Origin: a virus
Strand: one strand, 5' to 3'
DNA length: 64,000 nt
IMG/VR virus record: IMGVR_UViG_3300042302_000730
Location: 1-64,000 of that record
Shown: in pieces, positions 1 through 64,000 of the stretch
Position numbering within the stretch: the stretch's first letter is position 1
How the letters are laid out: the number at the start of each line of letters is the position of its first letter
Made by a program: the position numbers and the translations under genes
Notes under the pieces: model-generated
What the model was told of the DNA's origin: nothing
The model's input: the letters and a program-made list of their open reading frames with translations, nothing else
The model's database searches: none

Positions 1-1059
1 ACTCAATGGATTCCAACAGATGAGTCTGCTGCTAATTTAGTTCCAGACGCCCACATTGAAGGTAAGTTCCATGCTCCAGTGATGACAACTGCAGACCTGG
101 CCTTGAAGTTTGATCCAGAGTACGAAAAGATTTCACGAAGATTCCTTGAAGACTTTGACTACTTCTCAGATCAGTTTGCTCGTGCATGGTTTAAGTTAAC
201 ACATAGAGATATGGGTCCAATTGCAAGATATCTTGGTAAAGAGGCTCCTACAGAAGAACTTATTTGGCAAGATCCAGTTGGCAATGTAACTAGAGATAGT
301 TTGACACAAGAAGATATAGATGCAATTAAAGAAAAGATTATGGCATCTGGTCTATCTGTTTATGATTTGACAACTACTGCTTGGGCATCTGCCTCTACAT
401 TCCGCAAGACAGACAAGCGTGGTGGTGCTAATGGTGCTCGTGTAGTTCTTGCTCCTCAAAATACATGGGAAGTAAATGATCACGATGCTATTGGAAGAGT
501 AGTATCTGTTCTTAATGAAATTAAGAATGATTTCAATGTATCTCTTGCAGACCTTATTGTGTTTGCTGGATTAGTTGGAGTTCAGGTCGCTGCCGATAAT
601 AGCGGAACTGGAGTGGTCATTTCTGCTAAGTTTAGTCGTGGTGATGCAACTCAAGAGCAAACGGATGTTGAATCATTTACAGTGCTTGAACCAAAGTTTG
701 ATGCTTTCCGCAACTACATTCATCCAAGTATTACTGCTCCTGCAGAAGTTATGCTGGTAGAAAAGGCTAACCTGTTGGGTCTAACCCCAGTAGAAATGGT
801 TCTTCTCCTATCCGGAATGAGAATGCTAACTGATGGAAAGTTGGATAACAGTTATCTAGTTAAACTACTCTCATACACAAATGCAGATCAGGCAGGAGAC
901 ACACCTCGTGTAGACCTTATCCTTGCATCTAATTCAGAACTTAGAGCAATTGCAGAAGTGTATGCGTCAGATGATGCTAAGGAAAAGTTTGTTCATGATT
1001 TTGTTTCAGCATGGACAAAGGTAATGAATGCTGATCTATCTATTAAGGAGAATAAGTAA
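1..1059 (+). CDS. katG: catalase-peroxidase KatG, C-terminal part (5' end outside window)
   Basis: The reading frame is open from base 1, so the gene is cut by the window edge; about 352 residues of a family that is usually about 740 long are present. The visible part begins in the linker before the C-terminal peroxidase-like domain and carries family signatures: ADLALKFDPEYEKISRRF, AWFKLTHRDMGP, DATQEQTDVESF, and a C-terminus AWTKVMNADL. Family role: haem enzyme that destroys hydrogen peroxide. The haem-binding N-terminal domain and the Met-Tyr-Trp adduct cannot be checked here. An ATG at 79 is internal to the domain and not the start. It is followed after 0 bp by a small membrane-protein gene. 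A phage-borne katG is unusual; the alternative, a host flank of a prophage, is less likely because the following sequence is phage-like. Confidence 0.93.
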   Translation, partial: TQWIPTDESAANLVPDAHIEGKFHAPVMTTADLALKFDPEYEKISRRFLEDFDYFSDQFARAWFKLTHRDMGPIARYLGKEAPTEELIWQDPVGNVTRDSLTQEDIDAIKEKIMASGLSVYDLTTTAWASASTFRKTDKRGGANGARVVLAPQNTWEVNDHDAIGRVVSVLNEIKNDFNVSLADLIVFAGLVGVQVAADNSGTGVVISAKFSRGDATQEQTDVESFTVLEPKFDAFRNYIHPSITAPAEVMLVEKANLLGLTPVEMVLLLSGMRMLTDGKLDNSYLVKLLSYTNADQAGDTPRVDLILASNSELRAIAEVYASDDAKEKFVHDFVSAWTKVMNADLSIKENK

Positions 1060-1194
1060 ATGAGAAATGCAATGTTTTATTTAGCACATTCAGCAGCAAT
1101 TGTTGGATTGATGATTGGCTCTTATGCTTACGGATTTAAGCAGGCCAAAAATAATTTAACAGAAAAAATATTTAGTTTTACAAAACGCAAGTAA
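1060..1194 (+). CDS. small single-pass membrane protein
   Basis: 44 residues. The ATG directly follows the katG stop, with AAGGAG at 1045-1050 as ribosome binding site. Residues 5-25 are hydrophobic (a likely membrane helix) and the tail is basic (ending TKRK). Co-transcribed with katG by position. I do not recognise the family. Confidence 0.65.
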   Translation: MRNAMFYLAHSAAIVGLMIGSYAYGFKQAKNNLTEKIFSFTKRK

Positions 1195-1218
1195 TAAAAA
1201 TTATACTTAGTTTACTTA

Positions 1219-1289
1219 GCGACTATTGCATAGTGGTAGTGCGTAACCTTGCCAAGGTTAATGTGCGAGTTCGATTCTCGCTAGTCGCT
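1219..1289 (+). tRNA. tRNA-Gly(GCC)
   Basis: Cloverleaf seen by eye: acceptor GCGACTA pairs with TAGTCGC, D-arm GCA/TGC, anticodon arm AACC-TTGCCAA-GGTT with anticodon GCC, T-arm GCGAG-TTCGATT-CTCGC. The CCA end is not encoded (CTC follows). Confidence 0.93.
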
Positions 1290-1297
1290 CTAGTTTA

Positions 1298-2005
1298 TTA
1301 ATGAATTGAAGCAAAATCTGCAAGACTATATTCGGGATTTTCTAAACTGCTTGGAGTAGAAAAAGCAGATTCAAGTATTGTATTCTTTAACTTAAGAAAA
1401 GAATTATCGTCAACAGAGACAAAATAAGCATTTTTATCTAATTGTATTTTTTTTGTAGAGTTATAAATTTTTACATCTTTTATTTGTTCTCCACCAATTT
1501 TGGCAAAATTACCATAAGCCGATCTTGGGAAATAAGCAATATTTAAAGATTCTCTAAGTTTATTTTTATTCATAACCATCGGTACATGAATGTCATAATC
1601 GATTGGGTCTTTTATTCCGCTCATAACTAACTGTTTGTGTGTCAATTCTAATAAACGAATATAGACTGAAGCCATGCCCAATTCTTTATACTGTTTTATT
1701 TTATTAGAAAGAAGCCCCCCATGAAAATTTGGGACACTTTCCATTGTTTTTAAAGCAAAAAAATCATCATTCATTAAAACAAAGTCATCAGATATTTCTG
1801 GATGCTCCGACGCAACTTTAATGCAATTTCTAATATTATCAAATTTTTTAGCAGTATCTTCTATATATATAAAATCACCGATATACCACACTGGTCGATA
1901 TCCTAAAACCCAGACTCTTCCTTTAGGCATATTTTTTTCAATTGACCTTAAAGAATATTTTAATTCTTCATTTTCACCAGCACGAGCAATATAAACATAA
2001 TCCAT
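1298..2005 (-). CDS. Stealth-like / capsule-type glycosyl(phospho)transferase
   Basis: 235 residues. The N-terminus DYVYIARAGENEELKYSLRS and the later SDDFVLMNDDFFAL resemble the CR1 and CR2 regions of Stealth-type sugar-phosphate transferases, a family also seen in actinophages. Expected role: transfer of a sugar or sugar phosphate to a surface glycan. The start is supported by a TATAAT (2012-2017 on this strand) exactly 6 nt before the ATG, which predicts a leaderless mRNA. It is divergent from a GT4 gene. The precise substrate cannot be told. Confidence 0.7.
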   Translation of the reverse strand: MDYVYIARAGENEELKYSLRSIEKNMPKGRVWVLGYRPVWYIGDFIYIEDTAKKFDNIRNCIKVASEHPEISDDFVLMNDDFFALKTMESVPNFHGGLLSNKIKQYKELGMASVYIRLLELTHKQLVMSGIKDPIDYDIHVPMVMNKNKLRESLNIAYFPRSAYGNFAKIGGEQIKDVKIYNSTKKIQLDKNAYFVSVDDNSFLKLKNTILESAFSTPSSLENPEYSLADFASIH

Positions 2006-2011
2006 TTTAAA

Positions 2012-2031
2012 ATTATAGCATGGTGTATAAT
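2012..2031. promoter_or_regulatory. back-to-back leaderless promoters
   Basis: A minus-strand TATAAT at 2012-2017 lies 6 nt from the ATG at 2005, and a plus-strand TATAAT at 2026-2031 lies 7 nt from the ATG at 2039. The two promoters interlock in 33 bp, so their polymerases should exclude each other. Confidence 0.75.
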
Positions 2032-2038
2032 TAACAAG

Positions 2039-3955
2039 ATGGCAAAAATCCTAGTTATAAGCGCAAATCTTCCAGATTGGTCCAAAAATAGTGGTGGCAA
2101 AGAAAGGACCTTGACACTAGTTGAAGCGCTATCAGAGCATGAAGTAACATTTTTATCTTTTAATTGGGATAATGAACTAATTAATAAAAAAATTAATAAA
2201 AATTTACACCACTTTCAGCCACAAATAGGGCACACTCTTTATAAACGTCGGCAAAGATTAGTTAATGATTTTGCAAAACTTAATCATGATACAGTTTTTG
2301 AAATTTTAAAAGATGATTTAGAAATCTTTACTTCAACAGCAAAAGAATTATCAAAAAGTTGTGATCTTATAATCGTTGATCACTATTCTGTTTCTCCCCT
2401 TCTTCAAAATATTAAAAATGTTCCGATTATTTATAATTCTCACAATGCAGAATTTGAGTTGGGGAAACAGGTTCATGGCGAAAGCAAAGAACTAATGGAC
2501 TTAGTTGAAAAAATGGAAACTCGCATTTTAAAACAAGCACAAGAAATTACATATTGCTCTTCCGCAGATTTTGTAAAAATAAAGAATCACTACGGACAAA
2601 GTATTCGTGGAAAATATATTCCAAATGGAACAATAGTCCAGGATAAAATAAATTATGAAAATAGACTTAGGTCTAGGGATATTATTTTTGTTGGTAGTGG
2701 CCATCCACCAAATAAAGCAGCAGCAAAAAAAGTTGTTGCATTTGCTCAGTCCATGCCAGAATTTAATTTTATTATTATAGGGGGGTGCGGTAGTGGCATT
2801 AAATCTCCAAACATTCCTAGCAATGTTCAAATTGTTGGTCATGTAAATGATGAATTATTAGATAAATATTTTAGAACATCTTTTGCTTTTATTAATCCTA
2901 TGCTTAATGGTTCTGGAACACATTTAAAAATGATGAAAGCCCTAGGGTATGCAATTCCAATAATCACATCAACCATCGGTGCACGAGGTTTTTCTGACCA
3001 AGAAATAGAAGAAGCAATGTTGATTGCAGACGATGAGGACGGTTTTTATGAAAAAGTTAAAATGCTTAAAAATAAAGAAGTTTATAAAAATTTATGTGAA
3101 AACGCATACAGGCACTCACAAACTTACAATTGGGATAAAATAAAAAAAGACTATGCAAATTTTATTAATGATTGCGTAAATAAATATGTTGAAAACAAAA
3201 AAGAAAGTGCTAGTCTTAAAAAAGAAAAAGAAAAAATTCTAATATGTTCTATTGTTAGAAATGACGAACATTTCTATTTAGACTATTATAAGAAAATTAA
3301 AGCAATGGTAGATTTTTTTCCAGAATACGAGTTTTATTTGTCTTTATATGAGAATGACTCAGTAGATGCGACAAGCAGTTTAATGCTCAAGCAAGACTAT
3401 TCAATGTTTAATGGTGTGTCAATTATTTCTGAAAAAATTAATACACGGTTTTATGGTTCTTCAAAAGATGAGGATAGAGTAAAAAACCTATCACTGGCAA
3501 GGAACAAAGCCTTAACAGCAAACAACTTTTTAAATAGTGTTAATTATGTTTTAATGATAGATGTAGATGTAGATTTTAAAATGTCCGATGTTGAAAAAAT
3601 ATTAAATTTTAAAGACCTAGAGCCTAATTTTGATATTGTTGCAGCAGCAACCAAAAGAAGAAAAGTCCTGTATGATCAGTGGGCAACAAGAGAAGGGCCC
3701 AGGTATGACCCAGCAATTCAAGAGTTGTTTGAGCAATACAAAAAAGAAAAATATACAAAATATTATTCTGTTTCTAGTGGGTTTTGTTTATACCAAGCCC
3801 AACCATTTAGAGATGGGGCTAGGTATGGCTATATAAATAAAGAAACTGGTGAGCCAGATTGTGAAATGGTAGTTATTTGTCAAGAATTTCAAGAAAGAGG
3901 GCATAAGAGTATATACATGGCTAATCAAGCAGAAATGACACATAATCATAATTAG
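2039..3955 (+). CDS. two-domain glycosyltransferase: GT4 fused to GT69/CAP59-like domain
   Basis: 638 residues. Residues 1-385 are a GT-B fold family 4 enzyme: SGGKERTLTL near the N-terminus, IYNSHNAEFE, a nucleotide-sugar region GSGHPPNKAAA, and the HLKMMKALGYAIPIITS segment typical of the C-terminal Rossmann half. After a charged linker, residues about 398-638 form a GT-A-like domain: ICSIVRNDEHFYLDYY, ENDSVDAT, LARNKAL and the metal motif DVDV, resembling the CAP59/GT69 mannosyltransferases. The fusion suggests two consecutive sugar transfers. Leaderless promoter at 2026-2031. Confidence 0.8.
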   Translation: MAKILVISANLPDWSKNSGGKERTLTLVEALSEHEVTFLSFNWDNELINKKINKNLHHFQPQIGHTLYKRRQRLVNDFAKLNHDTVFEILKDDLEIFTSTAKELSKSCDLIIVDHYSVSPLLQNIKNVPIIYNSHNAEFELGKQVHGESKELMDLVEKMETRILKQAQEITYCSSADFVKIKNHYGQSIRGKYIPNGTIVQDKINYENRLRSRDIIFVGSGHPPNKAAAKKVVAFAQSMPEFNFIIIGGCGSGIKSPNIPSNVQIVGHVNDELLDKYFRTSFAFINPMLNGSGTHLKMMKALGYAIPIITSTIGARGFSDQEIEEAMLIADDEDGFYEKVKMLKNKEVYKNLCENAYRHSQTYNWDKIKKDYANFINDCVNKYVENKKESASLKKEKEKILICSIVRNDEHFYLDYYKKIKAMVDFFPEYEFYLSLYENDSVDATSSLMLKQDYSMFNGVSIISEKINTRFYGSSKDEDRVKNLSLARNKALTANNFLNSVNYVLMIDVDVDFKMSDVEKILNFKDLEPNFDIVAAATKRRKVLYDQWATREGPRYDPAIQELFEQYKKEKYTKYYSVSSGFCLYQAQPFRDGARYGYINKETGEPDCEMVVICQEFQERGHKSIYMANQAEMTHNHN

Positions 3956-3999
3956 TTTGATATAATATAAAGAAGTGCAAGTCTACTAGAATAGGAGGA

Positions 4000-4113
4000 A
4001 TGATGCGTATTAAAATTATTAAGTTTGTTGTAAAGGCTCTTGGATACCAGTGGTCTGGGGATGATCTAAAGTTACCAGTCTGGTATGTAAAAGAAAAAAA
4101 GAAGGTAAAGTAA
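4000..4113 (+). CDS. small basic protein, unknown
   Basis: 37 residues starting MMRIKIIKF and ending KEKKKVK. A strong AGGAGG lies at 3993-3998 and the stop overlaps the next start (TAATG), so it is coupled to the nuclease gene. No known domain. Confidence 0.6.
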   Translation: MMRIKIIKFVVKALGYQWSGDDLKLPVWYVKEKKKVK

Positions 4114-4520
4114 TGTTTGAGTATTATGTTAAAAAAGTAAATAAAGTTGTAGATGGGGATACAATTGATGTAGATATAGATTTAGGGTTTGATATATCTT
4201 TTAGTTCAAGGGTAAGACTTGCGGGCATAGATACTCCAGAATCTCGTACGACAGATAAAATGGAAAAGGCTTTAGGCCTTGAGGCAAAGGCATTTTTAAA
4301 ACATGAAATTGAGGCAGCCAAAACTGTGGTAATTAAAACAGAAAAAATGGATTCATCAGAAAAATATGGAAGAATTTTAGGATGGGTTTTCTTGGACGGA
4401 TCGGATAAATCTATTAATCAAAAGATGATTGATGTAGGTCATGCCTGGGGATATCTGGGCGAAACAAAAATTAAAGATTTTGAAGCACTTTCTAAAGCAA
4501 GAAAAATCTCTAAAATTTAA
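4113..4520 (+). CDS. thermonuclease (SNase-like)
   Basis: 135 residues. The staphylococcal-nuclease motifs fall at almost the same numbering: VVDGDTI (14-18), D21, R35, the GIDTPE motif with D40, T41 and E43, and R87 in KYGRILG. All catalytic and Ca2+-binding positions are present, so it should be an active, Ca2+-dependent sugar-non-specific endonuclease. There is no signal peptide, so it would act in the cell, for instance in host DNA breakdown. Overlaps the preceding gene by 1 bp. Confidence 0.9.
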   Translation: MFEYYVKKVNKVVDGDTIDVDIDLGFDISFSSRVRLAGIDTPESRTTDKMEKALGLEAKAFLKHEIEAAKTVVIKTEKMDSSEKYGRILGWVFLDGSDKSINQKMIDVGHAWGYLGETKIKDFEALSKARKISKI

Positions 4521-4530
4521 TTATAAAATT

Positions 4531-4559
4531 TTTACCCTTTAAGACAAATATGCTATAAT
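4531..4559 (+). promoter_or_regulatory. sigma-70-type promoter of hsp20
   Basis: TTTACC at 4531-4536, 17 bp spacer, extended -10 TGCTATAAT at 4551-4559. Unlike most genes here it makes a leader of about 50 nt. Confidence 0.75.
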
Positions 4560-4564
4560 AGACA

Positions 4565-4589
4565 TGTACCTGCTCAAATGAGGGGTACA
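4565..4589 (+). promoter_or_regulatory. hairpin in the hsp20 5' leader
   Basis: TGTACC (4565-4570) pairs with GGTACA (4584-4589), with an inner CTCA/TGAG pairing. It would be the first element of the mRNA, just upstream of the AAGGAG site. It may stabilise the mRNA or act as a temperature-sensitive element; it does not itself cover the ribosome binding site. Confidence 0.5.
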
Positions 4590-4616
4590 ACTAACTTGCT
4601 TAAAAAGGAGAAAAAA

Positions 4617-5033
4617 ATGGTAAGTACGTTCGCTATGGATCTTTTTAAAGATCCTTTTTTTATTGGCTTCAATCGTGAATTGGAGCGTTTTGGCAATCTA
4701 CATAAGGTAAATAGTCAATCATACCCACCTTATGATCTTTTAAAACTAGACGAAGATAATTATATTTTATCTTTAGCGGTTGCTGGTTTTTCTAAAGATA
4801 ACATTAATATCTCTATTGATAATGATTCGCTTATTATTAAAGGAGAACTGGTAGAGGTTACTGATGCCGAAGTCATTCATAAGGGGATTGCTGGTCGTAA
4901 ATTTACCCGCACATTTGCTCTTGGTGAATATATGGAAGTAACTGGGGCAAAACTTGAAGATGGTTTGTTAACTATTAATGTTACCCGCCTTGTTCCAGAA
5001 GAAAAAAAACCAAAAACAATCAAAGTAAAATAA
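4617..5033 (+). CDS. small heat shock protein Hsp20
   Basis: 138 residues from the ATG at 4617, chosen because AAGGAG (4605-4610) lies 6 nt upstream; an ATG at 4578 in the same frame has no ribosome site. Alpha-crystallin domain from about residue 35: YDLLKLDEDNYILSLAVAGF, INISIDNDSLIIKGE, GIAGRKFTRTFALGEYMEV, and the A-x-x-x-x-G-L-L motif (AKLEDGLLTINV), followed by the C-terminal KPKTIKV that resembles the I-x-I tail. Role: ATP-independent holdase chaperone. Hsp20 genes are known in some cyanophages; here it might assist virion assembly. Confidence 0.93.
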   Translation: MVSTFAMDLFKDPFFIGFNRELERFGNLHKVNSQSYPPYDLLKLDEDNYILSLAVAGFSKDNINISIDNDSLIIKGELVEVTDAEVIHKGIAGRKFTRTFALGEYMEVTGAKLEDGLLTINVTRLVPEEKKPKTIKVK

Positions 5034-5070
5034 TATAATATAATATAACTCTGCATCCTCTCATCAGGAA

Positions 5071-5099
5071 GTCGCAGATATGTCGGGGGAGACAGCGAC
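5071..5099 (+). ncRNA. candidate structured RNA after hsp20
   Basis: GTCGC (5071-5075) pairs with GCGAC (5095-5099) and an inner TGTC (5081-5084) pairs with GACA (5091-5094) around a GGGGGA loop. Repeated TATAAT units (5034-5048) lie just upstream. The 5034-5178 interval has no convincing gene, so this may be a short RNA or 3' UTR structure. Confidence 0.35.
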
Positions 5100-5117
5100 A
5101 AAAAATAACTGGATACA

Positions 5118-5142
5118 CCTGAGCATGTGTATAAAGTGCTCA
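5118..5142 (+). repeat. conserved 3'-UTR stem-loop, copy 1
   Basis: Stem TGAGCA (5120-5125) and TGCTCA (5137-5142) with an 11-nt loop TGTGTATAAAG, preceded by CC. It lies 85 nt past the hsp20 stop and is the plus-strand member of a five-copy family; the others follow minus-strand genes at 25-28 kb. Confidence 0.7.
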
Positions 5143-5143
5143 C

Positions 5144-5172
5144 TTGCTATTCCCGCCGATTTTTGGTATCCT
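5144..5172 (+). promoter_or_regulatory. leaderless promoter
   Basis: TTGCTA (5144-5149), 17 bp, TATCCT (5167-5172), then 6 nt to the ATG at 5179. Confidence 0.6.
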
Positions 5173-5178
5173 TAGTAT

Positions 5179-5334
5179 ATGAAGCCTTTATCAGATAGAC
5201 AAGCAGACAACCGATTTTGGAAAATGATCCAAAACAACTGTGACCATGATTTTAAATGGTCATTGCAGTGTGGGGAAGTGGCATGTGATAAATGCTATAC
5301 CTTTTATGAAAAGTGGATACAAAACAATGGCTAA
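5179..5334 (+). CDS. small Cys-rich protein, possible zinc binder
   Basis: 51 residues beginning MKPLSDRQAD. Cysteines in C-D-H, then C-G-E-V-A-C-D-K-C, which could bind zinc. The start is set by the promoter 6 nt upstream. Overlaps the next gene by 8 bp. Confidence 0.6.
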   Translation: MKPLSDRQADNRFWKMIQNNCDHDFKWSLQCGEVACDKCYTFYEKWIQNNG

Positions 5335-5500
5335 AAAGAAAAGCAGTTTATTGTCTTCTGGTAAAACTGGTACTTCAACTGGGTCTATGGAGTATAGCAA
5401 GGCATACTCTAAGAAAAGATATAAGCGGATGATGAAGGAAGAAAAAATGTGGCAATCACTTAATGGTCCAATTACTGTTAGGAAAATAGATAATGCATGA
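5327..5500 (+). CDS. small basic protein, unknown
   Basis: 57 residues from the ATG at 5327 (MAKKKSSLL); an upstream in-frame ATG at 5240 lies inside the previous gene and is not needed. Rich in Lys, Ser and Tyr (SKAYSKKRYKRMM). It overlaps both neighbours, as expected in a tight operon. Confidence 0.6.
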   Translation: MAKKKSSLLSSGKTGTSTGSMEYSKAYSKKRYKRMMKEEKMWQSLNGPITVRKIDNA

Positions 5501-5654
5501 ACTAATGGATACAAACCTTACTTGGGATGATGGGGATATATGGAAGGGTTGGACATATAATCCTACTGCTAATAGATACTACTTTGATGATATTGGGGAT
5601 GAGTCTTTAGGTACCCTTTGGAATAGTGAATTCTTAATGCAAGCGTACATCTGA
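5493..5654 (+). CDS. small acidic/aromatic protein, unknown
   Basis: 53 residues beginning MHELMDTNLTWDDG; a second start at 5505 is possible. Many Trp, Tyr and Asp. It overlaps the previous stop by 8 bp. No family recognised. Confidence 0.5.
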   Translation: MHELMDTNLTWDDGDIWKGWTYNPTANRYYFDDIGDESLGTLWNSEFLMQAYI

Positions 5655-5684
5655 TATACTTAATTATTGATTCGGAGGGCAATT

Positions 5685-6266
5685 TTGAAATCTGCAATAA
5701 TAAAAAATATTTTTTCTGATAAAGAGATAGCAGAAATAAAAGTTATTAAAGATAGCATAAAAAGTGTTAGCGTTAGTAAAAGATGGCCTGGCAGAGAAGT
5801 AAAACCACTGCCAACTCTTGACTTATTACCAGAAAAAATATTGCAGACTTTAACAGACATAGCCATTTCTAATTATAAAAAACCTTTAAAAATTTATGCT
5901 GTTGCATTTGGAAAATATAGTAAAGAGTTTGGTGTTCCAAAATTGGGTCCACACTTGGACGAGGTTCCTTCGCAGTTTACCCTAGATTATCAGTTAGACG
6001 GGAACATTTCTTGGCCTTTAAGTATAGAAGGAAAAGAGTATGTTTTAAAAAATAACGAAGCGCTGGTGTTTGAAGGTGAAAATGTATTACATTGGCGCCC
6101 TAAAAGAGTATTTAATGATGGAGAATTTTTAGAATTGATGTGGTTTCAATTTAGAGAAGATGATCATTGGTCATACTCCCATGAATTAAGACCAGACTAT
6201 TCTGATTTTAAAAAAAAATTATTTAAAAAGCAAAGTGAGTGGAAAGGGGAATACGATGCAACATGA
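5685..6266 (+). CDS. 2OG-Fe(II) oxygenase, HWR subfamily
   Basis: 193 residues from a TTG at 5685, supported by GGAGGG at 5674-5679; a TTG at 5667 sits 6 nt after a TATACT (5655-5660) and is an alternative. The double-stranded beta-helix core shows PHLDEV (iron H-x-D), FEGENVLHWRP (distal His) and the shared DHWS. It is clearly related to the genes at 7752 and 33792: all have P-H-x-D, V-E-G, F-x-G and V/L-HWR. Such enzymes hydroxylate protein, nucleic acid or small molecules using 2-oxoglutarate and O2; the substrate is unknown. Confidence 0.72.
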   Translation: MKSAIIKNIFSDKEIAEIKVIKDSIKSVSVSKRWPGREVKPLPTLDLLPEKILQTLTDIAISNYKKPLKIYAVAFGKYSKEFGVPKLGPHLDEVPSQFTLDYQLDGNISWPLSIEGKEYVLKNNEALVFEGENVLHWRPKRVFNDGEFLELMWFQFREDDHWSYSHELRPDYSDFKKKLFKKQSEWKGEYDAT

Positions 6267-6897
6267 AATTAAGGCTGCTGGAATGGTATATTATAAAAAT
6301 GCTATAGAAAATACCGAAGAAGTAATTAGTTCTATTGAGTATATGCAAAATCAACTTGAAAAGGGTGTTTCAAGCGCTGCTATGCCATGGCATGAGTGGA
6401 ATGGGTCTAATCCAGAAATAGAAAAATTTTGCATAAGGCACTTTATAACCGAGCCTAAAAATGTACCTAAACTAGATCCCCTTTATTCTCATATCTCTTT
6501 TGTTTATGATAAAATTTTTGGTGGTATTGAAAAGGCATATACTCATTACTCAAAAGAGTTATACCCTCATGCATCTCAAAATATTAAGTCAACAGAAGGT
6601 CTGTTGAGTGTTTTAAAATATGGAACTACGGGATATTTGCCAGAACATCAAGATCAAGGTGTTAGTAGTAGAGTTTTGTCTACAGTTGCCTATTTAAATG
6701 ACAGTTATGTTGGTGGAGAAATTTATTTTCCACAAATAGATGTTGAAATTAAACCAGAGGCTGGAAGCATTATATTTTTCCCATCAAATTTTGTTTTTAC
6801 TCACACGGTAAAACCTATTGAAAAAGGTTTTAGGTATGCAATACCTCAGTGGTATCATAGTTTAAAAAAACCACGGATGTCGACTGGAGAAGTGTAA
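6256..6897 (+). CDS. prolyl-4-hydroxylase-like 2OG-Fe(II) oxygenase
   Basis: 213 residues from the ATG at 6256 (AAGGGGA at 6244-6250). P4Hc fold signatures: HQD (iron), the YVGGEIYFPQ strand, PEAGSIIFFPSNFVFTHTV with the distal His, and FRYAIPQWY with the Arg that would bind 2-oxoglutarate. The active site is intact. It overlaps the preceding oxygenase gene, so the two are translated together. Substrate unknown; a virion protein is my inference. Confidence 0.87.
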   Translation: MQHEIKAAGMVYYKNAIENTEEVISSIEYMQNQLEKGVSSAAMPWHEWNGSNPEIEKFCIRHFITEPKNVPKLDPLYSHISFVYDKIFGGIEKAYTHYSKELYPHASQNIKSTEGLLSVLKYGTTGYLPEHQDQGVSSRVLSTVAYLNDSYVGGEIYFPQIDVEIKPEAGSIIFFPSNFVFTHTVKPIEKGFRYAIPQWYHSLKKPRMSTGEV

Positions 6898-7079
6898 TGC
6901 CTGCTTATGAATATGATTGCATGCCGTGTGGAGAAAGATATGTAAAAGTTCGGGCAATGTCAGAAACAGATCCAGGATATAAATGTGATAAATGCAACCA
7001 ATCTCTTGTTCGTGTTTACTCTAGTATTGGAGTAACATTTAACGGGAATGGATTTTATAGAACAGACAACAGAAAATAA
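6897..7079 (+). CDS. FmdB-type zinc ribbon protein
   Basis: 60 residues. MPAYEYDCMPCGERY followed by CDKCNQSLVRVYSS matches the CxxC-CxxC-SSSS/FmdB putative regulator family. One base overlap with the previous stop. Confidence 0.85.
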   Translation: MPAYEYDCMPCGERYVKVRAMSETDPGYKCDKCNQSLVRVYSSIGVTFNGNGFYRTDNRK

Positions 7080-7083
7080 TTGC

Positions 7084-7112
7084 TTGACAATGTTTTAATA
7101 CTATAGTATAAT
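7084..7112 (+). promoter_or_regulatory. perfect consensus leaderless promoter
   Basis: TTGACA (7084-7089), 17 bp, TATAAT (7107-7112), then 6 nt to the ATG at 7119. Confidence 0.9.
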
Positions 7113-7118
7113 TAACGT

Positions 7119-7373
7119 ATGGACTCTTTAACTTTAAATACAAATTCTGAGGCAGAACTTAATTCTACGCATAGGTGTGACCAGTGTGGGGCAAGAGCGT
7201 TAGTTCTAGTAAAAGGAAAAGTTGCAGACTTAATGTTTTGCTCCCATCATTATAATAAGATCATGGATAATGCTATTGGTTATGATAAAATGATGAAATT
7301 TGCTATTGAAATTTTAGACAAAAGGTATGTGCTTGAGACAAAAGAAGATTTAGAAGAAGCAATAAAAAGATAA
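7119..7373 (+). CDS. DUF7455-like zinc protein
   Basis: 84 residues. The core RCDQCGARALVLVKGKVADLMFCSHHYNK has the CxxC...CxHH zinc layout of a small protein family common in actinobacteria (DUF7455-like, from memory). It is transcribed from a perfect promoter as a leaderless mRNA. Function unknown; it supports an actinobacterial host. Confidence 0.75.
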   Translation: MDSLTLNTNSEAELNSTHRCDQCGARALVLVKGKVADLMFCSHHYNKIMDNAIGYDKMMKFAIEILDKRYVLETKEDLEEAIKR

Positions 7374-7714
7374 TGAACAAAAACAATGATGAGATTGTCA
7401 AAGAAATGATAGAGGCTGGAGCGCTTGAACTTGAAGGAATAGATGCAGAAAGTGGAGAATTTTTATATAAAATTACAGATAAAATGAAAGATATAAATAA
7501 AGCCCTTTATGACGAACACTTAAATATGATTTATGCAGACACAATGTATTTTTGGGAAAGAGGATTTTTAGATATTAGTGATTTTAGTAGTTCAAACCCA
7601 ATGATTTCTCTTACCTCTAAGGCTTTTGATGTCCAAGCCATATCGGAATTATCGCTAGAAAAAGCAGAACTTTTTATTAAAATAAGAAATGCTTTAAAAA
7701 AAAGTAAAAGATAA
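7373..7714 (+). CDS. hypothetical acidic protein
   Basis: 113 residues, mostly helical by composition, no known motif. It overlaps the previous stop by one base (TAATG), so it is translationally coupled. Confidence 0.7.
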   Translation: MNKNNDEIVKEMIEAGALELEGIDAESGEFLYKITDKMKDINKALYDEHLNMIYADTMYFWERGFLDISDFSSSNPMISLTSKAFDVQAISELSLEKAELFIKIRNALKKSKR

Positions 7715-7751
7715 TACAGTATTAATGTGTTTATTTTAAAAAGAAACAATT

Positions 7752-8327
7752 ATGTATAAATTTATTGAAAACGTTTTTTCAAAAACAGAAATTGATTATT
7801 TAAAAGATATTGTTAAAGAAAAAGAAACTATAAAACTTTACAATATTCGCCCAGATACTGGAAGACTTGCTATTGACCTGGGCTTAATAAAACCAGAAAT
7901 AATTGCCAAGGTGCAAGGAATTATTCAAAATATTTATGGCAAAGATTATAAAATTAAAGATGTTGGATTTCAAAGATACAAATTAGAGTATGGCTTTCCA
8001 AATTTACGGCCACATGTAGATGATCAACAATGTCAGGTTGTATTTGACTATCAGGTTGAGTCAAATAAAAAATGGGATGTTGTTGTTGAGGGGAATTCTA
8101 TAGGGTTAAATGATAACGATGCTGTTGTTTTTGAAGGAGAAATAGATGTTCATTGGAGAAATCCAGTGCATTTTAAATTAAATGAGTATGTATCAATGAT
8201 TAATTTTAATGCCGTTAATCGGGATCATTGGAGCAATTTTACAAAAACAGACCCCATCAGTCCAGAAAAAAGACAAGATATGATGATAAAGATCAAAGAC
8301 AAATGGGAAAATCATTATCCTTTTTAA
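7752..8327 (+). CDS. 2OG-Fe(II) oxygenase, HWR subfamily
   Basis: 191 residues. Iron ligands in RPHVDD and VHWRN; VFEGEIDVHWR and RDHWSNF match the paralogue at 5685. Alone after a 37-bp gap. Likely an active oxygenase of unknown substrate. Confidence 0.72.
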   Translation: MYKFIENVFSKTEIDYLKDIVKEKETIKLYNIRPDTGRLAIDLGLIKPEIIAKVQGIIQNIYGKDYKIKDVGFQRYKLEYGFPNLRPHVDDQQCQVVFDYQVESNKKWDVVVEGNSIGLNDNDAVVFEGEIDVHWRNPVHFKLNEYVSMINFNAVNRDHWSNFTKTDPISPEKRQDMMIKIKDKWENHYPF

Positions 8328-8380
8328 GTTTTAAGACTTTAAGCAGCGTACTAACTCTAAATTAATGATATACTGTAATT

Positions 8381-8881
8381 ATGTCAAATCTTAAAGAAGG
8401 CGACTTTGTTATGGGATCAACATCCGAAGGAACTATTCACGGAGTTATAGAGCATATTATGATTGAGGGTGGAGTTTATGGAGTTCCTGGAACAGAGTAT
8501 GCTATACAATCAATGCCGCCAGAAAATCCAGCCATGGCCGTTAGAGTTTACAAAAAAGAAAGCGGGGTGTGGAAGCCAACAGCGTATAGTATTGGTATGA
8601 TGTACAAAGATGCACAAATTGTAGATATAAATAATCCTGGCATGAGTGATGATTCAGAAGAAGATGATATGGAAGAAATGGATAAGTTTGATGGTTGCTG
8701 CCCAGAAGAAGATATTAAAAAGAAAGCGCCATGTTGGAAAGGATATGTCCAGCGTGGGATGAAGCCAGGAAAAAATGGAAAACCAGTTCCCAATTGTGTT
8801 CCTGTTGCTAAAGCACTTTTTAGTGAATTTGGAAAAGACTATACAAAATCTAAAACTACTAGATATACATTGGAAGAATAG
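8381..8881 (+). CDS. hypothetical protein with small beta-barrel and Cys-rich tail
   Basis: 166 residues. An N-terminal region beginning GDFVMGSTSEGTIHGVIEHI looks like a small SH3-like beta-barrel. An acidic linker (DDSEEDDMEEMD) follows, then a conserved-looking C-terminal motif CWKGYVQRGMKPGKNGKPVPNC, a module I have seen in phage head-related proteins. TATACT at 8369-8374 is 6 nt before the ATG (leaderless). Confidence 0.65.
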   Translation: MSNLKEGDFVMGSTSEGTIHGVIEHIMIEGGVYGVPGTEYAIQSMPPENPAMAVRVYKKESGVWKPTAYSIGMMYKDAQIVDINNPGMSDDSEEDDMEEMDKFDGCCPEEDIKKKAPCWKGYVQRGMKPGKNGKPVPNCVPVAKALFSEFGKDYTKSKTTRYTLEE

Positions 8882-8884
8882 ATT

Positions 8885-9037
8885 ATGTCTTCTGGTAAAT
8901 ATAATAGACACGATGGTTTTAATCCTGTTCAAATCAAAGATGGAAAAGTTGTTAGACTTCGTAAAGATGGAACAATCAAGGCAGTATTAGGAGAAATGGG
9001 CAAAGATGGCAAAGCAAAAAAACCTCGAATCAACTAA
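8885..9037 (+). CDS. small basic protein, unknown
   Basis: 50 residues, MSSGKYNRHDGFNPVQ, ending GKAKKPRIN. It starts 3 nt after the previous stop. The Gly/Lys-rich KDGK repeats suggest a small nucleic-acid binder, but this is weak. Confidence 0.6.
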   Translation: MSSGKYNRHDGFNPVQIKDGKVVRLRKDGTIKAVLGEMGKDGKAKKPRIN

Positions 9038-9078
9038 AAAAACTTTAATAAAAACACTTGGTAGAAAAATCAAATAAT

Positions 9079-9672
9079 ATGTCTCAAATTACCAAAGAAT
9101 CTATAATCTTTGCTAAAAAAAATAACAAAGTTTTATTATGTCCAAATTTTTGGGAACAAGTTCCTAGTTGGTCAGATGTTTTTGATATTTTTAAGTTAGC
9201 AAATAAAAAAAATAGCGTTCATTTTAATTCTTTTGGCACCTGTACTATTGATAAATCAGAACAATATTCAGATATTTTTGATAATTTTATAGATAAACTT
9301 TCTTTGATTCACCCTGGAAAAAAAATAGCAGTTTTTTCAATTATTCATTTTATAACTAAACATGATAATACTATTAAAGACGAAATAGCCAAAATTTTTA
9401 AAGAAGATTTTATTAATACAAACCCACACCCTATGCCAAACCCCTTACCTCCAAAAGAAGCATTCGCTGCCACAATTCACTCTGATGCCGTTGATGGATT
9501 TTTTACTCAATTTTCAGGATCAACCTTATGGAGAATATATGATAACAATAATTTAGAGCAAGAACATCACATGTTAAACTCTGGTGATCTTATTTTTATT
9601 CCAAAAAACCTAAAGCATAGCGTAGAATCTTTGTGCCCAAGAAATGCAATATCGATATCATTTTCTGACTAA
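9079..9672 (+). CDS. JmjC/cupin-type 2OG-Fe(II) oxygenase
   Basis: 197 residues from the ATG at 9079 (a TTG at 9058 is in frame). Catalytic core near the C-terminus: IHSDAVDGFFTQFSGSTLWRIYD (H-x-D), LNSGDLIFIPKNLKHSV (distal His). Same layout as the gene at 15857. Related to the JmjC-type ribosomal and protein hydroxylases (cupin_8). Substrate unknown. Confidence 0.75.
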   Translation: MSQITKESIIFAKKNNKVLLCPNFWEQVPSWSDVFDIFKLANKKNSVHFNSFGTCTIDKSEQYSDIFDNFIDKLSLIHPGKKIAVFSIIHFITKHDNTIKDEIAKIFKEDFINTNPHPMPNPLPPKEAFAATIHSDAVDGFFTQFSGSTLWRIYDNNNLEQEHHMLNSGDLIFIPKNLKHSVESLCPRNAISISFSD

Positions 9673-9691
9673 ATGATATACTAGTAGTATT

Positions 9692-10153
9692 ATGGAATAC
9701 GCTGTGGTTGTGGGCTTGACATCTATTGTCTTTTGCTTTATAATATATGTAAGGGTTAAAATTAATAAGATTCTAACAAAAGACAAAACTTTTGGGGGAA
9801 TTAGGCATAGACAAAGCACTTTGCATAATGCCGTTAAACTAATTTTACCAACTAATGAAGACATAATTAAAAACATAATTATGAACAAGGAGAGGTCACC
9901 ACAAACAAAGCAGTCTAATCAAAAGTACAATCCAGAACGTATTAAAGTTGTTGTTATTAGCAACAAAGCCTATTGGATTCAAGACAATAAGTTTTATGAA
10001 ACAACAGTAACTGATAGTGGAGAAATAGATCAATCACTAGCAAAACCAGTTAATACAGATAATATGGACACAGGAGAAATTGATAAATTGATGAAAATTG
10101 TTGATGACTTAAGGAGCATAGAAGACAATGATGGTAGTGATACAGGGAACTAA
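9692..10153 (+). CDS. membrane-anchored hypothetical protein
   Basis: 153 residues. Residues 4-22 (AVVVGLTSIVFCFIIYVRV) form one membrane helix; the rest is polar, with a predicted cytosolic beta-rich segment ERIKVVVISNKAYWI. TATACT at 9677-9682, 9 nt before the ATG. Overlaps the next gene by 26 bp. Confidence 0.65.
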   Translation: MEYAVVVGLTSIVFCFIIYVRVKINKILTKDKTFGGIRHRQSTLHNAVKLILPTNEDIIKNIIMNKERSPQTKQSNQKYNPERIKVVVISNKAYWIQDNKFYETTVTDSGEIDQSLAKPVNTDNMDTGEIDKLMKIVDDLRSIEDNDGSDTGN

Positions 10154-10484
10154 CGAGTTTAAAGAGTACTCGGTTTTTTTGCGTGCCATGGGGGTTGTTT
10201 TATCTAACATGAAGCCAGAAGACAAAGAGTTAGCCCTTTACGTTGTAGGATCTAGAAATAGCAAAATACAAGAATTTGCTATGGAGTTTTGCAATCTTTC
10301 TGAAAGGGGAATGAAAGGAAGAGGCAAAAAGATTCAGATGCATCAAACAACAGATTCTTGGGTTAGTACATATTTGTCACAAATGAATTATTTTGCATTT
10401 TTTAGCAACACAAGACAACCAATATCGGTATTGGCAAAAAAAGCCAAAGACCAAGGAGTAGAACTGGGAACATTCCAGTACTAA
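10128..10484 (+). CDS. hypothetical protein
   Basis: 118 residues (or 117 from the second ATG at 10131). Helical, basic middle (RGMKGRGKKIQMHQTT). No family recognised. It overlaps the end of the membrane protein gene. Confidence 0.65.
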   Translation: MMVVIQGTNEFKEYSVFLRAMGVVLSNMKPEDKELALYVVGSRNSKIQEFAMEFCNLSERGMKGRGKKIQMHQTTDSWVSTYLSQMNYFAFFSNTRQPISVLAKKAKDQGVELGTFQY

Positions 10485-10493
10485 AGGAGAGAT

Positions 10494-10709
10494 ATGTTAA
10501 TTAAAAAACTAGAAGAAGCCGAACAAATTGTTAAATCTAATAAAGATTTAAGATGGTTTGGCTGGGATATAATTTCAAGAGAAATTACAATTAATGGATT
10601 TAGTCACAAGTCTGGATCATTTCTTAATAATCGTTGGGGCATTGATAGGCGCTATCCAATAACAGAAAAAGGTTGGTACTTGCCAAACAATTTAGGAGCA
10701 AAAAAATGA
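10494..10709 (+). CDS. small hypothetical protein
   Basis: 71 residues, preceded by AAAGGAGAG (10484-10492). Trp/Arg-rich (WFGWDIISREI, FLNNRWGIDRRYP). Its stop overlaps the next start. Confidence 0.65.
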   Translation: MLIKKLEEAEQIVKSNKDLRWFGWDIISREITINGFSHKSGSFLNNRWGIDRRYPITEKGWYLPNNLGAKK

Positions 10710-11440
10710 TAAATTACCAACCGTATCAAAACTATTTTGATGTTTTAGGAAAAAATAAAGATAACATTGTCATAATTAATAATTTTATTAATGATGAAGA
10801 TTTGTTAGCCATTAATAATTATCTTGATTTGTACAAAGATAATGATGAGTTTATAGGTGGAAAAGATTTAAGACAAGAAAAGGTCAAAGAAGAAAATCCC
10901 GCAGTTGCAGAAATTCTTGATAAATATGAGAAAAAAATATATGAAAAAGTTTACGAACTTTTTACTGAAAAATATCAAATTCCTGTTATTAGAAAGCCAG
11001 TTAATCCTACACATTTTGTTAAGTGGGTTCCTGGAATGAACTCTAAACTGCATTGTGATTGTGAAAAACCAGATGGAACTCCAGCGCTTGCTGCAGATTT
11101 TTACACTTATAATGTGTCAGTTTTGATGTACCCAAATGATGAATATGTTGGAGGAGAAATTACTTTTCCAGACTATGATTTAACTTTAAAGCCAAAACCA
11201 GGAGACATGATTCTTTTTCCAGGAAACAATTCATATAAGCATACCGTACAAACAGTAGAAAGTGGAAGAAGGTACACTATGCCTTCTTGGTATAGTTTTG
11301 ATGTTAACGAGCCAGTAAGTAAACAAAATAAAGAATATTCATATAAAGATTCTGTTCAACTTTGGGAAGGCTTACCAGATTTTGATAAGATAGATCCACT
11401 TGGAATTGAGACTAGAGAAAATTATAATGAAAGATTATAA
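10706..11440 (+). CDS. prolyl-4-hydroxylase-like 2OG-Fe(II) oxygenase
   Basis: 244 residues from the ATG at 10706 (AGGAG at 10694-10698); an in-frame TTG at 10673 is rejected. Core: KLHCDCE (H-x-D), YVGGEITFPDYDL, KPGDMILFPGNNSYKHTV and RRYTMPSWY. All metal and cosubstrate residues are present. The extra C-terminal 40 residues (KEYSYKDSVQLW onward) are not part of the fold. It overlaps genes on both sides. Confidence 0.87.
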   Translation: MINYQPYQNYFDVLGKNKDNIVIINNFINDEDLLAINNYLDLYKDNDEFIGGKDLRQEKVKEENPAVAEILDKYEKKIYEKVYELFTEKYQIPVIRKPVNPTHFVKWVPGMNSKLHCDCEKPDGTPALAADFYTYNVSVLMYPNDEYVGGEITFPDYDLTLKPKPGDMILFPGNNSYKHTVQTVESGRRYTMPSWYSFDVNEPVSKQNKEYSYKDSVQLWEGLPDFDKIDPLGIETRENYNERL

Positions 11441-11720
11441 ATGGAAAGACTCTGCTTTATGTTTAGGGCAGCCAACTTCTGCTTTTTTTGAACAATACGA
11501 AGAAGGCAGTTTGGATTATAAAAATGGCATAGATCAATTTTGTTTAAATTGTCCAGTATTAAAAAAATGCTTTGCCGTTGGAGTATCTGGAAAGGAATAT
11601 GGTCTTTGGGGTGGAATATATTTAGAAGAAGGGGAGCCGTCAAAAGAGTTTAATTCTCACAAAACAAAAGAAAAATGGTCGACTCACTGGAAAGCATTAA
11701 CAATGGATAAAGAGTTATAG
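11427..11720 (+). CDS. WhiB-like Fe-S transcription regulator
   Basis: 97 residues from the ATG at 11427. Four cluster cysteines C12, C39, C42 and C48 have the exact C-x26-C-x2-C-x5-C order, followed by the GLWGG turn (59-63). WhiB proteins are found only in actinobacteria and their phages; they bind a 4Fe-4S cluster and work with the primary sigma factor. A basic C-terminal tail (KTKEKW) could bind DNA. It probably redirects host or phage transcription. Overlaps the oxygenase gene by 14 bp. Confidence 0.88.
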   Translation: MKDYKWKDSALCLGQPTSAFFEQYEEGSLDYKNGIDQFCLNCPVLKKCFAVGVSGKEYGLWGGIYLEEGEPSKEFNSHKTKEKWSTHWKALTMDKEL

Positions 11721-11950
11721 TGTATACAGACAGTATGCGTAGAGCCTTTAGGTCTATCAGAGCCCCTAAAAATTTTAGTGTTGATCTTGTAGACAATGAA
11801 CATTTTTTAGTTGTTCGAGCAGACGAAGTGGCTTTTGTAAAATTAGGACATGATGATAAAATAGAAGCAGTTCAATATATGATAAAAGTTAAAAAAGCAT
11901 TAGAAGAAAATGGGGCCATTGTTTTATTAACTAGAAAAGCCATAAAATAA
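11720..11950 (+). CDS. small hypothetical protein
   Basis: 76 residues from a GTG that overlaps the whiB stop by one base. The sequence NFSVDLVDNEHFLVVRADEVAFVKL reads as beta strands. No family recognised. Confidence 0.65.
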   Translation: MYTDSMRRAFRSIRAPKNFSVDLVDNEHFLVVRADEVAFVKLGHDDKIEAVQYMIKVKKALEENGAIVLLTRKAIK

Positions 11951-11951
11951 T

Positions 11952-12536
11952 ATGGAATACTTTATTAATAATGTGCCAGTCGGGGTAGATCCAAAAAACT
12001 TTATCAGAGATGAAAAATATACGAATAACTCTTTTAATCTTGGTAAAAATGCAATATACACAATAAATAATTTCTTATCTACAGATATTTGTAAATACTT
12101 AGTTTTAGAAACAAACAAAATAAAAAAAGAAAACAATGGCTTATTTTGGGATGATTCTATTTACAGTAATAAAATTATAGCAGATACCATTCTAAATATT
12201 ATTCCTGATATTAAAGATAGGGTAGAAAAGTTATACAAAATAAAAGTAAAACCTAAAATTGATCCACATGTTATGAAGTGGGAAACAGATACATCTATGG
12301 ATATTCATGTAGATGATTTATCTTATAAAACATCTAAGAATCACATATCAACAATAATATATTTAAATAAAGGGTATAAAGGTGGTGAAATATTTTTTTC
12401 ACAACAGAATTTATCTGTTAGTCCCAAAGTAGGAGATTTGTTAATTTTTCCAGGTAATTTAAATTATCCTCACGAAGTAAAAAAAATTACAACTGGGGCT
12501 AGATATACTTTGCCAACTTGGTTTAAATATGTATGA
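11952..12536 (+). CDS. prolyl-4-hydroxylase-like 2OG-Fe(II) oxygenase
   Basis: 194 residues. DIHVDDL (H-x-D), YKGGEIFFSQ, VGDLLIFPGNLNYPHEV (distal His) and ARYTLPTWF. Active site complete. It starts 1 nt after the previous stop and closes this small operon. Confidence 0.87.
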   Translation: MEYFINNVPVGVDPKNFIRDEKYTNNSFNLGKNAIYTINNFLSTDICKYLVLETNKIKKENNGLFWDDSIYSNKIIADTILNIIPDIKDRVEKLYKIKVKPKIDPHVMKWETDTSMDIHVDDLSYKTSKNHISTIIYLNKGYKGGEIFFSQQNLSVSPKVGDLLIFPGNLNYPHEVKKITTGARYTLPTWFKYV

Positions 12537-12561
12537 TATTATATAAGACTGGAGATTAAAT

Positions 12562-12735
12562 ATGATTGATTTAAATGGAGGACCAAAACATATTTGTGTT
12601 TGTGGGTCAAAAATATGGGATATACAAATAATGTTTGAAAATGGCGGGATTGCTTTATATTTTTTAGACATGAAATGTTCACAATGTGGAACTCTGTCTT
12701 CTCCACCAACAAAACTAGATGGAGGAACTTTATAA
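12562..12735 (+). CDS. small zinc-ribbon protein
   Basis: 57 residues: ICVCGSKIWD and KCSQCGTLS provide a CxC...CxxC site. GGAG at 12551-12554 is the ribosome site. It abuts the next gene. Confidence 0.65.
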   Translation: MIDLNGGPKHICVCGSKIWDIQIMFENGGIALYFLDMKCSQCGTLSSPPTKLDGGTL

Positions 12736-13431
12736 ATGCCAAGAATGCCAATTGATCATATATCAAGTGATGATTTTATTTTACCAAATGATCAAATAGA
12801 TTGTGCTTATTTGATTGATCAAAATCAACTCAATCTTGCAAAAATATATTCATCTAGAGAAGAATATGTAAAAACTCTTCCAACTGGTTTAAAATACATG
12901 GAAGTTGGCGTGGCATGGGGATATTATGCTGATTTAGTGGCTAAACAAAAAAATCCACAATGCATACACATAGTGGACTGGTTTAATCAAGATCTAAAAT
13001 GTTGGTCTTGGAGAAAATTTGGAGAGTGTCAATGTGGAGGAGAAAAACATGAACTATTGTTTACTTCAGAAACACACGAAAAATACATAATTGATAAGTT
13101 TAGTAAATATAACAATTTAAAAACTTTCAAAGGAGAATGCAAAGAAATTTTAAAAAATATTCCACATAAATATGACTATATATATTTAGATATAACCAAT
13201 GACAGAAAAGATATAAGGCCCACACTTCAGTTGGCATCTTTGTTGATTGAAAAAGATGGAATCATTGGACTTAACGACTACCTAATATACGATGGAATAA
13301 TTGAAGATAAGCCTTACGCCACATTTCAAGTAGTAAATGAATTTTTACGCTATAATAGTAATTGGAGTGTTGATGCTATTGCACTTCATGCTTTAGGGTT
13401 TTATGATATATATATAAAAAAGGACTATTAA
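12736..13431 (+). CDS. class I SAM methyltransferase (Methyltransf_24-like)
   Basis: 231 residues. Rossmann start YMEVGVAWGYYADLV (SAM-binding glycine region), acidic end of strand 2 HIVDWF, YDYIYLDI and a later GIIGLNDYLIYDG. It shares the pattern with genes at 17168 and 44876 (LPTG..YME/VEAGV, FIYLD, IGFNDY). Near glycosyltransferase-type genes such enzymes usually methylate sugars; that is inference. An extra CxC segment (GECQCGGEKH) is unusual. Confidence 0.78.
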   Translation: MPRMPIDHISSDDFILPNDQIDCAYLIDQNQLNLAKIYSSREEYVKTLPTGLKYMEVGVAWGYYADLVAKQKNPQCIHIVDWFNQDLKCWSWRKFGECQCGGEKHELLFTSETHEKYIIDKFSKYNNLKTFKGECKEILKNIPHKYDYIYLDITNDRKDIRPTLQLASLLIEKDGIIGLNDYLIYDGIIEDKPYATFQVVNEFLRYNSNWSVDAIALHALGFYDIYIKKDY

Positions 13432-14348
13432 TGATAAGTAACAATGTTCCTCCACACGTCTTATTTGATCCCGTGGCAAAAGACTATATGTTAGTTGATC
13501 CAGACAATATTTTTATGGACCTATTTAACGATGAACTCGATACAACTTGGATGATTAACAATGAACAGAGAACGTTTAGTATCATAAGACCAGAAGAAGA
13601 TAAGTGTGCTGATGATGGCTCAGTAATATACAATTATAACAAACAAAAATTTAGGTGTGATGACTTTACTAATGTTCATGATGGAAAACATATTCTTTTT
13701 TCTGGATGCTCAGAGACAGAAGGTGTAGGAGGAAATATAGAAGACGCTTGGTCTAAAATATTATATGATATTTTATCTAAAGAAGAAAAATGTTCTGGAT
13801 TTTTTAATTTATCAAGATCTGGTTGGGGTTGGGCAAGAATTATAACAAATGCTTTGGTTTATTTTAAAAATTATGGATACCCAGATACCTATTTTATTAT
13901 GTTACCAAATCATCAGAGAAAATTTCTTTATTCTGGCGGCATTCATCCGTGGGTACATTGGCAAAAATATCCAAAATCTTATAAAATGAAAGATCCCAAC
14001 AAATCAGGAGAGCCTGATTTAGGAACAGATCCCAAAGAATATTTAGAAGATTTTGTTTATTTTTTAATATCTTGGAAAATATTTACCGATTTATGTATAA
14101 CAAACAATGTCAAAATCATATTTTCTTCATGGGATGGTATAGATAAAGAAAATATGTCTAGAATATCAATATTTGATAATTTTATTAATATTAAAAGTAA
14201 AGACATTGAAGATTATGCTAAAATATATTATAAAAACAACAGTATATGCAAAGACGATTACAAGAAAAGAGATGGTCACGCTGGCAGGGTTATTCATAAT
14301 TTTTGGGCTAATGAATTTTATAAAACATATAAAGAGTTGAACAAATAA
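13431..14348 (+). CDS. SGNH-hydrolase-like protein
   Basis: 305 residues. Block I reads LFSGCSETEGVGG (Ser in a G-C-S-E context instead of G-D-S) and the C-terminal block V reads RDGHAGRVIHNFWA (Asp and His of the catalytic pair). Together they fit an SGNH/GDSL esterase or acyltransferase. Coupled to the methyltransferase (TAATG overlap). A role in acetylating or de-acetylating a glycan is plausible but unproved. Confidence 0.65.
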   Translation: MISNNVPPHVLFDPVAKDYMLVDPDNIFMDLFNDELDTTWMINNEQRTFSIIRPEEDKCADDGSVIYNYNKQKFRCDDFTNVHDGKHILFSGCSETEGVGGNIEDAWSKILYDILSKEEKCSGFFNLSRSGWGWARIITNALVYFKNYGYPDTYFIMLPNHQRKFLYSGGIHPWVHWQKYPKSYKMKDPNKSGEPDLGTDPKEYLEDFVYFLISWKIFTDLCITNNVKIIFSSWDGIDKENMSRISIFDNFINIKSKDIEDYAKIYYKNNSICKDDYKKRDGHAGRVIHNFWANEFYKTYKELNK

Positions 14349-14349
14349 T

Positions 14350-14442
14350 ATGATAAATAAAATAAAAAAATATATTAAACTTAAGATGCAAATAAGAAAA
14401 ATAAAAAAACAAATAAATAATCCAAGACCTTTTATTTACTAA
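14350..14442 (+). CDS. very small basic peptide (doubtful)
   Basis: 30 residues, nearly all Lys/Ile/Asn (MINKIKKYIKLKMQIRKIKK). It follows the previous stop by 1 nt, which favours a real gene, but the composition could be chance in A+T-rich DNA. Confidence 0.35.
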   Translation: MINKIKKYIKLKMQIRKIKKQINNPRPFIY

Positions 14443-14444
14443 TA

Positions 14445-14473
14445 TTGACAAGCCTCTGGTTTATCTGTATACT
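14445..14473 (+). promoter_or_regulatory. consensus leaderless promoter
   Basis: TTGACA (14445-14450), 17 bp, TATACT (14468-14473), 6 nt to the ATG at 14480. Confidence 0.9.
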
Positions 14474-14479
14474 TTATAT

Positions 14480-15472
14480 ATGATAAAAATAAAAGTAGCC
14501 ATAATTGCCTTGCTAATTTCTGGCACTTCTTCGGCAAGTGCCATGGAAAATGCCCCAGATGCACTAAATGATGGAAGAACAGTTCCTCTTATAATTCAAG
14601 GAAGTGGAAAAAATTGTACTGGCTTTTTATATTCTGAAAGAATTGTTTTAACTGCAGGGCACTGTGTAATTGATCGACAGACTCAAAAAATGTGGCCACA
14701 ACATTATGTTGGAATGCCAGGTTTGCCATACCTACCAAATTCTTTAGAATATGAAATGATTCCTGTTGAAAAAATATTCTCAACCTTTAAAATTAAACAA
14801 GAAAAAGATTATTCTGATACCAATGATTTTGCTGTTTTAGTTTTAAAAAATAAAATATTAGTACCTGGAAAAGCATACATTGCCACAAAAAAAGAAGTTG
14901 ATGATTATATAAAAAATAAAAGCATGGTCACAACAATTGGCTATGGGCGACAAAGTAAAGAGCATCAACACAACGATTTTACTATACCAAAATATGCACA
15001 GTTTCCATTAGCCTCAGATGAAGCAGTTAATAGCACAATATCTGAAGTATATAATCATGGAGGAGTTGGATATTATGGAATGAAAATTCATGTACTTCAA
15101 ATTCCTGCAGGACCAAGCACGTGTTCTGGCGATTCTGGATCAGCGTTTTATATTAAAGATAAAGAAAACTTTATTTATTTAGGACCGTTATCTTGGGGGT
15201 TTGGAGGAATTCCAAATTGCAGTGGTAACGGATGGAAAACAAATGATATGAAAATGGGATCAGTAGCAGCGTATGACTATTTACCTATAGTTAAAGAGGC
15301 AGAAGAATATGTTGCCAAACAAAATACGATAATCACCCCAACACCAACTGTATCCTCATTGCCCAAAAAACCAAGTATTAAAATAACAATAAAATGTTAC
15401 AAAGGAAAAGAAATAAAAAAAATCTATGGAATTAATCCTAAATGTCCAAAAGGATATAAAGTAAAGGTTTAG
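14480..15472 (+). CDS. secreted trypsin-like serine protease
   Basis: 330 residues. A signal peptide (MIKIKVAIIALLISG, cleavage after ASA, about residue 21) precedes a chymotrypsin-fold domain with His61 in TAGHC, Asp116 in TNDFAVLVL and Ser219 in CSGDSGSA. All three catalytic residues are present. Residues 285-330 are a Thr/Pro linker and a small basic Cys-containing tail (IKCYKGKEIKKI) that may hold it at the wall. Expressed alone from a strong leaderless promoter. It could process the cell surface, help release, or cut virion proteins. Confidence 0.88.
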   Translation: MIKIKVAIIALLISGTSSASAMENAPDALNDGRTVPLIIQGSGKNCTGFLYSERIVLTAGHCVIDRQTQKMWPQHYVGMPGLPYLPNSLEYEMIPVEKIFSTFKIKQEKDYSDTNDFAVLVLKNKILVPGKAYIATKKEVDDYIKNKSMVTTIGYGRQSKEHQHNDFTIPKYAQFPLASDEAVNSTISEVYNHGGVGYYGMKIHVLQIPAGPSTCSGDSGSAFYIKDKENFIYLGPLSWGFGGIPNCSGNGWKTNDMKMGSVAAYDYLPIVKEAEEYVAKQNTIITPTPTVSSLPKKPSIKITIKCYKGKEIKKIYGINPKCPKGYKVKV

Positions 15473-15484
15473 GGTTGATGGTGC

Positions 15485-15490
15485 TATAAT
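15485..15490 (+). promoter_or_regulatory. -10 element of holin-like gene
   Basis: Extended TGCTATAAT ending at 15490, no clear -35. The leader of about 45 nt has a CCC/GGG hairpin and AAAAGGAG before the ATG. Confidence 0.55.
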
Positions 15491-15539
15491 AGAAGTACCC
15501 TTTAAGCAGGGGAATAAAAAATATATAAAAAGGAGAAAC

Positions 15540-15824
15540 ATGTCAAACATTGACACTAAACAATTAAAGGCTATGGGAGCATCCTATGGTCGATCAGTAC
15601 TAGGTGCAGGAATTGCCCTATACATGTCTGGGATTACAGATCCAAAGGATCTATGGGCTGCTCTAGTGGCTGCAATTGCGCCCGTTCTATTACGTGCAAT
15701 AAATCCTGGAGATCAGGCATTTGGTCTACTACCAACTGTTGAGTCCGTAGACAAGGCTTTAAAGGCTGCTAAGGCACCTGCAAAGAGGGCTGCATCAAAG
15801 TCAGCAAGTAAATCTAAGAAGTAA
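15540..15824 (+). CDS. small membrane protein, holin-like
   Basis: 94 residues. A hydrophobic stretch SVLGAGIALYMSG, then ALVAAIAPVLLRAI, separated by ITDPKDLW, suggests two membrane helices; the tail is Ala/Lys/Ser-rich (AASKSASKSKK). AAAAGGAG precedes the start. Holin is a guess from size and topology; a lysozyme is encoded far away at 41.6 kb. Confidence 0.6.
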   Translation: MSNIDTKQLKAMGASYGRSVLGAGIALYMSGITDPKDLWAALVAAIAPVLLRAINPGDQAFGLLPTVESVDKALKAAKAPAKRAASKSASKSKK

Positions 15825-15856
15825 TAGATTTAATTATGGGGAGATGTTATAAATAA

Positions 15857-16426
15857 ATGACTCTCCCCATTTCTGATTTATCAAATAATTTAAATTTTTT
15901 ATTTAAAGAAGAATATTTAAATAATTATAAAAATAAAACCCCTTTTAAATTTAATGAAAAAATGCCAATAGATATTTCTTGGGATGAATTGCTTAAACTT
16001 GTAGATAGCGACCTTAAACAGGCTATAGAAAAAAAAGAAAATTTTTCAATTGACCTATGGTTTAAAATAAAAATGGCAGATAGGATTGATACAATATCTA
16101 AAGTTATAGAAAAAATTTTGGAAAAATTTGAAATGTCTAAATTTTGGAAAAACGTAAAGCCAAGCCCAGGACAGCACATATACATCAGTTTTACATCAGA
16201 TGAATTGGTAAACCAAGGAATGCACAGCGATAAAGACAATGTATTTTTTTGGCAACTTCAAGGAAAATGTATTTGGAGAATATATGATGAATTTAATCAA
16301 TTTGTTAAGTATGAATTTGAATTGGCCCCAGGAGACATAATTTATTGTCCAAAATATAGACAACATCTTGTTGTATCTTTAACTCCCCGAGCAGGTGCGT
16401 CTTTAGGGTTTGGCTCATTAAAATAA
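15857..16426 (+). CDS. JmjC/cupin-type 2OG-Fe(II) oxygenase
   Basis: 189 residues. MHSDKDNVFFWQLQGKCIWRIYD (H-x-D) and APGDIIYCPKYRQHLVV (distal His) match the paralogue at 9079. The two share the order H-S-D, F-F, W-R-I-Y-D, G-D-x-I-x-x-P-K. Convergent with the next gene. Confidence 0.75.
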   Translation: MTLPISDLSNNLNFLFKEEYLNNYKNKTPFKFNEKMPIDISWDELLKLVDSDLKQAIEKKENFSIDLWFKIKMADRIDTISKVIEKILEKFEMSKFWKNVKPSPGQHIYISFTSDELVNQGMHSDKDNVFFWQLQGKCIWRIYDEFNQFVKYEFELAPGDIIYCPKYRQHLVVSLTPRAGASLGFGSLK

Positions 16427-16459
16427 ATATATAAACTTTTGATTATTTATTTAAACTAA

Positions 16460-17128
16460 CTAAATAATCTTAAAATCTAATATTTTAAAAAATACAGATA
16501 AAGCATATCTATTATTATCAACAGGAACTACTCCATGCCTATTGTAAAAATTTCCAGGAAAAGATATAAACATGCCAGGCTCTGGTTTTATTTTTAATTC
16601 ATGCTGTGGAAAATATATTTCGCCACCCCTATAGTTATTGTTTATATACACAAGGTTAGAAAGATGCCCACTCCAATCATAATTACTATTTTTGTCAAAA
16701 TTGTCGGAATGCAGTTCTGTTTCAAATCCAGGATGCCTTAAATTTAAATGATTAGTATCTAAGTGACCTTTATTGGCAAGTTCGTCATATTCTAAATTAG
16801 TTTGAAATAATTTTTCTGCTGTAAGTTTTATTTTTATCTTATACTTGTCTATTATAGTATTTGCATTTTCTTTAAGACCATCCTTTAATGCTTGTCTGAC
16901 TTTAAAATCATAATCCAAAGAATCTTTATTTGTTGCATATACGATATCAGACCAATCGTGTAAAATTTTTAACTCATCTTGATTCATAAAATTTTTTATA
17001 ATTTTAATAGTATCCGAACCGTAGCCTACTCTTTCTGTAAAATTATCAGTGTAGGGGGACCTAGTACGATTAGGATCTTTTTCCTCAATTACATAATTTT
17101 CTAAATCTAGGCCTGTCTCATTATTCAT
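16460..17128 (-). CDS. prolyl-4-hydroxylase-like 2OG-Fe(II) oxygenase
   Basis: 222 residues from the ATG at 17128, chosen because TATAAT lies exactly 6 nt upstream; the longer frame to 17188 crosses that promoter. ETELHSDNFD (H-x-D), YRGGEIYFPQHEL, PGMFISFPGNFYNRHGV (distal His) and NRYALSVFF. Active site present. Confidence 0.85.
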   Translation of the reverse strand: MNNETGLDLENYVIEEKDPNRTRSPYTDNFTERVGYGSDTIKIIKNFMNQDELKILHDWSDIVYATNKDSLDYDFKVRQALKDGLKENANTIIDKYKIKIKLTAEKLFQTNLEYDELANKGHLDTNHLNLRHPGFETELHSDNFDKNSNYDWSGHLSNLVYINNNYRGGEIYFPQHELKIKPEPGMFISFPGNFYNRHGVVPVDNNRYALSVFFKILDFKII

Positions 17129-17134
17129 ATAATC

Positions 17135-17161
17135 ATTATACCCTATTGAACCTGATATACT
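17135..17161. promoter_or_regulatory. interlocked divergent leaderless promoters
   Basis: Minus-strand TATAAT at 17135-17140 (6 nt to the ATG at 17128) and plus-strand TATACT at 17156-17161 (6 nt to the ATG at 17168). Each -10 overlaps the other's -35 position. Confidence 0.75.
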
Positions 17162-17167
17162 AATAAT

Positions 17168-17773
17168 ATGACTTTTGCTATTAAACAAGACAAAGTTAAA
17201 AATGCTAAATTGTTTGGGACCAGAAACGATTTTATTAAAACTTTACCAAAAAATATATCATATGTCGAGGCTGGAGTGTTGGCTGGAGATTTTTCGTTAG
17301 AAGTTTTAAAAATTATTGATCCATCAGTAATGCATTTAGTTGACACATATTTTGATTTAGATTTTAGAGAATCAGATTTCAAAGGCAATAGGTGGAACAC
17401 AAAAGAAGAACACTACGACTTTGTTTGTAAAAGATTTAAAAATATAAAAAATGTAATATTACACAAACAAACATTTGAGACTTTTTTTAAAAATAACAAA
17501 GAAAATAAGTTTGATTTTATTTATCTTGACTATGAGGTAAGTTATAGTTCTGTTCGCAATCAAATACGAATGGCAACACAAATGTTAAATCAAGGAGGAA
17601 CAATAGGGTTTAATGATTATAATATATACTTTAACAATACTGAAACTGGAGAAAAGATGGGGGTTGTGCCAGCAATAAACTATTTTGTTAATAATAACCC
17701 AGATTGGTACGTGCATGCTTTTGCTTTAAATGATAATTTAACTTCAGATATTTATTTAAAAAAATTAACTTAA
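17168..17773 (+). CDS. class I SAM methyltransferase (Methyltransf_24-like)
   Basis: 201 residues. YVEAGVLAGDFSLEVL (SAM site), MHLVDTYFD, KFDFIYLDYEVSY and GTIGFNDYNIYF. Paralogue of the gene at 12736. Leaderless start. Substrate unknown. Confidence 0.75.
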   Translation: MTFAIKQDKVKNAKLFGTRNDFIKTLPKNISYVEAGVLAGDFSLEVLKIIDPSVMHLVDTYFDLDFRESDFKGNRWNTKEEHYDFVCKRFKNIKNVILHKQTFETFFKNNKENKFDFIYLDYEVSYSSVRNQIRMATQMLNQGGTIGFNDYNIYFNNTETGEKMGVVPAINYFVNNNPDWYVHAFALNDNLTSDIYLKKLT

Positions 17774-17920
17774 ACCTTCAATTTCATCTATAATCCTATC
17801 TGCTATTTTGTCGTATTCAATTTCTAGAATAGCATTATCCATGTCTATGGTATGAACTTTAATTTTTCCAATTTCTTCAAAAAGAATTTTTGTTATTGCT
17901 TTATGAGTTTCTTGGCTCAT
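17765..17920 (-). CDS. small hypothetical protein
   Basis: 51 residues from the ATG at 17920 (MSQETHKAITKIL). Acidic, helical. Last gene of a three-gene minus operon; overlaps the upstream gene by 20 bp and the end of the methyltransferase gene on the other strand. Confidence 0.55.
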   Translation of the reverse strand: MSQETHKAITKILFEEIGKIKVHTIDMDNAILEIEYDKIADRIIDEIEGLS

Positions 17921-18098
17921 CGCTGTTTTCTTTTTTATTTTGCAAAATATTTGCATAAGTCATTCCTCGTATTTTTTCATAAATACTTATCTGTTGTCTT
18001 TGAAATTTAGACAACTGGACCTTATCTGATAATCTTTTTTTGTTTTTGTTGGCTCTTTTAACTTTAGATTTAGAAACTTTGTCGTTACTTTTTTTCAT
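17901..18098 (-). CDS. small very basic protein
   Basis: 65 residues, Lys/Arg-rich (VSKSKVKRANKNKKRLSDK). Probably binds nucleic acid. AAGGG precedes the start. Confidence 0.6.
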   Translation of the reverse strand: MKKSNDKVSKSKVKRANKNKKRLSDKVQLSKFQRQQISIYEKIRGMTYANILQNKKENSDEPRNS

Positions 18099-18107
18099 TT
18101 ATATCCC

Positions 18108-18230
18108 TTATTCATCTTCAAATGGTTTATTTGATACCCAAACTCCGTCTTGATCTATGCCTTTTGTCATATAAAAATAGCAAGAAATAAAACCAATAAA
18201 AAAACTAAACAATACCAATAATGCTGTCAT
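18108..18230 (-). CDS. small membrane protein
   Basis: 40 residues: a membrane helix TALLVLFSFFIGFISCYFY followed by a polar tail. AGGAG at 18236-18240. First gene of the minus operon 18230-17765. Confidence 0.65.
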   Translation of the reverse strand: MTALLVLFSFFIGFISCYFYMTKGIDQDGVWVSNKPFEDE

Positions 18231-18247
18231 TTTTTCTCCTTTGTATC

Positions 18248-18284
18248 AGTATACCAAAAAAACGGGGATAAGTCAAGATATACT
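18248..18284. promoter_or_regulatory. divergent promoter pair
   Basis: Minus: TTGACT (18271-18276), 17 bp, TATACT (18248-18253). Plus: TATACT (18279-18284) 6 nt from the ATG at 18291. The plus -10 starts 3 bp from the minus -35. Confidence 0.75.
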
Positions 18285-18290
18285 ATATAA

Positions 18291-18614
18291 ATGGAAAGAG
18301 CCCTACTATACCTAATATACTCTCCATCCCTTAAAGCCTTTAAGGTTGGGATATCCAACTTATCTAATCGTAGATACTCTCAACACAGGGTCAAAGGCTG
18401 GATGATTATTGACTATTGGTATTTTGAGGATAGAGAGATTGCTAGGCTTGTGGAGCAGGAGGTTTTAAAGGTTTTTCGTAATAGATTTCCTGGGCGGTAC
18501 TTAAACAAAGAAGACATGCCTCAAGATGGTTATACAGAAGCATTTAGTAGTGATAAAATATCATCAAAGAAAGTTATAAGGATTATTAATGGTGTTATAA
18601 AGGATATTAAGTGA
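18291..18614 (+). CDS. GIY-YIG-like nuclease-family protein
   Basis: 107 residues. LLYLIYSPSLKAFKVGIS, then RRYSQHRVKGW and EIARLVEQEVLKVFR follow the order of small GIY-YIG/T5orf172-type domains (Y..K-V-G..R..H..E). Possibly a DNA nuclease. Leaderless start. Confidence 0.65.
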   Translation: MERALLYLIYSPSLKAFKVGISNLSNRRYSQHRVKGWMIIDYWYFEDREIARLVEQEVLKVFRNRFPGRYLNKEDMPQDGYTEAFSSDKISSKKVIRIINGVIKDIK

Positions 18615-18634
18615 ATACTTCCACATTAGTATTC
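18613..18634 (+). terminator. hairpin terminator candidate
   Basis: GAATACT (18613-18619) pairs with AGTATTC (18628-18634), loop of 8, followed by CTTTAACTT. The U-tract is short. Confidence 0.45.
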
Positions 18635-18679
18635 CTTTAACTTGATTACTCTATTAACTATGAGATATAATAGAGTAAT

Positions 18680-19018
18680 ATGAGTTTTAAACTTAAAAGT
18701 ATAATCTGGGTACAATCTGCATTAATCGTAATACTTTCTATGTCCCTGCTTTTTATGGGAGGAGACTTAAAACAGGCTCGAAAAATGACCCTTGATCAAA
18801 GCAATTATTGTATAAGATACACAAGTGATATTATTGCAAGCAGTCGTCTTGATTTGATAAGAGAGCAAGATGCTCACATTCGTACGGTAGATAAAGCAAA
18901 TTCTGTAATTGATGACATTGTTAATAGATATAACTCACTTGTGTCCCGCTACAACAAAAGCACTGGTGGGAGCAACTACGATTTGCTTAATGTGTACTCA
19001 TATAAAGTAAAGCCTTAA
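18680..19018 (+). CDS. membrane-anchored hypothetical protein
   Basis: 112 residues. Residues 7-27 form one membrane helix (SIIWVQSALIVILSMSLLFMG), then a helical polar domain with SNYCIRYTSDIIASSR. TATAAT at 18666-18671, with TTGATT 18 bp upstream. A spanin-like role is possible from the topology, but not shown. Confidence 0.65.
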   Translation: MSFKLKSIIWVQSALIVILSMSLLFMGGDLKQARKMTLDQSNYCIRYTSDIIASSRLDLIREQDAHIRTVDKANSVIDDIVNRYNSLVSRYNKSTGGSNYDLLNVYSYKVKP

Positions 19019-19053
19019 AATTCGGCAAAAAATAGAAAGAGTAAACTGATATA

Positions 19054-19069
19054 TGCACCTAGCGGTGCA
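19054..19069. terminator. hairpin between convergent genes
   Basis: TGCACC-TAGC-GGTGCA, six perfect pairs, between the ends of 18680-19018 and 19201-19070. No T-tract on either side, so terminator function is tentative. Confidence 0.4.
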
Positions 19070-19201
19070 CTAGTAGTTAGATTCTTCTACTTTAGCCAAT
19101 ATTCTCTTAATCATGTCTTCTCTATATTCTGGGGTAAGAATAAAGCCAGTGTCCATCTCAGTCATAAGCACAGACATTCTTACTATTTCATCAATATTCA
19201 A
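19070..19201 (-). CDS. small hypothetical protein (TTG start)
   Basis: 43 residues beginning (TTG) M-N-I-D-E-I-V-R-M-S, acidic. AAGGGG lies 5 nt before the TTG. The palindrome CCTTA-ATAT-TAAGG covers that ribosome site, so translation may be controlled by structure. Confidence 0.5.
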   Translation of the reverse strand: MNIDEIVRMSVLMTEMDTGFILTPEYREDMIKRILAKVEESNY

Positions 19202-19317
19202 GATTACCCCTTAATATTAAGGACAGTTTTAAGACTTATCCAGGTCCTATCCTGATCTTTTCCTTTATAGACGTTGTCAGGCTCTCGTTGTTCGTCTTGT
19301 GGGGTATTGCACTATTA

Positions 19318-19346
19318 ATTATACATAAGGTTGAAGGGTTTGTCAA
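19318..19346 (-). promoter_or_regulatory. perfect consensus promoter with a long leader
   Basis: TTGACA (19341-19346), 17 bp, TATAAT (19318-19323). The predicted start near 19311 leaves a 110-nt leader (19202-19311), an exception among the mostly leaderless genes. No other gene is seen in that stretch. Confidence 0.8.
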
Positions 19347-19370
19347 ACCACAATGATATAATATGAGCGT

Positions 19371-19496
19371 ATGAATGATAATCTTTTAAAACAAATAGCG
19401 GCAATTATAGCCCCACACTTAAGGTATAAACACAAAGACTCAAGGTCTATAGAAATAGCAGAAAAAATACTAAAAGAAATAAACAAACAGAACTGA
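19371..19496 (+). CDS. small hypothetical protein
   Basis: 41 residues (MNDNLLKQIAAIIAPHLRYK), amphipathic helix-like. TATAAT at 19357-19362, 8 nt upstream. No family recognised. Confidence 0.55.
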   Translation: MNDNLLKQIAAIIAPHLRYKHKDSRSIEIAEKILKEINKQN

Positions 19497-19508
19497 TATA
19501 CTGGTTTA

Positions 19509-20231
19509 ATGCTATACGTAATAGGTCTTCCAGTAGGTAACTCGGCAGATATGCCACCCAGAAACCTTCAAATGATTAAAGATGCCAAACACCTTGTAGT
19601 TGAAAATAGTCACCATTTTAAAGAATTTTTAAAGACTTTTCAAATAAATAAAGCCAACTGCAATATTATGTATCTTTCTACTCAAACAAATGATAAGACT
19701 CAAAATCCACCAGAAGCAGAAGTGGCATTCAAAGTCTTAGAGTATTTGAAAATGGGAGAAGATGTATATTTAATCTCTGATGATGGCATGCCAGGCGTTG
19801 CAGATCCAGGACAAATTCTTATAAGAAAATGTATTCAAGAAGGTATAAAGATATCCGCTACTCCTGGACCTAGCGCAGTAATGGCAGCCGTGACTGTTGC
19901 TGCATTAGGACATTTTTTTTCTTTTCATTCTTTTTTTGAAAGAGATCAAATTAAAAGAACTCAACAAATAGTCGACTTAAAAGAAAGCAATTTAGCACAA
20001 GTTTTTGTACTCAGAAATGCTATATCTTCAACAGAATTTTTACCAGAAATTGAGGATGTATTTCCTGAAATCATACAAATTTGGGGGGATAGAGAAGCAA
20101 CTCTTTGTATCAATTTAACCATGAGTAATGAGAACGTGGTTAGAGGAAAGATCTCATATATTCTAGAATATATATTAAAGCATAGAAGCCCTTATGATAA
20201 AATGATGATTGTAATAGAAGGCAAGCATTAA
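19509..20231 (+). CDS. RsmI-like tetrapyrrole-methylase-fold SAM methyltransferase
   Basis: 240 residues. N-terminus LYVIGLPVGNSADMPPRNLQ, then YLISDDGMPGVADPG and ATPGPSAVMAAV: the motifs of RsmI, which 2'-O-methylates C1402 of 16S rRNA. It is shorter than cellular RsmI (about 280). Leaderless promoter, TATACT at 19497-19502. It overlaps the next gene by 5 bp. Phage rRNA methylase is a reasonable reading, but a different target is possible. Confidence 0.78.
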   Translation: MLYVIGLPVGNSADMPPRNLQMIKDAKHLVVENSHHFKEFLKTFQINKANCNIMYLSTQTNDKTQNPPEAEVAFKVLEYLKMGEDVYLISDDGMPGVADPGQILIRKCIQEGIKISATPGPSAVMAAVTVAALGHFFSFHSFFERDQIKRTQQIVDLKESNLAQVFVLRNAISSTEFLPEIEDVFPEIIQIWGDREATLCINLTMSNENVVRGKISYILEYILKHRSPYDKMMIVIEGKH

Positions 20232-20877
20232 AACAGTTTTTATCCTCGCAGCAGGTTCTGGCACTAGATGGAATAATTATAGAGGCGTCCCTAAGCATAG
20301 GCTTGTAATTGAAGAGGAAGTCCTGATTGAAAGGACATATAGGCAGTTTTCTAAGTATGCAGATAAGGTCATAATCGTCGCAAATGAGGAACAAGGTTTT
20401 GCCCAGACTTATATCCCCCCTGAAAATAAAGCATGGAGAGATATAGCCAAGTTCTACTCAACTAGGGATATCTGGACAGAGGGTAAGAATATTCTGGTTT
20501 TTGCAGATGTGTACTTTACCGATGATGCAGTTGAACGAATTATGAATGATCCTTATGGCCTATCATTTTATCTACGAAGCAAAGGATCTCACCTTACAAA
20601 GAAGTTATGGAAGGAGATATGGGGTATAGGGTTTGATGGTTCTTCTATTCCTATCTTAGAGTCTACGATATTAAAAATCATAGAATCCAAAGAGAATTAC
20701 AGTGCTGGTGGTTGGCGATTGCTAGATCAATTTACCCAAGATAAACAAAAATTTCACTCCGTAGAGATAGATGATTGGACTGAAGACTTTGATTTTCCTA
20801 AAGATATTGACACTTGGGAAGCACGAAGAAAGATAGTTTTATCAAAAATAAATGTTACTGATAGGGCTAAGATCTGA
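20227..20877 (+). CDS. sugar-nucleotide/NTP transferase with an ATT start
   Basis: 216 residues. The frame opens between a TAG just upstream and the first sense codons; the only plausible initiation codon is ATT at 20227, overlapping the rsmI-like stop (ATTAA). From there the protein reads IKTVFILAAGSGTRWNNY, a perfect nucleotidyltransferase N-terminus (L-A-A-G-x-G-T-R), followed by VPKHRLVIEEEVLIERTYRQF and VFADVYFTDDA, the metal-binding region. The first ATG is at 20509, which would lose the active site. AAGG precedes the ATT. A frameshift fusion to the upstream protein is the alternative. Confidence 0.72.
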   Translation: MKTVFILAAGSGTRWNNYRGVPKHRLVIEEEVLIERTYRQFSKYADKVIIVANEEQGFAQTYIPPENKAWRDIAKFYSTRDIWTEGKNILVFADVYFTDDAVERIMNDPYGLSFYLRSKGSHLTKKLWKEIWGIGFDGSSIPILESTILKIIESKENYSAGGWRLLDQFTQDKQKFHSVEIDDWTEDFDFPKDIDTWEARRKIVLSKINVTDRAKI

Positions 20878-21161
20878 CTGTAGAGTAAAGTGGAGGAAAG
20901 TGGTGGGGAATGGAGCGCTTTTATATGGGGCTTCGTAATGTCTGGCGGAAAAACCTTCCTATCCCAAACCTTCAAACCTTCAAACCATATGCCCTGCATA
21001 TGCCTTATACCATAGATATAAAGGTTTGTCAAGCACCAAAAACCCTATAAAAAAATAAAGAAAAAGTTATAAAACCATATAGAATCTGGGAAAAAGATTA
21101 AGGTTTCGTAATAAAAAAAGGTAAAAAGGTTTGAAAGTATTAAGGTTTTATATAGAGAGTA

Positions 21162-21341
21162 TTATGACTCTGATTGTCTTTGTCCCCGCTTGAAAAGGCG
21201 CTTGATATCACGAAAGGCCTTGACGGGATGACGGACGGGAGAGAAAGCAAAGGATAAGGCGTGCTCTACACGCTCTTCAATTTCACGTTCAGTTTGTGAT
21301 TGACGGCTACGGTTTAATTTAGCAAAATGATGGGGACTCAT
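21162..21341 (-). CDS. small basic protein
   Basis: 59 residues beginning MSPHHFAKLNRSRQSQTERE, Arg-rich. TATAAT (21348-21353) lies 6 nt before the ATG. Its codon use is more G+C-rich than its neighbours. Function unknown. Confidence 0.65.
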   Translation of the reverse strand: MSPHHFAKLNRSRQSQTEREIEERVEHALSFAFSPVRHPVKAFRDIKRLFKRGQRQSES

Positions 21342-21373
21342 AACCTGATTATATCATTATTTTTGGCGGGGGA

Positions 21374-21493
21374 TTAACCAGAATACCTATACTTAAAGTG
21401 TATAAGACAGGTATCTATAATCAAACCATCCTTGTCAGATACATAGGTGGCTTCTTTATCACAGTAATAACATTTGGTTTTAAGGTTTGACAT
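21374..21493 (-). CDS. small zinc-finger-like protein
   Basis: 39 residues, KCYYCDKEATYV...DTCLIHF: Cys-x2-Cys and C-x2-H could bind zinc, like the DUF7455 type. TATAAT (21500-21505) lies 6 nt before the ATG. Confidence 0.6.
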   Translation of the reverse strand: MSNLKTKCYYCDKEATYVSDKDGLIIDTCLIHFKYRYSG

Positions 21494-21613
21494 ATTGAAA
21501 TTATAGCATATGAAGGTTTGTCCATGAATCTGGAAAATATTTCAGTGGATCGTAATGTCTGGATCGTAATAAGGTTTTAAGGTTTGATGGTTTGGAAAGT
21601 ATGGACCGGGCCT

Positions 21614-21826
21614 TTAGGCCATGCCCCAATAAAAACCAACAACTTTAGATATTTGTTCCATCTTAGTCTCATCATCAATTAAATATTCTCCAGCAGTATC
21701 CTGACCAAAAATATCTCCAATAAGATCAGCAGCAACCTTTGACTTATTTCCACCGCTTACTACCACCCAGTTATCAAAAGACTCTTGATCTATTAATATT
21801 TCTGCTCTAGCCTCTACTCTTTCCAT
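21614..21826 (-). CDS. hypothetical protein
   Basis: 70 residues, acidic. Last gene of the leftward block; the GGCCTTTAGGCC palindrome just past its stop (21609-21620) may end transcription. Confidence 0.6.
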   Translation of the reverse strand: MERVEARAEILIDQESFDNWVVVSGGNKSKVAADLIGDIFGQDTAGEYLIDDETKMEQISKVVGFYWGMA

Positions 21827-21836
21827 TTTGTTCCCC

Positions 21837-22142
21837 CTATTTGTTATCTTTAATATAAGACTCAGAATTATTTAACATATCTTCTAAATCTTCCCAGCCT
21901 TTATCTACAATATCCCCTGCCTCATCTACAAACCCTAGAGATGCCAAAAGCATATCAAAGGTTTCTTGTGTATAAAGATCAGACCTTGGAGAAGGAGCAA
22001 CAATGTCAGTATGAATAGCGTAGGCTAGTGGTAGTCCTATATCGTTATAGTCTACAAACTCTTCAAAGGCTTCTTCATCACGATAAGTTAACCACAACTC
22101 AGAAAGAATTTTTAACTTAGTGGTTGGTCCTGTTTCGCTCAT
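21837..22142 (-). CDS. hypothetical acidic protein
   Basis: 101 residues, acidic, helical, no family recognised. Same operon direction as its neighbours, 10 bp from the next gene. Confidence 0.65.
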   Translation of the reverse strand: MSETGPTTKLKILSELWLTYRDEEAFEEFVDYNDIGLPLAYAIHTDIVAPSPRSDLYTQETFDMLLASLGFVDEAGDIVDKGWEDLEDMLNNSESYIKDNK

Positions 22143-22169
22143 CTTATAAGTATACCAAACTATTCATTG

Positions 22170-22403
22170 TTATGGAAGCCTTCTTTGATCATACTGTAAT
22201 TTAGCATGCTCTATCTCGTCCTCTTGAAACTTAGCACTTTCCAGCACTTCTAATGCCCTGCGATAAATTAAATAAGGGGTTGCCTTAGCCAAATAATATC
22301 CAACCTTTTCTAAATCAAGATAAAAGTCAGCAAGGTGTTTGCCCATAGCAATAGCAACCTTCTCCTCGTTGGTTGTTTGCTTAGCCCTACTAATACGATA
22401 CAT
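22170..22403 (-). CDS. hypothetical protein
   Basis: 77 residues from the ATG at 22403, because AAGGAG is 5 nt upstream and a TATACT at 22421-22426 precedes that; the longer frame to 22454 crosses the promoter. Helical. The 22404-22497 spacer holds only this promoter. Confidence 0.65.
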   Translation of the reverse strand: MYRISRAKQTTNEEKVAIAMGKHLADFYLDLEKVGYYLAKATPYLIYRRALEVLESAKFQEDEIEHAKLQYDQRRLP

Positions 22404-22497
22404 AACTCTCCTTACTCCCCAGTATATCAAAAAATGGGGTAGGACACAAACCACCCATTAGTCGGTGCCCTACCCTCGTTTTTAGCAGGTGGTGACC

Positions 22498-22869
22498 CTA
22501 CCCCTGCAGCGCTCCTACGGGCGTATCCGTAGAGCAATTATAAGAAATAAAACTATCAATGTCTTTGTGGTCTACGCCATCATGACTAATAGTATTATCT
22601 GTTAGGTCGATTAATATTGGATGGTCCGCAAACCCTAAGTCATTAGGATTACATGCATAGATTCCAAACCCTGTCTCATCCAAGATAGAGTCTTGCATCA
22701 AATAACTAATAGCCATGCGGGTATAGTATTCTGTATCCCCTTTACGTACCGCTGCATGCTTTAGGGCCTGAGCCAGATCTGTATACATACTGTCTTCGCC
22801 CCAATGACTGTACAGTGCTACTGCTAGGTCCTCTGATTGTTTAAATACGAATGTACAGCGTGCTCCCAT
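22498..22869 (-). CDS. hypothetical protein
   Basis: 123 residues. Reads as a mixed fold (CTFVFKQSEDLAVALYSHWGED), of a type common in actinophage accessory regions. Overlaps the upstream gene by 1 bp (TAATG). Confidence 0.68.
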   Translation of the reverse strand: MGARCTFVFKQSEDLAVALYSHWGEDSMYTDLAQALKHAAVRKGDTEYYTRMAISYLMQDSILDETGFGIYACNPNDLGFADHPILIDLTDNTISHDGVDHKDIDSFISYNCSTDTPVGALQG

Positions 22870-23015
22870 TAGTCATCCGTTCTCTCAGGTATAATTGATA
22901 TTTGATTTGTTATCTCATTAAAGATATCGTTCTCGTCTTCAGTGTCAGTCTCATATTCAAAATTCATATAAGTACCTGTGGGCTCAAAGATTATTTCAAC
23001 ATCCCATGTAGCCAT
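22869..23015 (-). CDS. small acidic protein
   Basis: 48 residues beginning MATWDVEIIFEPTG, very acidic. Overlaps its neighbours by one base on both sides, which strongly supports it as a gene. Confidence 0.65.
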   Translation of the reverse strand: MATWDVEIIFEPTGTYMNFEYETDTEDENDIFNEITNQISIIPERTDD

Positions 23016-23347
23016 TAGTCATTCTCCTCATCTAGGTCCCCCTCGAAATCGATTACGACTTTAGAAACTCTGCCGTCCTCGTTCATCTGAACATAGACTG
23101 GATATACGCCATCGCCATATCCTGTATTAAATACTACTGCCGTGCCATTACCTAACTGACCGTAAGCATTAGAAAGTGTGGTGGCACTTGCGCCATGATA
23201 AGAATATTGCCCTTGCTTGCCGTCAATATTCCACTCATCATTTTGGTTAGTATCCCATTGCTCTAAATAACATGGGTCGCCAACCATTGCTTGTCCGCTA
23301 TCAATTCCTATTTGGCCTGCTAGGATTAAGGTTTTTGTTTTTATCAT
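23015..23347 (-). CDS. DUF4241-like protein
   Basis: 110 residues. IDSGQAMVGDPCYL and NTGYGDGVYPVYVQMNEDGRVSKVVIDF match the small beta-rich DUF4241-type family found in phages and bacteria. Function unknown. Confidence 0.7.
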   Translation of the reverse strand: MIKTKTLILAGQIGIDSGQAMVGDPCYLEQWDTNQNDEWNIDGKQGQYSYHGASATTLSNAYGQLGNGTAVVFNTGYGDGVYPVYVQMNEDGRVSKVVIDFEGDLDEEND

Positions 23348-23356
23348 TGGGTCTCC

Positions 23357-23914
23357 TTAGAAGTGAAAGTCTACTGGTACTAGATATTGTAGAGCAGACT
23401 GTTCAGGTTTGTCAAGTCGCTCATTTAAATACTCGAATTCTGAGACATGTTCTTGAAGATCGTAAAACCCACTGTCGGATGTCCAAGAGCCCATGAGCAT
23501 TTCTGCTGCTTGTTTAATAGAATAAACATTCATTAGGGTATCCCCATTCCAGGGACCCCTGCCACCCTCTGAAGCATAGTCGACCATTTGACTAATAAAC
23601 TTATCAGTCTTAATCTCTACTATGTTTCTGTTCATGGTTTGAGAGCGGAACCTTAAGATATCCTTAATTACTTCTTGGAACTTTTCTTTATTTTCAGCAT
23701 AGCCAATAACATCAGTACTGTCATGGTTATAACCGTCCATAAAATCTTTAGATTTTTGTGCATTAGTGCTCCACCTTCCTCCGCCAACGACGTGCCAATC
23801 TGACCAATCGCCTATGCGGTATCCGTCTTCGTTTGTTTGTAGGCTTACAACAACTTTGTCAAAAGCCTCTTGCTTGTTATCTGCTTCAACTGCTAGATAA
23901 TGTAGGGTATGCAT
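23357..23914 (-). CDS. hypothetical protein
   Basis: 185 residues. The N-terminus (HTLHYLAVEADNKQEAFDKV) looks like a ferredoxin-like alpha/beta unit. No family recognised. Coupled to the upstream gene by a 1-bp overlap. Confidence 0.68.
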   Translation of the reverse strand: MHTLHYLAVEADNKQEAFDKVVVSLQTNEDGYRIGDWSDWHVVGGGRWSTNAQKSKDFMDGYNHDSTDVIGYAENKEKFQEVIKDILRFRSQTMNRNIVEIKTDKFISQMVDYASEGGRGPWNGDTLMNVYSIKQAAEMLMGSWTSDSGFYDLQEHVSEFEYLNERLDKPEQSALQYLVPVDFHF

Positions 23915-24237
23915 TAGTCGTCCTCTCCTGCAATTAGTTGTATCTGATAATACTGTTTGTCATCGTAGGGCACGGTAGTTACAAAGTAACCAATCCTATT
24001 AACCATATGCATACCGTCAGAGATATACGTACCACCGTTATCTCCGTCACAGTAAGTCCATACAGTGTTGGGATGTAGAAACGCATGGTCTCTAACAAAC
24101 TCTACCTCATCACCATATGTCTCAAACATATAGCCATGTTCACCGTCATTGAATGAGGCATTCTCGTCTAAATGGTTTGGGATAGGCTTGAACTGTTTAA
24201 ACCATTCATCCTCTGTAAGTTCTACTAACTTGGGCAT
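23914..24237 (-). CDS. hypothetical protein
   Basis: 107 residues, acidic and aromatic (NDGEHGYMFETYGDEVEFV). First gene after the 24268-24296 promoter. Function unknown. Confidence 0.68.
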   Translation of the reverse strand: MPKLVELTEDEWFKQFKPIPNHLDENASFNDGEHGYMFETYGDEVEFVRDHAFLHPNTVWTYCDGDNGGTYISDGMHMVNRIGYFVTTVPYDDKQYYQIQLIAGEDD

Positions 24238-24267
24238 TGGGCTTCTTTCTCTAGGGTTCTTAATACA

Positions 24268-24296
24268 ATTTTACTACGAACTGGGAAAAATTACAA
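24268..24296 (-). promoter_or_regulatory. promoter, TTGTAA-17-TAAAAT
   Basis: -35 at 24291-24296, -10 at 24268-24273. The spacer begins TTTTTCCCAGTT, shared with the promoter at 25010-25038. Confidence 0.7.
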
Positions 24297-24306
24297 GGTA
24301 TCGTAA

Positions 24307-24322
24307 GGTGATCTACATCACA
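24307..24322. promoter_or_regulatory. Crp/GlxR-like site
   Basis: GGTGATCTACATCACA; consensus TGTGANNTANNTCACA. Its centre lies 53.5 bp from the predicted transcription start of the gene at 24237. Confidence 0.65.
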
Positions 24323-24473
24323 CTCCACCCCAATAGGTTTGAGGGTTCTCTTCAAGAAGTCCCCTAATACTATTAACAACCTCTTCATCAGACAGGACCT
24401 CACCATCTGTGTTTATAAGTTCCATAATTTTATCTATAATTGCACCGTGGTCTTGAGAATATTGAGGAGCCAT
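24318..24473 (-). CDS. small hypothetical protein
   Basis: 51 residues (MAPQYSQDHGAIIDKIMELI). Part of a chain of one-base-overlapping genes from 25003 to here. Confidence 0.62.
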   Translation of the reverse strand: MAPQYSQDHGAIIDKIMELINTDGEVLSDEEVVNSIRGLLEENPQTYWGGV

Positions 24474-24637
24474 TATTCAAAGTACCCCTCTGCCCATAGG
24501 CCTTGCAAGAAGTCAGAGGCTTGTGTAAGGTTTCTGTGTAGCCAAGGATCATCGTCAGAATTCACGGTAGTTAGAGCAGATTCAACTGCAAGAACCATAT
24601 TATCTAAATCATCTCTTTCATACCCTAGCATTGACAT
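24473..24637 (-). CDS. small acidic protein
   Basis: 54 residues (MSMLGYERDDLDNMVLAVES). Overlaps both neighbours by one base (TAATG). Confidence 0.62.
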   Translation of the reverse strand: MSMLGYERDDLDNMVLAVESALTTVNSDDDPWLHRNLTQASDFLQGLWAEGYFE

Positions 24638-24798
24638 TACTCACCCCAATATTCTAAGATAGTATTAAGAGTGATATGGATACGACAATCACAATCACCG
24701 CTAGCCATGTTGTCTATTAGATCTAGGTGTGAGAAATTATCCTCGTATATGGTTTCTACTAATTGGTTTATGGTTTTGGGTTTAAACTGCGTAATCAT
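24637..24798 (-). CDS. small hypothetical protein
   Basis: 53 residues (MITQFKPKTINQLVETIYED), with a CDC pair in the middle. Overlaps its neighbours. Confidence 0.62.
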   Translation of the reverse strand: MITQFKPKTINQLVETIYEDNFSHLDLIDNMASGDCDCRIHITLNTILEYWGE

Positions 24799-25003
24799 CT
24801 GCATACTCCTTAAAGTACCAGTTAAGGGATTTTACATTTAAGTTTAACTCATCATAAGGGTATTTGTCAAGCACGTATTGTATTGCGTCCCCTGCGGTTT
24901 TAAAATCAGAGACACACCACTCGTCAATAGATACTTCCCAACAGTTAACTCCACCAGGAGAGCATGAGTAATCCATTTCATATATTTCTACGTTTAGGGT
25001 CAT
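24782..25003 (-). CDS. small hypothetical protein
   Basis: 73 residues (MTLNVEIYEMDYSCSPGG). First gene of the operon that runs to about 24318; leaderless start from the promoter at 25010-25038. Confidence 0.68.
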   Translation of the reverse strand: MTLNVEIYEMDYSCSPGGVNCWEVSIDEWCVSDFKTAGDAIQYVLDKYPYDELNLNVKSLNWYFKEYADDYAV

Positions 25004-25009
25004 ATTAAT

Positions 25010-25038
25010 ATTTTACAGGCAACTGGGAAAAAAGTCAA
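25010..25038 (-). promoter_or_regulatory. leaderless promoter, TTGACT-17-TAAAAT
   Basis: -35 at 25033-25038, -10 at 25010-25015, 6 nt to the ATG at 25003. Confidence 0.8.
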
Positions 25039-25097
25039 GCGTTCTTAATGAAACAATTGTGTGTTATTATTTAAATAGTCATGCCCGGGCCCACTTG

Positions 25098-25171
25098 CGA
25101 TCCCAACGGGACTTGAACCCGTAGCCTTTACCGTGACAGGGTAACGATCTAACCAATTGATCTATGGGACC
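25098..25171 (-). tRNA. tRNA-Asp(GTC)
   Basis: On the minus strand: acceptor GGTCCCA pairs with TGGGATC (one G-U), D-arm GATC...GATC, anticodon loop CTGTCAC with GTC, T-arm ACGGG-TTCAAGT-CCCGT. No encoded CCA. Confidence 0.93.
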
Positions 25172-25175
25172 AGCG

Positions 25176-25199
25176 GAGCAGTTTTAAATCATGCTCAGG
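25176..25199 (-). repeat. conserved 3'-UTR stem-loop, copy 2
   Basis: Sense stem GAGCA (25196-25192) with TGCTC (25180-25176), loop TGATTTAAAAC. It sits 10 nt past the DUF932 stop and just before tRNA-Asp. Confidence 0.7.
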
Positions 25200-25208
25200 A
25201 TTTTATTG

Positions 25209-26225
25209 CTAAACTAGTTGCAAAGTATTTTGAACAATAGTTAGCAAACGATTTTTCTCTGCATTTATTACAGGGTCAAATCCAGAAGCAGCAGCAAACA
25301 TGCTTTCGCTATTACCACCACGAGCAGAACGATACCAGTCTAAACGCTCAGTTAGTGCATTGAACGCACCCCAAGCATTTCCACTAATCATTCCGTTAAA
25401 CTCTCCAGTATAGATATCGTTAATCATATCTACTTTGTTTTCCCATTTCTTTAGAGAGCCCTTGCTATCGGTTTCAGGTTTAGGATATGCAGCAAGAATA
25501 ATGTTATTGAAATCTTGTGCGGTGATTTCTTTTGTTATCATAGCATGAGCCATTTTATCAAATGCGTCCATGTATGAATTAGCCATACCTAATGCTTGAC
25601 GAGCAACAGCAACTTTGCCCTGAGCAGTTTGAGTATGACGGATTTTGAAAGATTGCTTGACGCCATCTTTCTTGCGTGTACGGTTAAGTGCAACATTAAG
25701 AGTATTAGCGCACACAACACGAACGGGTGTTATGCTTGCTTGAATAGCGATTGAGCCATCGTGTGATGTGTTGATAAGCAAATAAGTTTTAACAACATCT
25801 GCCACACCATTTGGGTCTAATACAGTTTCACGCTCTAATGCAAGAGAGCCAAATACTACACGCCCACCCTTAAGAGAGCCAGCAGTTTCCCATCGTCCAC
25901 CACCATCAAGAATATTATCACCGAATGAAAATAAATCTTCATTTTGTAGTGGAACATAACGCTCACCAACAATTCCCAAAACATCAGTTTGAGATTTGTC
26001 AGTAGGATTTGTGCGAACAACATATTGATATTGTTTGTCAGATACTAAACTAGATGGGATTTCTAAATCCTCTAGTCTAACATTCCAATTATTAAGATTA
26101 GCAGCAACTAACATTTCGTTAGTGTTTTTCTCAGTATCAAATACAGTACCAAGATTGTGCCATGCAGGTTCACGGAATGATGCAAAACTTGCCACACCGT
26201 TTTGAGTTTCTAACTCATGGGCCAT
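25209..26225 (-). CDS. DUF932 protein (phage/plasmid-like, TIGR03299-type)
   Basis: 338 residues. N-terminus AHELETQNGVASFASFREPAWHNLGTVF and the VGERYVPLQNEDLFSF motif mark the DUF932 family, frequent on phages and plasmids and of unknown biochemical role. Transcribed alone from a good promoter (26252-26280), AAAGGA before the ATG. A stem-loop and tRNA-Asp follow. Confidence 0.87.
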   Translation of the reverse strand: MAHELETQNGVASFASFREPAWHNLGTVFDTEKNTNEMLVAANLNNWNVRLEDLEIPSSLVSDKQYQYVVRTNPTDKSQTDVLGIVGERYVPLQNEDLFSFGDNILDGGGRWETAGSLKGGRVVFGSLALERETVLDPNGVADVVKTYLLINTSHDGSIAIQASITPVRVVCANTLNVALNRTRKKDGVKQSFKIRHTQTAQGKVAVARQALGMANSYMDAFDKMAHAMITKEITAQDFNNIILAAYPKPETDSKGSLKKWENKVDMINDIYTGEFNGMISGNAWGAFNALTERLDWYRSARGGNSESMFAAASGFDPVINAEKNRLLTIVQNTLQLV

Positions 26226-26251
26226 TTTTTTCCTTTCGATCGTTTTAACTA

Positions 26252-26280
26252 AGTTTAGCAGTCATGGCTGACAATGTCAA
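26252..26280 (-). promoter_or_regulatory. promoter, TTGACA-17-TAAACT
   Basis: -35 at 26275-26280, -10 at 26252-26257. Confidence 0.78.
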
Positions 26281-26316
26281 ATAGGATTGGGGGAAATGGT
26301 TTAATCTTCTTAAATA

Positions 26317-26333
26317 GTACAAATCGGACATTT
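26317..26333. promoter_or_regulatory. GGACAAAWCGGACATT-type repeat, copy 1
   Basis: GTACAAATCGGACATTT, upstream of the DUF932 promoter. Five similar copies stand in spacers of this block. Confidence 0.55.
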
Positions 26334-26356
26334 CGGGCGGGCCGGGCATTTTAATA

Positions 26357-26380
26357 GGACAGTTTATGATCATGTCCAGG
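26357..26380 (-). repeat. conserved 3'-UTR stem-loop, copy 3 (compensated stem)
   Basis: Sense stem GGACA/TGTCC instead of GAGCA/TGCTC, with the same TGA....AAAC loop (TGATCATAAAC). The paired changes show selection for structure. Confidence 0.72.
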
Positions 26381-26440
26381 ATCTTGATAGCCCCCTATCA
26401 AATTTAAACGGTCCCTGCAGCGGATGCTACAGATCTCTTA

Positions 26441-26938
26441 TTAGTTCTCTTCCAGTGATACATCGTCCACAGTTAGGTCCGCTTCATAGTCATATGAACT
26501 TATTTCTGCGTCAATGGTTACATTGCTTAGGTCAAAATCTTCAACCTCATCCAGTGGCACCTGTATTGTTCCGCTGAATGTAACAGTTCCGTATACGCTA
26601 ATCTCCTTCATAGGATTAATAGCAAAGTGTTCTGCTAGCGCTTTTAAAACTTCTTCTTTGGAATAGTTTGGGTCATACCATTCAACAATGTGCTCTTCAA
26701 GCCACTCAATGTCACCACGTCGCTCTGCAGCCAATGCAGATGATCTTGCTGCATACTCTCGTGACTTATGAAGTTGCCATTCAATCTCAGTAACTTTATC
26801 AGTCATGAATGTTGCTGCTGGCTCTTCCCCTAGTTGCACACCATGTGAAGGTGTCAGTTCAGGTATATACTTGTAGGTCACAAGTAGGTTGGGATTATAA
26901 GAAACAGTTAACTGATCTTGTAACATTACTTCGCTCAT
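26441..26938 (-). CDS. hypothetical protein
   Basis: 165 residues from the ATG at 26938 (AAGGAAC upstream). An N-terminal beta segment, a helical middle (RSSALAAERRGDIEWLEEHI) and a C-terminal region YGTVTFSGTIQVPLDEVEDFDLS. The last part is like domains seen in actinophage accessory genes. Function unknown. Confidence 0.7.
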   Translation of the reverse strand: MSEVMLQDQLTVSYNPNLLVTYKYIPELTPSHGVQLGEEPAATFMTDKVTEIEWQLHKSREYAARSSALAAERRGDIEWLEEHIVEWYDPNYSKEEVLKALAEHFAINPMKEISVYGTVTFSGTIQVPLDEVEDFDLSNVTIDAEISSYDYEADLTVDDVSLEEN

Positions 26939-26963
26939 TAGGGGTTCCTTTTCTGTTAATACA

Positions 26964-26992
26964 ATAATATCACCATGGCCTGTGAAATGCAA
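26964..26992 (-). promoter_or_regulatory. promoter, TTGCAT-17-TATTAT
   Basis: -35 at 26987-26992, -10 at 26964-26969. Confidence 0.65.
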
Positions 26993-27024
26993 GTTCAGTT
27001 CTTAATTAGTCTCACATAGTGGGA

Positions 27025-27040
27025 CGTGATCTACATCACA
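27025..27040. promoter_or_regulatory. Crp/GlxR-like site
   Basis: CGTGATCTACATCACA; centre 75.5 bp upstream of the predicted start of the 26938 transcript. Confidence 0.68.
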
Positions 27041-27072
27041 TGTGCCCGGGTTTTTGCGGGGCAATTAAAAGG

Positions 27073-27099
27073 TGAGCAGTTTAGAACTCATGCTCAGGA
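27073..27099 (-). repeat. conserved 3'-UTR stem-loop, copy 4
   Basis: Sense stem TGAGCA/TGCTCA (six pairs), loop TGAGTTCTAAAC (12), 54 nt past the stop of the 27323 gene, followed by CCTTTTAATTGCCCC. Confidence 0.7.
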
Positions 27100-27152
27100 G
27101 TCTTATCTCAGGAATAACTTAGCAGATGAGCCAAGTGCTTATCAGAGATAAA

Positions 27153-27323
27153 TTATTTAGTTGTGCTTACCATAGCAAGGCGTCTTGCGCCATTTGCTAA
27201 TTGTAAGGATACTCTAGTGGTCTTAGAGTTAATAGGTGAGAACTTTACAATTCTACCTGTAATACCTGTTTTGCTTGTGGTGAATAAATCACCTAGTTGG
27301 TATGTGTATCCGCCTAGTGTCAT
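27153..27323 (-). CDS. small beta-rich protein, KOW-like
   Basis: 56 residues: YTYQLGDLFTTSKTGITGRIVKFSPINSKTTRVSLQLANG. A relative of the gene at 28082 (same Y-x-x-G-D, T-S-K, G-x-I, T-x-R-V-x-L, N-G). It looks like a small SH3/KOW barrel. Confidence 0.68.
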   Translation of the reverse strand: MTLGGYTYQLGDLFTTSKTGITGRIVKFSPINSKTTRVSLQLANGARRLAMVSTTK

Positions 27324-27366
27324 TTGGGTCTTGCCTTTCTGTTTGGGTTTGGGTCATTACTTATCT

Positions 27367-27395
27367 AGTCTAACATATTTTGGGGGCATAGTCAA
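27367..27395 (-). promoter_or_regulatory. promoter, TTGACT-17-TAGACT
   Basis: -35 at 27390-27395, -10 at 27367-27372; it lies just beside the stop of the 27832 gene. Confidence 0.72.
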
Positions 27396-27409
27396 ATACC
27401 CCCAAACTA

Positions 27410-27832
27410 TTAAAGGTATCTAGCGATAGCGTTATATGTGCTAGTGCTAACTGTTTCCTCGTCGGTCATTTTAAGGATACGGATAGCGTTTTCCATTTCC
27501 TCTTTCTGCTCACGATAAGTATGAACATGGATTTGCTCAAACTTACGCTCAGGTTCAGCAGGGAACTCGCCTTCTTTAACTGTTAAATCAAAATCAACAT
27601 TAAGGTTGTTGTTCCATTGGCGATAGTTAGTTCTAAGGTTTTCTGCCTTAGAAACATTAGCGATAGCAAAAGCAAATAGTTCTTTTTTCCAAGCGTCTAT
27701 TTGGGTTTGGAACTTTGCCTCGTTCTCGTCTTGTGTTTTATAGTTAGCCTCTAGTTCGGCTAATCTGTTTTCTAAGGCTGTAATAACCTTAGCAGTAGCG
27801 ATTTTTACGCTGATGGGTTTGCTTCTTGCCAT
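27410..27832 (-). CDS. hypothetical coiled-coil protein
   Basis: 140 residues. ATAKVITALENRLAELEANYKTQDENEAKF is a likely coiled coil. No clear promoter directly upstream, so it may be read through the stem-loop at 27872-27898. Confidence 0.68.
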   Translation of the reverse strand: MARSKPISVKIATAKVITALENRLAELEANYKTQDENEAKFQTQIDAWKKELFAFAIANVSKAENLRTNYRQWNNNLNVDFDLTVKEGEFPAEPERKFEQIHVHTYREQKEEMENAIRILKMTDEETVSTSTYNAIARYL

Positions 27833-27871
27833 TGTGATGGGTTTCCGTTTCTGTTAGTGGGGCTTTTAAGT

Positions 27872-27898
27872 TGAGCAGTTTTTGGTCATGCTCAGGAC
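27872..27898 (-). repeat. conserved 3'-UTR stem-loop, copy 5
   Basis: Sense stem TGAGCA/TGCTCA, loop TGACCAAAAAC, 20 nt past the stop of the 28082 gene and 40 nt before the 27832 start. Confidence 0.72.
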
Positions 27899-27917
27899 TT
27901 TAGCCACTAGGCTAAGA

Positions 27918-28082
27918 TTACTTTGCTGTCCAAGTAGTCCAGCGAGTTGAGCCATTAACATCTAACTTAACTCTAACTGTGTTCTTGTTAGTTGGCACAA
28001 TTTCGGTAATAGTTCCTACTACCTTTGATTTTTGTGATGTGTAGGTGTCGCCTACTTTGTATGTTGCGGTTGATACGGACAT
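27918..28082 (-). CDS. small beta-rich protein, KOW-like
   Basis: 54 residues: TYKVGDTYTSQKSKVVGTITEIVPTNKNTVRVKLDVNGSTRW. Paralogue of 27153-27323. AAGGAG before the ATG. Confidence 0.7.
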   Translation of the reverse strand: MSVSTATYKVGDTYTSQKSKVVGTITEIVPTNKNTVRVKLDVNGSTRWTTWTAK

Positions 28083-28116
28083 GGTTCTCCTTCTTGTTGG
28101 TTTGGCTTACTACCTA

Positions 28117-28145
28117 AGAATAACATTATTTGGTCAAAAATACAA
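28117..28145 (-). promoter_or_regulatory. promoter, TTGTAT-17-TATTCT
   Basis: -35 at 28140-28145, -10 at 28117-28122; CTTGTATTTTT is shared with the promoter at 29036-29064. Confidence 0.68.
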
Positions 28146-28185
28146 GTTATATTTCTAATAATCTCATATTTTGAGATGTGATATC

Positions 28186-28201
28186 TGTGATGTATCTCAC
28201 A
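28186..28201. promoter_or_regulatory. Crp/GlxR-like site (perfect)
   Basis: TGTGATGTATCTCACA, perfect match to TGTGANNTANNTCACA. Centre 83.5 bp upstream of the predicted start. A second palindrome ATCTCA...TGAGAT is at 28161-28177. Confidence 0.75.
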
Positions 28202-28215
28202 CCAGCGTATAGAAA

Positions 28216-28234
28216 CGGACAAAACGGACATTTA
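28216..28234. promoter_or_regulatory. GGACAAAWCGGACATT-type repeat, copy 2
   Basis: CGGACAAAACGGACATTTA, 14 bp from the Crp-like site. Confidence 0.55.
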
Positions 28235-28297
28235 GTGTCCTAGACCAGCAAACAATAAATAGACGAATATAATTGATAGTCCTATTAAGAGTTCCAA
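28232..28297 (-). CDS. tiny membrane peptide (possible)
   Basis: 21 residues from a TTG preceded by AAGGAG: (M)ELLIGLSIIFVYLLFAGLGH, almost all membrane helix. It follows the GP88 gene and ends in the operator. Plausible but short. Confidence 0.35.
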   Translation of the reverse strand: MELLIGLSIIFVYLLFAGLGH

Positions 28298-28307
28298 GCA
28301 CCACTCC

Positions 28308-29030
28308 TTATTTTTTAGATGATGAGAAAACAATATCGCTTTTAGAGTATACACACAATCCGCATGATACGCAAGCACTTCCAGCATTTGAGATTAGGGG
28401 AATGGCTTTTAGGTTCTCAGGACACTTAGCGCCAGGTTTATCAAACAATTTTTTCATATCTGCTTGACCTATAGCAAAATTCTGTGCAAGGTATGCAAGG
28501 CGCACTCCATGATCTTTCTTTAAACTAACACCTATTTGCTTATTCTCGCTATCTGTTGAATAGTATAAAGATAGATTATCAATACCCTTAAGCATTAAGG
28601 CTGCTGCTTCTACTCGTGTATATACCCAAAATTTTATATCTGCATTGTTAAGGATGATCTGCTTCCATGCTTTGGTGTACGTGTCATTAAAGAAATCACC
28701 GTCCCAATGAATGCGAAATAGTAGTGGGGCTTTTTTCTTTTCACAATCTTTTTTAAAATCATTAATCATATTATCTAATAGACTTATCATAGTTGATTCG
28801 TCTGCGTCTTTTAATAACTCCCAATTGTGAAGGAGGTTAGCCTTTACTCCTTTGAATAGTTTTTCAAGTTTCCCAGCGTAGCAAACAGTCTCGCAGATAG
28901 ACGTAGCACCAGGACATGAAAAGTTTTTTCCTGCGGGTAATCCGAACGTGTTTGCAATTGCGGCTTGCTTTCCATTTTTTGTAACAAGGTTAGCGACCTT
29001 TCTATCATGCGATCTCTTTAATTGGGTCAT
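28308..29030 (-). CDS. GP88-family protein
   Basis: 240 residues from the ATG at 29030 (the TATACT lies 5 nt upstream; the longer frame to 29081 crosses the promoter). NTFGLPAGKNFSCPGATSICETVCYAGKLE is the signature of the mycobacteriophage L5 gp88 family, with conserved cysteines; further CPENLKAIPLISNAGSACVSCGLC at the end suggests a metal or Fe-S site. Biochemical function unknown. Confidence 0.82.
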   Translation of the reverse strand: MTQLKRSHDRKVANLVTKNGKQAAIANTFGLPAGKNFSCPGATSICETVCYAGKLEKLFKGVKANLLHNWELLKDADESTMISLLDNMINDFKKDCEKKKAPLLFRIHWDGDFFNDTYTKAWKQIILNNADIKFWVYTRVEAAALMLKGIDNLSLYYSTDSENKQIGVSLKKDHGVRLAYLAQNFAIGQADMKKLFDKPGAKCPENLKAIPLISNAGSACVSCGLCVYSKSDIVFSSSKK

Positions 29031-29035
29031 AATTA

Positions 29036-29064
29036 AGTATAACATTTTTAGGGGAAAAATACAA
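29036..29064 (-). promoter_or_regulatory. leaderless promoter, TTGTAT-17-TATACT
   Basis: -35 at 29059-29064, -10 at 29036-29041, 5 nt to the ATG. Confidence 0.75.
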
Positions 29065-29084
29065 GTATACGTAATTAACAAAAT

Positions 29085-29101
29085 GGGACAAAACGGACAT
29101 T
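29085..29101. promoter_or_regulatory. GGACAAAWCGGACATT-type repeat, copy 3
   Basis: GGGACAAAACGGACATT between the GP88 promoter and the stop of the next gene. Confidence 0.55.
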
Positions 29102-29114
29102 GGCCGGGCGCCTC

Positions 29115-29354
29115 TTATTTCAACATCATTAAATCAAATTGCTGATACTCAGAAACTTCAATAGTATCTCTTTCACCAAAATCATTTATAATTTCTAAAG
29201 TGTATCCATCGGCTAATGAAATTATTTCAGTAATACAAACAACCTCGCCATCAACAAGAATGTTATCGTCAACCATTAACTGTCCTGCAGTTAACATATC
29301 AACTTTATAGTAATCCATAATTAGAATAATATCATCGTTTTCTAATGTTTTCAT
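29115..29354 (-). CDS. hypothetical protein
   Basis: 79 residues, acidic, beta-rich (LVDGEVVCITEIISLADGYTLEIINDFG), perhaps a small barrel. ATGA overlap with the upstream gene; GAGGA before the start. Confidence 0.65.
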   Translation of the reverse strand: MKTLENDDIILIMDYYKVDMLTAGQLMVDDNILVDGEVVCITEIISLADGYTLEIINDFGERDTIEVSEYQQFDLMMLK

Positions 29355-29443
29355 TGTTCCTCAATTTCTGCTAGTGTTTCCCATAGAATAGGCTCTAAGA
29401 TTAGCGCAACTGCATCTAGTTTATCTTGCAAGTCTTTACTCAT
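29351..29443 (-). CDS. very small acidic protein
   Basis: 30 residues (MSKDLQDKLDAVALILEPIL). Stop and start overlap both neighbours (ATGA), which supports it. Confidence 0.55.
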   Translation of the reverse strand: MSKDLQDKLDAVALILEPILWETLAEIEEQ

Positions 29444-29720
29444 CTACTGGCTCGATAAACCACTCTAGGTGTGCGTGTGATACCAATGCACTAGCGGTAG
29501 TCCAAGTATTACCCTTCCAACTAATCTGGAATCCATCAACAATTGGCAACTCTATTTTACGAGAGTAGTCCTCATCATAGTAAGCGTCAATAGCCTCGAT
29601 GCAAGGCTGCACCATTACTGTTGGTATTGGTGGATAATGATTACCTTGCAAGTGATACTTTAATTGTGTTTCTAGGTCTAGCGTTGTATCTGCTAAACCT
29701 ATTGCTGTTATTGATCCCAT
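29436..29720 (-). CDS. hypothetical protein
   Basis: 94 residues (MGSITAIGLADTTLDLETQLKYHLQGNHYPPIP). Resembles small actinophage proteins that I cannot name. Coupled on both sides. Confidence 0.68.
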   Translation of the reverse strand: MGSITAIGLADTTLDLETQLKYHLQGNHYPPIPTVMVQPCIEAIDAYYDEDYSRKIELPIVDGFQISWKGNTWTTASALVSHAHLEWFIEPVDE

Positions 29721-29929
29721 TATTTAATTGATACCTTTCCGTTGGTGTAGAAGGTTTTAGTATACATCTTACCTGTTGGGTCAGACAAGTTATAGGTTGC
29801 GTATTCTTTAGCAAAGCCATAGTCCACGCATTTATCCCAAGCATGAACGGCGTCAAACAAATCGCTAACTCGCAGGGTATGAATTAACTCTCCGTCATAC
29901 GAAGTAGTAAGTGAATAAGTATATTCCAT
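29720..29929 (-). CDS. hypothetical protein
   Basis: 69 residues from the ATG at 29929 (MEYTYSLTTSYDGELIHT). The in-frame TTG at 29944 lies in the upstream gene. Overlap TAATG. Confidence 0.65.
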   Translation of the reverse strand: MEYTYSLTTSYDGELIHTLRVSDLFDAVHAWDKCVDYGFAKEYATYNLSDPTGKMYTKTFYTNGKVSIK

Positions 29930-30093
29930 TAGTTTAGTTTCCAATCTAGTAGGTTGTCGGCAGGGATATTGTAAGGATTACACTCGCACGCCCATACATC
30001 ATAGTCTATAGCATTTCCTACGAATTGCCAACCATAGCCATAACAACTATCGCACTCCAATATATCCATTACGCTTGCTTTTACTTTACCCAT
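29929..30093 (-). CDS. small zinc-finger-like protein
   Basis: 54 residues with ECDSCYGYGW...GNAIDYDVWACECNP. The pattern CxxCxGxG...GNxxDYxVxxCxC is repeated in the gene at 30597, so the two are paralogues. AAGAAGG before the start. Confidence 0.68.
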   Translation of the reverse strand: MGKVKASVMDILECDSCYGYGWQFVGNAIDYDVWACECNPYNIPADNLLDWKLN

Positions 30094-30117
30094 TTTGCCT
30101 TCTTTCTTTATATCTTT

Positions 30118-30123
30118 ATCCTA
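30118..30123 (-). promoter_or_regulatory. -10 element TAGGAT
   Basis: Within TGATAGGATA, shared with the promoter at 30960-30988; the -35 is poor, which fits dependence on the activator site upstream. Confidence 0.5.
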
Positions 30124-30176
30124 TCAGATACAACCGACAAAATCTAATTAGACACCATAATCTGGAGAATCTGGGG

Positions 30177-30192
30177 TGTGATCTTAACCACA
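30177..30192. promoter_or_regulatory. Crp/GlxR-like site
   Basis: TGTGATCTTAACCACA (one mismatch in the right arm). Centre 73.5 bp upstream of the predicted start of the 30093 operon. Confidence 0.6.
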
Positions 30193-30262
30193 CGTAAAGA
30201 CTATTGATTGCGACACGCCGTCAGCGCCGGGCCTTTCGAACGTATGTTCTAGGGCCTTTTGT

Positions 30263-30415
30263 TTATTTGTTTTTAAGTCGCTCAGTTCGCAACGCAATTT
30301 GCAATCTGCGAATTTCTTTTTGTTGTGCAATATTTTGTTTCCAAAATAAACCCATAACAGTTAAGCAACCAAGTAGCGCAATTATTATTGCAATCACATC
30401 TAAATTAGTTAACAT
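30263..30415 (-). CDS. small membrane protein
   Basis: 50 residues: helix DVIAIIIALLGCLTVMGLFW and a basic tail. Overlaps the upstream gene by 11 bp. An open frame on the plus strand over the same bases is its shadow. Confidence 0.62.
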   Translation of the reverse strand: MLTNLDVIAIIIALLGCLTVMGLFWKQNIAQQKEIRRLQIALRTERLKNK

Positions 30416-30596
30416 TTATTAATCCAATCTCATCAATTCCGCAAGCCTTTTCAAATCTTGCAAAGTCAAAGTTTTCGTTATCTGATTTGAACCACTCAGC
30501 AAACTCTTGAACTAAATCTTCATAAGTGTTTTGTGGAACTTCATCTACAAATCCAGCCAATATGTTTGCGGTTTTGATATAGTCTTTTCTAGTCAT
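30405..30596 (-). CDS. small acidic protein
   Basis: 63 residues (MTRKDYIKTANILAGFVDEV), acidic with many Phe. The upstream gene ends 1 nt before it. Confidence 0.65.
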   Translation of the reverse strand: MTRKDYIKTANILAGFVDEVPQNTYEDLVQEFAEWFKSDNENFDFARFEKACGIDEIGLINVN

Positions 30597-30746
30597 TTAG
30601 TCAGCCTCTTTCGTAGTAAATAAAGTTCCTAGTGCGAAATCATTACACTCGCATTTTTCCACATTGTAGTCAAGGTCATTACCCCAAAAGATAAGACCTT
30701 GCCCATTGCAATCATTACAATCAAAACGCATAACAGAGTTAATCAT
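30597..30746 (-). CDS. small zinc-finger-like protein
   Basis: 49 residues: FDCNDCNGQGLIFWGNDLDYNVEKCECND, paralogue of 29929-30093. Four cysteines could bind one zinc. Confidence 0.68.
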   Translation of the reverse strand: MINSVMRFDCNDCNGQGLIFWGNDLDYNVEKCECNDFALGTLFTTKEAD

Positions 30747-30925
30747 TGTTTTTTACCTCTTAGCGTTCCTCTAATCCCTAGCATATCGCAATCTAATTTA
30801 ACAGATACGCCAACAGGTAATTGGTTTGGATAAGTGTTAATAAACTCAGCCACTTGTCCTTTAGTGGTTAAGTAAATATTTTTTACTGCGCCATTATAGG
30901 TTTCTAGTTTTATAGTGTAAGTCAT
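30743..30925 (-). CDS. small protein paralogous to the gene at 32927
   Basis: 60 residues from the ATG at 30925 (AAAGGTGG upstream). YTIKLETYNGAVKNIYLTTK, then VAEFINTYPNQLPVGVSVKL match the gene at 32927-33112 on the other side of the control region. Function unknown. Confidence 0.68.
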   Translation of the reverse strand: MTYTIKLETYNGAVKNIYLTTKGQVAEFINTYPNQLPVGVSVKLDCDMLGIRGTLRGKKQ

Positions 30926-30959
30926 TTCTGACCACCTTTCTTTATTGTTTGATAAGACT

Positions 30960-30988
30960 ATCCTATCAAATCCCACCGACATTTTCAA
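30960..30988 (-). promoter_or_regulatory. promoter, TTGAAA-17-TAGGAT
   Basis: -35 at 30983-30988, -10 at 30960-30965; ATGTC follows the -35 as in the promoters at 31387 and 31985. Confidence 0.7.
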
Positions 30989-31009
30989 CCTGCGGGGGGT
31001 GTGTTGCCT

Positions 31010-31025
31010 TGTGATTTATCTCACA
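31010..31025. promoter_or_regulatory. Crp/GlxR-like site (perfect)
   Basis: TGTGATTTATCTCACA. Centre 64.5 bp from the predicted start of the 30925 transcript; it overlaps the stop of the next gene. Confidence 0.75.
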
Positions 31026-31143
31026 AAGCCCCTTCTTGGAATAAGCCAATTTCTAGGTCAAGCAATTCTGCGGGGGTAGCCTCAGAAAGGTCAACCCACC
31101 CAGCACCTTGTTCATCAAGGCGAAATATCTCAATATATCCCAT
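31021..31143 (-). CDS. small acidic protein
   Basis: 40 residues (MGYIEIFRLDEQGAGWVDLS). It starts 2 nt after the stop of the 31349 gene. No family recognised. Confidence 0.6.
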   Translation of the reverse strand: MGYIEIFRLDEQGAGWVDLSEATPAELLDLEIGLFQEGAL

Positions 31144-31145
31144 TA

Positions 31146-31349
31146 TTATTCACCAACCTTCACCGCAATTGTGCGGTATTTATTACGCAAAGTATGAGGA
31201 GAAAAAATTTCTACCAAATACGCTTCCGTATTTTCTCCATACCAAATTGGTTGATTAGATTTCTCTGCTGAGACAATTTCTCCAGACAAAGTTTTTGAGT
31301 TATAAGTTTTTCCCACTAGGAGATTTTCTATTGTGTATAAGTTAGCCAT
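31146..31349 (-). CDS. small hypothetical protein
   Basis: 67 residues (MANLYTIENLLVGKTYNSKT), beta-rich. AAAGGAAG before the start; served by the promoter at 31387-31415. Confidence 0.65.
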   Translation of the reverse strand: MANLYTIENLLVGKTYNSKTLSGEIVSAEKSNQPIWYGENTEAYLVEIFSPHTLRNKYRTIAVKVGE

Positions 31350-31386
31350 TGTTAGCCACTTCCTTTCTTTATTTTCTTACTCCGTA

Positions 31387-31415
31387 AGTCTATCAGAATT
31401 AGCAGACATTTACAA
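31387..31415 (-). promoter_or_regulatory. promoter, TTGTAA-17-TAGACT
   Basis: -35 at 31410-31415, -10 at 31387-31392. Confidence 0.7.
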
Positions 31416-31456
31416 CCTACTAGCCAGTAATTCCAAATAATGAGACGCTCAAGTCT

Positions 31457-31472
31457 TGTGAGAAAAATCACA
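31457..31472. promoter_or_regulatory. Crp-like site
   Basis: TGTGAGAAAAATCACA; both arms are perfect, the core TA is missing. Centre 84.5 bp upstream of the predicted start of the 31349 transcript. Confidence 0.62.
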
Positions 31473-31483
31473 TCGTACGTAAG

Positions 31484-31492
31484 TTATCCACA
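31484..31492 (+). promoter_or_regulatory. DnaA box
   Basis: TTATCCACA, perfect. Two more in the opposite orientation at 32061 and 32103. Confidence 0.65.
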
Positions 31493-31527
31493 GCCTGTGT
31501 ACGACACGCCAGGTGCGCCGGGTTTTT

Positions 31528-31653
31528 TTATTGCAATTTATTTTTATGTTTTGTTTTTCTTGAATACTTTTTTTTATTTGGAATTGGAGTCGCAGCATTA
31601 CTACGACGCAATTCTTGAATACGAATAATTTTGTTTTTTATTTCTTTTAACAT
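31528..31653 (-). CDS. small basic protein
   Basis: 41 residues (MLKEIKNKIIRIQELRRSNA), Lys/Arg-rich; may bind nucleic acid. It starts 4 nt after the stop of the gene upstream. Confidence 0.55.
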   Translation of the reverse strand: MLKEIKNKIIRIQELRRSNAATPIPNKKKYSRKTKHKNKLQ

Positions 31654-31657
31654 TTTA

Positions 31658-31759
31658 TTATTCCCAACAACTAGAACATTTAACAGTTAAGTCTTCTGCT
31701 TCATCAGCAGGAAGCGATAGCACAAAGCCATCGCAAACTTTACAAAATAAATCTATCAT
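31658..31759 (-). CDS. small zinc-ribbon protein
   Basis: 33 residues: LFCKVCDGF...VKCSSCWE, two CxxC knuckles. It starts at the stop of the upstream gene. Confidence 0.6.
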   Translation of the reverse strand: MIDLFCKVCDGFVLSLPADEAEDLTVKCSSCWE

Positions 31760-31933
31760 TTACTTACCAACTTTCCAAGAAGTCCAATAAGACATGAAGT
31801 CATTATCCTCACGATAGTGAGAAGTTATATTCTGCTCACAATTCTCGCAGAAGGTAAATCTTTCGTCATTAACGATAGAGATAGCATTTTTATTAGGTGT
31901 ATGCTTACACACTTTATTTATAACTGAATTCAT
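31760..31933 (-). CDS. small zinc-finger-like protein
   Basis: 57 residues: VCKHTPN and FCENCEQNITSHY give a C..H/CxxC site. First gene of the leftward operon from the control region; AGAAAGGAA before the start. Confidence 0.65.
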   Translation of the reverse strand: MNSVINKVCKHTPNKNAISIVNDERFTFCENCEQNITSHYREDNDFMSYWTSWKVGK

Positions 31934-31984
31934 TTGAATTCCTTTCTAAGTTTGAGAACCTTTCTCAACTTTCTTTATACTAGA

Positions 31985-32013
31985 AGTATAACACCTACCA
32001 CTGACATTTACTG
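31985..32013 (-). promoter_or_regulatory. leftward promoter, CAGTAA-17-TATACT
   Basis: -35 at 32008-32013 (weak), -10 at 31985-31990. Confidence 0.65.
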
Positions 32014-32023
32014 ACTAGTAGGT

Positions 32024-32040
32024 AGGACAAATCGGACATT
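32024..32040. promoter_or_regulatory. GGACAAAWCGGACATT-type repeat, copy 4
   Basis: AGGACAAATCGGACATT next to the leftward promoter's -35 and 6 bp from a Crp-like site. Confidence 0.55.
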
Positions 32041-32046
32041 GTGTCG

Positions 32047-32062
32047 TGTGATGTAGGTCATG
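32047..32062. promoter_or_regulatory. Crp/GlxR-like site
   Basis: TGTGATGTAGGTCATG; the right arm is degenerate. Centre 76.5 bp from the predicted leftward start. It adjoins a DnaA box. Confidence 0.58.
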
Positions 32063-32069
32063 TGGATAA
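32061..32069 (-). promoter_or_regulatory. DnaA box
   Basis: TGTGGATAA, reverse complement of TTATCCACA. Confidence 0.65.
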
Positions 32070-32088
32070 CTTAAGCGTGAAATGGGTA

Positions 32089-32104
32089 TGTGATCTATAT
32101 CATG
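32089..32104. promoter_or_regulatory. Crp/GlxR-like site
   Basis: TGTGATCTATATCATG, also joined directly to a DnaA box, so the unit TGATNTANNTCATGTGGATAAC is duplicated at 32050 and 32092. Confidence 0.55.
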
Positions 32105-32111
32105 TGGATAA
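32103..32111 (-). promoter_or_regulatory. DnaA box
   Basis: TGTGGATAA, perfect. Confidence 0.65.
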
Positions 32112-32143
32112 CTCTCTCAGACACACCCGATAGCGCCGGGCTA

Positions 32144-32161
32144 CATGTCCAATATGTCCGA
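32144..32161. promoter_or_regulatory. inverted GGACAT-type repeat, copy 5
   Basis: CATGTCCAATATGTCCGA, the opposite orientation of the other copies, upstream of the rightward promoter. Confidence 0.45.
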
Positions 32162-32168
32162 ATTGTCG

Positions 32169-32184
32169 TGTGGTGTATATCACT
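32169..32184. promoter_or_regulatory. Crp/GlxR-like site
   Basis: TGTGGTGTATATCACT (two arm mismatches). Centre 75.5 bp upstream of the predicted rightward start. Confidence 0.55.
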
Positions 32185-32216
32185 AATTACATGCGTGTTA
32201 TTTACGGCGTGTCGTC

Positions 32217-32245
32217 TTGACTTTTGGGGTTATCTCTGCTATAAT
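32217..32245 (+). promoter_or_regulatory. rightward promoter, TTGACT-17-TGCTATAAT
   Basis: -35 at 32217-32222, -10 at 32240-32245, extended TGC. The leader of about 250 nt to the gene at 32503 contains the 17-bp repeats. Confidence 0.8.
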
Positions 32246-32278
32246 TCCATTATACAAAAAAATAAAGAAGCAGACTCA

Positions 32279-32398
32279 ATGAGCCTAGCAAATAACCCTC
32301 GATAAGAGGATGAGCCTAGCAAGTAAGTGAGTTAGAGATTAGATAGCCTCAATGAGCCTACCAAATAAGCCTAGCAATAGGATGAGCGTAGCAATTAA
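32279..32398 (+). repeat. five direct repeats, ATGAGCCTAGCAAATAA
   Basis: Copies at 32279, 32310, 32352, 32368 (partial) and 32382. Three start tiny frames (MSLANNPR, MSLASK and one of 16 residues). AAAGAAG precedes the first. They could be iterons of an origin or leader-peptide units. Confidence 0.65.
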
Positions 32399-32413
32399 GT
32401 GAGGTATCTCACA
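32398..32413. promoter_or_regulatory. Crp/GlxR-like site
   Basis: AGTGAGGTATCTCACA. Centre 64.5 bp from the predicted start of the promoter at 32435-32463. Confidence 0.65.
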
Positions 32414-32434
32414 CCACGACACTAGGGGAAAGTC

Positions 32435-32463
32435 CCCAAAATGTCAGTCCCCCCTGCTAGACT
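32435..32463 (+). promoter_or_regulatory. promoter with weak -35 (CCCAAA-17-TAGACT)
   Basis: -10 at 32458-32463 with TGC before it; ATGTC follows the -35 as in the leftward set. Confidence 0.55.
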
Positions 32464-32502
32464 AGGGGGTATAAAGAAAGTATCTTGAAAGGATAACTAT
32501 AA

Positions 32503-32703
32503 ATGATAAACAATAACCCTAACAATAACATTATTGCGGATATTAGAAAAGCCCAACAGGCTCGCTATGCTAAAGAGCATGCGCTTGCTATGGAAAGTTT
32601 TCCATGGATTGCTGAGAGCATTAACGCTTATCGCAACGCTACTCCTGAGCAATTAGCACAGGTAGAGGCTATCACTTCTAATAGATTAGGATTCTCGCTA
32701 TGA
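32503..32703 (+). CDS. small hypothetical protein
   Basis: 66 residues (MINNNPNNNIIADIRKAQQARYAKEH), helical. AAAGGA before the ATG. First gene of the rightward operon. Confidence 0.65.
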   Translation: MINNNPNNNIIADIRKAQQARYAKEHALAMESFPWIAESINAYRNATPEQLAQVEAITSNRLGFSL

Positions 32704-32792
32704 CTAACGCTGATAAGATTAACGAAGCCATAGAGGCTTTACAAAATGCTAACAAAGCGTTAGTAGAGATGTTCGGAGAGGACGAAGAATAA
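32700..32792 (+). CDS. very small acidic protein
   Basis: 30 residues (MTNADKINEAIEALQNANKA), ending GEDEE. ATGA overlap with the previous gene and direct abutment to the next. Confidence 0.55.
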   Translation: MTNADKINEAIEALQNANKALVEMFGEDEE

Positions 32793-32930
32793 ATGGAATT
32801 ATATTTTGATCTAGACTACTTTAGTCTATACATTGACAGCATTGGTCTAGCACTAGACATACCATCATGGTTATTAGTTGGCACTATTGCTTTCATCTAT
32901 TCAATTAAGTTAATTAGGAGAGATAGATGA
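32793..32930 (+). CDS. small membrane protein
   Basis: 45 residues with a helix WLLVGTIAFIYSIKL. Overlaps the next gene (ATGA). Confidence 0.62.
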   Translation: MELYFDLDYFSLYIDSIGLALDIPSWLLVGTIAFIYSIKLIRRDR

Positions 32931-33112
32931 TAACAGTAGAACTAACATCAGTAAGCGGTACAGTAAAAGAGATGCCGTTTGAAAACAAGGACAGGGTGTT
33001 AGAGTTTATCGAGAGATATGCTGACGCATTACCATTAGGAACAGCGGTTAACATTAACGCACCGCTAATTGGTATTCATTCGGGTTGGATACAAGGACGC
33101 AAGAGTGTCTGA
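32927..33112 (+). CDS. small protein paralogous to the gene at 30743
   Basis: 61 residues: ITVELTSVSGTVKEMPFENK then VLEFIERYADALPLGTAVNI. AGGAG upstream. The same fold exists on both sides of the putative origin. Confidence 0.66.
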   Translation: MITVELTSVSGTVKEMPFENKDRVLEFIERYADALPLGTAVNINAPLIGIHSGWIQGRKSV

Positions 33113-33206
33113 GTATTCTGCTGAACAGTTAAGACGCAAGGCCCATCTAGACAATGGTGGGACACTTGCTGACTACGATAGGACACACTACCCAGAGCAA
33201 GCATAG
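33105..33206 (+). CDS. small hypothetical protein (GTG start)
   Basis: 33 residues (MSEYSAEQLRRKAHLDNGGT). AAGGA 9 nt upstream. Overlaps the previous gene by 8 bp. The 33207-33343 spacer holds only the next promoter. Confidence 0.5.
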   Translation: MSEYSAEQLRRKAHLDNGGTLADYDRTHYPEQA

Positions 33207-33343
33207 AGGGCTTCCCCCCTTTATGTGCTCACTATATTTTGTGGTTTTTATTTTCTAAATGCTGCATCGTACATCTAAACAAAATATTCAGATTTTGTCA
33301 AAATAAAAATTTTTTCAGATTTTCCAGGTAGTATAATAAAGAT

Positions 33344-33502
33344 ATGTGTCAACACGCTTATACCTATGTAGGACATGGCTTATGCCGATACTGTGGTTTG
33401 ACAACGCACGATCCTGATTGGAATACAATTAATGCGGGGTATGCAGCATACAGAGAAAAAGTCGGATTCTTCTTCAATAACAACACCTGGTGGACTATAT
33501 AG
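33344..33502 (+). CDS. small zinc-finger-like protein
   Basis: 52 residues: MCQHAYTYVGHGLCRYCGLTTHD. TATAAT (33332-33337) lies 6 nt before the ATG. Confidence 0.66.
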   Translation: MCQHAYTYVGHGLCRYCGLTTHDPDWNTINAGYAAYREKVGFFFNNNTWWTI

Positions 33503-33517
33503 TAGTATAATAAATTC

Positions 33518-33616
33518 ATGAAAAGATTCTTAATGAGAGTAATTGCATTACAAGTTATTGCATCAATAATTATAATTGGTTTGGCAGTAATATTTTTCGG
33601 GGTATTTGGTCAATGA
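33518..33616 (+). CDS. small membrane protein
   Basis: 32 residues, one helix (IALQVIASIIIIGLAVIFFGV). TATAAT (33506-33511), 6 nt gap; ATGA overlap with the next gene. Confidence 0.62.
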   Translation: MKRFLMRVIALQVIASIIIIGLAVIFFGVFGQ

Positions 33617-33795
33617 GCGAGTATCCAGATTCTTGGAGTAGACAAACTCCTAAAGGATATGAAACACCCCTTAACATAGCAAGATTACAAGATAACGAAC
33701 CTGTTATAAATGATGGTTTGGCGTTAAAGGTTTTTCAAGAATTTTGTTGCGATGGCTGTACTTGTAAATCTGAGGTAGATCACTCTCTAGATTAG
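33613..33795 (+). CDS. small Cys-containing protein
   Basis: 60 residues, with CCDGCTC near the C-terminus that may bind metal. Coupled to the gene before; its end overlaps the convergent oxygenase gene. Confidence 0.6.
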   Translation: MSEYPDSWSRQTPKGYETPLNIARLQDNEPVINDGLALKVFQEFCCDGCTCKSEVDHSLD

Positions 33796-34535
33796 TTTGT
33801 TCTTGTTGCTCTACTGCCAAACTCTTTTGCAATTGCAACAGCCTCTTCAATAGTTTGACCATCAGACATGCCTGTACAATCTGTATTGGTGTTTTTGTCT
33901 TCAGTGCCTGCAATTGTTAACATGTCTTTGTATTTTTCTTGCAAAGCACGTTGTTTTTCGAGCATGATGTCAAAATGATTTTCTGGATATAGGTCATTAT
34001 TAGTATCTGTCCAGGCCTGACACAACAAAATATCATAATATTCATGTGGTTCAAATTTCATATCTGGTCTCCAATGAACATCTTGATTTCCAGTAAACCA
34101 TACAGCAGAACCATACTCTCCCATATCAAATTTTTTATCTTCTACATAAAAATCCCATTGCTTACTGCTTTTAAGTCTCACTGTAGCGGTGTACATAGTT
34201 TTATTTACAACAACATCTGCGTGGGGAACTAAGTTTGGAGCCCCACCACTATCATGCGTGTATCGGCAAAAAATTAAAACTATATTCTCATATGAAACAT
34301 TACCTTGGCCTAGTTCTTCTGCTTTATTTTTAATAACATCAATCAGTTCTTTCGGCCAGTCTCTATTACTTGTAATAAAACCATTATTTGAAAACTTAAA
34401 CATTTCTGCATATGGATCATTTTTTTCTGTAAGACCCTTTTCTATTTTTGCATCAATAACGCCATAGACAAGGTCCATTTCTTTTTCTGTAAAAAATTTA
34501 TCTATTTCAATTGGTTCTATTCTTTTAACACTCAT
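33792..34535 (-). CDS. 2OG-Fe(II) oxygenase, HWR subfamily
   Basis: 247 residues from the ATG at 34535, where a TATAAT (34542-34547) is 6 nt upstream; the frame open to 34562 crosses it. VPHADVVVN (H-x-D) and GNQDVHWRP (distal His, Arg) match the genes at 5685 and 7752. The C-terminal 40 residues, with GQTIEEAVAIAKEFG, are an extra small helical tail. Confidence 0.72.
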   Translation of the reverse strand: MSVKRIEPIEIDKFFTEKEMDLVYGVIDAKIEKGLTEKNDPYAEMFKFSNNGFITSNRDWPKELIDVIKNKAEELGQGNVSYENIVLIFCRYTHDSGGAPNLVPHADVVVNKTMYTATVRLKSSKQWDFYVEDKKFDMGEYGSAVWFTGNQDVHWRPDMKFEPHEYYDILLCQAWTDTNNDLYPENHFDIMLEKQRALQEKYKDMLTIAGTEDKNTNTDCTGMSDGQTIEEAVAIAKEFGSRATRTN

Positions 34536-34555
34536 GTAATCATTATAACACGCTT

Positions 34556-34756
34556 TTACCACTTATCAATTGGACATTTAGCATTTTCTAGCGTAGTCTT
34601 TAATTTCATAAAGCATCCACACTTACGACAGGTTTCAGTCTTAGGTCTAAAATATTCACATGCTCTACATATTTTTAAGCGGGAATTAACAAGATCCTCT
34701 TGGCTTCTTGGCTGATTAGGATTAAACAAATCCCAAGGCTTAACGTCATCGGACAT
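34556..34756 (-). CDS. small zinc-binding protein (DUF6171-like)
   Basis: 66 residues from the ATG at 34756. ICRACEYFRPKTETCRKCGCFM: several CxxC groups. It resembles small phage zinc proteins near tail genes. Overlaps the 21-residue gene upstream. Confidence 0.68.
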   Translation of the reverse strand: MSDDVKPWDLFNPNQPRSQEDLVNSRLKICRACEYFRPKTETCRKCGCFMKLKTTLENAKCPIDKW

Positions 34757-34811
34757 ATTTCTTAATAACAGCCATAAGCCCAATAGTAAACATAATCAAA
34801 CCTATTGCCAT
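34746..34811 (-). CDS. tiny membrane peptide
   Basis: 21 residues (MAIGLIMFTIGLMAVIKKYVR). The start overlaps the upstream stop (TAATG); GGAG 3 nt before. Bridges two genes. Confidence 0.45.
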   Translation of the reverse strand: MAIGLIMFTIGLMAVIKKYVR

Positions 34812-35569
34812 TATCTCCATTCCATCTCCTGGTTATACGTCACACTATACTCGCCTGAGTATATTTCTGCATAAGATATTATATCGTTCATATAACGCAT
34901 AAGGGTGTTTATACCAACCTTATCAGCCATATAGCGCTTACCCGTAGTTATTGGTAGATGTTTTATCCCCTCGGAAATTAGAGCAGCATTTAACGTAACT
35001 AGATACCTATCTAGTCCAAACCTTCTTGATACAAAAGATTGTGTTGGATACTTTGCTCGGATATCTGATATATCTAAGGTTTTTTCAATAATTGGTTTGA
35101 TATCCACTTCTCTAAGCCTACTAGACCATCTAAGCATGTTAGCGCTGTAATTGTCCATATTAGTTAGTGTTGAATCAGCGTGAGCCATGCGTTTAAGGTC
35201 ATACAGGTCTAAATCAACCTCTATTGCCGACGAAATTAAAAAACAGGTTGCGTAAGGAAACTTAGAGGTATACATTTTCGTATTCCAAAAACGATTTGGA
35301 TTAAACGACGAATCAGCCATATTGTCATTTTCAATTCTCATATGATTTCCGACCGAAACAAAATCTTTTGTATTCATATCGCAATCCAAAAAAAGACACT
35401 CTTCAGGCTTAACATCGTCAGCAAGACATAACAAATTTTTATCGTACGTACCAACAACAACCGAATCAAATTTTCGACTTAACAACTCCGCCGACATAAA
35501 ACCATCAATATCTGGAGAGATTATAATTTTTTGAAACTTACTTAGCGTTTCCAATATAGCGTCTTTCAT
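34811..35569 (-). CDS. DHH-phosphoesterase-like protein
   Basis: 252 residues. KIIISPDIDGFMSAELL resembles motif I (D-x-D-G) of the DHH family (RecJ, NrnA), with LFLDCDMN as motif II. The DHH motif itself reads VGNHMRI, so the active site may be incomplete. It could be a degenerate nuclease/phosphatase. AGGAG before the start. Confidence 0.55.
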   Translation of the reverse strand: MKDAILETLSKFQKIIISPDIDGFMSAELLSRKFDSVVVGTYDKNLLCLADDVKPEECLFLDCDMNTKDFVSVGNHMRIENDNMADSSFNPNRFWNTKMYTSKFPYATCFLISSAIEVDLDLYDLKRMAHADSTLTNMDNYSANMLRWSSRLREVDIKPIIEKTLDISDIRAKYPTQSFVSRRFGLDRYLVTLNAALISEGIKHLPITTGKRYMADKVGINTLMRYMNDIISYAEIYSGEYSVTYNQEMEWR

Positions 35570-35610
35570 TTTTAATTTCTCCTAAATAATAATGTTATAA
35601 TTACTTTATT

Positions 35611-35877
35611 ATGTCAACAACTGATACCGCAGCCCTAATTGTATCTATCTTTACTATTGTAGCATTTGTCATTGGAAGTATCAAGTGGTTAACAAAACAC
35701 TATTTTGACGAAATACTATCTGAAATTCGCCCCAATTCTGGATCAAGTTTAAAGGACCAGGTCACAAGGTTAGAGGTTCGGATGACAGAAGCAAATGAGA
35801 TGAGAAAAGAGATGGACGCTAAAATAGATAAAATGTTTGATGCTCTATTATCCCATATATCAAAAACTGAAAAATAA
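35611..35877 (+). CDS. membrane protein with coiled coil (DUF2746-like)
   Basis: 88 residues: helix AALIVSIFTIVAFVIGSIKWL then a coiled coil (VTRLEVRMTEANEMRKEMDAKIDKMF). TATAAT (35596-35601), 9 nt gap. Lysis-associated membrane protein is possible. The 35878-36071 spacer holds only the next promoter. Confidence 0.65.
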   Translation: MSTTDTAALIVSIFTIVAFVIGSIKWLTKHYFDEILSEIRPNSGSSLKDQVTRLEVRMTEANEMRKEMDAKIDKMFDALLSHISKTEK

Positions 35878-36071
35878 TTTTTTACTATATATAATATATA
35901 AAGATATCTAAGGTTTAAAGGTATTCTTTTTTCTTTATATATTTTAAGTATACACTATAGATTTTGTATCCTGGGGCCAAATCTTAAAGAGTGAGACAGT
36001 TTTTTAAAAGTTACCAAATTGTTATAAAACCTTCATATATTTTTTTTGATATTTAGTGGTATAATCCTATT

Positions 36072-36458
36072 ATGTCTTCTTGCGAAAATGAGATTTTTGG
36101 GTCAGATCCAGCAAATATTAAATGGACCATTGTCCGTGGTGATACTTGCACCCTAAGAGTTGATTTTTTAAACAATGACGAAGTTACATATATTGATACC
36201 GATGATTGGTCATACACGGCCAGTGCTTATGATAAAAAGACAGATGTTATAGATGAATTAGAGGTTGTATCATATGACGGATATGTTATTATTACTGCCC
36301 CTGCCGAAATTACATCATTTTGGGGAAGCACCTATAATGGAATTGTAGCAGAGTTAACTTTTGACCTACAGGTTGCACTAAATGATGTAAATAAAACTAT
36401 TTGGACTCCTGTTCTTGGAACTATATCTGTAATTGGCAATGTGTCTGGAAGTTTATAA
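36072..36458 (+). CDS. LtfC/DUF7264-like tail beta-sandwich protein
   Basis: 128 residues. IKWTIVRGDTCTLRVDF has the R-G-D-T-x-x-x-R-V signature shared with the genes at 37403 and 42818. TATAAT (36060-36065) lies 6 nt before the ATG. Structural tail component by context. Confidence 0.68.
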   Translation: MSSCENEIFGSDPANIKWTIVRGDTCTLRVDFLNNDEVTYIDTDDWSYTASAYDKKTDVIDELEVVSYDGYVIITAPAEITSFWGSTYNGIVAELTFDLQVALNDVNKTIWTPVLGTISVIGNVSGSL

Positions 36459-36556
36459 TGGCTATCGTTAAAGTTAGTAATGTTAAGAGTAATTTGCCAG
36501 ATGTTATTCGTATAACTGCATCTGGAGTTAGCAAAACAATAAAAATAAAGAAGTAA
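36458..36556 (+). CDS. small protein of the tail operon
   Basis: 32 residues (MAIVKVSNVKSNLPDVIRITASG). One-base overlap with the gene before; the position matches the gene at 43228 after the second RGDT protein. Confidence 0.58.
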   Translation: MAIVKVSNVKSNLPDVIRITASGVSKTIKIKK

Positions 36557-36560
36557 CCTT

Positions 36561-37283
36561 ATGGCAATAAGTAAAAACGTGCCAACGCCATTTGCAACAA
36601 AAGATGCATATATTGAAAAAGTTATAGAAGCGCAACAAAACATAACCCCAGAAACTTTTCCCACACCTCAAACATATGTTCCAATTCAAGGTCCACAAGG
36701 ACCCCAAGGTTTACCAGGACTAGAAGGCGCACAAGGCCCTAAAGGCGACCCTGGACTTACAGGGCCTCCAGGTGCAAAAGGAAAAGAAGGAAAGCCTGGT
36801 AAAGACGGAATATCTTTATCTGGACAACAACCAGGTTGGGCAAAATATTATAATTCGCAAACACAAAAAATAAATTTAGGAATAACCGAAGGAGATAAAG
36901 GTTGGGTAACTCTTAATTTTAAAAGAAAGTTAAGTAATGAAGAGTTTTTGCCCAAAGACAACGAACGGCTATGGATTGACGAAGCACAAGGGTTTAATTT
37001 CTTAGGCCTTAAGGTAGGAACAAAAATACAGATTTCTTACAGTATTCAATTATCAACTTACTCTGCAAACACTGACGTTTGGGTAAGAACGCTTTTTACA
37101 AAAAATAACACAGAGCATGTAAATTTTGTGGGATCTTTAAAATATCAAAATACTTATGATTTTGTTATAGATCAAACCTTGTATATAGAAGATGCATCTT
37201 TTAAAGGCATAGCAAAGCCACAAATAAGGACTGACTTCCCCTCAGATATGATTTTAAAAAGCATGACTATTTCTATCTGTTAA
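36561..37283 (+). CDS. collagen-like tail fibre protein
   Basis: 240 residues. Residues about 43-86 are Gly-X-Y triplets ([20 protein letters not shown] and on), able to trimerise as a triple helix. The C-terminal 145 residues are a beta-rich globular domain, probably the receptor or host-binding tip. The proline-rich triplets are possible substrates of the many prolyl-hydroxylase-like genes. Confidence 0.85.
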
Positions 37284-37308
37284 TGGTATAATGATAACGC
37301 TTTAAAAA

Positions 37309-37379
37309 TTTGAGTTCGTCTAATGGTCGGACCCCAGGTTCCGAACCTGACAATGAAGGTCCGATTCCTTCACTCAAAG
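37309..37379 (+). tRNA. tRNA-Arg(CCG)
   Basis: Acceptor TTTGAGT pairs with ACTCAAA, D-arm GTC...GGAC, anticodon arm CAGG-TTCCGAA-CCTG with CCG, T-arm GAAGG-TCCGATT-CCTTC. TATAAT at 37287-37292 upstream. It lies inside the tail-gene array. Confidence 0.9.
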
Positions 37380-37402
37380 ATTAAAGCACAAGGAGACAAA
37401 AA

Positions 37403-37765
37403 ATGGCATTTCCAGGAACATATAACTTTAACTACTACCGTGGAGACACACACCAATTTGTTCTTTCTCCAAAAAATTCTGATGGAACAGTTTTTGCATT
37501 AGATAGTTATGCTCCAGCAGGAGTAAACAGTGCAATTTATACAATTGCTACGGCTCGAGGAGTTGCAGGAACAAAAACCTCTGCACAGGCGGTAATTAAT
37601 ACAACTAACGATACTGTTGTTTGCACTATCTTGCCAGCAGTTGGAAGAACTCTTGCTGCAGGAACCTACGTGTATGATATCCAGATAAATTCTAGTTCTA
37701 CGAATATCATTACATTGCTTACTGGAAACATTACAATAACCGATGACGTTACTGGAGCAATTTAA
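37403..37765 (+). CDS. tail beta-sandwich protein (RGDT family)
   Basis: 120 residues. FNYYRGDTHQFVLSP followed by beta strands and GTYVYDIQI. Relative of 36072 and 42818. GGAGAC before the ATG. Confidence 0.66.
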   Translation: MAFPGTYNFNYYRGDTHQFVLSPKNSDGTVFALDSYAPAGVNSAIYTIATARGVAGTKTSAQAVINTTNDTVVCTILPAVGRTLAAGTYVYDIQINSSSTNIITLLTGNITITDDVTGAI

Positions 37766-38358
37766 TGTCAGTAGAAGTTTTAGTTAATACTGACGACATT
37801 ACAGTTTTAGGACCTCCAGCAGAAGTTAAAGTTCAATTAGACATTGGCGCCACTGGAAATCGTGGCAGTCAGGTGTTTGTAGGAACTGGGAATCCAAATG
37901 CAATTACAATAGGCCAAACTCCAATTTTAAACGATTTATATATTAATAATGCTCCAGGAAACGAATACTCATATCTATATCAATACATCTCTAGTCTTGG
38001 AACTAATACTTGGGTCCCAATTTTAAAAGTTAACCCAACTATTTATTCAGCAAATCATCTTGTCTCTAACTGGACATCCGGCAGCGCAAACATAACAATT
38101 CCAATTGCAAATATTGTTCAAATAACTGGAACTCCATTAACAGAAGAAAATTTTTCAATTAAGTTTTCAGTAGGACACTCTAACCCTGTTGCAGCCTCAA
38201 TATCTTCTGTTGCGATAACTGGCTCTAGCAATGAAAACTTAGTAATAACTCTTAAAGCAGCCGAACTAACTTCTGGAACTTGGCAAAACCTATCAGCCCC
38301 AGTTACGGTACACACTTTAATTACAGTTATTTTAGAGCCAATTTCAGAGGAATCGTGA
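37765..38358 (+). CDS. tail-associated protein
   Basis: 197 residues. VQLDIGATGNRGSQVFVGTGNPN is a segment common in actinophage minor tail proteins; the rest is Ser/Thr-rich beta. One-base overlap with the previous gene. Confidence 0.65.
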   Translation: MSVEVLVNTDDITVLGPPAEVKVQLDIGATGNRGSQVFVGTGNPNAITIGQTPILNDLYINNAPGNEYSYLYQYISSLGTNTWVPILKVNPTIYSANHLVSNWTSGSANITIPIANIVQITGTPLTEENFSIKFSVGHSNPVAASISSVAITGSSNENLVITLKAAELTSGTWQNLSAPVTVHTLITVILEPISEES

Positions 38359-38382
38359 TATAATAAATGAAGGCGGTGAACT

Positions 38383-38826
38383 ATGGCTTCTGAAAATATT
38401 GGAAATTTGTACCCAAGCAAAATTCCTGGGTATGACGATGCTGCTGACATACAAGCAGCACTAAGACTATATCATTACGGATCAACAACTTACGATGTTA
38501 ACAATACAGATACTGCTCAACTATTAAATCCATCATTAGCATATACAATTAATGACTTACAAGAACAAATTGCAGATAATTTAAACAATCCCGCTGCTGC
38601 TGCAGAAGTCCAAAACACAGAGCCAACCTCTCCAGTAGATGGATTTTTGTGGGTAAACACTGCAACCTCTGTAACAGGAAGTCCTTTATCAGCAACATCA
38701 GTTTATCAAAACACAACCCCAGCATCCGGACTTGTTGATGGTTTATTGTGGGTAAAAAAAGGAACATCCCCGTTAGAGATGTATGTTTATGATTCTAACA
38801 CTACCGCTTTTATTCAGGTGATCTAA
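38383..38826 (+). CDS. tail-associated protein
   Basis: 147 residues. YPSKIPGYDDAADIQAALRLYHYG at the start; two short repeats of the type SPVDGFLWV and GLVDGLLWV. Structural by context and composition. Confidence 0.65.
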   Translation: MASENIGNLYPSKIPGYDDAADIQAALRLYHYGSTTYDVNNTDTAQLLNPSLAYTINDLQEQIADNLNNPAAAAEVQNTEPTSPVDGFLWVNTATSVTGSPLSATSVYQNTTPASGLVDGLLWVKKGTSPLEMYVYDSNTTAFIQVI

Positions 38827-39446
38827 TGGCAACATTTAATTCAACACCAAGGCCAGGATATGTTTATGATGAAGCCACCGACCAGTGGTATGAACTTGCA
38901 GGTAAAGTAAACACTGCAGCAGCATACACTTGGACTGCAGGGCAAACATTTGATTCAACTGTATCTTTAAACTCTACCGTAATTGCAAAAAATGTTAATA
39001 TATTCTTAAACCCAGCAGCAGCATTAGCAGCAATTCCAACACCAATTTACGGAACTATTATATTTTTAAAACAAAATGCTGGCGGAAGTGTTATAAATGA
39101 TTTACAGGTTTATGATGGAACAAATTGGTTATCAATCGTAGATCCTTTATACACATTTAATCAACAATCATCTTCTTACACTCTTGTTATTTCAGATTCT
39201 TTTAAAATGATAGAAATGTCTGCTGGAGGAACATTAACGGTCCCACTTGACTCTAGTGTTGACTTTCCAATTGGAACTGCTATTGATATTTTACAAACTT
39301 CTTCTTCTCAAGTTACACTTGCAGGAGCATCGGGAGTTACAGTAAATGCTACCCCAGGTCTAAAAATTAGAGCACAGTGGTCTAGCGTAACTCTAGTAAA
39401 ACGTGCAGCAAATACTTGGGTTGCTATGGGAGATTTGGTTGCATAA
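38826..39446 (+). CDS. tail fibre protein
   Basis: 206 residues. Its C-terminal 70 residues (SYTLVISDSFKMIEM...VTVNATPGLKIRAQW...WVAMGDL) are paralogous to the end of the 47933-49672 protein, and in both cases an FTPFG/Hint protein follows. This points to a duplicated two-gene unit. Confidence 0.72.
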   Translation: MATFNSTPRPGYVYDEATDQWYELAGKVNTAAAYTWTAGQTFDSTVSLNSTVIAKNVNIFLNPAAALAAIPTPIYGTIIFLKQNAGGSVINDLQVYDGTNWLSIVDPLYTFNQQSSSYTLVISDSFKMIEMSAGGTLTVPLDSSVDFPIGTAIDILQTSSSQVTLAGASGVTVNATPGLKIRAQWSSVTLVKRAANTWVAMGDLVA

Positions 39447-40390
39447 TGGCAAAAAATATCGGACGTGGAAATAAAGGATCACGAAAAAACTCAATACCAA
39501 ACGTAGTTGGAGTTGCAAAAACTACTGCAGAAACAAATTTAACTAACGCTGGCTTTGTTTATAACACAACAAACGAAAACACAGGAGATGCTGGGCTAAA
39601 TAACACAATTAAATCTCAAAGCATTGTGGCAGGAGAAGTTCAGGCTGTTGGTACTAATGTAAATTTAGTAAATTATACTTTTAGTTTTACTCCATTCGGA
39701 GCATTTGGTTTTACTCCTTTTGGTTTCACCCCAGTTGTTGCTTTTGGTTTTACCCCAGTTGTTTCTTTTGGTTTTACTCCTTTTGGTTTCACCCCAGTTG
39801 TTTCTTTTGGTTTTACCCCATTTGGTTTTACCCCATTTGGCTTTACTCCAGTTTTTTCTTTTGCACCAAATCCTGGGCCTTTTAGTTTTACGCCACCAAA
39901 CTGCATAGATGAAAACACTTTAATTAGCACACCTAATGGCCCAATTGCAGCCAAAGACCTAAAAGTTGATGATGAAATTGACAGCGTTAATTTATTAGAA
40001 ATTCCACAAAGCGATATTACAGGGCAATATGATTTTGATTATGTAGGAATGATTTCAAAAACTCTTACACCATTAAACAAAACAACCACACGCATTGTTG
40101 CTATAGAGCCTTTTGCAAAAAACGAAGTAATATATTTTAATGATGATTTAGAAAAATTATTTTCAATTAGTCAGCCAATGTTTACAAAATCAAATGACTT
40201 TTATCAAGTAGTTCCAACAGGGGCTCTACAGGTCGGAGATTATTTGATACAAGTAAATGAAGATGGAAGTTTTACAGAAGTTTTAATTGAAACTATAACT
40301 CCATTAATAAAAGACACAACTGTTTATCAATTTAGTTGTGAGCCAGCAGATTGGTTTATTGCGGGTAATTATTTAGTGCATAATAAGTAG
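39446..40390 (+). CDS. PASTA + FTPFG-repeat + Hint-domain tail protein
   Basis: 314 residues from the ATG at 39446 (overlaps the previous stop). Residues about 17-75 form a PASTA-like domain (IPNVVGVAKTTAETNLTNAG...), a fold that binds cell-wall peptidoglycan in other proteins. Residues about 77-150 are FTPFG/FTPVV repeats. From Cys153 (CIDENTLISTPNG) to the end (DWFIAGNYLVHNK) it is a Hint domain: C1 and the terminal His-Asn are present, but the block-B His is replaced (SISQPMF). Expected chemistry: autocatalytic cleavage or transfer, perhaps slow. Paralogue of 49717. Confidence 0.8.
   Translation: MAKNIGRGNKGSRKNSIPNVVGVAKTTAETNLTNAGFVYNTTNENTGDAGLNNTIKSQSIVAGEVQAVGTNVNLVNYTFSFTPFGAFGFTPFGFTPVVAFGFTPVVSFGFTPFGFTPVVSFGFTPFGFTPFGFTPVFSFAPNPGPFSFTPPNCIDENTLISTPNGPIAAKDLKVDDEIDSVNLLEIPQSDITGQYDFDYVGMISKTLTPLNKTTTRIVAIEPFAKNEVIYFNDDLEKLFSISQPMFTKSNDFYQVVPTGALQVGDYLIQVNEDGSFTEVLIETITPLIKDTTVYQFSCEPADWFIAGNYLVHNK
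39681..39866 (+). repeat. tandem FTPFG-coding repeats
   Basis: Near-identical units of about 15-30 bp (TTTGGTTTTACTCC-type) coding for Phe-Thr-Pro-Phe-Gly. Open frames on the other strands here are mirror images of this repeat, not genes. Confidence 0.85.
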
Positions 40391-40395
40391 GCCTT

Positions 40396-41007
40396 ATGGG
40401 ATTCCCAATTGGAACAAAAGTATATCTTGAGGATAAAACTTTAAAAAACATTGAAGATTTACAGTTTGGTGATAAAATTTTATCTATTAAAACAAAAGAT
40501 TCAGAAATTTTAACTCATTCAGAATTTTATCATCGATACATAAAATTAAATAACAAAAGAGAAGGATTTTTTATTCAAACAGGAGATACTGTTTTGTGTT
40601 CTGCAACAGTATATTCTGTTTTTGTTCATAAAAATTTTGGAAATTTTAAAAGTTTAAACAACAATATATTGTCAGGAATAGATCCAATATTAATACAGAA
40701 AGATTTAGAGGTAGATCACATGTATTTAAAAAATGCAGATAGTATTATTGGTAAAATGATATCTAGTGAAAATGAAGAAAACTATTTTATTCAATCTTTA
40801 GATTCTAAGCCTTTTAATCTAAATGTAGAAACTTTAGATGACAATATTTTTGTTAACCCAGATCAACCATTTTTAAAAACAAAAATTGAAGATTTTGAAT
40901 CAAAAATTTCTAACCAAATTTCAGTTTCTTTAGTACTTTTAGATAATTACTTTTTTTTAACCGAAAACTTTATATGTCTTAGTCATTTAATAATGGAAGA
41001 AAATTAA
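40396..41007 (+). CDS. Hint-like protein without catalytic Cys
   Basis: 203 residues. FPIGTKVYLEDKTLKNIEDLQFGDKIL is a Hint block A, but the first Cys is replaced by Gly, and the protein ends without His-Asn. It follows the Hint protein by 5 bp. It may be a binding partner or regulator of the active domain, or a decayed copy. Confidence 0.62.
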   Translation: MGFPIGTKVYLEDKTLKNIEDLQFGDKILSIKTKDSEILTHSEFYHRYIKLNNKREGFFIQTGDTVLCSATVYSVFVHKNFGNFKSLNNNILSGIDPILIQKDLEVDHMYLKNADSIIGKMISSENEENYFIQSLDSKPFNLNVETLDDNIFVNPDQPFLKTKIEDFESKISNQISVSLVLLDNYFFLTENFICLSHLIMEEN

Positions 41008-41009
41008 TT

Positions 41010-41633
41010 ATGAATAAAACTTTTTTAGATAACTTTGTTATCCTTTATTCTGAGAATAAAAATAAAAATTTTATAGAATTGTTACAGACAGTAAACAATG
41101 AGCCATCAACAAAAAATGTATGGAGCATTTCTTCTTTAAAAAATATTAGAGATACTGATCATATTGTCAATCAAAAAGTTATTAACTTGCCAAGCGAAGA
41201 TAATTTTTTATTGGTTCCTAATTTAGTAATTTCAGAAATTAACTTAGTGGCAAACAATTTAGGGCAATCTATTAAAAAAAGTAATTTAAAATCTGAATTA
41301 ATTGACTATGCCTTTCCCTTTCTGTATGATTATATAAAAGAATACGAACTGTCAATAAAAAAAATAAAAAATTTTACAATTTACGAACAAATTGAAAGTT
41401 CTGATTTTCACGATGATTTAGATAGAGATGGACAAAAACATTTTTATACAATTGTTATAGCATTAAACGACAACTATGCTGGTGGTGAATTTCAATTTGA
41501 AAATAGAGTTGGCAACGAAATTATAAGTTTATCTGCAGGAGATGTTTTGATATATCCAGCAAACAAAAACTATAGACACAGAGAACTTAGAGTTACTTCT
41601 GGAACAAAATATACGGCTATTGCCTATTTTTAA
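41010..41633 (+). CDS. prolyl-4-hydroxylase-like 2OG-Fe(II) oxygenase
   Basis: 207 residues. DFHDDLD (H-x-D), YAGGEFQFENR, SAGDVLIYPANKNYRHREL (distal His) and TKYTAIAYF, where Lys may replace Arg as the cosubstrate residue. It starts 2 nt after the Hint-like gene, so it is co-made with the FTPFG tail protein. Confidence 0.82.
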   Translation: MNKTFLDNFVILYSENKNKNFIELLQTVNNEPSTKNVWSISSLKNIRDTDHIVNQKVINLPSEDNFLLVPNLVISEINLVANNLGQSIKKSNLKSELIDYAFPFLYDYIKEYELSIKKIKNFTIYEQIESSDFHDDLDRDGQKHFYTIVIALNDNYAGGEFQFENRVGNEIISLSAGDVLIYPANKNYRHRELRVTSGTKYTAIAYF

Positions 41634-42160
41634 TTAATTGTCGGATATTTAGTTAAAAATTCTTTAATTCTTTGTCCCTCAAGATAAGTCCAAGATGACC
41701 AATCTTTTCCGCCTTTTGTCATGTAGAAAGCAATCTCTGCATTGGTTACTGGATTAAAAAGATCAGAGACCGAGTTAAGATTAAATTTTTCTAGTCTATC
41801 CTCCATTAATCTTCCATTCATATTAATCTGAAATATTCCAAACGAGTGGTCGCCAGTGTCCTTGTTGCCGTTAAAGGCCAGAGGCCTGCCATTGCTTTCT
41901 TTTTTAGCAACTGCCCATGCCATTTTTAAACCTTGTCCGTCAAAGCCAACCGCTTTCAATAAAACCTTTAACTCTTTATCTGACAGGGTTGTAACGTTAG
42001 AATATTTTGCTTTTATTGCGGACGGAGTCCCCGACTCAACTTTTTCATTTGCAGTTTCTATAGGTACAATTTCTTCTAGATTTGCGTTAGCCCCAGTTAA
42101 ACCAACTACGGCAGCAATAAAACTTCCGGCAATTCCAGTAATAAAATCTTCTTTATTCAT
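41630..42160 (-). CDS. secreted lysozyme-like protein
   Basis: 176 residues from the ATG at 42160 (AGGAGG upstream); the in-frame ATG at 42199 lies in the leader. A signal-like N-terminus (FITGIAGSFIAAVVGLTGANA) precedes a lysozyme/SLT-type domain: AWAVAKKESNGRPLAFN (catalytic Glu), HSFGIFQINMNG and NAEIAFYMTKGGKDWSSW. Role: peptidoglycan cleavage at lysis or entry. It is the only minus gene in the tail array and has its own strong promoter. Confidence 0.82.
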   Translation of the reverse strand: MNKEDFITGIAGSFIAAVVGLTGANANLEEIVPIETANEKVESGTPSAIKAKYSNVTTLSDKELKVLLKAVGFDGQGLKMAWAVAKKESNGRPLAFNGNKDTGDHSFGIFQINMNGRLMEDRLEKFNLNSVSDLFNPVTNAEIAFYMTKGGKDWSSWTYLEGQRIKEFLTKYPTIN

Positions 42161-42182
42161 AGATCCTCCTATAAGTAAAATA

Positions 42183-42196
42183 ACACCTTTCGGTGT
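42183..42196 (-). promoter_or_regulatory. GNRA hairpin in the lysozyme leader
   Basis: Sense ACACC-GAAA-GGTGT followed by TATTTTA, between the promoter and the ribosome site; a possible attenuator. Confidence 0.5.
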
Positions 42197-42206
42197 CAAT
42201 ACCTTA

Positions 42207-42236
42207 ATTATATCAACCCCAAATCAATTTTGTCAA
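42207..42236 (-). promoter_or_regulatory. consensus promoter of the lysozyme gene
   Basis: TTGACA (42231-42236), 18 bp, TATAAT (42207-42212). Confidence 0.85.
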
Positions 42237-42270
42237 CTACCAATGCTTTTAGTGGTATAATAATAAAATT

Positions 42271-42801
42271 ATGGCATCAGGTTCAACAAATCCGCAATTA
42301 ATACCATATCCGTTAGCAGATGATCCTGTAAACGTTCATTCTGACATGCAAGAAATGGCAGAAAAGGTAAATGATATATTAACTGCCCTACAAGTCCCTT
42401 ATTTATCTCTTGATGTAAAAAATATAAGCGGGGCAACATTAATAAAAGGAACTCCTGTATACATAACTGGATACTCTAGTGGCAGAGCAACTATCGATAA
42501 ATGTGAGTCTGATGATATTAATACATTCCCATGTGTTGGTTTGGTCAAGGCTCAAATATTAGATGGACAAGAAGGTGTTGTAGTAACGGTTGGAGTTTTA
42601 GATGACATTAATACTTCTACATATTCTAATGGAGATAAGTTATATATAGGGGCTTCTGGTGGGCTAGTCAATGCCCGACCAACAAATGGCTCTGGTGTTA
42701 TTGGTGTTGTTTCATATTCACATGCAACAAGTGGAAAAATATTAGTTTCGCCAATTAAGGGAGGAAATGCCACCTGGGGTGCTGTTAAAAACGGACTTTA
42801 A
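42271..42801 (+). CDS. tail or capsid decoration protein
   Basis: 176 residues. N-terminus STNPQLIPYPLADDPVNVHSDMQEM, then a beta domain with LIKGTPVYITGYSSGRATI and STYSNGDKLYIGASGGL, which is common in phage fibre or decoration proteins. TATAAT (42256-42261), 9 nt gap. Confidence 0.7.
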   Translation: MASGSTNPQLIPYPLADDPVNVHSDMQEMAEKVNDILTALQVPYLSLDVKNISGATLIKGTPVYITGYSSGRATIDKCESDDINTFPCVGLVKAQILDGQEGVVVTVGVLDDINTSTYSNGDKLYIGASGGLVNARPTNGSGVIGVVSYSHATSGKILVSPIKGGNATWGAVKNGL

Positions 42802-42817
42802 GTGTTATAATTAAATC

Positions 42818-43228
42818 ATGGCAACAACAAGAAGCAGTAGCGGTCAATATGAAGTTGGGAACAAACCTCCAACAGTAACTTGGACAGTAGTTCGTGGAGA
42901 CACATCTGCGTTTCGTGTTTACGTAACCGATGACGCCAAAGAGCCATTAAATATTCCAGATTGGACAATTACAATGAAAATTAAACGTCCAACTCTTGCA
43001 CAAAATAAAGGTGTCATTACAGATGATGCAACTACAATTATGGCATTAACACCAATTCATGATGCAGATGATGGCGATGGCGAATTTACAGTTTCTCTAG
43101 AGGCATCAGAATCAGTATCTCTTCAAACAGGAGACATCTTCGACATACAACTTTCTTCTGCTGGTAATCTTCAGGTCTGGACAGTTGCCCAGGGTAGTAT
43201 GGTTATCCTAGAAGACGTAACAGATTAA
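42818..43228 (+). CDS. tail beta-sandwich protein (RGDT family, LtfC-like)
   Basis: 136 residues. VTWTVVRGDTSAFRVYVTDD closely matches 36072. Perfect leaderless layout: TATAAT (42806-42811), 6 nt, ATG. Confidence 0.72.
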   Translation: MATTRSSSGQYEVGNKPPTVTWTVVRGDTSAFRVYVTDDAKEPLNIPDWTITMKIKRPTLAQNKGVITDDATTIMALTPIHDADDGDGEFTVSLEASESVSLQTGDIFDIQLSSAGNLQVWTVAQGSMVILEDVTD

Positions 43229-43452
43229 TGGCAAAAGCAGTCCTGTCCAACAAGGGCGCCAATAAAACAAAAAGTATAACTTTAGAAAATTATTCAATTA
43301 CAAAGATTGTTCCAGAAACAAGAGTTGTAAAAATTAATGATGTTTTACCGTTTCGCATAAAGTTTATTAACATTGGGATTGAGGGGTATAGTTCTACTAA
43401 CCCCCCTCCAATTCCACTGCAAGTAATTGGATACAGTAACTACATTTTATAG
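43228..43452 (+). CDS. small tail-operon protein
   Basis: 74 residues (MAKAVLSNKGANKTKSITLENY), beta-rich. One-base overlap; same place as 36458 in the earlier unit. Confidence 0.62.
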   Translation: MAKAVLSNKGANKTKSITLENYSITKIVPETRVVKINDVLPFRIKFINIGIEGYSSTNPPPIPLQVIGYSNYIL

Positions 43453-43463
43453 ATAGGAGAATT

Positions 43464-44177
43464 ATGGCTCATATTACGTTAGCCACACCAATGTATGGTG
43501 GTGTCTGTAGTGGTGCTTTTATGAAAAGTGTTTTACAATTGGCTCAGGCAGTTTCTAATTCAGGGCACCAACTTAATTTTATTGATCTTTCTAATGAATC
43601 TTTAATTACTAGAGCAAGAAATACTTTGACAGAAATGTTTTTAAGAAGTATGAGCGATTATCTTTTATTTATAGATGCGGATCAAGGGTTTGACGCACAG
43701 GCTGTCGTAAGAATGATAGATGAAAATGTAGACCTTATTGGCGCAGCAGTACCAATGAAGGCCATTAATTGGGCAAGAGTTAAAAAGGCCGTTCTAGATG
43801 GTAAAGAAAACTTAGATGAGCACACTGCAATATTTAATGTAAATATGAACAAAGAACAAAGAAAAATGTTAAAAGAAAATCCAAATACCATAGCAGAGGT
43901 TGATTACATGGGCACTGGCTTAATGCTAATATCCAGGAATGTTTTTGAAACAATTAAAAAAGACATTAAACAATATAGGTGCGATCAACCACAGATTGGT
44001 AGCATTGTTTTTGGAGACCCAATATATGATTTTTGGCAAACAACAATTGATGACGAAAGCGAAAGACTGCTATCTGAAGATTATCAATTTTGTAAACTAT
44101 GGAAAGAAAGTGGTGGAAAAATTTATCTTGCGCCATACGTGAGGGTGTCCCATGCTGGAACATACTGGTTTAAATAA
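43464..44177 (+). CDS. GT2-type (GT-A fold) glycosyltransferase
   Basis: 237 residues. SLITRARNTLTEMFL, then the metal-binding DAD in YLLFIDADQGF, DLIGAAVPMK, and EDYQFCKLWKESGGKIYL near the end. A family known in phages; acts on a sugar donor, acceptor unknown. AGGAG upstream. Confidence 0.82.
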   Translation: MAHITLATPMYGGVCSGAFMKSVLQLAQAVSNSGHQLNFIDLSNESLITRARNTLTEMFLRSMSDYLLFIDADQGFDAQAVVRMIDENVDLIGAAVPMKAINWARVKKAVLDGKENLDEHTAIFNVNMNKEQRKMLKENPNTIAEVDYMGTGLMLISRNVFETIKKDIKQYRCDQPQIGSIVFGDPIYDFWQTTIDDESERLLSEDYQFCKLWKESGGKIYLAPYVRVSHAGTYWFK

Positions 44178-44901
44178 ATTAAAGGGGTTCTCCCCAATAT
44201 ATGTGATTAATCTTGAGTCTAAGACAGACAGGCTAGACTATATAAAAAATCATTTTGAAAAGTATGAAATAAAAGATTATAAAATTATTACAGCCTATGA
44301 TGGTGACACTTTTGATTTTGATAAAATTGTTTTTGAAAAAGATAAACTTCAGTTGGCAAAAAATGAATTAGGGGCAACTATCTCGCATCTTGAAACAATC
44401 AAACATTGGCTAGAGACTTCAGATTCTGAATATGCAATTATTACTGAAGACGATTTAAGTTTAGAGACTGTAGATTTTTGGAATTTTGAATTTTCTAATT
44501 TTGTAGAATCAATAAAAAAACCATACGACATGTTACAACTTTGCATTATTCATAACTATAGGGTCAATCCATCCTTACATATGAAAGAAAAAAGAGACTG
44601 GTCTGCAGCATGCTATTTAATTAAAAGAAATAGGGCAGAAGCCTTATTAAAGAAATATTTTATTGATGGAAAATATGTTTTGCCAAGTTCACGAGCAGCA
44701 TTAGCAGATATTTTGATATACGAAGGTTGCAAAACCTTATCTATTCCACTTTTTACTTACACAATGGATTATGGCTCTTCAATTAATTTGGAGTTTGATA
44801 AGACCGCAGAAGAAACTGGCAAGTTCTCTATTCACACAACATCAAAAGAACAAACCTTGGACTATTGGAGAAACCATGAAATACCCAAACTGGTTTTCTA
44901 G
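44152..44901 (+). CDS. glycosyltransferase family 25-like
   Basis: 249 residues. PIYVINLESKTDRLDYIKNHFE at the start, GATISHLETIKHWL and the acidic motif TEDDLSL mark GT25 (LPS-type or collagen galactosyltransferase) enzymes. The start overlaps the GT2 gene by 26 bp. A collagen-type GT25 next to collagen-like fibres and prolyl hydroxylases is suggestive. Confidence 0.82.
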   Translation: MLEHTGLNKLKGFSPIYVINLESKTDRLDYIKNHFEKYEIKDYKIITAYDGDTFDFDKIVFEKDKLQLAKNELGATISHLETIKHWLETSDSEYAIITEDDLSLETVDFWNFEFSNFVESIKKPYDMLQLCIIHNYRVNPSLHMKEKRDWSAACYLIKRNRAEALLKKYFIDGKYVLPSSRAALADILIYEGCKTLSIPLFTYTMDYGSSINLEFDKTAEETGKFSIHTTSKEQTLDYWRNHEIPKLVF

Positions 44902-45439
44902 CAACATTCAAATATTTGAAAAATTTTTAAACAAGTATAAAGACCTTCCAAATGTTAATTTTTTACAAATTGGCGTATACCTTGGTCATGGCTCTGAATG
45001 GCTGTTAAAAAATATATTAACAGACAAAACATCAAGCCTTACAGACATAGATACTTGGAAAGGCTCAAAAGAAAAAATTCACACAGAATTTGACTGGGAT
45101 GAAATTGAGTCAATGTATGATGAAAAAATGAGCCAGTTCCCGAATTCTATAAAGATCAAAAAAGATAGCAAAGAATACCTATCTTCTTCTGATGCAGAGT
45201 TTGACTTTATATATATAGATGGAGATCATTCAGCAGAAGGTGTTTACAATGATGCAATTTTAGCATTCCCGCTTTTAAAATCAGGAGGAATCCTTGCGTT
45301 TGATGATTACGGATGGGAGCACCCAAGTCGAAATGTTGACTTAAAACCTTTAAATGGTATTGATAGGTTTTTAAAAAACAACGAACTTAGAATTAAAATT
45401 TTACAAAAAGGGTATCAAGTTTGGATTGAAAAACTGTAA
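44876..45439 (+). CDS. class I SAM methyltransferase (Methyltransf_24-like)
   Basis: 187 residues from the ATG at 44876 (GGAG before). NFLQIGVYLGHGSEWL (SAM site), FDFIYIDGDHSAEGV and GGILAFDDYGW. Related to the genes at 12736 and 17168. Overlaps the GT25 gene. Confidence 0.8.
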   Translation: MKYPNWFSSNIQIFEKFLNKYKDLPNVNFLQIGVYLGHGSEWLLKNILTDKTSSLTDIDTWKGSKEKIHTEFDWDEIESMYDEKMSQFPNSIKIKKDSKEYLSSSDAEFDFIYIDGDHSAEGVYNDAILAFPLLKSGGILAFDDYGWEHPSRNVDLKPLNGIDRFLKNNELRIKILQKGYQVWIEKL

Positions 45440-45462
45440 TAAAATAATGTTATAATAATGCC

Positions 45463-45909
45463 ATGGCAATCATATCAATCCCAAATGTAAAGAATTTGTT
45501 CCAAACAGGTGACCGCCCTACACAGGCCGATTACATAAATCTTATTGATACTACTGCATCCCAAGCAACAAGTTTAGGGTCTGCGGGTAACAATGATAAT
45601 ACTATTAATGGTATTGAAAATTTAACCACAATAGACAGTTTCAGTGCAACTGAATGGCGAATGGTTAAATATCTGATAGCAATTTCAAAGACTTCTGCTG
45701 GCGATAATAAATTTTATGCCACAGAGATGACAATACTTGTAGATGGAAGCGACATTTCCGTAAGCGAGTACGGCACGATAGACAATGATGGGAATATTGG
45801 CACCATAAGCGTCTCTAGAAGTGGAAACACTGTTTATTTAACAGTAGACCCAGACATATCAATCCGCCCGATCACCGTACGTTACGCACGTATGGGACTT
45901 AAGGCATAA
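45463..45909 (+). CDS. tail-associated protein
   Basis: 148 residues (IPNVKNLFQTGDRPTQADYINLIDT), then a beta domain (YLIAISKTSAGDNKFYATEMTI) also present at the end of the 45925 protein. Leaderless: TATAAT (45451-45456), 6 nt. Confidence 0.68.
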   Translation: MAIISIPNVKNLFQTGDRPTQADYINLIDTTASQATSLGSAGNNDNTINGIENLTTIDSFSATEWRMVKYLIAISKTSAGDNKFYATEMTILVDGSDISVSEYGTIDNDGNIGTISVSRSGNTVYLTVDPDISIRPITVRYARMGLKA

Positions 45910-45924
45910 CCTAGGAGATACAAA

Positions 45925-47400
45925 ATGGCAACAGTAACAAAAGATTTTAAAGTTAAATATGGTCTAATCGTTGAAGGTGCGACAGCAACCGTTAACGGAA
46001 ATGACGTTCTTACAAAATCAGCAGGAGACACAACTTACATACAGGGACTTATTGGTGGAGTAGCAAACTCAGCATCAGTAGCAAATGCTATTGTACTTCG
46101 TGATGGCAACAAAAACTTTGCTGCAAACGTAATTACAGCAGATCTTGTTGGAGATGTAACTGGTCAAGTATCAGACATTTCAAACTTTGATACTGATGAT
46201 TTATCAGAAGGAACTTCAAACCTTTACTTTACAAATGCACGTTCAAAGTCTGCAACAGCAGATCTTTTAACTGGTGCAACTCTAACAAACATTACAATTA
46301 CAGGATCAGGTTCAGGACTTACTATCTCTGCAGAAAACGGTGTAGCAGATTCTGATACTGACGACCTAACAGAAGGTACAACAAACCTTTACTTTACAAA
46401 TGCACGTGCCCAAGCAGCACTTGCTGGATCATACGATCTTGCAGGCGCAGCAGCAAATGCATTATCAGATGCACAAGATTATGCAGATGAAGCAGCAGCC
46501 AACGCTGTAGCAGCAATTGTTGATTCAGCACCAGATTTGCTTAATACTCTTAATGAATTAGCAAACGCAATTGGTGATGACGCAAACTTTGCTGTAACAC
46601 TTGCTAACTCAGTTGCATTAAAGCAAAACATTTTAACTGCAGGGTCAAACATTGATATTACAGGAAATACAATTTCTGTAACTAGCCTTGACACAGATGA
46701 TGTTTCAGAAGGTGCTTCTAATCTTTACTTCTCAAATGCTCGTGCACAAGCAGCAACTGCAGCATCATATGACGCAGCAGGAACCGCAGCAAATGCAATC
46801 GCAGCACTTGACACAGACGATATTGAAGAAGGAGCAAGTAACCTTTATTTCTCAAATGCTCGTTCAAAGTCAGCAGCAGCAGATCTTTTAACTGGTGCAA
46901 CACTTTCAAACATTACAATAACAGGCTCAGGCGCAGGACTTACTATTACCGCTGAAAACGGTGTAGGAGATTCTGATACTGATGATTTAGTAGAAGGAAC
47001 TTCAAACCTTTACTTCTCAAATGCTCGTGCAGTATCTGCTCTTGAAGCAGTTGTTCCAAACTTTGTAGCAGTTGAGTTATCCTCAGTTGCTAAGCAGGTT
47101 GCAGCACAACTATCAGCACCAACAGCAGGAATTCAAGTAGCACATTCTTTTGCAAAGGCTGAATATCGTTCAGCAGAATACCTTGTAAAGGTTGCTTACG
47201 GAGCACACACTGAAATTTCAAAGGTCCTTTTGACACTTGATACTTCAGATAACATTGCAATCACTGAATACGCAATTGTTGGAACCAATGGTTCAGCATC
47301 AACAATTTCAGCAAGTATTTCAGGAGCAGATGTCCGACTCAATGTAACAACTGCTAATAACAGTTCAACAGTAACAGTTGTCGGAACACTAGTAGCGTAA
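45925..47400 (+). CDS. long tail fibre protein with tandem repeats
   Basis: 491 residues. Five copies of the motif DTDDLSEGTSNLYFTNAR (near residues 88, 148, 255, 295, 351) separated by beta segments such as LTNITITGSGSGLTIS; Ala-rich helical stretches between (LAGAAANALSDAQDYADEAA). The ends are a trimerising N-domain (KYGLIVEGA) and a globular C-domain. Confidence 0.8.
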   Translation: MATVTKDFKVKYGLIVEGATATVNGNDVLTKSAGDTTYIQGLIGGVANSASVANAIVLRDGNKNFAANVITADLVGDVTGQVSDISNFDTDDLSEGTSNLYFTNARSKSATADLLTGATLTNITITGSGSGLTISAENGVADSDTDDLTEGTTNLYFTNARAQAALAGSYDLAGAAANALSDAQDYADEAAANAVAAIVDSAPDLLNTLNELANAIGDDANFAVTLANSVALKQNILTAGSNIDITGNTISVTSLDTDDVSEGASNLYFSNARAQAATAASYDAAGTAANAIAALDTDDIEEGASNLYFSNARSKSAAADLLTGATLSNITITGSGAGLTITAENGVGDSDTDDLVEGTSNLYFSNARAVSALEAVVPNFVAVELSSVAKQVAAQLSAPTAGIQVAHSFAKAEYRSAEYLVKVAYGAHTEISKVLLTLDTSDNIAITEYAIVGTNGSASTISASISGADVRLNVTTANNSSTVTVVGTLVA

Positions 47401-47429
47401 TAAAAAATAACTAAAAACGGGGGAGATAA

Positions 47430-47885
47430 ATGGCAACAGTAGAAAAAGACTTTAAGATCAAAAATGGCCTTATTGTTACTGCTGGCGGTAGTTTTGGAAA
47501 TGCTGTAGTAGTTGGAACTCCAACTGAAAGCACCCATGCAACCACTAAAGCATATGTTGATTCAGTAACTGGCGCAATGCCAGCATCATCAACTGCCCCC
47601 GTTTCTCCAACAAATGGACAACTATGGTTTGATACGTTAACATCTCGAGTCAACGTTTATTACAATGGTTCTTGGATTACAATTGCAACAATTGATGATA
47701 CACAAACACTACCAGATCACATTCACGATACAGCAATAGATGGAACTGGTTTTATAGTCAGCCAATTTATAAGTAGTGGATTTTATAATGCACCACAAGG
47801 AACACCACAAGATGCAGGATTACCATCAACATCATCTTGGACATTAACGTATGATGGCGGAACAGCAACAGATAATTTTAACTAA
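47430..47885 (+). CDS. short tail fibre protein
   Basis: 151 residues. Begins ATVEKDFKIKNGLIVTAGG, parallel to the 45925 start, and contains STHATTKAYVDSVTG and a PVSPTNGQLWFDT segment, common in fibre genes. Confidence 0.7.
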   Translation: MATVEKDFKIKNGLIVTAGGSFGNAVVVGTPTESTHATTKAYVDSVTGAMPASSTAPVSPTNGQLWFDTLTSRVNVYYNGSWITIATIDDTQTLPDHIHDTAIDGTGFIVSQFISSGFYNAPQGTPQDAGLPSTSSWTLTYDGGTATDNFN

Positions 47886-47932
47886 AATAATCTGTTATAA
47901 TTATACCCATAACCCCCAGGAGGAAATAAAAA

Positions 47933-49672
47933 ATGGCAACTAGAATGCAACAGCGCAGAGGTACAGCAGCACAATGGGCTGCAGCAAATCCAGTACTGGG
48001 CGCAGGAGAAATTGGCTTTGAAACAGATACCAACAAGTTTAAAGTAGGTAATGGAAGTACTGCATTTGCAAGCCTACAATATTTCGTAGATGCCTCCATT
48101 GTATTTGATTCATCAGAGGTTACTACTGCTATAAATAATGCAATTGATGCGGTTATCGACGCAGCACCAAACACACTAAATACTCTTAATGAGATTGCAG
48201 CAGCAATTGGAGATGACGCAGGATTTGCAAATTCGATTACTCAAAATCTTGCAAACATCCAAAATGTTTTAACACAGCAAAGTAATACTAATTCTAGCCT
48301 TAGCAACTCTATTGCAAGCACAAATAATGCCTTGTCAGTACTTGATCAAGATCATTATGCAGTCAAAACTTCAGTTGAAAATCATGCTAACGCAACCTCA
48401 AATGTCCATGGTATTATAAACGCTTTTACCTTAGTCTATGATGAAGATCTTGATGTAGTTTCTAATTCATTAGCAGGTCATGAATCAGCAACCTCAAATG
48501 TCCATGGTATCTCAAACGTATTTAGTCTAGTCTATGACGAAGATCTTGTTGCAGTTTCTAATTCATTAGCAGACCATGAATCAGGAAATACAAGCGTACA
48601 TGGTATTTCAAATACACTAAACCTTGTTTACACAAACGATTCACGTCTTTCAGATGAAAGAACTCCAGTTTCTGATTCTGTCACAACAGCAAAAATTGCA
48701 AATGCAGCAGTAACTGGACCTAAGATTGCAGACAATGCAATTTCACAATCACATTTAAGTGATGACTCAGTTGGAACTAATGAACTTGGTGGCCTTTCTG
48801 TTACAACAGAAAAACTTGCTAATGCAGCAGTAACTACTGCAAAAATTGCAGAAGGAGCAGTTACAAAGACTATGGTAGGGCTTTCAGATGTTGACAATAC
48901 ATCAGATGCAAATAAGCCAGTATCAAGTGCTACACAGACAGCCCTTGATCTTAAGGCTAATCTTGCAGGACCAACATTTACAGGAACAACAACAGTTGAC
49001 GCTCTTACTGTAGATGGAAATTTAACAGTAAATGGAAATACCTTTGCAGTATCATCAACGAGTATTACAGTTGAAGACAATATTCTTCAACTTGCTCACG
49101 AAAATCCAGCAAATACGATTGACCTTGGCCTTGTAGTTGCATACAATGATGGAACAGCAAAACACTCAGGATTAGTAAGAGACGCATCTGATGCTAAGTG
49201 GAAACTGTTTAAAGGCGTAACAACAGAGCCAACAACTACCATTGATTTTACAGAAGGGTCACTTGATGACATTAAAGTTGCTGCACTTGAGGCTACAACA
49301 GTAACCCCCTCATCTGGAGTAGTATTCCCAGACGGAACACAAACAAAAGAAGGCGTTCCTTCACGAACACCAATTATTTCAAAGACTGCTTCTTATACTC
49401 TTTCAGCAGAATCAGAAAGAGACTCATTAATTGAAGTAAGTTCAGAATCAGGAACAACAATCACCATCCCACTAAATAGCGCAGTTGCTTATCCAGTAGG
49501 AACCACATTGGATATTCTACAGACTAACACTGGACAGGTTACAATTGCTGGCGATGCTGGAGTAACAGTAAATGCTACTCCTGGACTTAAACTTCGTACA
49601 CGTTGGTCATCTGCAACATTATTTAAGAGAGCAGAAAACTCTTGGGTAGTCTTTGGAGATCTTTCAGCGTAA
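47933..49672 (+). CDS. long tail fibre protein
   Basis: 579 residues. The N-terminus RMQQRRGTAAQWAAANPVLGAGEIGFETDTN is a well-known fibre domain. Three repeats near residues 145-235 (NVHGI...LVYDEDL...SNSLA.HES), a KIA(N/D)-rich helical part, and a C-terminal tip paralogous to the 38826 protein. AGGAGG before the start, with TATAAT at 47896-47901. Confidence 0.8.
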   Translation: MATRMQQRRGTAAQWAAANPVLGAGEIGFETDTNKFKVGNGSTAFASLQYFVDASIVFDSSEVTTAINNAIDAVIDAAPNTLNTLNEIAAAIGDDAGFANSITQNLANIQNVLTQQSNTNSSLSNSIASTNNALSVLDQDHYAVKTSVENHANATSNVHGIINAFTLVYDEDLDVVSNSLAGHESATSNVHGISNVFSLVYDEDLVAVSNSLADHESGNTSVHGISNTLNLVYTNDSRLSDERTPVSDSVTTAKIANAAVTGPKIADNAISQSHLSDDSVGTNELGGLSVTTEKLANAAVTTAKIAEGAVTKTMVGLSDVDNTSDANKPVSSATQTALDLKANLAGPTFTGTTTVDALTVDGNLTVNGNTFAVSSTSITVEDNILQLAHENPANTIDLGLVVAYNDGTAKHSGLVRDASDAKWKLFKGVTTEPTTTIDFTEGSLDDIKVAALEATTVTPSSGVVFPDGTQTKEGVPSRTPIISKTASYTLSAESERDSLIEVSSESGTTITIPLNSAVAYPVGTTLDILQTNTGQVTIAGDAGVTVNATPGLKLRTRWSSATLFKRAENSWVVFGDLSA

Positions 49673-49716
49673 TTGTTAGACAGGAAAAAAATTAATAAAT
49701 AAGGGGAGAAGAGTTT

Positions 49717-50997
49717 ATGAGTAAAAGAAGTGGTCGTAAATCGCAAGGTGCTAATGACTTTTTAATGCCATATGCACCAACAATTGATTCTGCATCCAAT
49801 GTTGGAACTGCTCGTCCATATAATGATGGTGCTGTAGATGTTTCCTTCACTGCAGACCCAAGAAATGCTGCAACCTCTTATACAGTTTTATCAACCCCAG
49901 GAAGTTACACCGCTTCTGGCTCGAGTTCTCCAATTCGGGTTACAGGTTTATCAAGTGATACTGCTTATACATTTACAGTAACTGCAACTAATACTTATGG
50001 AACATCGGCAGCAAGTGCAGCAAGCGGCTCAGTAACTGCAACAACAGTTCCTGCAACTCCATCAGCACCTAGCGCAACTGCACAAGGTGGAGCGGCAAAC
50101 GACGACGTTTCTTGGTCAGCACCAGCAACTGGTGGAAGTGCTATTACTTCTTACACTTGGGCTTCTAGCGATGGCAAGGGAGCAACACAGGCGGGAACAT
50201 CTGTTTCTGTAGGGCAAGAAGCGGGAACAGCACAAACATACACCGTTTATGCAACTAACGCTAACGGTAATTCAGGCACATCTGCTGCTTCAGGATCAGT
50301 AACATCATTCTCATTTACACCATTTGGTTTTGCACCATTCGGTGCATTTGGTTTTGTACCGTTTGATGCATTTTCATTTACACCATTTGGCGCATTTGGA
50401 TTTACACCATTTGGATTTACACCATTTGGCGCATTTGGATTTACACCATTTGGCGCATTTGGATTTACACCATTTGGATTTACACCGTTTGGTTTTTCAC
50501 CAGGAGGACGTGCTTGTATTGAAGCAGACACACTAATTAGAACGCCAACTGGTTTGGTTGCAGCAAAAGATATTCAGGTTGGAGATGCTGTATACTCAGT
50601 AGGTTTGTCAGAATTGTCAACTGAAGGGGATGCTGGAGATTATGACTACTCAGAATTTTCTAGTTCAGCATTAACTTCAAATGGAATAGTTTCAACAACT
50701 GTTGTAAATATTGTTCCATCAACAAAGTATTCAGTTGTATATTTTAATGGAGAATCCCATAGCAAATATTCAATGACACAGCCATTTTTTGCTAAAGTGG
50801 GGTCATCCTATGTTGTTAAAAATGCTTCTGAAATAGAAGAAGGAGATATTTTAATAAAAGTTGAACAAGATGGATCTTTTTCAGAAATAGAAATTGTATC
50901 TATAACAACTGATATTTCAGAGTCCGTAGTCTATCAGTTTAACTGTGAGCCACAAGACTGGTTTATTGCTGGAGATTATCTAGTACATAATAAGTAA
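49717..50997 (+). CDS. fibronectin-III + FTPFG-repeat + Hint-domain tail protein
   Basis: 426 residues. Residues about 15-195 are two fibronectin type III units (TARPYNDGAVDVSF..., SAPATGGSAITSYTW...). About 196-263 are FTPFG/AFGFTPFG repeats rich in Phe and Gly. From Cys267 (CIEADTLIRTPTG) to DWFIAGDYLVHNK it is a Hint domain paralogous to the gene at 39446, with the same missing block-B His (SMTQPFF). Expect self-cleavage or ligation. Three oxygenase-like genes follow. Confidence 0.82.
   Translation: MSKRSGRKSQGANDFLMPYAPTIDSASNVGTARPYNDGAVDVSFTADPRNAATSYTVLSTPGSYTASGSSSPIRVTGLSSDTAYTFTVTATNTYGTSAASAASGSVTATTVPATPSAPSATAQGGAANDDVSWSAPATGGSAITSYTWASSDGKGATQAGTSVSVGQEAGTAQTYTVYATNANGNSGTSAASGSVTSFSFTPFGFAPFGAFGFVPFDAFSFTPFGAFGFTPFGFTPFGAFGFTPFGAFGFTPFGFTPFGFSPGGRACIEADTLIRTPTGLVAAKDIQVGDAVYSVGLSELSTEGDAGDYDYSEFSSSALTSNGIVSTTVVNIVPSTKYSVVYFNGESHSKYSMTQPFFAKVGSSYVVKNASEIEEGDILIKVEQDGSFSEIEIVSITTDISESVVYQFNCEPQDWFIAGDYLVHNK
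50306..50505 (+). repeat. tandem FTPFG-coding repeats, second array
   Basis: GCATTTGGATTTACACCATT-type units, about 27-30 bp each, coding FTPFG. Prone to recombination. Confidence 0.85.
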
Positions 50998-51045
50998 AAA
51001 TCTCATTTATCTTTATGATATACTATATAAAGAAATGGAGACTAA

Positions 51046-51693
51046 ATGTACGAAAATATTTCTTTAAACAGCACTAGTCAAAATAAAAACGTTCCTCATA
51101 AATTTTTTGAAAGAACTTTAGATTCTGACCTAGATAATTTATCAAATTTTTTAATTATACAATCTGAACGTATTAAAAAAGGCGAAATATTAAAAAATGA
51201 TAAAGATGAAAAGACGCTTTGGGACTCTTCTGGAAGTATAACTACAAGCAAATGGAATAAATATAATGTTTTTCAATTTTATCATCCAGCAATTCATAAA
51301 TTGTTTAGATCTGTAAGGTCTATGACTATTGAAGCCTGTAAACATTATGATCTTGATTTTGAAAAAGAGGATTTTTGGGTACAAGGTTGGTTTAATGTTA
51401 ATTACAATCACACCGGAAAACTTGATTGGCACGAACATGGTGGCTCTGGCGCTCCGTGGTTTCACGGTTATTATTCTGTAAAAGCAGAACCATCAACAAC
51501 TCACTACAAAGTATTTGATAAAGAATTTGAAAATATAAATAAAAATAATAGAGCCATTCTTTCTGAAACTGGCCATCCCCATGCCATGGCTGATTGGGAC
51601 TGGGAAGGTCCAAGAATAACAATTGCCTATGATGTTATTCCTTTTAAAGGAATTATGCATAATTGGGAACAGCACTGGATTCCACTGGCATGA
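51046..51693 (+). CDS. 2OG-Fe(II)-oxygenase-like protein, tandem copy 1
   Basis: 215 residues. DWHEHGGSGAPWFHGYYSV (probable iron H-x-H), SETGHPHAMADW and PRITIAYDV. The three tandem copies (51046, 51690, 52346) share VQGWF/HGWFN, H-G-Y-Y, E-P-S-x-T-x-Y-K, N-K-N-N-x-A-I-x-S-E-T-G-H. This resembles the small phage oxygenases of the TIGR02466 kind. TATACT and GGAG upstream. Confidence 0.62.
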   Translation: MYENISLNSTSQNKNVPHKFFERTLDSDLDNLSNFLIIQSERIKKGEILKNDKDEKTLWDSSGSITTSKWNKYNVFQFYHPAIHKLFRSVRSMTIEACKHYDLDFEKEDFWVQGWFNVNYNHTGKLDWHEHGGSGAPWFHGYYSVKAEPSTTHYKVFDKEFENINKNNRAILSETGHPHAMADWDWEGPRITIAYDVIPFKGIMHNWEQHWIPLA

Positions 51694-52349
51694 GTAAACC
51701 ACAAAAATTTTTTAATGTTGTTTTAGATAATGATTTAAATAGTCTTAAGTCTTATCTAGTTGATATGGAATCTTTAATTTTAGATGAAAATATTCTAAAT
51801 GTTTCAAAAGAAGAAATGCTTAAGCATGGAAAAGGGATGGGATCTTTAACAAAGTTAGGCATTGATCATTATAATATTTTTACTTTTATTCATCCAGGCA
51901 TTTATCAACTCTACAAGTCTCTTGGAAAATTAATGAAAGATGTTTGTGAATATTATGAAATAGATATGGATAAAGAAAAATATTTAATTCACGGATGGTT
52001 CAATTTAGACCAGGAAACTCCAAATGAAGGAAAAAATGGGGGAGTTAATCCATTAAAGTATCCAAATCATTTTCATGATCATATGAATGGAATTGGCGCA
52101 CCAGCATTTCATGGATATTACTGTGTAGATGCAGAGCCATCTTCTACTTTTTATAAAATAGACAGAAATGAAGATAAAATTTTTGAAAATGTAAATAAAA
52201 ACAATAGAGCAATTATTTCAGAAACTGGTCACCCACATGGAAGAGATGATTGGTTTCAAAAAAACCCAAGAATAACAATTGCCTATGATATAGTTCCATC
52301 TGCTATGATGTCTGGTGGCAAACCAGGAAAATGGATTCCATTATCATGA
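51690..52349 (+). CDS. 2OG-Fe(II)-oxygenase-like protein, tandem copy 2
   Basis: 219 residues from the ATG at 51690 (ATGA overlap). HFHDHMNGIGAPAFHGYYCV, SETGHPHGRDDW, RITIAYDI. The iron motif H-x-H is kept. Coupled on both sides. Confidence 0.62.
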   Translation: MSKPQKFFNVVLDNDLNSLKSYLVDMESLILDENILNVSKEEMLKHGKGMGSLTKLGIDHYNIFTFIHPGIYQLYKSLGKLMKDVCEYYEIDMDKEKYLIHGWFNLDQETPNEGKNGGVNPLKYPNHFHDHMNGIGAPAFHGYYCVDAEPSSTFYKIDRNEDKIFENVNKNNRAIISETGHPHGRDDWFQKNPRITIAYDIVPSAMMSGGKPGKWIPLS

Positions 52350-53041
52350 AAAATCATTTGAAAAAACAGCATAAATTTTTTTCTAGGGAATTAGATAATG
52401 ACTTAGAAGATTTATACTCATTTCTGCATAAAGTTAATTACTTAATATATGCCGAGCAATTTTTTAAGATTAATGAGGTTACAGATCATACAATGACTAA
52501 ATTTCCAAAGGAAATGTTTATTGATAAAAAAGATGGAATTCCATCAATGACAACCGAGTATTACAATATATTTAATTTTAAACATCCAGCATTAATTAAT
52601 TTATTAAAATCTATAAGATCTATGACTATTGAGGCTTGCGAGTATTATGGTGTAAATTTTGAAGATCAAGACTTTTCTATTCATGGATGGTTTAATTTAT
52701 ATAGTGTAAAAAATAGTACAAATGAGGATATTGAGATAACTGAAGAGATGATAGAAAAAATGCCTTGGCACGATCATGGAGGAGAAGGCTTCCCATTTCT
52801 TCATGGCTATTATTCGGTTTCAGCAGAGCCTTCTAAAACATATTATAAAATTTTTGGTAAAGATGTAATTATTAATAATAAAAACAATGTTGCAATTCTT
52901 TCAGAAACAGGCCACGCACATGCTATGGCTCCTTGGAATCTTTCAAAGGATAGGATTACAATTGCATACGATATTTTTCCTATTAATAAAAATATAGATC
53001 CTATAGAAACCTATAATGATAATAGTTTTGTGTTATTATAA
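52346..53041 (+). CDS. 2OG-Fe(II)-oxygenase-like protein, tandem copy 3
   Basis: 231 residues from the ATG at 52346 (ATGA overlap). WHDHGGEGFPFLHGYYSV, SETGHAHAMAPW and RITIAYDI. Closest in this layout to copy 1. Last gene of the FTPFG/Hint unit. Confidence 0.62.
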   Translation: MKNHLKKQHKFFSRELDNDLEDLYSFLHKVNYLIYAEQFFKINEVTDHTMTKFPKEMFIDKKDGIPSMTTEYYNIFNFKHPALINLLKSIRSMTIEACEYYGVNFEDQDFSIHGWFNLYSVKNSTNEDIEITEEMIEKMPWHDHGGEGFPFLHGYYSVSAEPSKTYYKIFGKDVIINNKNNVAILSETGHAHAMAPWNLSKDRITIAYDIFPINKNIDPIETYNDNSFVLL

Positions 53042-53117
53042 AATCTGGACAGTTTGTTAAACTTTAAAACTCTATACTTTAACTTTAGACAGAGTTTTAT
53101 AATTTAAAAAACTCTGC

Positions 53118-53123
53118 TATACT
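53118..53123 (+). promoter_or_regulatory. extended -10 (TGCTATACT) of the reductase gene
   Basis: -35 unclear. AAAACTCT/AGAGTTTT inverted repeats (about 53067 and 53091) precede it. GGAGG lies before the ATG at 53166. Confidence 0.55.
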
Positions 53124-53165
53124 TACACTACTAATTATTCAAATAAATTCGGAGGATTTACGCCT

Positions 53166-55196
53166 ATGTTAGACTTTTTTTCTTTTAAATTATCGCCAGA
53201 ATTCCTAGAGAGTTATAAACAAACAGAACCTCCTTTTGGATTTAAAGATGCTGCTACTAACTCTTTAGGAGAAATCACTTTTATTCGTACTTATTCTAGG
53301 ATGAAAGAAGATGGGACTAAAGAAAGATGGCATGAAGTTTGCAAACGTGTAGTTGAAGGAATGTATTCAGTACAAAAAAATCATGCTAAAGAAAATAGAC
53401 TCCCGTGGAATGATTATAAGGCTCAAAAATCTGCTCAAGAAGCATACGACCGTTTATTTACATTAAAATGGACACCACCTGGTCGTGGTCTTTGGGCTTT
53501 TGGAACTCCAATGACTATGGAAAGCCGTAACTCTGCATCTCTTCAAAATTGTGCAATGGTCTCTACCCGTGATATTGACAGAAACGATCCAGGAGCATTG
53601 TTCGCTTGGGTTATGGATGCATTAATGTTAGGCATAGGAGTAGGGTTCGATACTCTTGGACAAGATAAAGAAATGTCTATTTACTCTCCAACAGAACCAG
53701 AAAATATCTGGGATATTCCAGATACTCGTGAAGGCTGGGTAGATTCTGTAAGAATGCTTTTAAATTCATACCTGCGCCCTAATCAGGCTATACAAAAGTT
53801 TAACTATGACCTTATCCGTCCTCTAGGAGCCCCTATAAAAGGCTTTGGAGGGGTTGCCAGCGGCCCAGGACCACTTATTGCATTACACAATAAGATAGAT
53901 AAAGTAATTGGTGGTAGAGCAGGAGAAACACTTGATTCTCGTGCAATAGTAGATATTGTAAACCTTATTGGCACATGTGTTGTTTCTGGAAATGTTCGTC
54001 GTTCTGCTACATTGGCTTTAGGGTTACCAGAAGATAAAGATTTTATTAATTTAAAAAATGCAGAGGTTTTTCCAGATAGAAATTCTTTTGATTCAGAAAA
54101 TCCAGGATGGGCCTGGATGTCTAATAATTCTATTTCAGCAGAAGTTGGAACAAAATATGAAGACTATGTTGACCTAATTGTAGATAACGGAGAGCCAGGT
54201 TTTATTTGGCTAGATGTTGCTCGTAACTATGGACGCCTTGCAGATCCTGCAGATGGAAAAGATTCTCGTATCATGGGATTTAATCCTTGCGCTGAACAAC
54301 CACTAGAGTCTTACGAACTTTGCACATTAGTAGAAGTTCATCTTAATAGACATGAAGACAAAGAAGATTTTTTACGCACATTGAAGTTTGCATATCTATA
54401 TGGCAAAACTGTAACACTCATGCCAACACACTGGCAAACCACAAATGGAATTATGCAACGTAATCGTCGTATTGGAACATCTTTAACTGGAATTGCATCT
54501 TTTGCAGACACTAAAGGTATGCCAACGGTACGACAATGGATGGATGAAGGGTATCGAAAGATTCGCTCATATGACCATAGTTATTCGGAATGGCTATGCG
54601 TTAGAGAGTCAATTCGTGTAACTACCGTCAAACCTTCTGGCTCTGTTTCATTGCTTTCTGGTGCTACTCCAGGAGTTCATTGGGGTCCAGGAGGAGAATT
54701 TTATCTTCGTGCTATAAGGTTTGGCAATACAGATCCAATGATGCATTTATTTAAAGCAGCAGGATATAAAATTGAAGATGATGTAGTATCAGCAAACACT
54801 TCAGTAGTATATTTCCCAGTAGCATCTGGGCACCCAAGATCTGAAAAAGATGTAAGTCTTTTTGAAAAAATTGGTCTAGCAGCAACTGCTCAAAAATATT
54901 GGTCAGACAATGGGGTATCTGTAACACTTTCATTTGATAAAGAAACAGAGTCTAAGTTTATTGCTCCCGCCTTACACATGTACGAGGGGCAATTAAAAGC
55001 AGTATCATTCTTGCCCATGGGAAATAAAACATATCCACAGCAACCTTATACTCAAATAACCAAAGAAGAATATAATTCTTATGTTGGAAAAATTGGAAAG
55101 ATTGATTGGTCTGCTATTTACGATGGCGTAAAAAATTTAGAAGCACAGGGCGAGGCTTATTGTAGTACAGATGCCTGCGAAATTAAGTTTTACTAA
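53166..55196 (+). CDS. nrdJ: class II (B12-dependent) ribonucleoside-triphosphate reductase
   Basis: 676 residues, monomeric RTPR type as in Lactobacillus leichmannii (about 740). NSASLQNCAM has the first redox Cys; NPCAEQPLESYELCTLVEV carries the thiyl Cys and its partner; VKPSGSVSLLSGATPGVHWG is the substrate loop; CSTDAC at the C-terminus is the mobile Cys pair. All five key cysteines are present. It turns ribonucleotides into deoxyribonucleotides for phage DNA using adenosylcobalamin, so the host must supply B12. No partner subunit is needed. Confidence 0.93.
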   Translation: MLDFFSFKLSPEFLESYKQTEPPFGFKDAATNSLGEITFIRTYSRMKEDGTKERWHEVCKRVVEGMYSVQKNHAKENRLPWNDYKAQKSAQEAYDRLFTLKWTPPGRGLWAFGTPMTMESRNSASLQNCAMVSTRDIDRNDPGALFAWVMDALMLGIGVGFDTLGQDKEMSIYSPTEPENIWDIPDTREGWVDSVRMLLNSYLRPNQAIQKFNYDLIRPLGAPIKGFGGVASGPGPLIALHNKIDKVIGGRAGETLDSRAIVDIVNLIGTCVVSGNVRRSATLALGLPEDKDFINLKNAEVFPDRNSFDSENPGWAWMSNNSISAEVGTKYEDYVDLIVDNGEPGFIWLDVARNYGRLADPADGKDSRIMGFNPCAEQPLESYELCTLVEVHLNRHEDKEDFLRTLKFAYLYGKTVTLMPTHWQTTNGIMQRNRRIGTSLTGIASFADTKGMPTVRQWMDEGYRKIRSYDHSYSEWLCVRESIRVTTVKPSGSVSLLSGATPGVHWGPGGEFYLRAIRFGNTDPMMHLFKAAGYKIEDDVVSANTSVVYFPVASGHPRSEKDVSLFEKIGLAATAQKYWSDNGVSVTLSFDKETESKFIAPALHMYEGQLKAVSFLPMGNKTYPQQPYTQITKEEYNSYVGKIGKIDWSAIYDGVKNLEAQGEAYCSTDACEIKFY

Positions 55197-55205
55197 GGAG
55201 ATAAA

Positions 55206-55805
55206 ATGAATTATCAAATAATAAATGTAGCAACAGCAGAAAACTTAGAACTAATTGGCAAATTTGTTGATTCAGTTAAATTTAATACTAAAGAAGATCA
55301 TATCCCATTACATGACCCTCTATTTAGCCAAGAAGGAATAAACTTTGACATAACCACTTATGGAGATATGCCAAGAGAGGTTGTTTCTATCTTTGAAAAA
55401 TATTGTAATGCAATACAGGAAGCCGTTTCTCAAATGTCTGGAATTAAATATGACCCACCTATTTTAGGAAAGAGTTATATTATGAGATATGCCCCAGGAA
55501 AAAATATTTCAGCAGGTCATTCAGCAGATAGGCCTGAAAATGTGTTTAGGTCAATTATAAAGTGGAATGATTGCCATGATGGAGGAATCTTTAAATTTAA
55601 TAACTATAAAATTGCAAAAAATTTGATTGCTGGAGATTGTATAATTTTCCCAGAAACTGAGGAATTTTCAAGAGAGATTACTACTGTTGAAAAAAAACCA
55701 ATGTTTATATCTGATTTTTGGAATGCTCCAACTGGACAGTCTCCCTATCCAGGTTTAAAGTATGAGGACATCTATTGGGGAAATCCTCTTTGGGAAAACC
55801 GTTAA
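55206..55805 (+). CDS. degenerate prolyl-4-hydroxylase-like protein
   Basis: 199 residues. It keeps the P4H fold landmarks (SYIMRYAPGKNISAGHSAD, HDGGIFKFNNYKI, IAGDCIIFPETEEFSREI) but the iron H-x-D becomes H-S-A-D and the distal His is missing (F-S-R-E). It is therefore probably a non-catalytic, binding member. AGGAG upstream. Confidence 0.65.
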   Translation: MNYQIINVATAENLELIGKFVDSVKFNTKEDHIPLHDPLFSQEGINFDITTYGDMPREVVSIFEKYCNAIQEAVSQMSGIKYDPPILGKSYIMRYAPGKNISAGHSADRPENVFRSIIKWNDCHDGGIFKFNNYKIAKNLIAGDCIIFPETEEFSREITTVEKKPMFISDFWNAPTGQSPYPGLKYEDIYWGNPLWENR

Positions 55806-55825
55806 TATGATAAAATAGACTAACA

Positions 55826-58800
55826 ATGTCTATTAAATCTAATTTATATGCAGAAAAAATTTTTGCAGAGCACCCCATAGGTCTTTGGTCATTAGACGAT
55901 GACGTCGATTATCTATCTTTAATTTCCAATACACAAAGAAATTTAATAAACTGGGACTTTGTTGGTGCGAATGTCATATCTAGTAGCCAAGATTTAAACA
56001 AGCCTTTTGCAAACAGCATACTGAACTTAGTTGAATTTGACGATTTTGTTGGCACAGAAAAAGAAATTAAATTTGTCGGGGATGATTTAGAAAACTTAAA
56101 TGAACTAAACTTTGATTTAGAAACTCTAACTACAGGATGTTATATCTATACAGATAGCCCATACTTGAAATCAGTATCAATTGGGTTTGAATATAATGAT
56201 ACTTCTTCTGCTGAAACTATTGAAAAGGTTACTCAGTACTCTTCTGGTATTTTTGGAAAATGGATTTTTATTTCTCACACCTCAATATTTCCAGATCAAG
56301 TTACATCCTTTAGACCAATATTAAAAATAAAATTTGAGGGAGGGGCTGCTTCTACAGATAGTTATCAAATTTTTACTAATGGAATAACTGTTGCACAATG
56401 TTCTGAAAATTTTAATACAACTTCTTTAGGACAGACAGTTTCTCCATTTCCATCCAACATTGGATTAACTGGGATAGATGGCGTTGTAGACTTAAATTCT
56501 TATGCTTTAGGTATAAAAAATGGATATTATTTAGTAAATAATAATAGTTTAACTGCAAAAAACTCAAGCATTCCGATGGTCTATGGATCTGACAGTATTA
56601 CAAAAATTATTCCAAATGAAAATAATCCATCACTAATTATTCCAGGTTTTGGCTTTCTAAATGAAACTGGAAGATATAAAGAATACACAATAGAGATGTG
56701 GATAAAAATTAGCCCTGACTCAAATACCGCATTAAGAATTTTTGGACCAATTGGGTCAACAGATGGCTTATATGTAGAAGATGGCTTTATAACTCTTGTC
56801 ATTGGAAAACATTTTGCATCTCACTATGTTGGAGAATGGTACAGGCCAATGCTTGTTCAAATAAAACTTTCTTCAAATAATGCTTCATTATTAATAAATG
56901 GAGAACAAGTTATTGCTTTAAATATTGATATGTCAAATATAGATTTGCCATTAGAGTTTAATGAGTCTAACAAAGAATTAGACTGGCTAGGCTTTTATTC
57001 TTATGAAAATGTTTATCCCTATGAGATAGATTGTATTGCTATTTATTCGTACCTAGTTGCAGACCTTGTGGCAAAAAAAAGATGGGTTTATGGTCAAGCA
57101 GTAACCTCTCCCGAAAGTATCAATTCGGCATATGGAGCAACGTCAGCATATATTGATTATCCGTTTGCAGAATATGCGGCAAACTATACATATCCAGATA
57201 TAGGAAAGTGGTCACAGGCAACAACCGACAATCTTTCTATTACAGCAAAAACTATGTCTCTTGCAAAATACAATCTGCCAACAATGTTTTTAGATGATTA
57301 TACAAATGAAAAATTTTTAAATGACAACTCTTTAGTTCAAAACGAGTCCGTTAATTATTTTACATTTAGGCCAAATGAAGACTGGAATAATAAAAAAACA
57401 TATGCATATTTTGATAATTTTTCTATCATAAAAGAAGACATTCATGGCCTTGTCGGAGTCATAAAGTTTGAAGAGGCATCGGAAGATATACAAACAATTT
57501 TTGAAATCTACAATATTGACAATGGAAATTATTTTAAAGCAACACTCGAAGATGACGTAATAAAATATTATTTTTCATATAACAATAACGTTATAGTGCT
57601 AAATGAAAGTGCTTCGGTATTGCCAAATGCATATTTACCAATAGGTTTTAAGTTAGCAAAAATGATTGAATATTTTGGCTCTAACCTATCAACATTTTTT
57701 GGAAGTAAAAATAGGTTAAGAGTTTATTTGGGGGCAAATCATAGTGGTCTTGAAAATTTTAAAGGCAAATTTTATAAATTTCATATTTTTAGCAATTATA
57801 ACTCAAGTTTGGTTTCTAGCCTATTTGAAATAAACGGCTTAGCAGATGTAGAAGCCGGAAATAGTTTTATGGCCCACACATCTACGTATACTTTAATTCC
57901 TGAATTAAGATACAACAAATTTTATTTAGACACAGCATCTGCTGGGTATTGGGAAGACTACATACCTTTATCATATTTTGGTTCTTATATTGATGACCTA
58001 GAAGGAAAAAACCATTACGATCTTGATTTGTTACAGTTCAATATTGATTATCCATCCCCTACAGTTATTTATTCTACAGAGCAACAAGCGCCATGGGATT
58101 ATAATGATTTAGAACTCAGATATGATCATACTGTTCAACAATCTTACAACCAATTAGATAATGCTCTTTTTTCTGGCTGGGAAAACTATGAGGACATTGA
58201 GCAACAGTCTATTAAATCATATTTTTATAATACAGACAACTCTGCAGTCAAAAGTTATATAAGTATTCAATATATTACGGCAGGGGCTAATAAGAACTTA
58301 AATGAGTTTTCTATTGTCCAAGCATTAAGAAATGATAAAATATTAGATATATCTAATTATTCAAATTGGCAAAATACAGTTTTTGAGGTTGCAGATAACA
58401 CAATTATTTATCCGCCAACAGGTGTAGATTTTAATTTATTAGCGGTTGTTGTTCATTTAGTTTTTAATTTAAAAGGAACTCAAAACAAAAATCTAGGTTT
58501 AAAAAAATTAGAAATTGCATCACAAGCATTTGACCATAACAGTGCAACTAAAATTGGAACAAGGTTTGGAACTCCAATATACCCATACAAAAAATCTGGA
58601 ATTTATTATGACTATAAAGCAAAAAACCCAATTAGTATTTTTAAAGAAAGTGTTCCGTACTTATACTCAACAAGAAAAAGTGGAATAGAGGTAAGAGGAT
58701 CGTTTCACCCATACGTAAATAGAGGTATTGGAATTCCAATAAATAGCAGCCTTTCAAATAATTATCGAGTAACTGCCTTACAAATGTGGCTAAGATATGA

Positions 58801-59416
58801 TTTTGATAAGTTTCCTTATGGTGCAACGCAAGTTTTTGAGTTAGAACATAAAAATGACATAATTCAATTTTTTGTTTCTGCCTCCAGTCAAAGGGGAAAT
58901 AGAGGAAAATTGTTTGCAGTCAATAAGGCAACTGGGCAACAAGTAAATGGGCTTGCATTTTATATTAATGGAAACTTAGTAAAAGATCCAATTTTAGAAG
59001 CAAAAGAGTGGTCTGTTATTGGTGTTTCTTTTGCAAGTAGCATTAATATGGATAACTTTTTGGGGCATATAAATTTAAATGGGCCCTTTGTATTTAATAA
59101 CATTGCCAGTTATCAATCTACTGCTTTGCAAGAGATTCAGAGCAAAGTCTACAGGCCGTGGCTTAGAGTAAAAAATAGTGGGTCCTCAGACTTATATTGG
59201 ACATATTGGTATACATCTTATAATTGGGACGGGGTGTTGGTTTTGTCCTCTTCAGAATTATATGGAGTAAACCCAGCAAGCGTATATGAAGCATATATTG
59301 GCAGAAATAAATTTGTCATCGATAGCAATACTTCTGAAAGTTTGAATTTTATTGCAGATTCTGTTAAAATATATTCTGAAATGTCTTGGCAAACACAAAC
59401 CGTAACACCAGTCTAA
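55826..59416 (+). CDS. large minor tail protein with lectin-like (LamG) domains
   Basis: 1196 residues. The N-terminus YAEKIFAEHPIGLWSLDDDVDYLSLIS is typical of actinophage large minor tail proteins. Residues about 285-400 (YTIEMWIKISPDSNTALRIFG...MLVQIKLSSNNASLLINGEQV) and 990-1075 (LQMWLRYDFDKFPYGATQ) read as concanavalin A-like sandwiches that may bind sugars of the host surface. TAAAAT (55811-55816), 9 nt before the ATG. Confidence 0.82.
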   Translation: MSIKSNLYAEKIFAEHPIGLWSLDDDVDYLSLISNTQRNLINWDFVGANVISSSQDLNKPFANSILNLVEFDDFVGTEKEIKFVGDDLENLNELNFDLETLTTGCYIYTDSPYLKSVSIGFEYNDTSSAETIEKVTQYSSGIFGKWIFISHTSIFPDQVTSFRPILKIKFEGGAASTDSYQIFTNGITVAQCSENFNTTSLGQTVSPFPSNIGLTGIDGVVDLNSYALGIKNGYYLVNNNSLTAKNSSIPMVYGSDSITKIIPNENNPSLIIPGFGFLNETGRYKEYTIEMWIKISPDSNTALRIFGPIGSTDGLYVEDGFITLVIGKHFASHYVGEWYRPMLVQIKLSSNNASLLINGEQVIALNIDMSNIDLPLEFNESNKELDWLGFYSYENVYPYEIDCIAIYSYLVADLVAKKRWVYGQAVTSPESINSAYGATSAYIDYPFAEYAANYTYPDIGKWSQATTDNLSITAKTMSLAKYNLPTMFLDDYTNEKFLNDNSLVQNESVNYFTFRPNEDWNNKKTYAYFDNFSIIKEDIHGLVGVIKFEEASEDIQTIFEIYNIDNGNYFKATLEDDVIKYYFSYNNNVIVLNESASVLPNAYLPIGFKLAKMIEYFGSNLSTFFGSKNRLRVYLGANHSGLENFKGKFYKFHIFSNYNSSLVSSLFEINGLADVEAGNSFMAHTSTYTLIPELRYNKFYLDTASAGYWEDYIPLSYFGSYIDDLEGKNHYDLDLLQFNIDYPSPTVIYSTEQQAPWDYNDLELRYDHTVQQSYNQLDNALFSGWENYEDIEQQSIKSYFYNTDNSAVKSYISIQYITAGANKNLNEFSIVQALRNDKILDISNYSNWQNTVFEVADNTIIYPPTGVDFNLLAVVVHLVFNLKGTQNKNLGLKKLEIASQAFDHNSATKIGTRFGTPIYPYKKSGIYYDYKAKNPISIFKESVPYLYSTRKSGIEVRGSFHPYVNRGIGIPINSSLSNNYRVTALQMWLRYDFDKFPYGATQVFELEHKNDIIQFFVSASSQRGNRGKLFAVNKATGQQVNGLAFYINGNLVKDPILEAKEWSVIGVSFASSINMDNFLGHINLNGPFVFNNIASYQSTALQEIQSKVYRPWLRVKNSGSSDLYWTYWYTSYNWDGVLVLSSSELYGVNPASVYEAYIGRNKFVIDSNTSESLNFIADSVKIYSEMSWQTQTVTPV

Positions 59417-59434
59417 TATGGTATACTGATGGTT

Positions 59435-59839
59435 ATGAATTTAAATAATAAGCCTAAAAAGAGTAAAGCCTTGCCTAAAATGAAGGGCCAAGTTGGAGAG
59501 TCTCGTATAAAAGTAATTGATAAATACTATGATTGGGGCCTTTATGTTTATAAGAAATCAAATGGAAAATGGTTTACCGATGGAACTGGATCTGTTTTAA
59601 ATATTCCCGCTATGAAAGGGGACATATCAAAAATATCAGAATTAAAAAATGCCGCAAAACACTATGGAGACCCAGGAGACGGTGAGTGCATTTTTGTTCC
59701 AGGTTTAAATAGAATTTCAGAAGAAGAATATTCAGAACAAAAAGACAGAATGTCTCAAGGGCTAATACCAAATATGAACGATTTAGGAGCAGTGCACGCA
59801 GCGCAGCAAACAGTAAAGAAATGGGGATCAGACGACTAA
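59435..59839 (+). CDS. head-proximal hypothetical protein
   Basis: 134 residues from the ATG at 59435, 7 nt after TATACT (59422-59427); an ATG at 59429 is also possible. Lys-rich start, then YYDWGLYVYKKSNGKWFTDGTG. A gene of this size often precedes the portal gene. One-base overlap with the portal. Confidence 0.66.
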   Translation: MNLNNKPKKSKALPKMKGQVGESRIKVIDKYYDWGLYVYKKSNGKWFTDGTGSVLNIPAMKGDISKISELKNAAKHYGDPGDGECIFVPGLNRISEEEYSEQKDRMSQGLIPNMNDLGAVHAAQQTVKKWGSDD

Positions 59840-61428
59840 TGAGTGAAGAAACGCAATACAATATTGGTGCAAGCATTGATGAGTTAGTTGATATAAATGA
59901 TCAATTTAAAAAAAGCGATCCTTTTAATAAAACTTGGGATGAATTAAAAAATTTAACTGGTTTAGATAATAATTTTAAAAGACGTGCTGCAAGAATGTCC
60001 AAAGTAGAAGCAAGTCCAGCATACATGAATAGTGCTCTTGCAATTAGTTCAGGACGTGATGACGCAAAATCTAAAGAAATTAATCCAGGAGTTTTGTATA
60101 GAAATGCTTATGGTTTATTTGATGTTATTACCCCACCATGGAACGTTTATGAATTGGCAAATTATTACGATACATCTTTTGCTAACCATGCAGCAATCGA
60201 TGCAAAAGTAGAGAATATTGTTGGACTTGGTTACAAATTTGAAATTTCTCCCAGAACAATGTTAAAACTAGAAGCATCTATGGATACTGCATCAACCGAC
60301 CGTGCTCGTAAAAGAATTGAAAGATCAAAAATTGAACTTACAGACTGGCTAGAAAGTTTAAATACAGATGATTCATTTACAACAACTATGGAAAAAGTTT
60401 ATACAGACGTGCAAGCAACAGGAAATGGTTACCTAGAAATTGGAAGAACTACAAGAGGAGAAATTGGGTATGTTGGACATATTCCTGCAACAACAATGCG
60501 TGTGCGTCGCATGCGTGATGGTTTTGTTCAAATTATTGCAAACAAGGTAGTTTATTTTAGAAATTTTGGGGCTAAAAATCCTAATCCAGTCACACTAGAC
60601 AATCGTCCAAATGAAATTATTCATTTAAAACAATACTCTCCATTAAACACATTTTATGGAGTGCCAGATATTATTTCTGCCATTTCTTCATTACATGGAG
60701 ATCAGTTGGCATCTCAATACAATATAGATTATTTTTCTAACAAGGCTGTTCCAAGATATGTTGTTACATTAAAAGGAGCAAAACTTTCTTCAGATGCTGA
60801 AGATAAGATGTTTAGATTTTTGCAGACAAATTTAAAAGGACAATCTCATAGAACTCTTTATATTCCTCTTCCCGGAGATAGCGATAACAATAAGGTTGAG
60901 TTTAAAATGGAGCCAATTGAAAATGGTATTCAAGATGGTTCTTTTAAAGAATACAGAAAACAAAATCGTGATGATATTTTGATTGCTCATCAAGTTCCAT
61001 TATCAAAATTAGGGGGATCTGATTCTTCTGCAATTGCAGCAGCCCTATCCCAAGATCGTACATTTAAAGAGCAAGTTGCAAGACCAGCACAGCGCCAAAT
61101 AGAAAAAATGATTAATAAAGTTATTCGTGAAAAAACTGATATTTTAGAATTTAAATTTAACGAACTAACACTTACAGATGAAATTGCTCAATCTCAAATT
61201 CTTGAAAGATACGTAAAGACTCAAGTTATGCTTCCAAACGAAGCAAGACAGCAACTTGGACTCCCTCAAGCGCCACATGGAGATGAACCATTTCAATTAA
61301 AACCACAAGACGCAGCAAATGACACTGCAAATCGACAAAGAGATTCTGAAAGAACAAATACTCAATCTGACGGGGCAGCAACAGTTTCTGGTAGAAATCC
61401 AAAGGGTTCTGGCAGAGCGTCTCAATAA
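59839..61428 (+). CDS. portal protein (HK97 type)
   Basis: 529 residues. The core YRNAYGLFDVITPPWNVYELANYY, IHLKQYSPLNTFYGVPDIISAISS and the DDILIAHQVPLSKLGG motif mark the Phage_portal family. A 30-residue polar tail ends the protein. It forms the dodecamer through which DNA enters the head. Gene order portal-protease-capsid follows. Confidence 0.92.
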   Translation: MSEETQYNIGASIDELVDINDQFKKSDPFNKTWDELKNLTGLDNNFKRRAARMSKVEASPAYMNSALAISSGRDDAKSKEINPGVLYRNAYGLFDVITPPWNVYELANYYDTSFANHAAIDAKVENIVGLGYKFEISPRTMLKLEASMDTASTDRARKRIERSKIELTDWLESLNTDDSFTTTMEKVYTDVQATGNGYLEIGRTTRGEIGYVGHIPATTMRVRRMRDGFVQIIANKVVYFRNFGAKNPNPVTLDNRPNEIIHLKQYSPLNTFYGVPDIISAISSLHGDQLASQYNIDYFSNKAVPRYVVTLKGAKLSSDAEDKMFRFLQTNLKGQSHRTLYIPLPGDSDNNKVEFKMEPIENGIQDGSFKEYRKQNRDDILIAHQVPLSKLGGSDSSAIAAALSQDRTFKEQVARPAQRQIEKMINKVIREKTDILEFKFNELTLTDEIAQSQILERYVKTQVMLPNEARQQLGLPQAPHGDEPFQLKPQDAANDTANRQRDSERTNTQSDGAATVSGRNPKGSGRASQ

Positions 61429-61469
61429 TTGAGATATTGTAAAAAAAGTGCCTTATACTATACAGTAAG

Positions 61470-62804
61470 ATGATTATAACTAAGGCCCAATGGAACACTG
61501 AGGGCGAGCAACTTCGACTTTCAATGCCTTTTAGTAAGGTAGATAAAGAAAGACGCACAGTTTCAGGCTTTGCCACATTAGATAACGTTGACAAACAAGA
61601 TGACATTGTTACAACAGAAGCAAGTTTAAAAGCATTTAAAAAATTTCGTGGAAACATTCGTGAAATGCATCAGCCATCTGCTGTTGGAAAAATGGTTTCG
61701 TTTAAAGAAGATAAATATTATGATACAAAATCAGAAAAAATGTACAACGGAGTTTTAGTTTCTGCATATATTTCAAAGGGTGCACAAAATGCATGGGAAA
61801 AAGTTTTAGATGGAACATACACAGGATTTTCAATAGGTGGAAAAATGAATAAATGGGACGAAGCATATGACGATCAAGTACAAAAACAAATTAGAGTTAT
61901 TAAAGATTATGATTTAGTAGAATTGTCACTAGTTGATAGTCCAGCAAACCAATTTGCAAATATTGTTTCTGTAGAAAAAGTAGATGGTGTAGATATTGTA
62001 AAAGGTATGGATACACCAATTGAAAATGTTTTTTGGGATAAAGAATCTGGAATTGTTATGGTTTCAGAAAATGAATCAGAATTAAGCCCTACCTCTGGTA
62101 TTCAAATGCAAAACATAGGTTTCGTTGAAAAAACAGACAACGAGAAAACAAGCATGATCAAGTTCTTAGTTGAAAGTGCTAATGGCACAAGTATTTCTAA
62201 GATAGACAAGGAGGAAAATCCTATGGCAAAAACAACAAAAAAAGAAGCAACAGAAATTGTTGAGAAATCTATTGCTACTGTTGAAGATGTTCAGGTCGCT
62301 CCACAAGAAGATGCCGTAGTTGAAGTTGCTGAAGTTACAAAATCAGAAGATGTTGTAGCAGAAACAATTTTAACAACCGAGCAGGCTGTGGTAGCAGAAG
62401 TAACTAAGGCAGAAGAGCCAACAGTTTCAGAAGTTACTAAGTCTGAAGAGGTAGTTTCTGAAGTTAAGACTGAAGAAGTATCTAAGTCTGATGTAGTAAT
62501 TGCAGAAGCAGTTACAGAAATCAACAATACTCTCACATCAGCCTTTGGCGATCTAGTTGCAACCGTTAAGTCTCTGCAAGAGCAGGTTAATGCAATTACA
62601 AAATCAATTGGAGCAGTAGCACAAGATGTTTCTGCAACAAGAGATGAGTTTAATGAATTTGGAAAGCGTGTAGATGCCGTTGAAGCAGATACAGCATTCC
62701 GAAAATCTGGCGATCTCGGTGAGATTGTTCAGGAACAACCAGAAATGGTTGAGAAATCCCTATGGGGCGGACGTTTCCTCAAAACAGCCGATCTATTTAG
62801 ATAA
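61470..62804 (+). CDS. prohead serine protease fused to scaffold
   Basis: 444 residues. Protease part (1-180): catalytic His in REMHQPSAVG, Ser in YTGFSIGGK, and LVELSLVDSPAN, as in XkdF-like/S78-type prohead proteases. The C-terminal half is acidic and Val/Glu/Thr-rich, then coiled coil (TSAFGDLVATVKSLQEQVNA), typical of scaffolds. It ends SLWGGRFLKTADLFR. An internal start at 62223 would make the scaffold alone. Confidence 0.88.
   Translation: MIITKAQWNTEGEQLRLSMPFSKVDKERRTVSGFATLDNVDKQDDIVTTEASLKAFKKFRGNIREMHQPSAVGKMVSFKEDKYYDTKSEKMYNGVLVSAYISKGAQNAWEKVLDGTYTGFSIGGKMNKWDEAYDDQVQKQIRVIKDYDLVELSLVDSPANQFANIVSVEKVDGVDIVKGMDTPIENVFWDKESGIVMVSENESELSPTSGIQMQNIGFVEKTDNEKTSMIKFLVESANGTSISKIDKEENPMAKTTKKEATEIVEKSIATVEDVQVAPQEDAVVEVAEVTKSEDVVAETILTTEQAVVAEVTKAEEPTVSEVTKSEEVVSEVKTEEVSKSDVVIAEAVTEINNTLTSAFGDLVATVKSLQEQVNAITKSIGAVAQDVSATRDEFNEFGKRVDAVEADTAFRKSGDLGEIVQEQPEMVEKSLWGGRFLKTADLFR
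62223..62804 (+). CDS. scaffold protein from nested in-frame start
   Basis: 193 residues. AAGGAGG (62208-62214) lies 8 nt before an ATG in the same frame as the protease gene, the strongest ribosome site in the region. This gives a second product (MAKTTKKEATEIVEKS...), like the nested scaffold of lambda C/Nu3. Confidence 0.78.
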   Translation: MAKTTKKEATEIVEKSIATVEDVQVAPQEDAVVEVAEVTKSEDVVAETILTTEQAVVAEVTKAEEPTVSEVTKSEEVVSEVKTEEVSKSDVVIAEAVTEINNTLTSAFGDLVATVKSLQEQVNAITKSIGAVAQDVSATRDEFNEFGKRVDAVEADTAFRKSGDLGEIVQEQPEMVEKSLWGGRFLKTADLFR

Positions 62805-62824
62805 ATCACTTAGGAGGTGTAATA

Positions 62825-63970
62825 ATGTCGGAAGAAATTAAGAAAAACCAGCCAGGTACAAGCGGACAACTGGGCGGAACAACTCCAGGCCTTTACCAAG
62901 GTCAGGGTGCATTCGCATCAGGTTCAGACGCAGCAGCAAACGTACCGGGAAATTACGGTGATGGTGGAGAACTTGGAAATATTCCAGTCGCACTAGCAGG
63001 CGTAACAACAGGCGCAAACGCAGTAAACCCTTCAGGTGATGTCGGAAGCGGTATTCTTCGTCCAGAACAAGCACGTCGTTTTATTGACTATGTTTGGGAC
63101 GCAACAGTACTTGCTCAAGATGGTCGTCGTGTAACAATGAAGGCTAACACCATGGAACTTGAAAAAGTTAACGTTGGTGAGCGTGTAATCCGTGCTGCTT
63201 CACAAGCAGTTGGTGACTACACTAACGCAGGAGCAACATTCAGTAAGGTAGAACTTACAACCAAGAAGATTCGTCTAGATTGGGAAGTTGCAGCAGAAGC
63301 ACTAGAAGATAACATCGAAGGTGCACAACTAGAAGACCACATCGTTCGTCTTATGACAAACGCATTTGGTAATGACATTGAAGATCTAGCCATTAATGGT
63401 GACGGATCAACAGGATCATTCCTTTCAATTATGGATGGTTTCGTTAATAAGGTCAAGACAGATGGAGATGCTCACGAGTCAGAAGTGACCGTAGTAGATA
63501 ATGCTTGGACAACAGGCGTTATGCAAGATATCATCCTAGCAATGCCACGTAAGTATCGTGCTATCAAGCAGAACCTAAAGTTCTATGCTGGTACAGATGC
63601 TTTCCAAGGTATTGTTAAGAATAATGGTACTCTTGCAGATGCTGTTGCAGAGGCTTTTGCTGGTCAAGTACCAGGAAGCACTCAAGCAAATCGTCAAGAC
63701 TACCTAGATGGAATGGGCCAAACATTCGGTGGAGCACGTACAACTCGTGTTCTTGGTGTTGCGGTTCAAGAAGTTCCTTACTACCCTGCAGGCTATGTAG
63801 ATCTTACATTCCCAGCAAACCGTGTATGGGGTTTCCAACGTGATATCACTGTTAACCGTGAGTACAAGGCAAAGAAAGACACTGTAGAATATACAGTATT
63901 TGTTCGCTTTGGTATTCAATGGGAAGAGCAGGATGCAATTGCGTTCGCTGACGCTGCTTCAGATTCTTAA
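62825..63970 (+). CDS. major capsid protein (HK97 fold)
   Basis: 381 residues. A flexible Gly-rich N-terminal 80 residues, then RRFIDYVWDATVLAQDGRRVTMKANTMELEKV, GDYTNAGATFSKVELTTKKIRLDWEVAAEALEDN and a C-terminal YTVFVRFGIQWEEQDAIAFA. This fits a phage coat protein of the HK97 family. AGGAGG upstream. Codon use is more G+C-rich than in the tail genes, as expected for high expression. No gene can be called in the last 30 bases. Confidence 0.92.
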   Translation: MSEEIKKNQPGTSGQLGGTTPGLYQGQGAFASGSDAAANVPGNYGDGGELGNIPVALAGVTTGANAVNPSGDVGSGILRPEQARRFIDYVWDATVLAQDGRRVTMKANTMELEKVNVGERVIRAASQAVGDYTNAGATFSKVELTTKKIRLDWEVAAEALEDNIEGAQLEDHIVRLMTNAFGNDIEDLAINGDGSTGSFLSIMDGFVNKVKTDGDAHESEVTVVDNAWTTGVMQDIILAMPRKYRAIKQNLKFYAGTDAFQGIVKNNGTLADAVAEAFAGQVPGSTQANRQDYLDGMGQTFGGARTTRVLGVAVQEVPYYPAGYVDLTFPANRVWGFQRDITVNREYKAKKDTVEYTVFVRFGIQWEEQDAIAFADAASDS

Positions 63971-64000
63971 TCTGTAAACAGTTTTTGGGGGATGAGAGTT

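Follow-up and report, generated by a model that had tools for sequence, protein, structure and literature searches.

A complete catalase-peroxidase gene in the tRNA array of a phage that probably infects freshwater actinobacteria

The phage described here encodes a complete catalase-peroxidase (KatG), and we consider it likely that this phage of freshwater actinobacteria carries the enzyme as cargo, destroying peroxide during infection and thereby protecting a catalase-poor host. The analysis started from a stretch of viral DNA of 64,000 nucleotides, hereafter the window. The gene lies, together with a gene for a 44-aa membrane peptide, as a discrete cassette inside the phage tRNA array. From its sequence and its surroundings we infer the production of KatG, its heme supply, the removal of peroxide and a benefit during infection. 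Few freshwater bacteria are as abundant as the acI actinobacteria, and a phage-borne, mobile KatG of host origin makes it testable whether viruses, and not neighbouring bacteria, supply catalase to acI during infection.

katG is complete and lies in a phage genome

The window opens with a plus-strand open frame of 352 aa (positions 1-1059), which matches TIGR00198 (catalase/peroxidase HPI) at model positions 333-709 with E = 6.7e-100 and corresponds to the 3' half of katG, coding for residues 336-687 of a KatG of 687 aa. Its 5' part is missing, since the first base of the window is also base 1 of its source, an IMG/VR virus record of 80,741 bp (G000). Two other contigs, L003 (IMGVR_UViG_3300034284_001545) and L004 (IMGVR_UViG_3300044547_001498), are 100% identical to window positions 1-11056 and extend further upstream; the whole gene can therefore be read (L004:8996-11059, 687 aa). 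The full-length product scored 960 bits against TIGR00198 (curated cut-off 770.25) and 1075 bits against NF011635 (cut-off 981). It passes both NCBIfam curated cut-offs and is thereby predicted to be a catalase-peroxidase (KatG, HPI).

Upstream of katG, L004 encodes a repetitive tail-like protein, two small membrane proteins, a CHAP endolysin, a carbamoyltransferase, DUF6065-like genes and a 2OG oxygenase, followed by the tRNAs for Asn, Glu and Met and then katG. On the other side, the window contig continues with the 44-aa peptide, tRNA-Gly, glycosyltransferase-like genes and WhiB, and further downstream with tail genes, ribonucleotide reductase, portal, head protease and major capsid (Table 1). 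The original prediction had placed a katG C-terminal half beside phage genes and had pointed to the upstream contig for the rest. Indeed, the analysis found the TIGR00198 match, the complete gene, and phage genes to either side of it.

A gene at the extreme end of a contig, where assembly errors typically occur, and whose product is widespread in bacteria could also be host chromosomal DNA misassembled onto a phage contig, or mark a prophage border. This explanation is scarcely credible. L003 and L004, which are independent contigs with 11 kb of identical sequence, run on into phage genes upstream, exactly where host chromosomal genes had been named as the sign of a prophage border or a chimera, and in L004 and its relatives phage tRNAs and phage genes flank katG on both sides. 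A distinct katG relative lies within G003, a genome of 110,437 bp with an exact 105-bp direct terminal repeat. The L003 and L004 contigs and the G003 genome therefore rule out a chimera or a prophage border. Moreover, a scan of IMG/VR found a KatG relative encoded on at least 93 viral contigs, 80 of which were kept, the empty site of a sister phage sits cleanly among phage tRNA genes (see below), and the GC3 of katG (0.28) is phage-like (mean of the phage ORFs, 0.24). katG thus belongs to a bona fide phage genome and, with its position among host KatGs (see below), is a putative auxiliary metabolic gene.

Table 1. Features of the katG locus and of the phage genome around it. Positions refer to the window unless a contig is named.
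Feature	Position	Strand	Basis
Upstream tRNA-Asn, -Glu, -Met (off the window contig)	L004:8721-8952		ARAGORN
katG, 3' half	1..1059	+	TIGR00198 match; 5' part off the contig, in L004:8996-11059; contigs L003/L004 100% identical
44-aa predicted single-membrane-span peptide	1060..1194	+	Starts right after the katG stop codon
Right cassette boundary	1195..1218	.	Empty site of G594: tRNA-Met and tRNA-Gly joined with 3 bp, TAC shared with both edges
tRNA-Gly(gcc), 3' neighbour of the cassette	1219..1290	+	ARAGORN
WhiB-family regulator	11400..11720	+	Pfam PF02467, E 7e-10, above cut-off
Tail / tail-fibre proteins, two ORFs	45925..49672	+	PHROGs
Ribonucleotide reductase	53166..55196	+	phrog_367, E 1e-142
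Portal protein	59821..61428	+	phrog_12, E 4e-56
Head maturation protease	61470..62804	+	phrog_9427, E 7e-114
Major capsid protein, type A	62825..63970	+	phrog_1623, E 2e-74

The encoded enzyme appears to be functional

Ten active-site and catalase-specific positions were checked in an alignment of 75 full-length viral copies. The distal Arg-Trp-His and proximal His-Trp-Asp residues (R89, W92, H93, H255, W306 and D367 in L004) are invariant in 75/75, and so are the residues of the Met-Tyr-Trp adduct and the mobile (switch) arginine (W92, Y214, M240 and R404). By this alignment, the heme pocket and the catalase-specific residues of KatG are all retained, and formation of the covalent Met-Tyr-Trp adduct is predicted. 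Pairwise dN/dS values of 0.07-0.15 over a large divergence point to purifying selection on phage katG. Taken at this level, the phage KatG is apparently a working catalase-peroxidase.

The AlphaFold model (pTM 0.76) superimposes on KatG of B. pseudomallei (6mpy; 59% identity) with a TM-score of 0.85. It predicts the duplicated two-domain fold with a heme-free C-terminal domain, which is shortened yet confidently modelled (pLDDT about 80-95). Standard KatGs, as in the B. pseudomallei and M. tuberculosis structures, share this fold and the catalytic residues with the phage protein, but they have about 720-740 aa compared to 687, two loops of the C-terminal domain being removed in the phage. These loops were lost stepwise within the phages: L060 keeps both, the L056-L066 types are without the first, and the window type is without both. 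The actinobacterial KatGs are chromosomal, unlike the phage gene in its tRNA array, and most of them keep the C-domain loops; two from small actinobacterial genomes, L195 (G438) and L235 (G590), are also without both. L195 and L235 did not group with the phage KatGs in the tree despite the same loop losses.

Phage katG derives from actinobacterial KatGs and has moved between phages

To place the gene, we used a 59-row tree and a careful 30-row tree, that is, the phylogeny against host katG which the original prediction had called for. The main viral clade clusters (support 100/99) with L236, the chromosomal KatG of an actinobacterium with a 1.3-Mb genome. A second viral katG clade also belongs to this grouping, less firmly (84/76). 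The group of viral sequences and L236 sits inside the KatGs of a single actinobacterial family with small genomes, and the AU test rejected a tree constrained to keep the host copies apart from the phages (p = 0.017). These trees place the origin of the main-clade phage katG among the KatGs of a streamlined actinobacterial family. Another viral copy, L081, falls into a different acI-type KatG group. A single origin of all viral katG genes was ruled out (AU p 7e-7), and the position of L081 therefore points to at least two captures.

By capsid, the ten katG phages compared belong to two types, A and B, whose capsids share about 39% identity. KatG of the window phage, which has a type-A capsid, is nearer to KatG of the type-B phages G003 and G009 than to that of the type-A phages G006, G007 and G012. 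Forcing the type-A KatGs together was rejected (AU p = 9.2e-25), as was forcing the type-B KatGs together (p = 2.0e-7), so that a KatG tracking the capsid lineage could be ruled out. The conflict between the KatG tree and the capsid split therefore shows that katG moves between phages, and that it has been exchanged among phages with unrelated capsid types.

katG and a membrane peptide form a cassette

In most of the scanned viral loci of the main clade, katG has phage tRNA genes around it or next to it. The boundaries of the cassette became visible by comparison with G594, a katG-less sister phage whose capsid is 99% identical to that of the window phage and which shares 62 ORFs with it (median identity 88.6%). 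The tRNA order Asn-Glu-Met-Gly is common to G594 and the window lineage. The gap between tRNA-Met and tRNA-Gly, however, measures 3 bp in G594 and 2.25 kb in the window lineage, where it holds katG and the 44-aa peptide. Blastn and inspection of the sequence revealed the triplet TAC at the cassette edges and at the empty site. The pair of filled and empty sites could have arisen by gain of the cassette or by its loss, in either direction. Together with the capsid-incongruent KatG tree, this pair is a tangible example of a single gene travelling as cargo among uncultured phages.

The gene for the 44-aa peptide comes immediately after katG in 42 of the 65 viral loci of the main clade, and G594 does not have it. 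A Pfam search of the peptide gave no match; this membrane micropeptide of unassigned family is possibly a functional partner of KatG. Of the 36 non-redundant copies of the main clade, nine carry an extended -10 promoter-like site, TGNTATAAT, immediately upstream of katG, compared to 0.12 expected by shuffling, and three others have a promoter-like -35/-10 pair. Among 18 capsid-close relatives, many of them fragments, none carries katG, indicating that the gene is dispensable; one of them, G598, has exact 102-bp terminal repeats and looks complete.

The host is probably a streamlined freshwater actinobacterium

WhiB is a marker of Actinobacteria. A WhiB gene is present in the window, and 13 of the 14 long virus records with katG have one, whereas a control search gave a match only in Corynebacterium; an actinobacterial host is therefore supported. 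The window major capsid is 37-44% identical to the capsids of Streptomyces phages such as Comrade and Coruscant, which resemble the window phage in genome size (128-133 kb) and have an actinobacterial host. No closer capsid relative was present among 50,697 phage records, and the records of Comrade/Coruscant-type Streptomyces phages gave no match for katG.

The host family defined by the KatG phylogeny encodes katG in 66 of 151 genomes and ferrochelatase in 8 (143 without), counts that are lower bounds, since most of the genomes are probably incomplete assemblies. For acI, patchy katG, growth that depends on added catalase and the lack of a heme pathway have been described (PMC7527133). The passages of that paper on Ca. 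Nanopelagicales, including Kim et al. cited there, report patchy katG and near-absent heme synthesis, as in the family of the relatives, and heme auxotrophy of acI is likewise described in the available passages of PMC10202952. Because the low katG and ferrochelatase counts match these descriptions, we take the host family as acI-like. The host is probably a member of the streamlined freshwater actinobacteria, acI family Nanopelagicaceae. The family name follows from small genomes (0.9-2.2 Mb), the katG pattern and the near absence of ferrochelatase, and the assignment as a whole draws on WhiB and phylogeny rather than on an isolate. A search for the phage capsid in 201 genomes of the host family gave no meaningful match. 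The WhiB genes, the KatG phylogeny and what is published on the catalase dependence of acI are all in keeping with the peroxide-sensitive planktonic host proposed in the original prediction, here an actinobacterial one.

What KatG may do during infection

We propose that the phage would make KatG during infection and that the enzyme would take its heme from the host and destroy hydrogen peroxide by the normal cycle, using heme and the Met-Tyr-Trp adduct. A host with weak or no catalase would thereby survive, with its metabolism running, up to lysis. Trimming of the C-terminal loops may reflect phage economy in a structural domain that is free of heme. As the host family is mostly without ferrochelatase, heme would have to be scavenged and could limit the phage KatG; this makes the working of a heme enzyme in a heme-auxotrophic host accessible to study. 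One consideration speaks against this proposal by analogy: KatG of Ca. Planktophila rubra, the one acI KatG assayed, showed low activity (PMC7527133), and the phage clade descends from KatGs of the same family.

This weak activity would also fit a phage KatG that is a degenerating or low-activity passenger, as would the stepwise loss of two C-domain loops and a host that, with ferrochelatase in only 8/151 family genomes, is mostly unable to make heme. We regard such a passenger as unlikely, because all catalytic residues are kept in 75/75 copies, dN/dS is about 0.1 over a large divergence and katG has spread among phages; moreover, the same two loops are missing from the host chromosomal KatGs L195 and L235. 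KatG might instead serve another use, such as holding or buffering scarce heme or countering an oxidative host defence, with the 44-aa membrane peptide as a possible partner. The heme-poor host family, the conservation of the peptide after katG and a heme oxygenase gene directly after katG in the second phage clade can be cited for it. However, the residues specific to the catalase reaction are fully conserved, the main clade is without heme oxygenase, and the analysis came across no known oxidative defence against phages, so that we think such a use quite improbable. Peroxide removal on behalf of the host is the reading we prefer. A wider version of it can be offered only tentatively: the cassette of katG and membrane peptide might travel among unrelated actinophages and supply peroxide defence, with host-scavenged heme, to hosts whose catalase is lost or weakened. 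In lakes, catalase activity would then be a shared good on which acI bacteria rely and which phages have turned into mobile cargo, some copies of which stand beside glutathione peroxidase or, in the second clade, heme oxygenase.

Relation to known systems and neighbouring genes

Phage katG as such is already known; the cassette, its origin and the likely host are new within the searchable literature. The original prediction had assumed that very few phage katG genes exist, which the at least 93 IMG/VR contigs contradict, as do the accessible passages of PMC12713726 and PMC13390420 on katG as a viral auxiliary metabolic gene. For freshwater, the former lists katG among viral auxiliary genes with reference to a Lake Mendota survey, and the latter plots katG gene and transcript counts of estuary viruses, not tied to the window phage. 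Like the window katG, these genes are phage-carried and come from inland and estuarine water; the same passages give no host, locus, full-length analysis, cassette or phage-to-phage transfer for katG. In the searchable literature, which leaves subscription papers outside, we found no description of an actinophage link, a cassette, an origin, swapping between capsid lineages or C-domain trimming for phage katG. The cultured Planktophila phages E7 and F5 infect acI and carry whiB and glycosyltransferase genes, as does the window phage, but their genomes have 39 kb and katG is not mentioned in the available passages (PMC10202952). Isolate phage databases gave seven katG matches (40-59% identical to the query), all Salmonella/Acinetobacter assembly records or short Escherichia/Salmonella fragments, which we judged by their record names to be bacterial DNA.

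The neighbours of katG vary from phage to phage, whereas the tRNA setting recurs. The suggestion that katG supports oxygenases was not supported: 2OG oxygenases lie near several copies, and no constant partner emerged. In the second clade, a heme oxygenase gene (PF01126) is located directly downstream of katG (L070:11193-11819, L079:11257-11907, and also L071, L075 and L080); in L079 it is followed by a terminase large subunit gene. Glutathione peroxidase genes (PF00255) were found near katG at L056:7666-8481 and 8543-8971, at L030:12830-13294, and in L014, L021, L026 and L031, and those in L056 end 22 bp upstream of katG. As a constant partner, glutathione peroxidase was not supported (4/14 katG records versus 1/8 without katG).

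Some further genes of these phages deserve mention. The carbamoyltransferase upstream of katG in the same phage is of the NodU type (L004:3684-5129). Window positions 2039-3955 encode a protein of 638 aa whose N-terminal part is of glycosyltransferase type and whose C-terminal part matches CAP59 mannosyltransferase (PF11735); such a protein is unusual in a phage. A gene of unassigned function at 25209-26225 (phrog_1221, E 5e-103) adjoins tRNA-Asp, and this stretch has about 78% DNA identity with L042 and L046, although their katG loci differ. Two katG phages encode a tmRNA, at L070:14909-15239 and L077:6057-6357, with the tag peptides GTQSAFALAA and ANSQSAFALAA.
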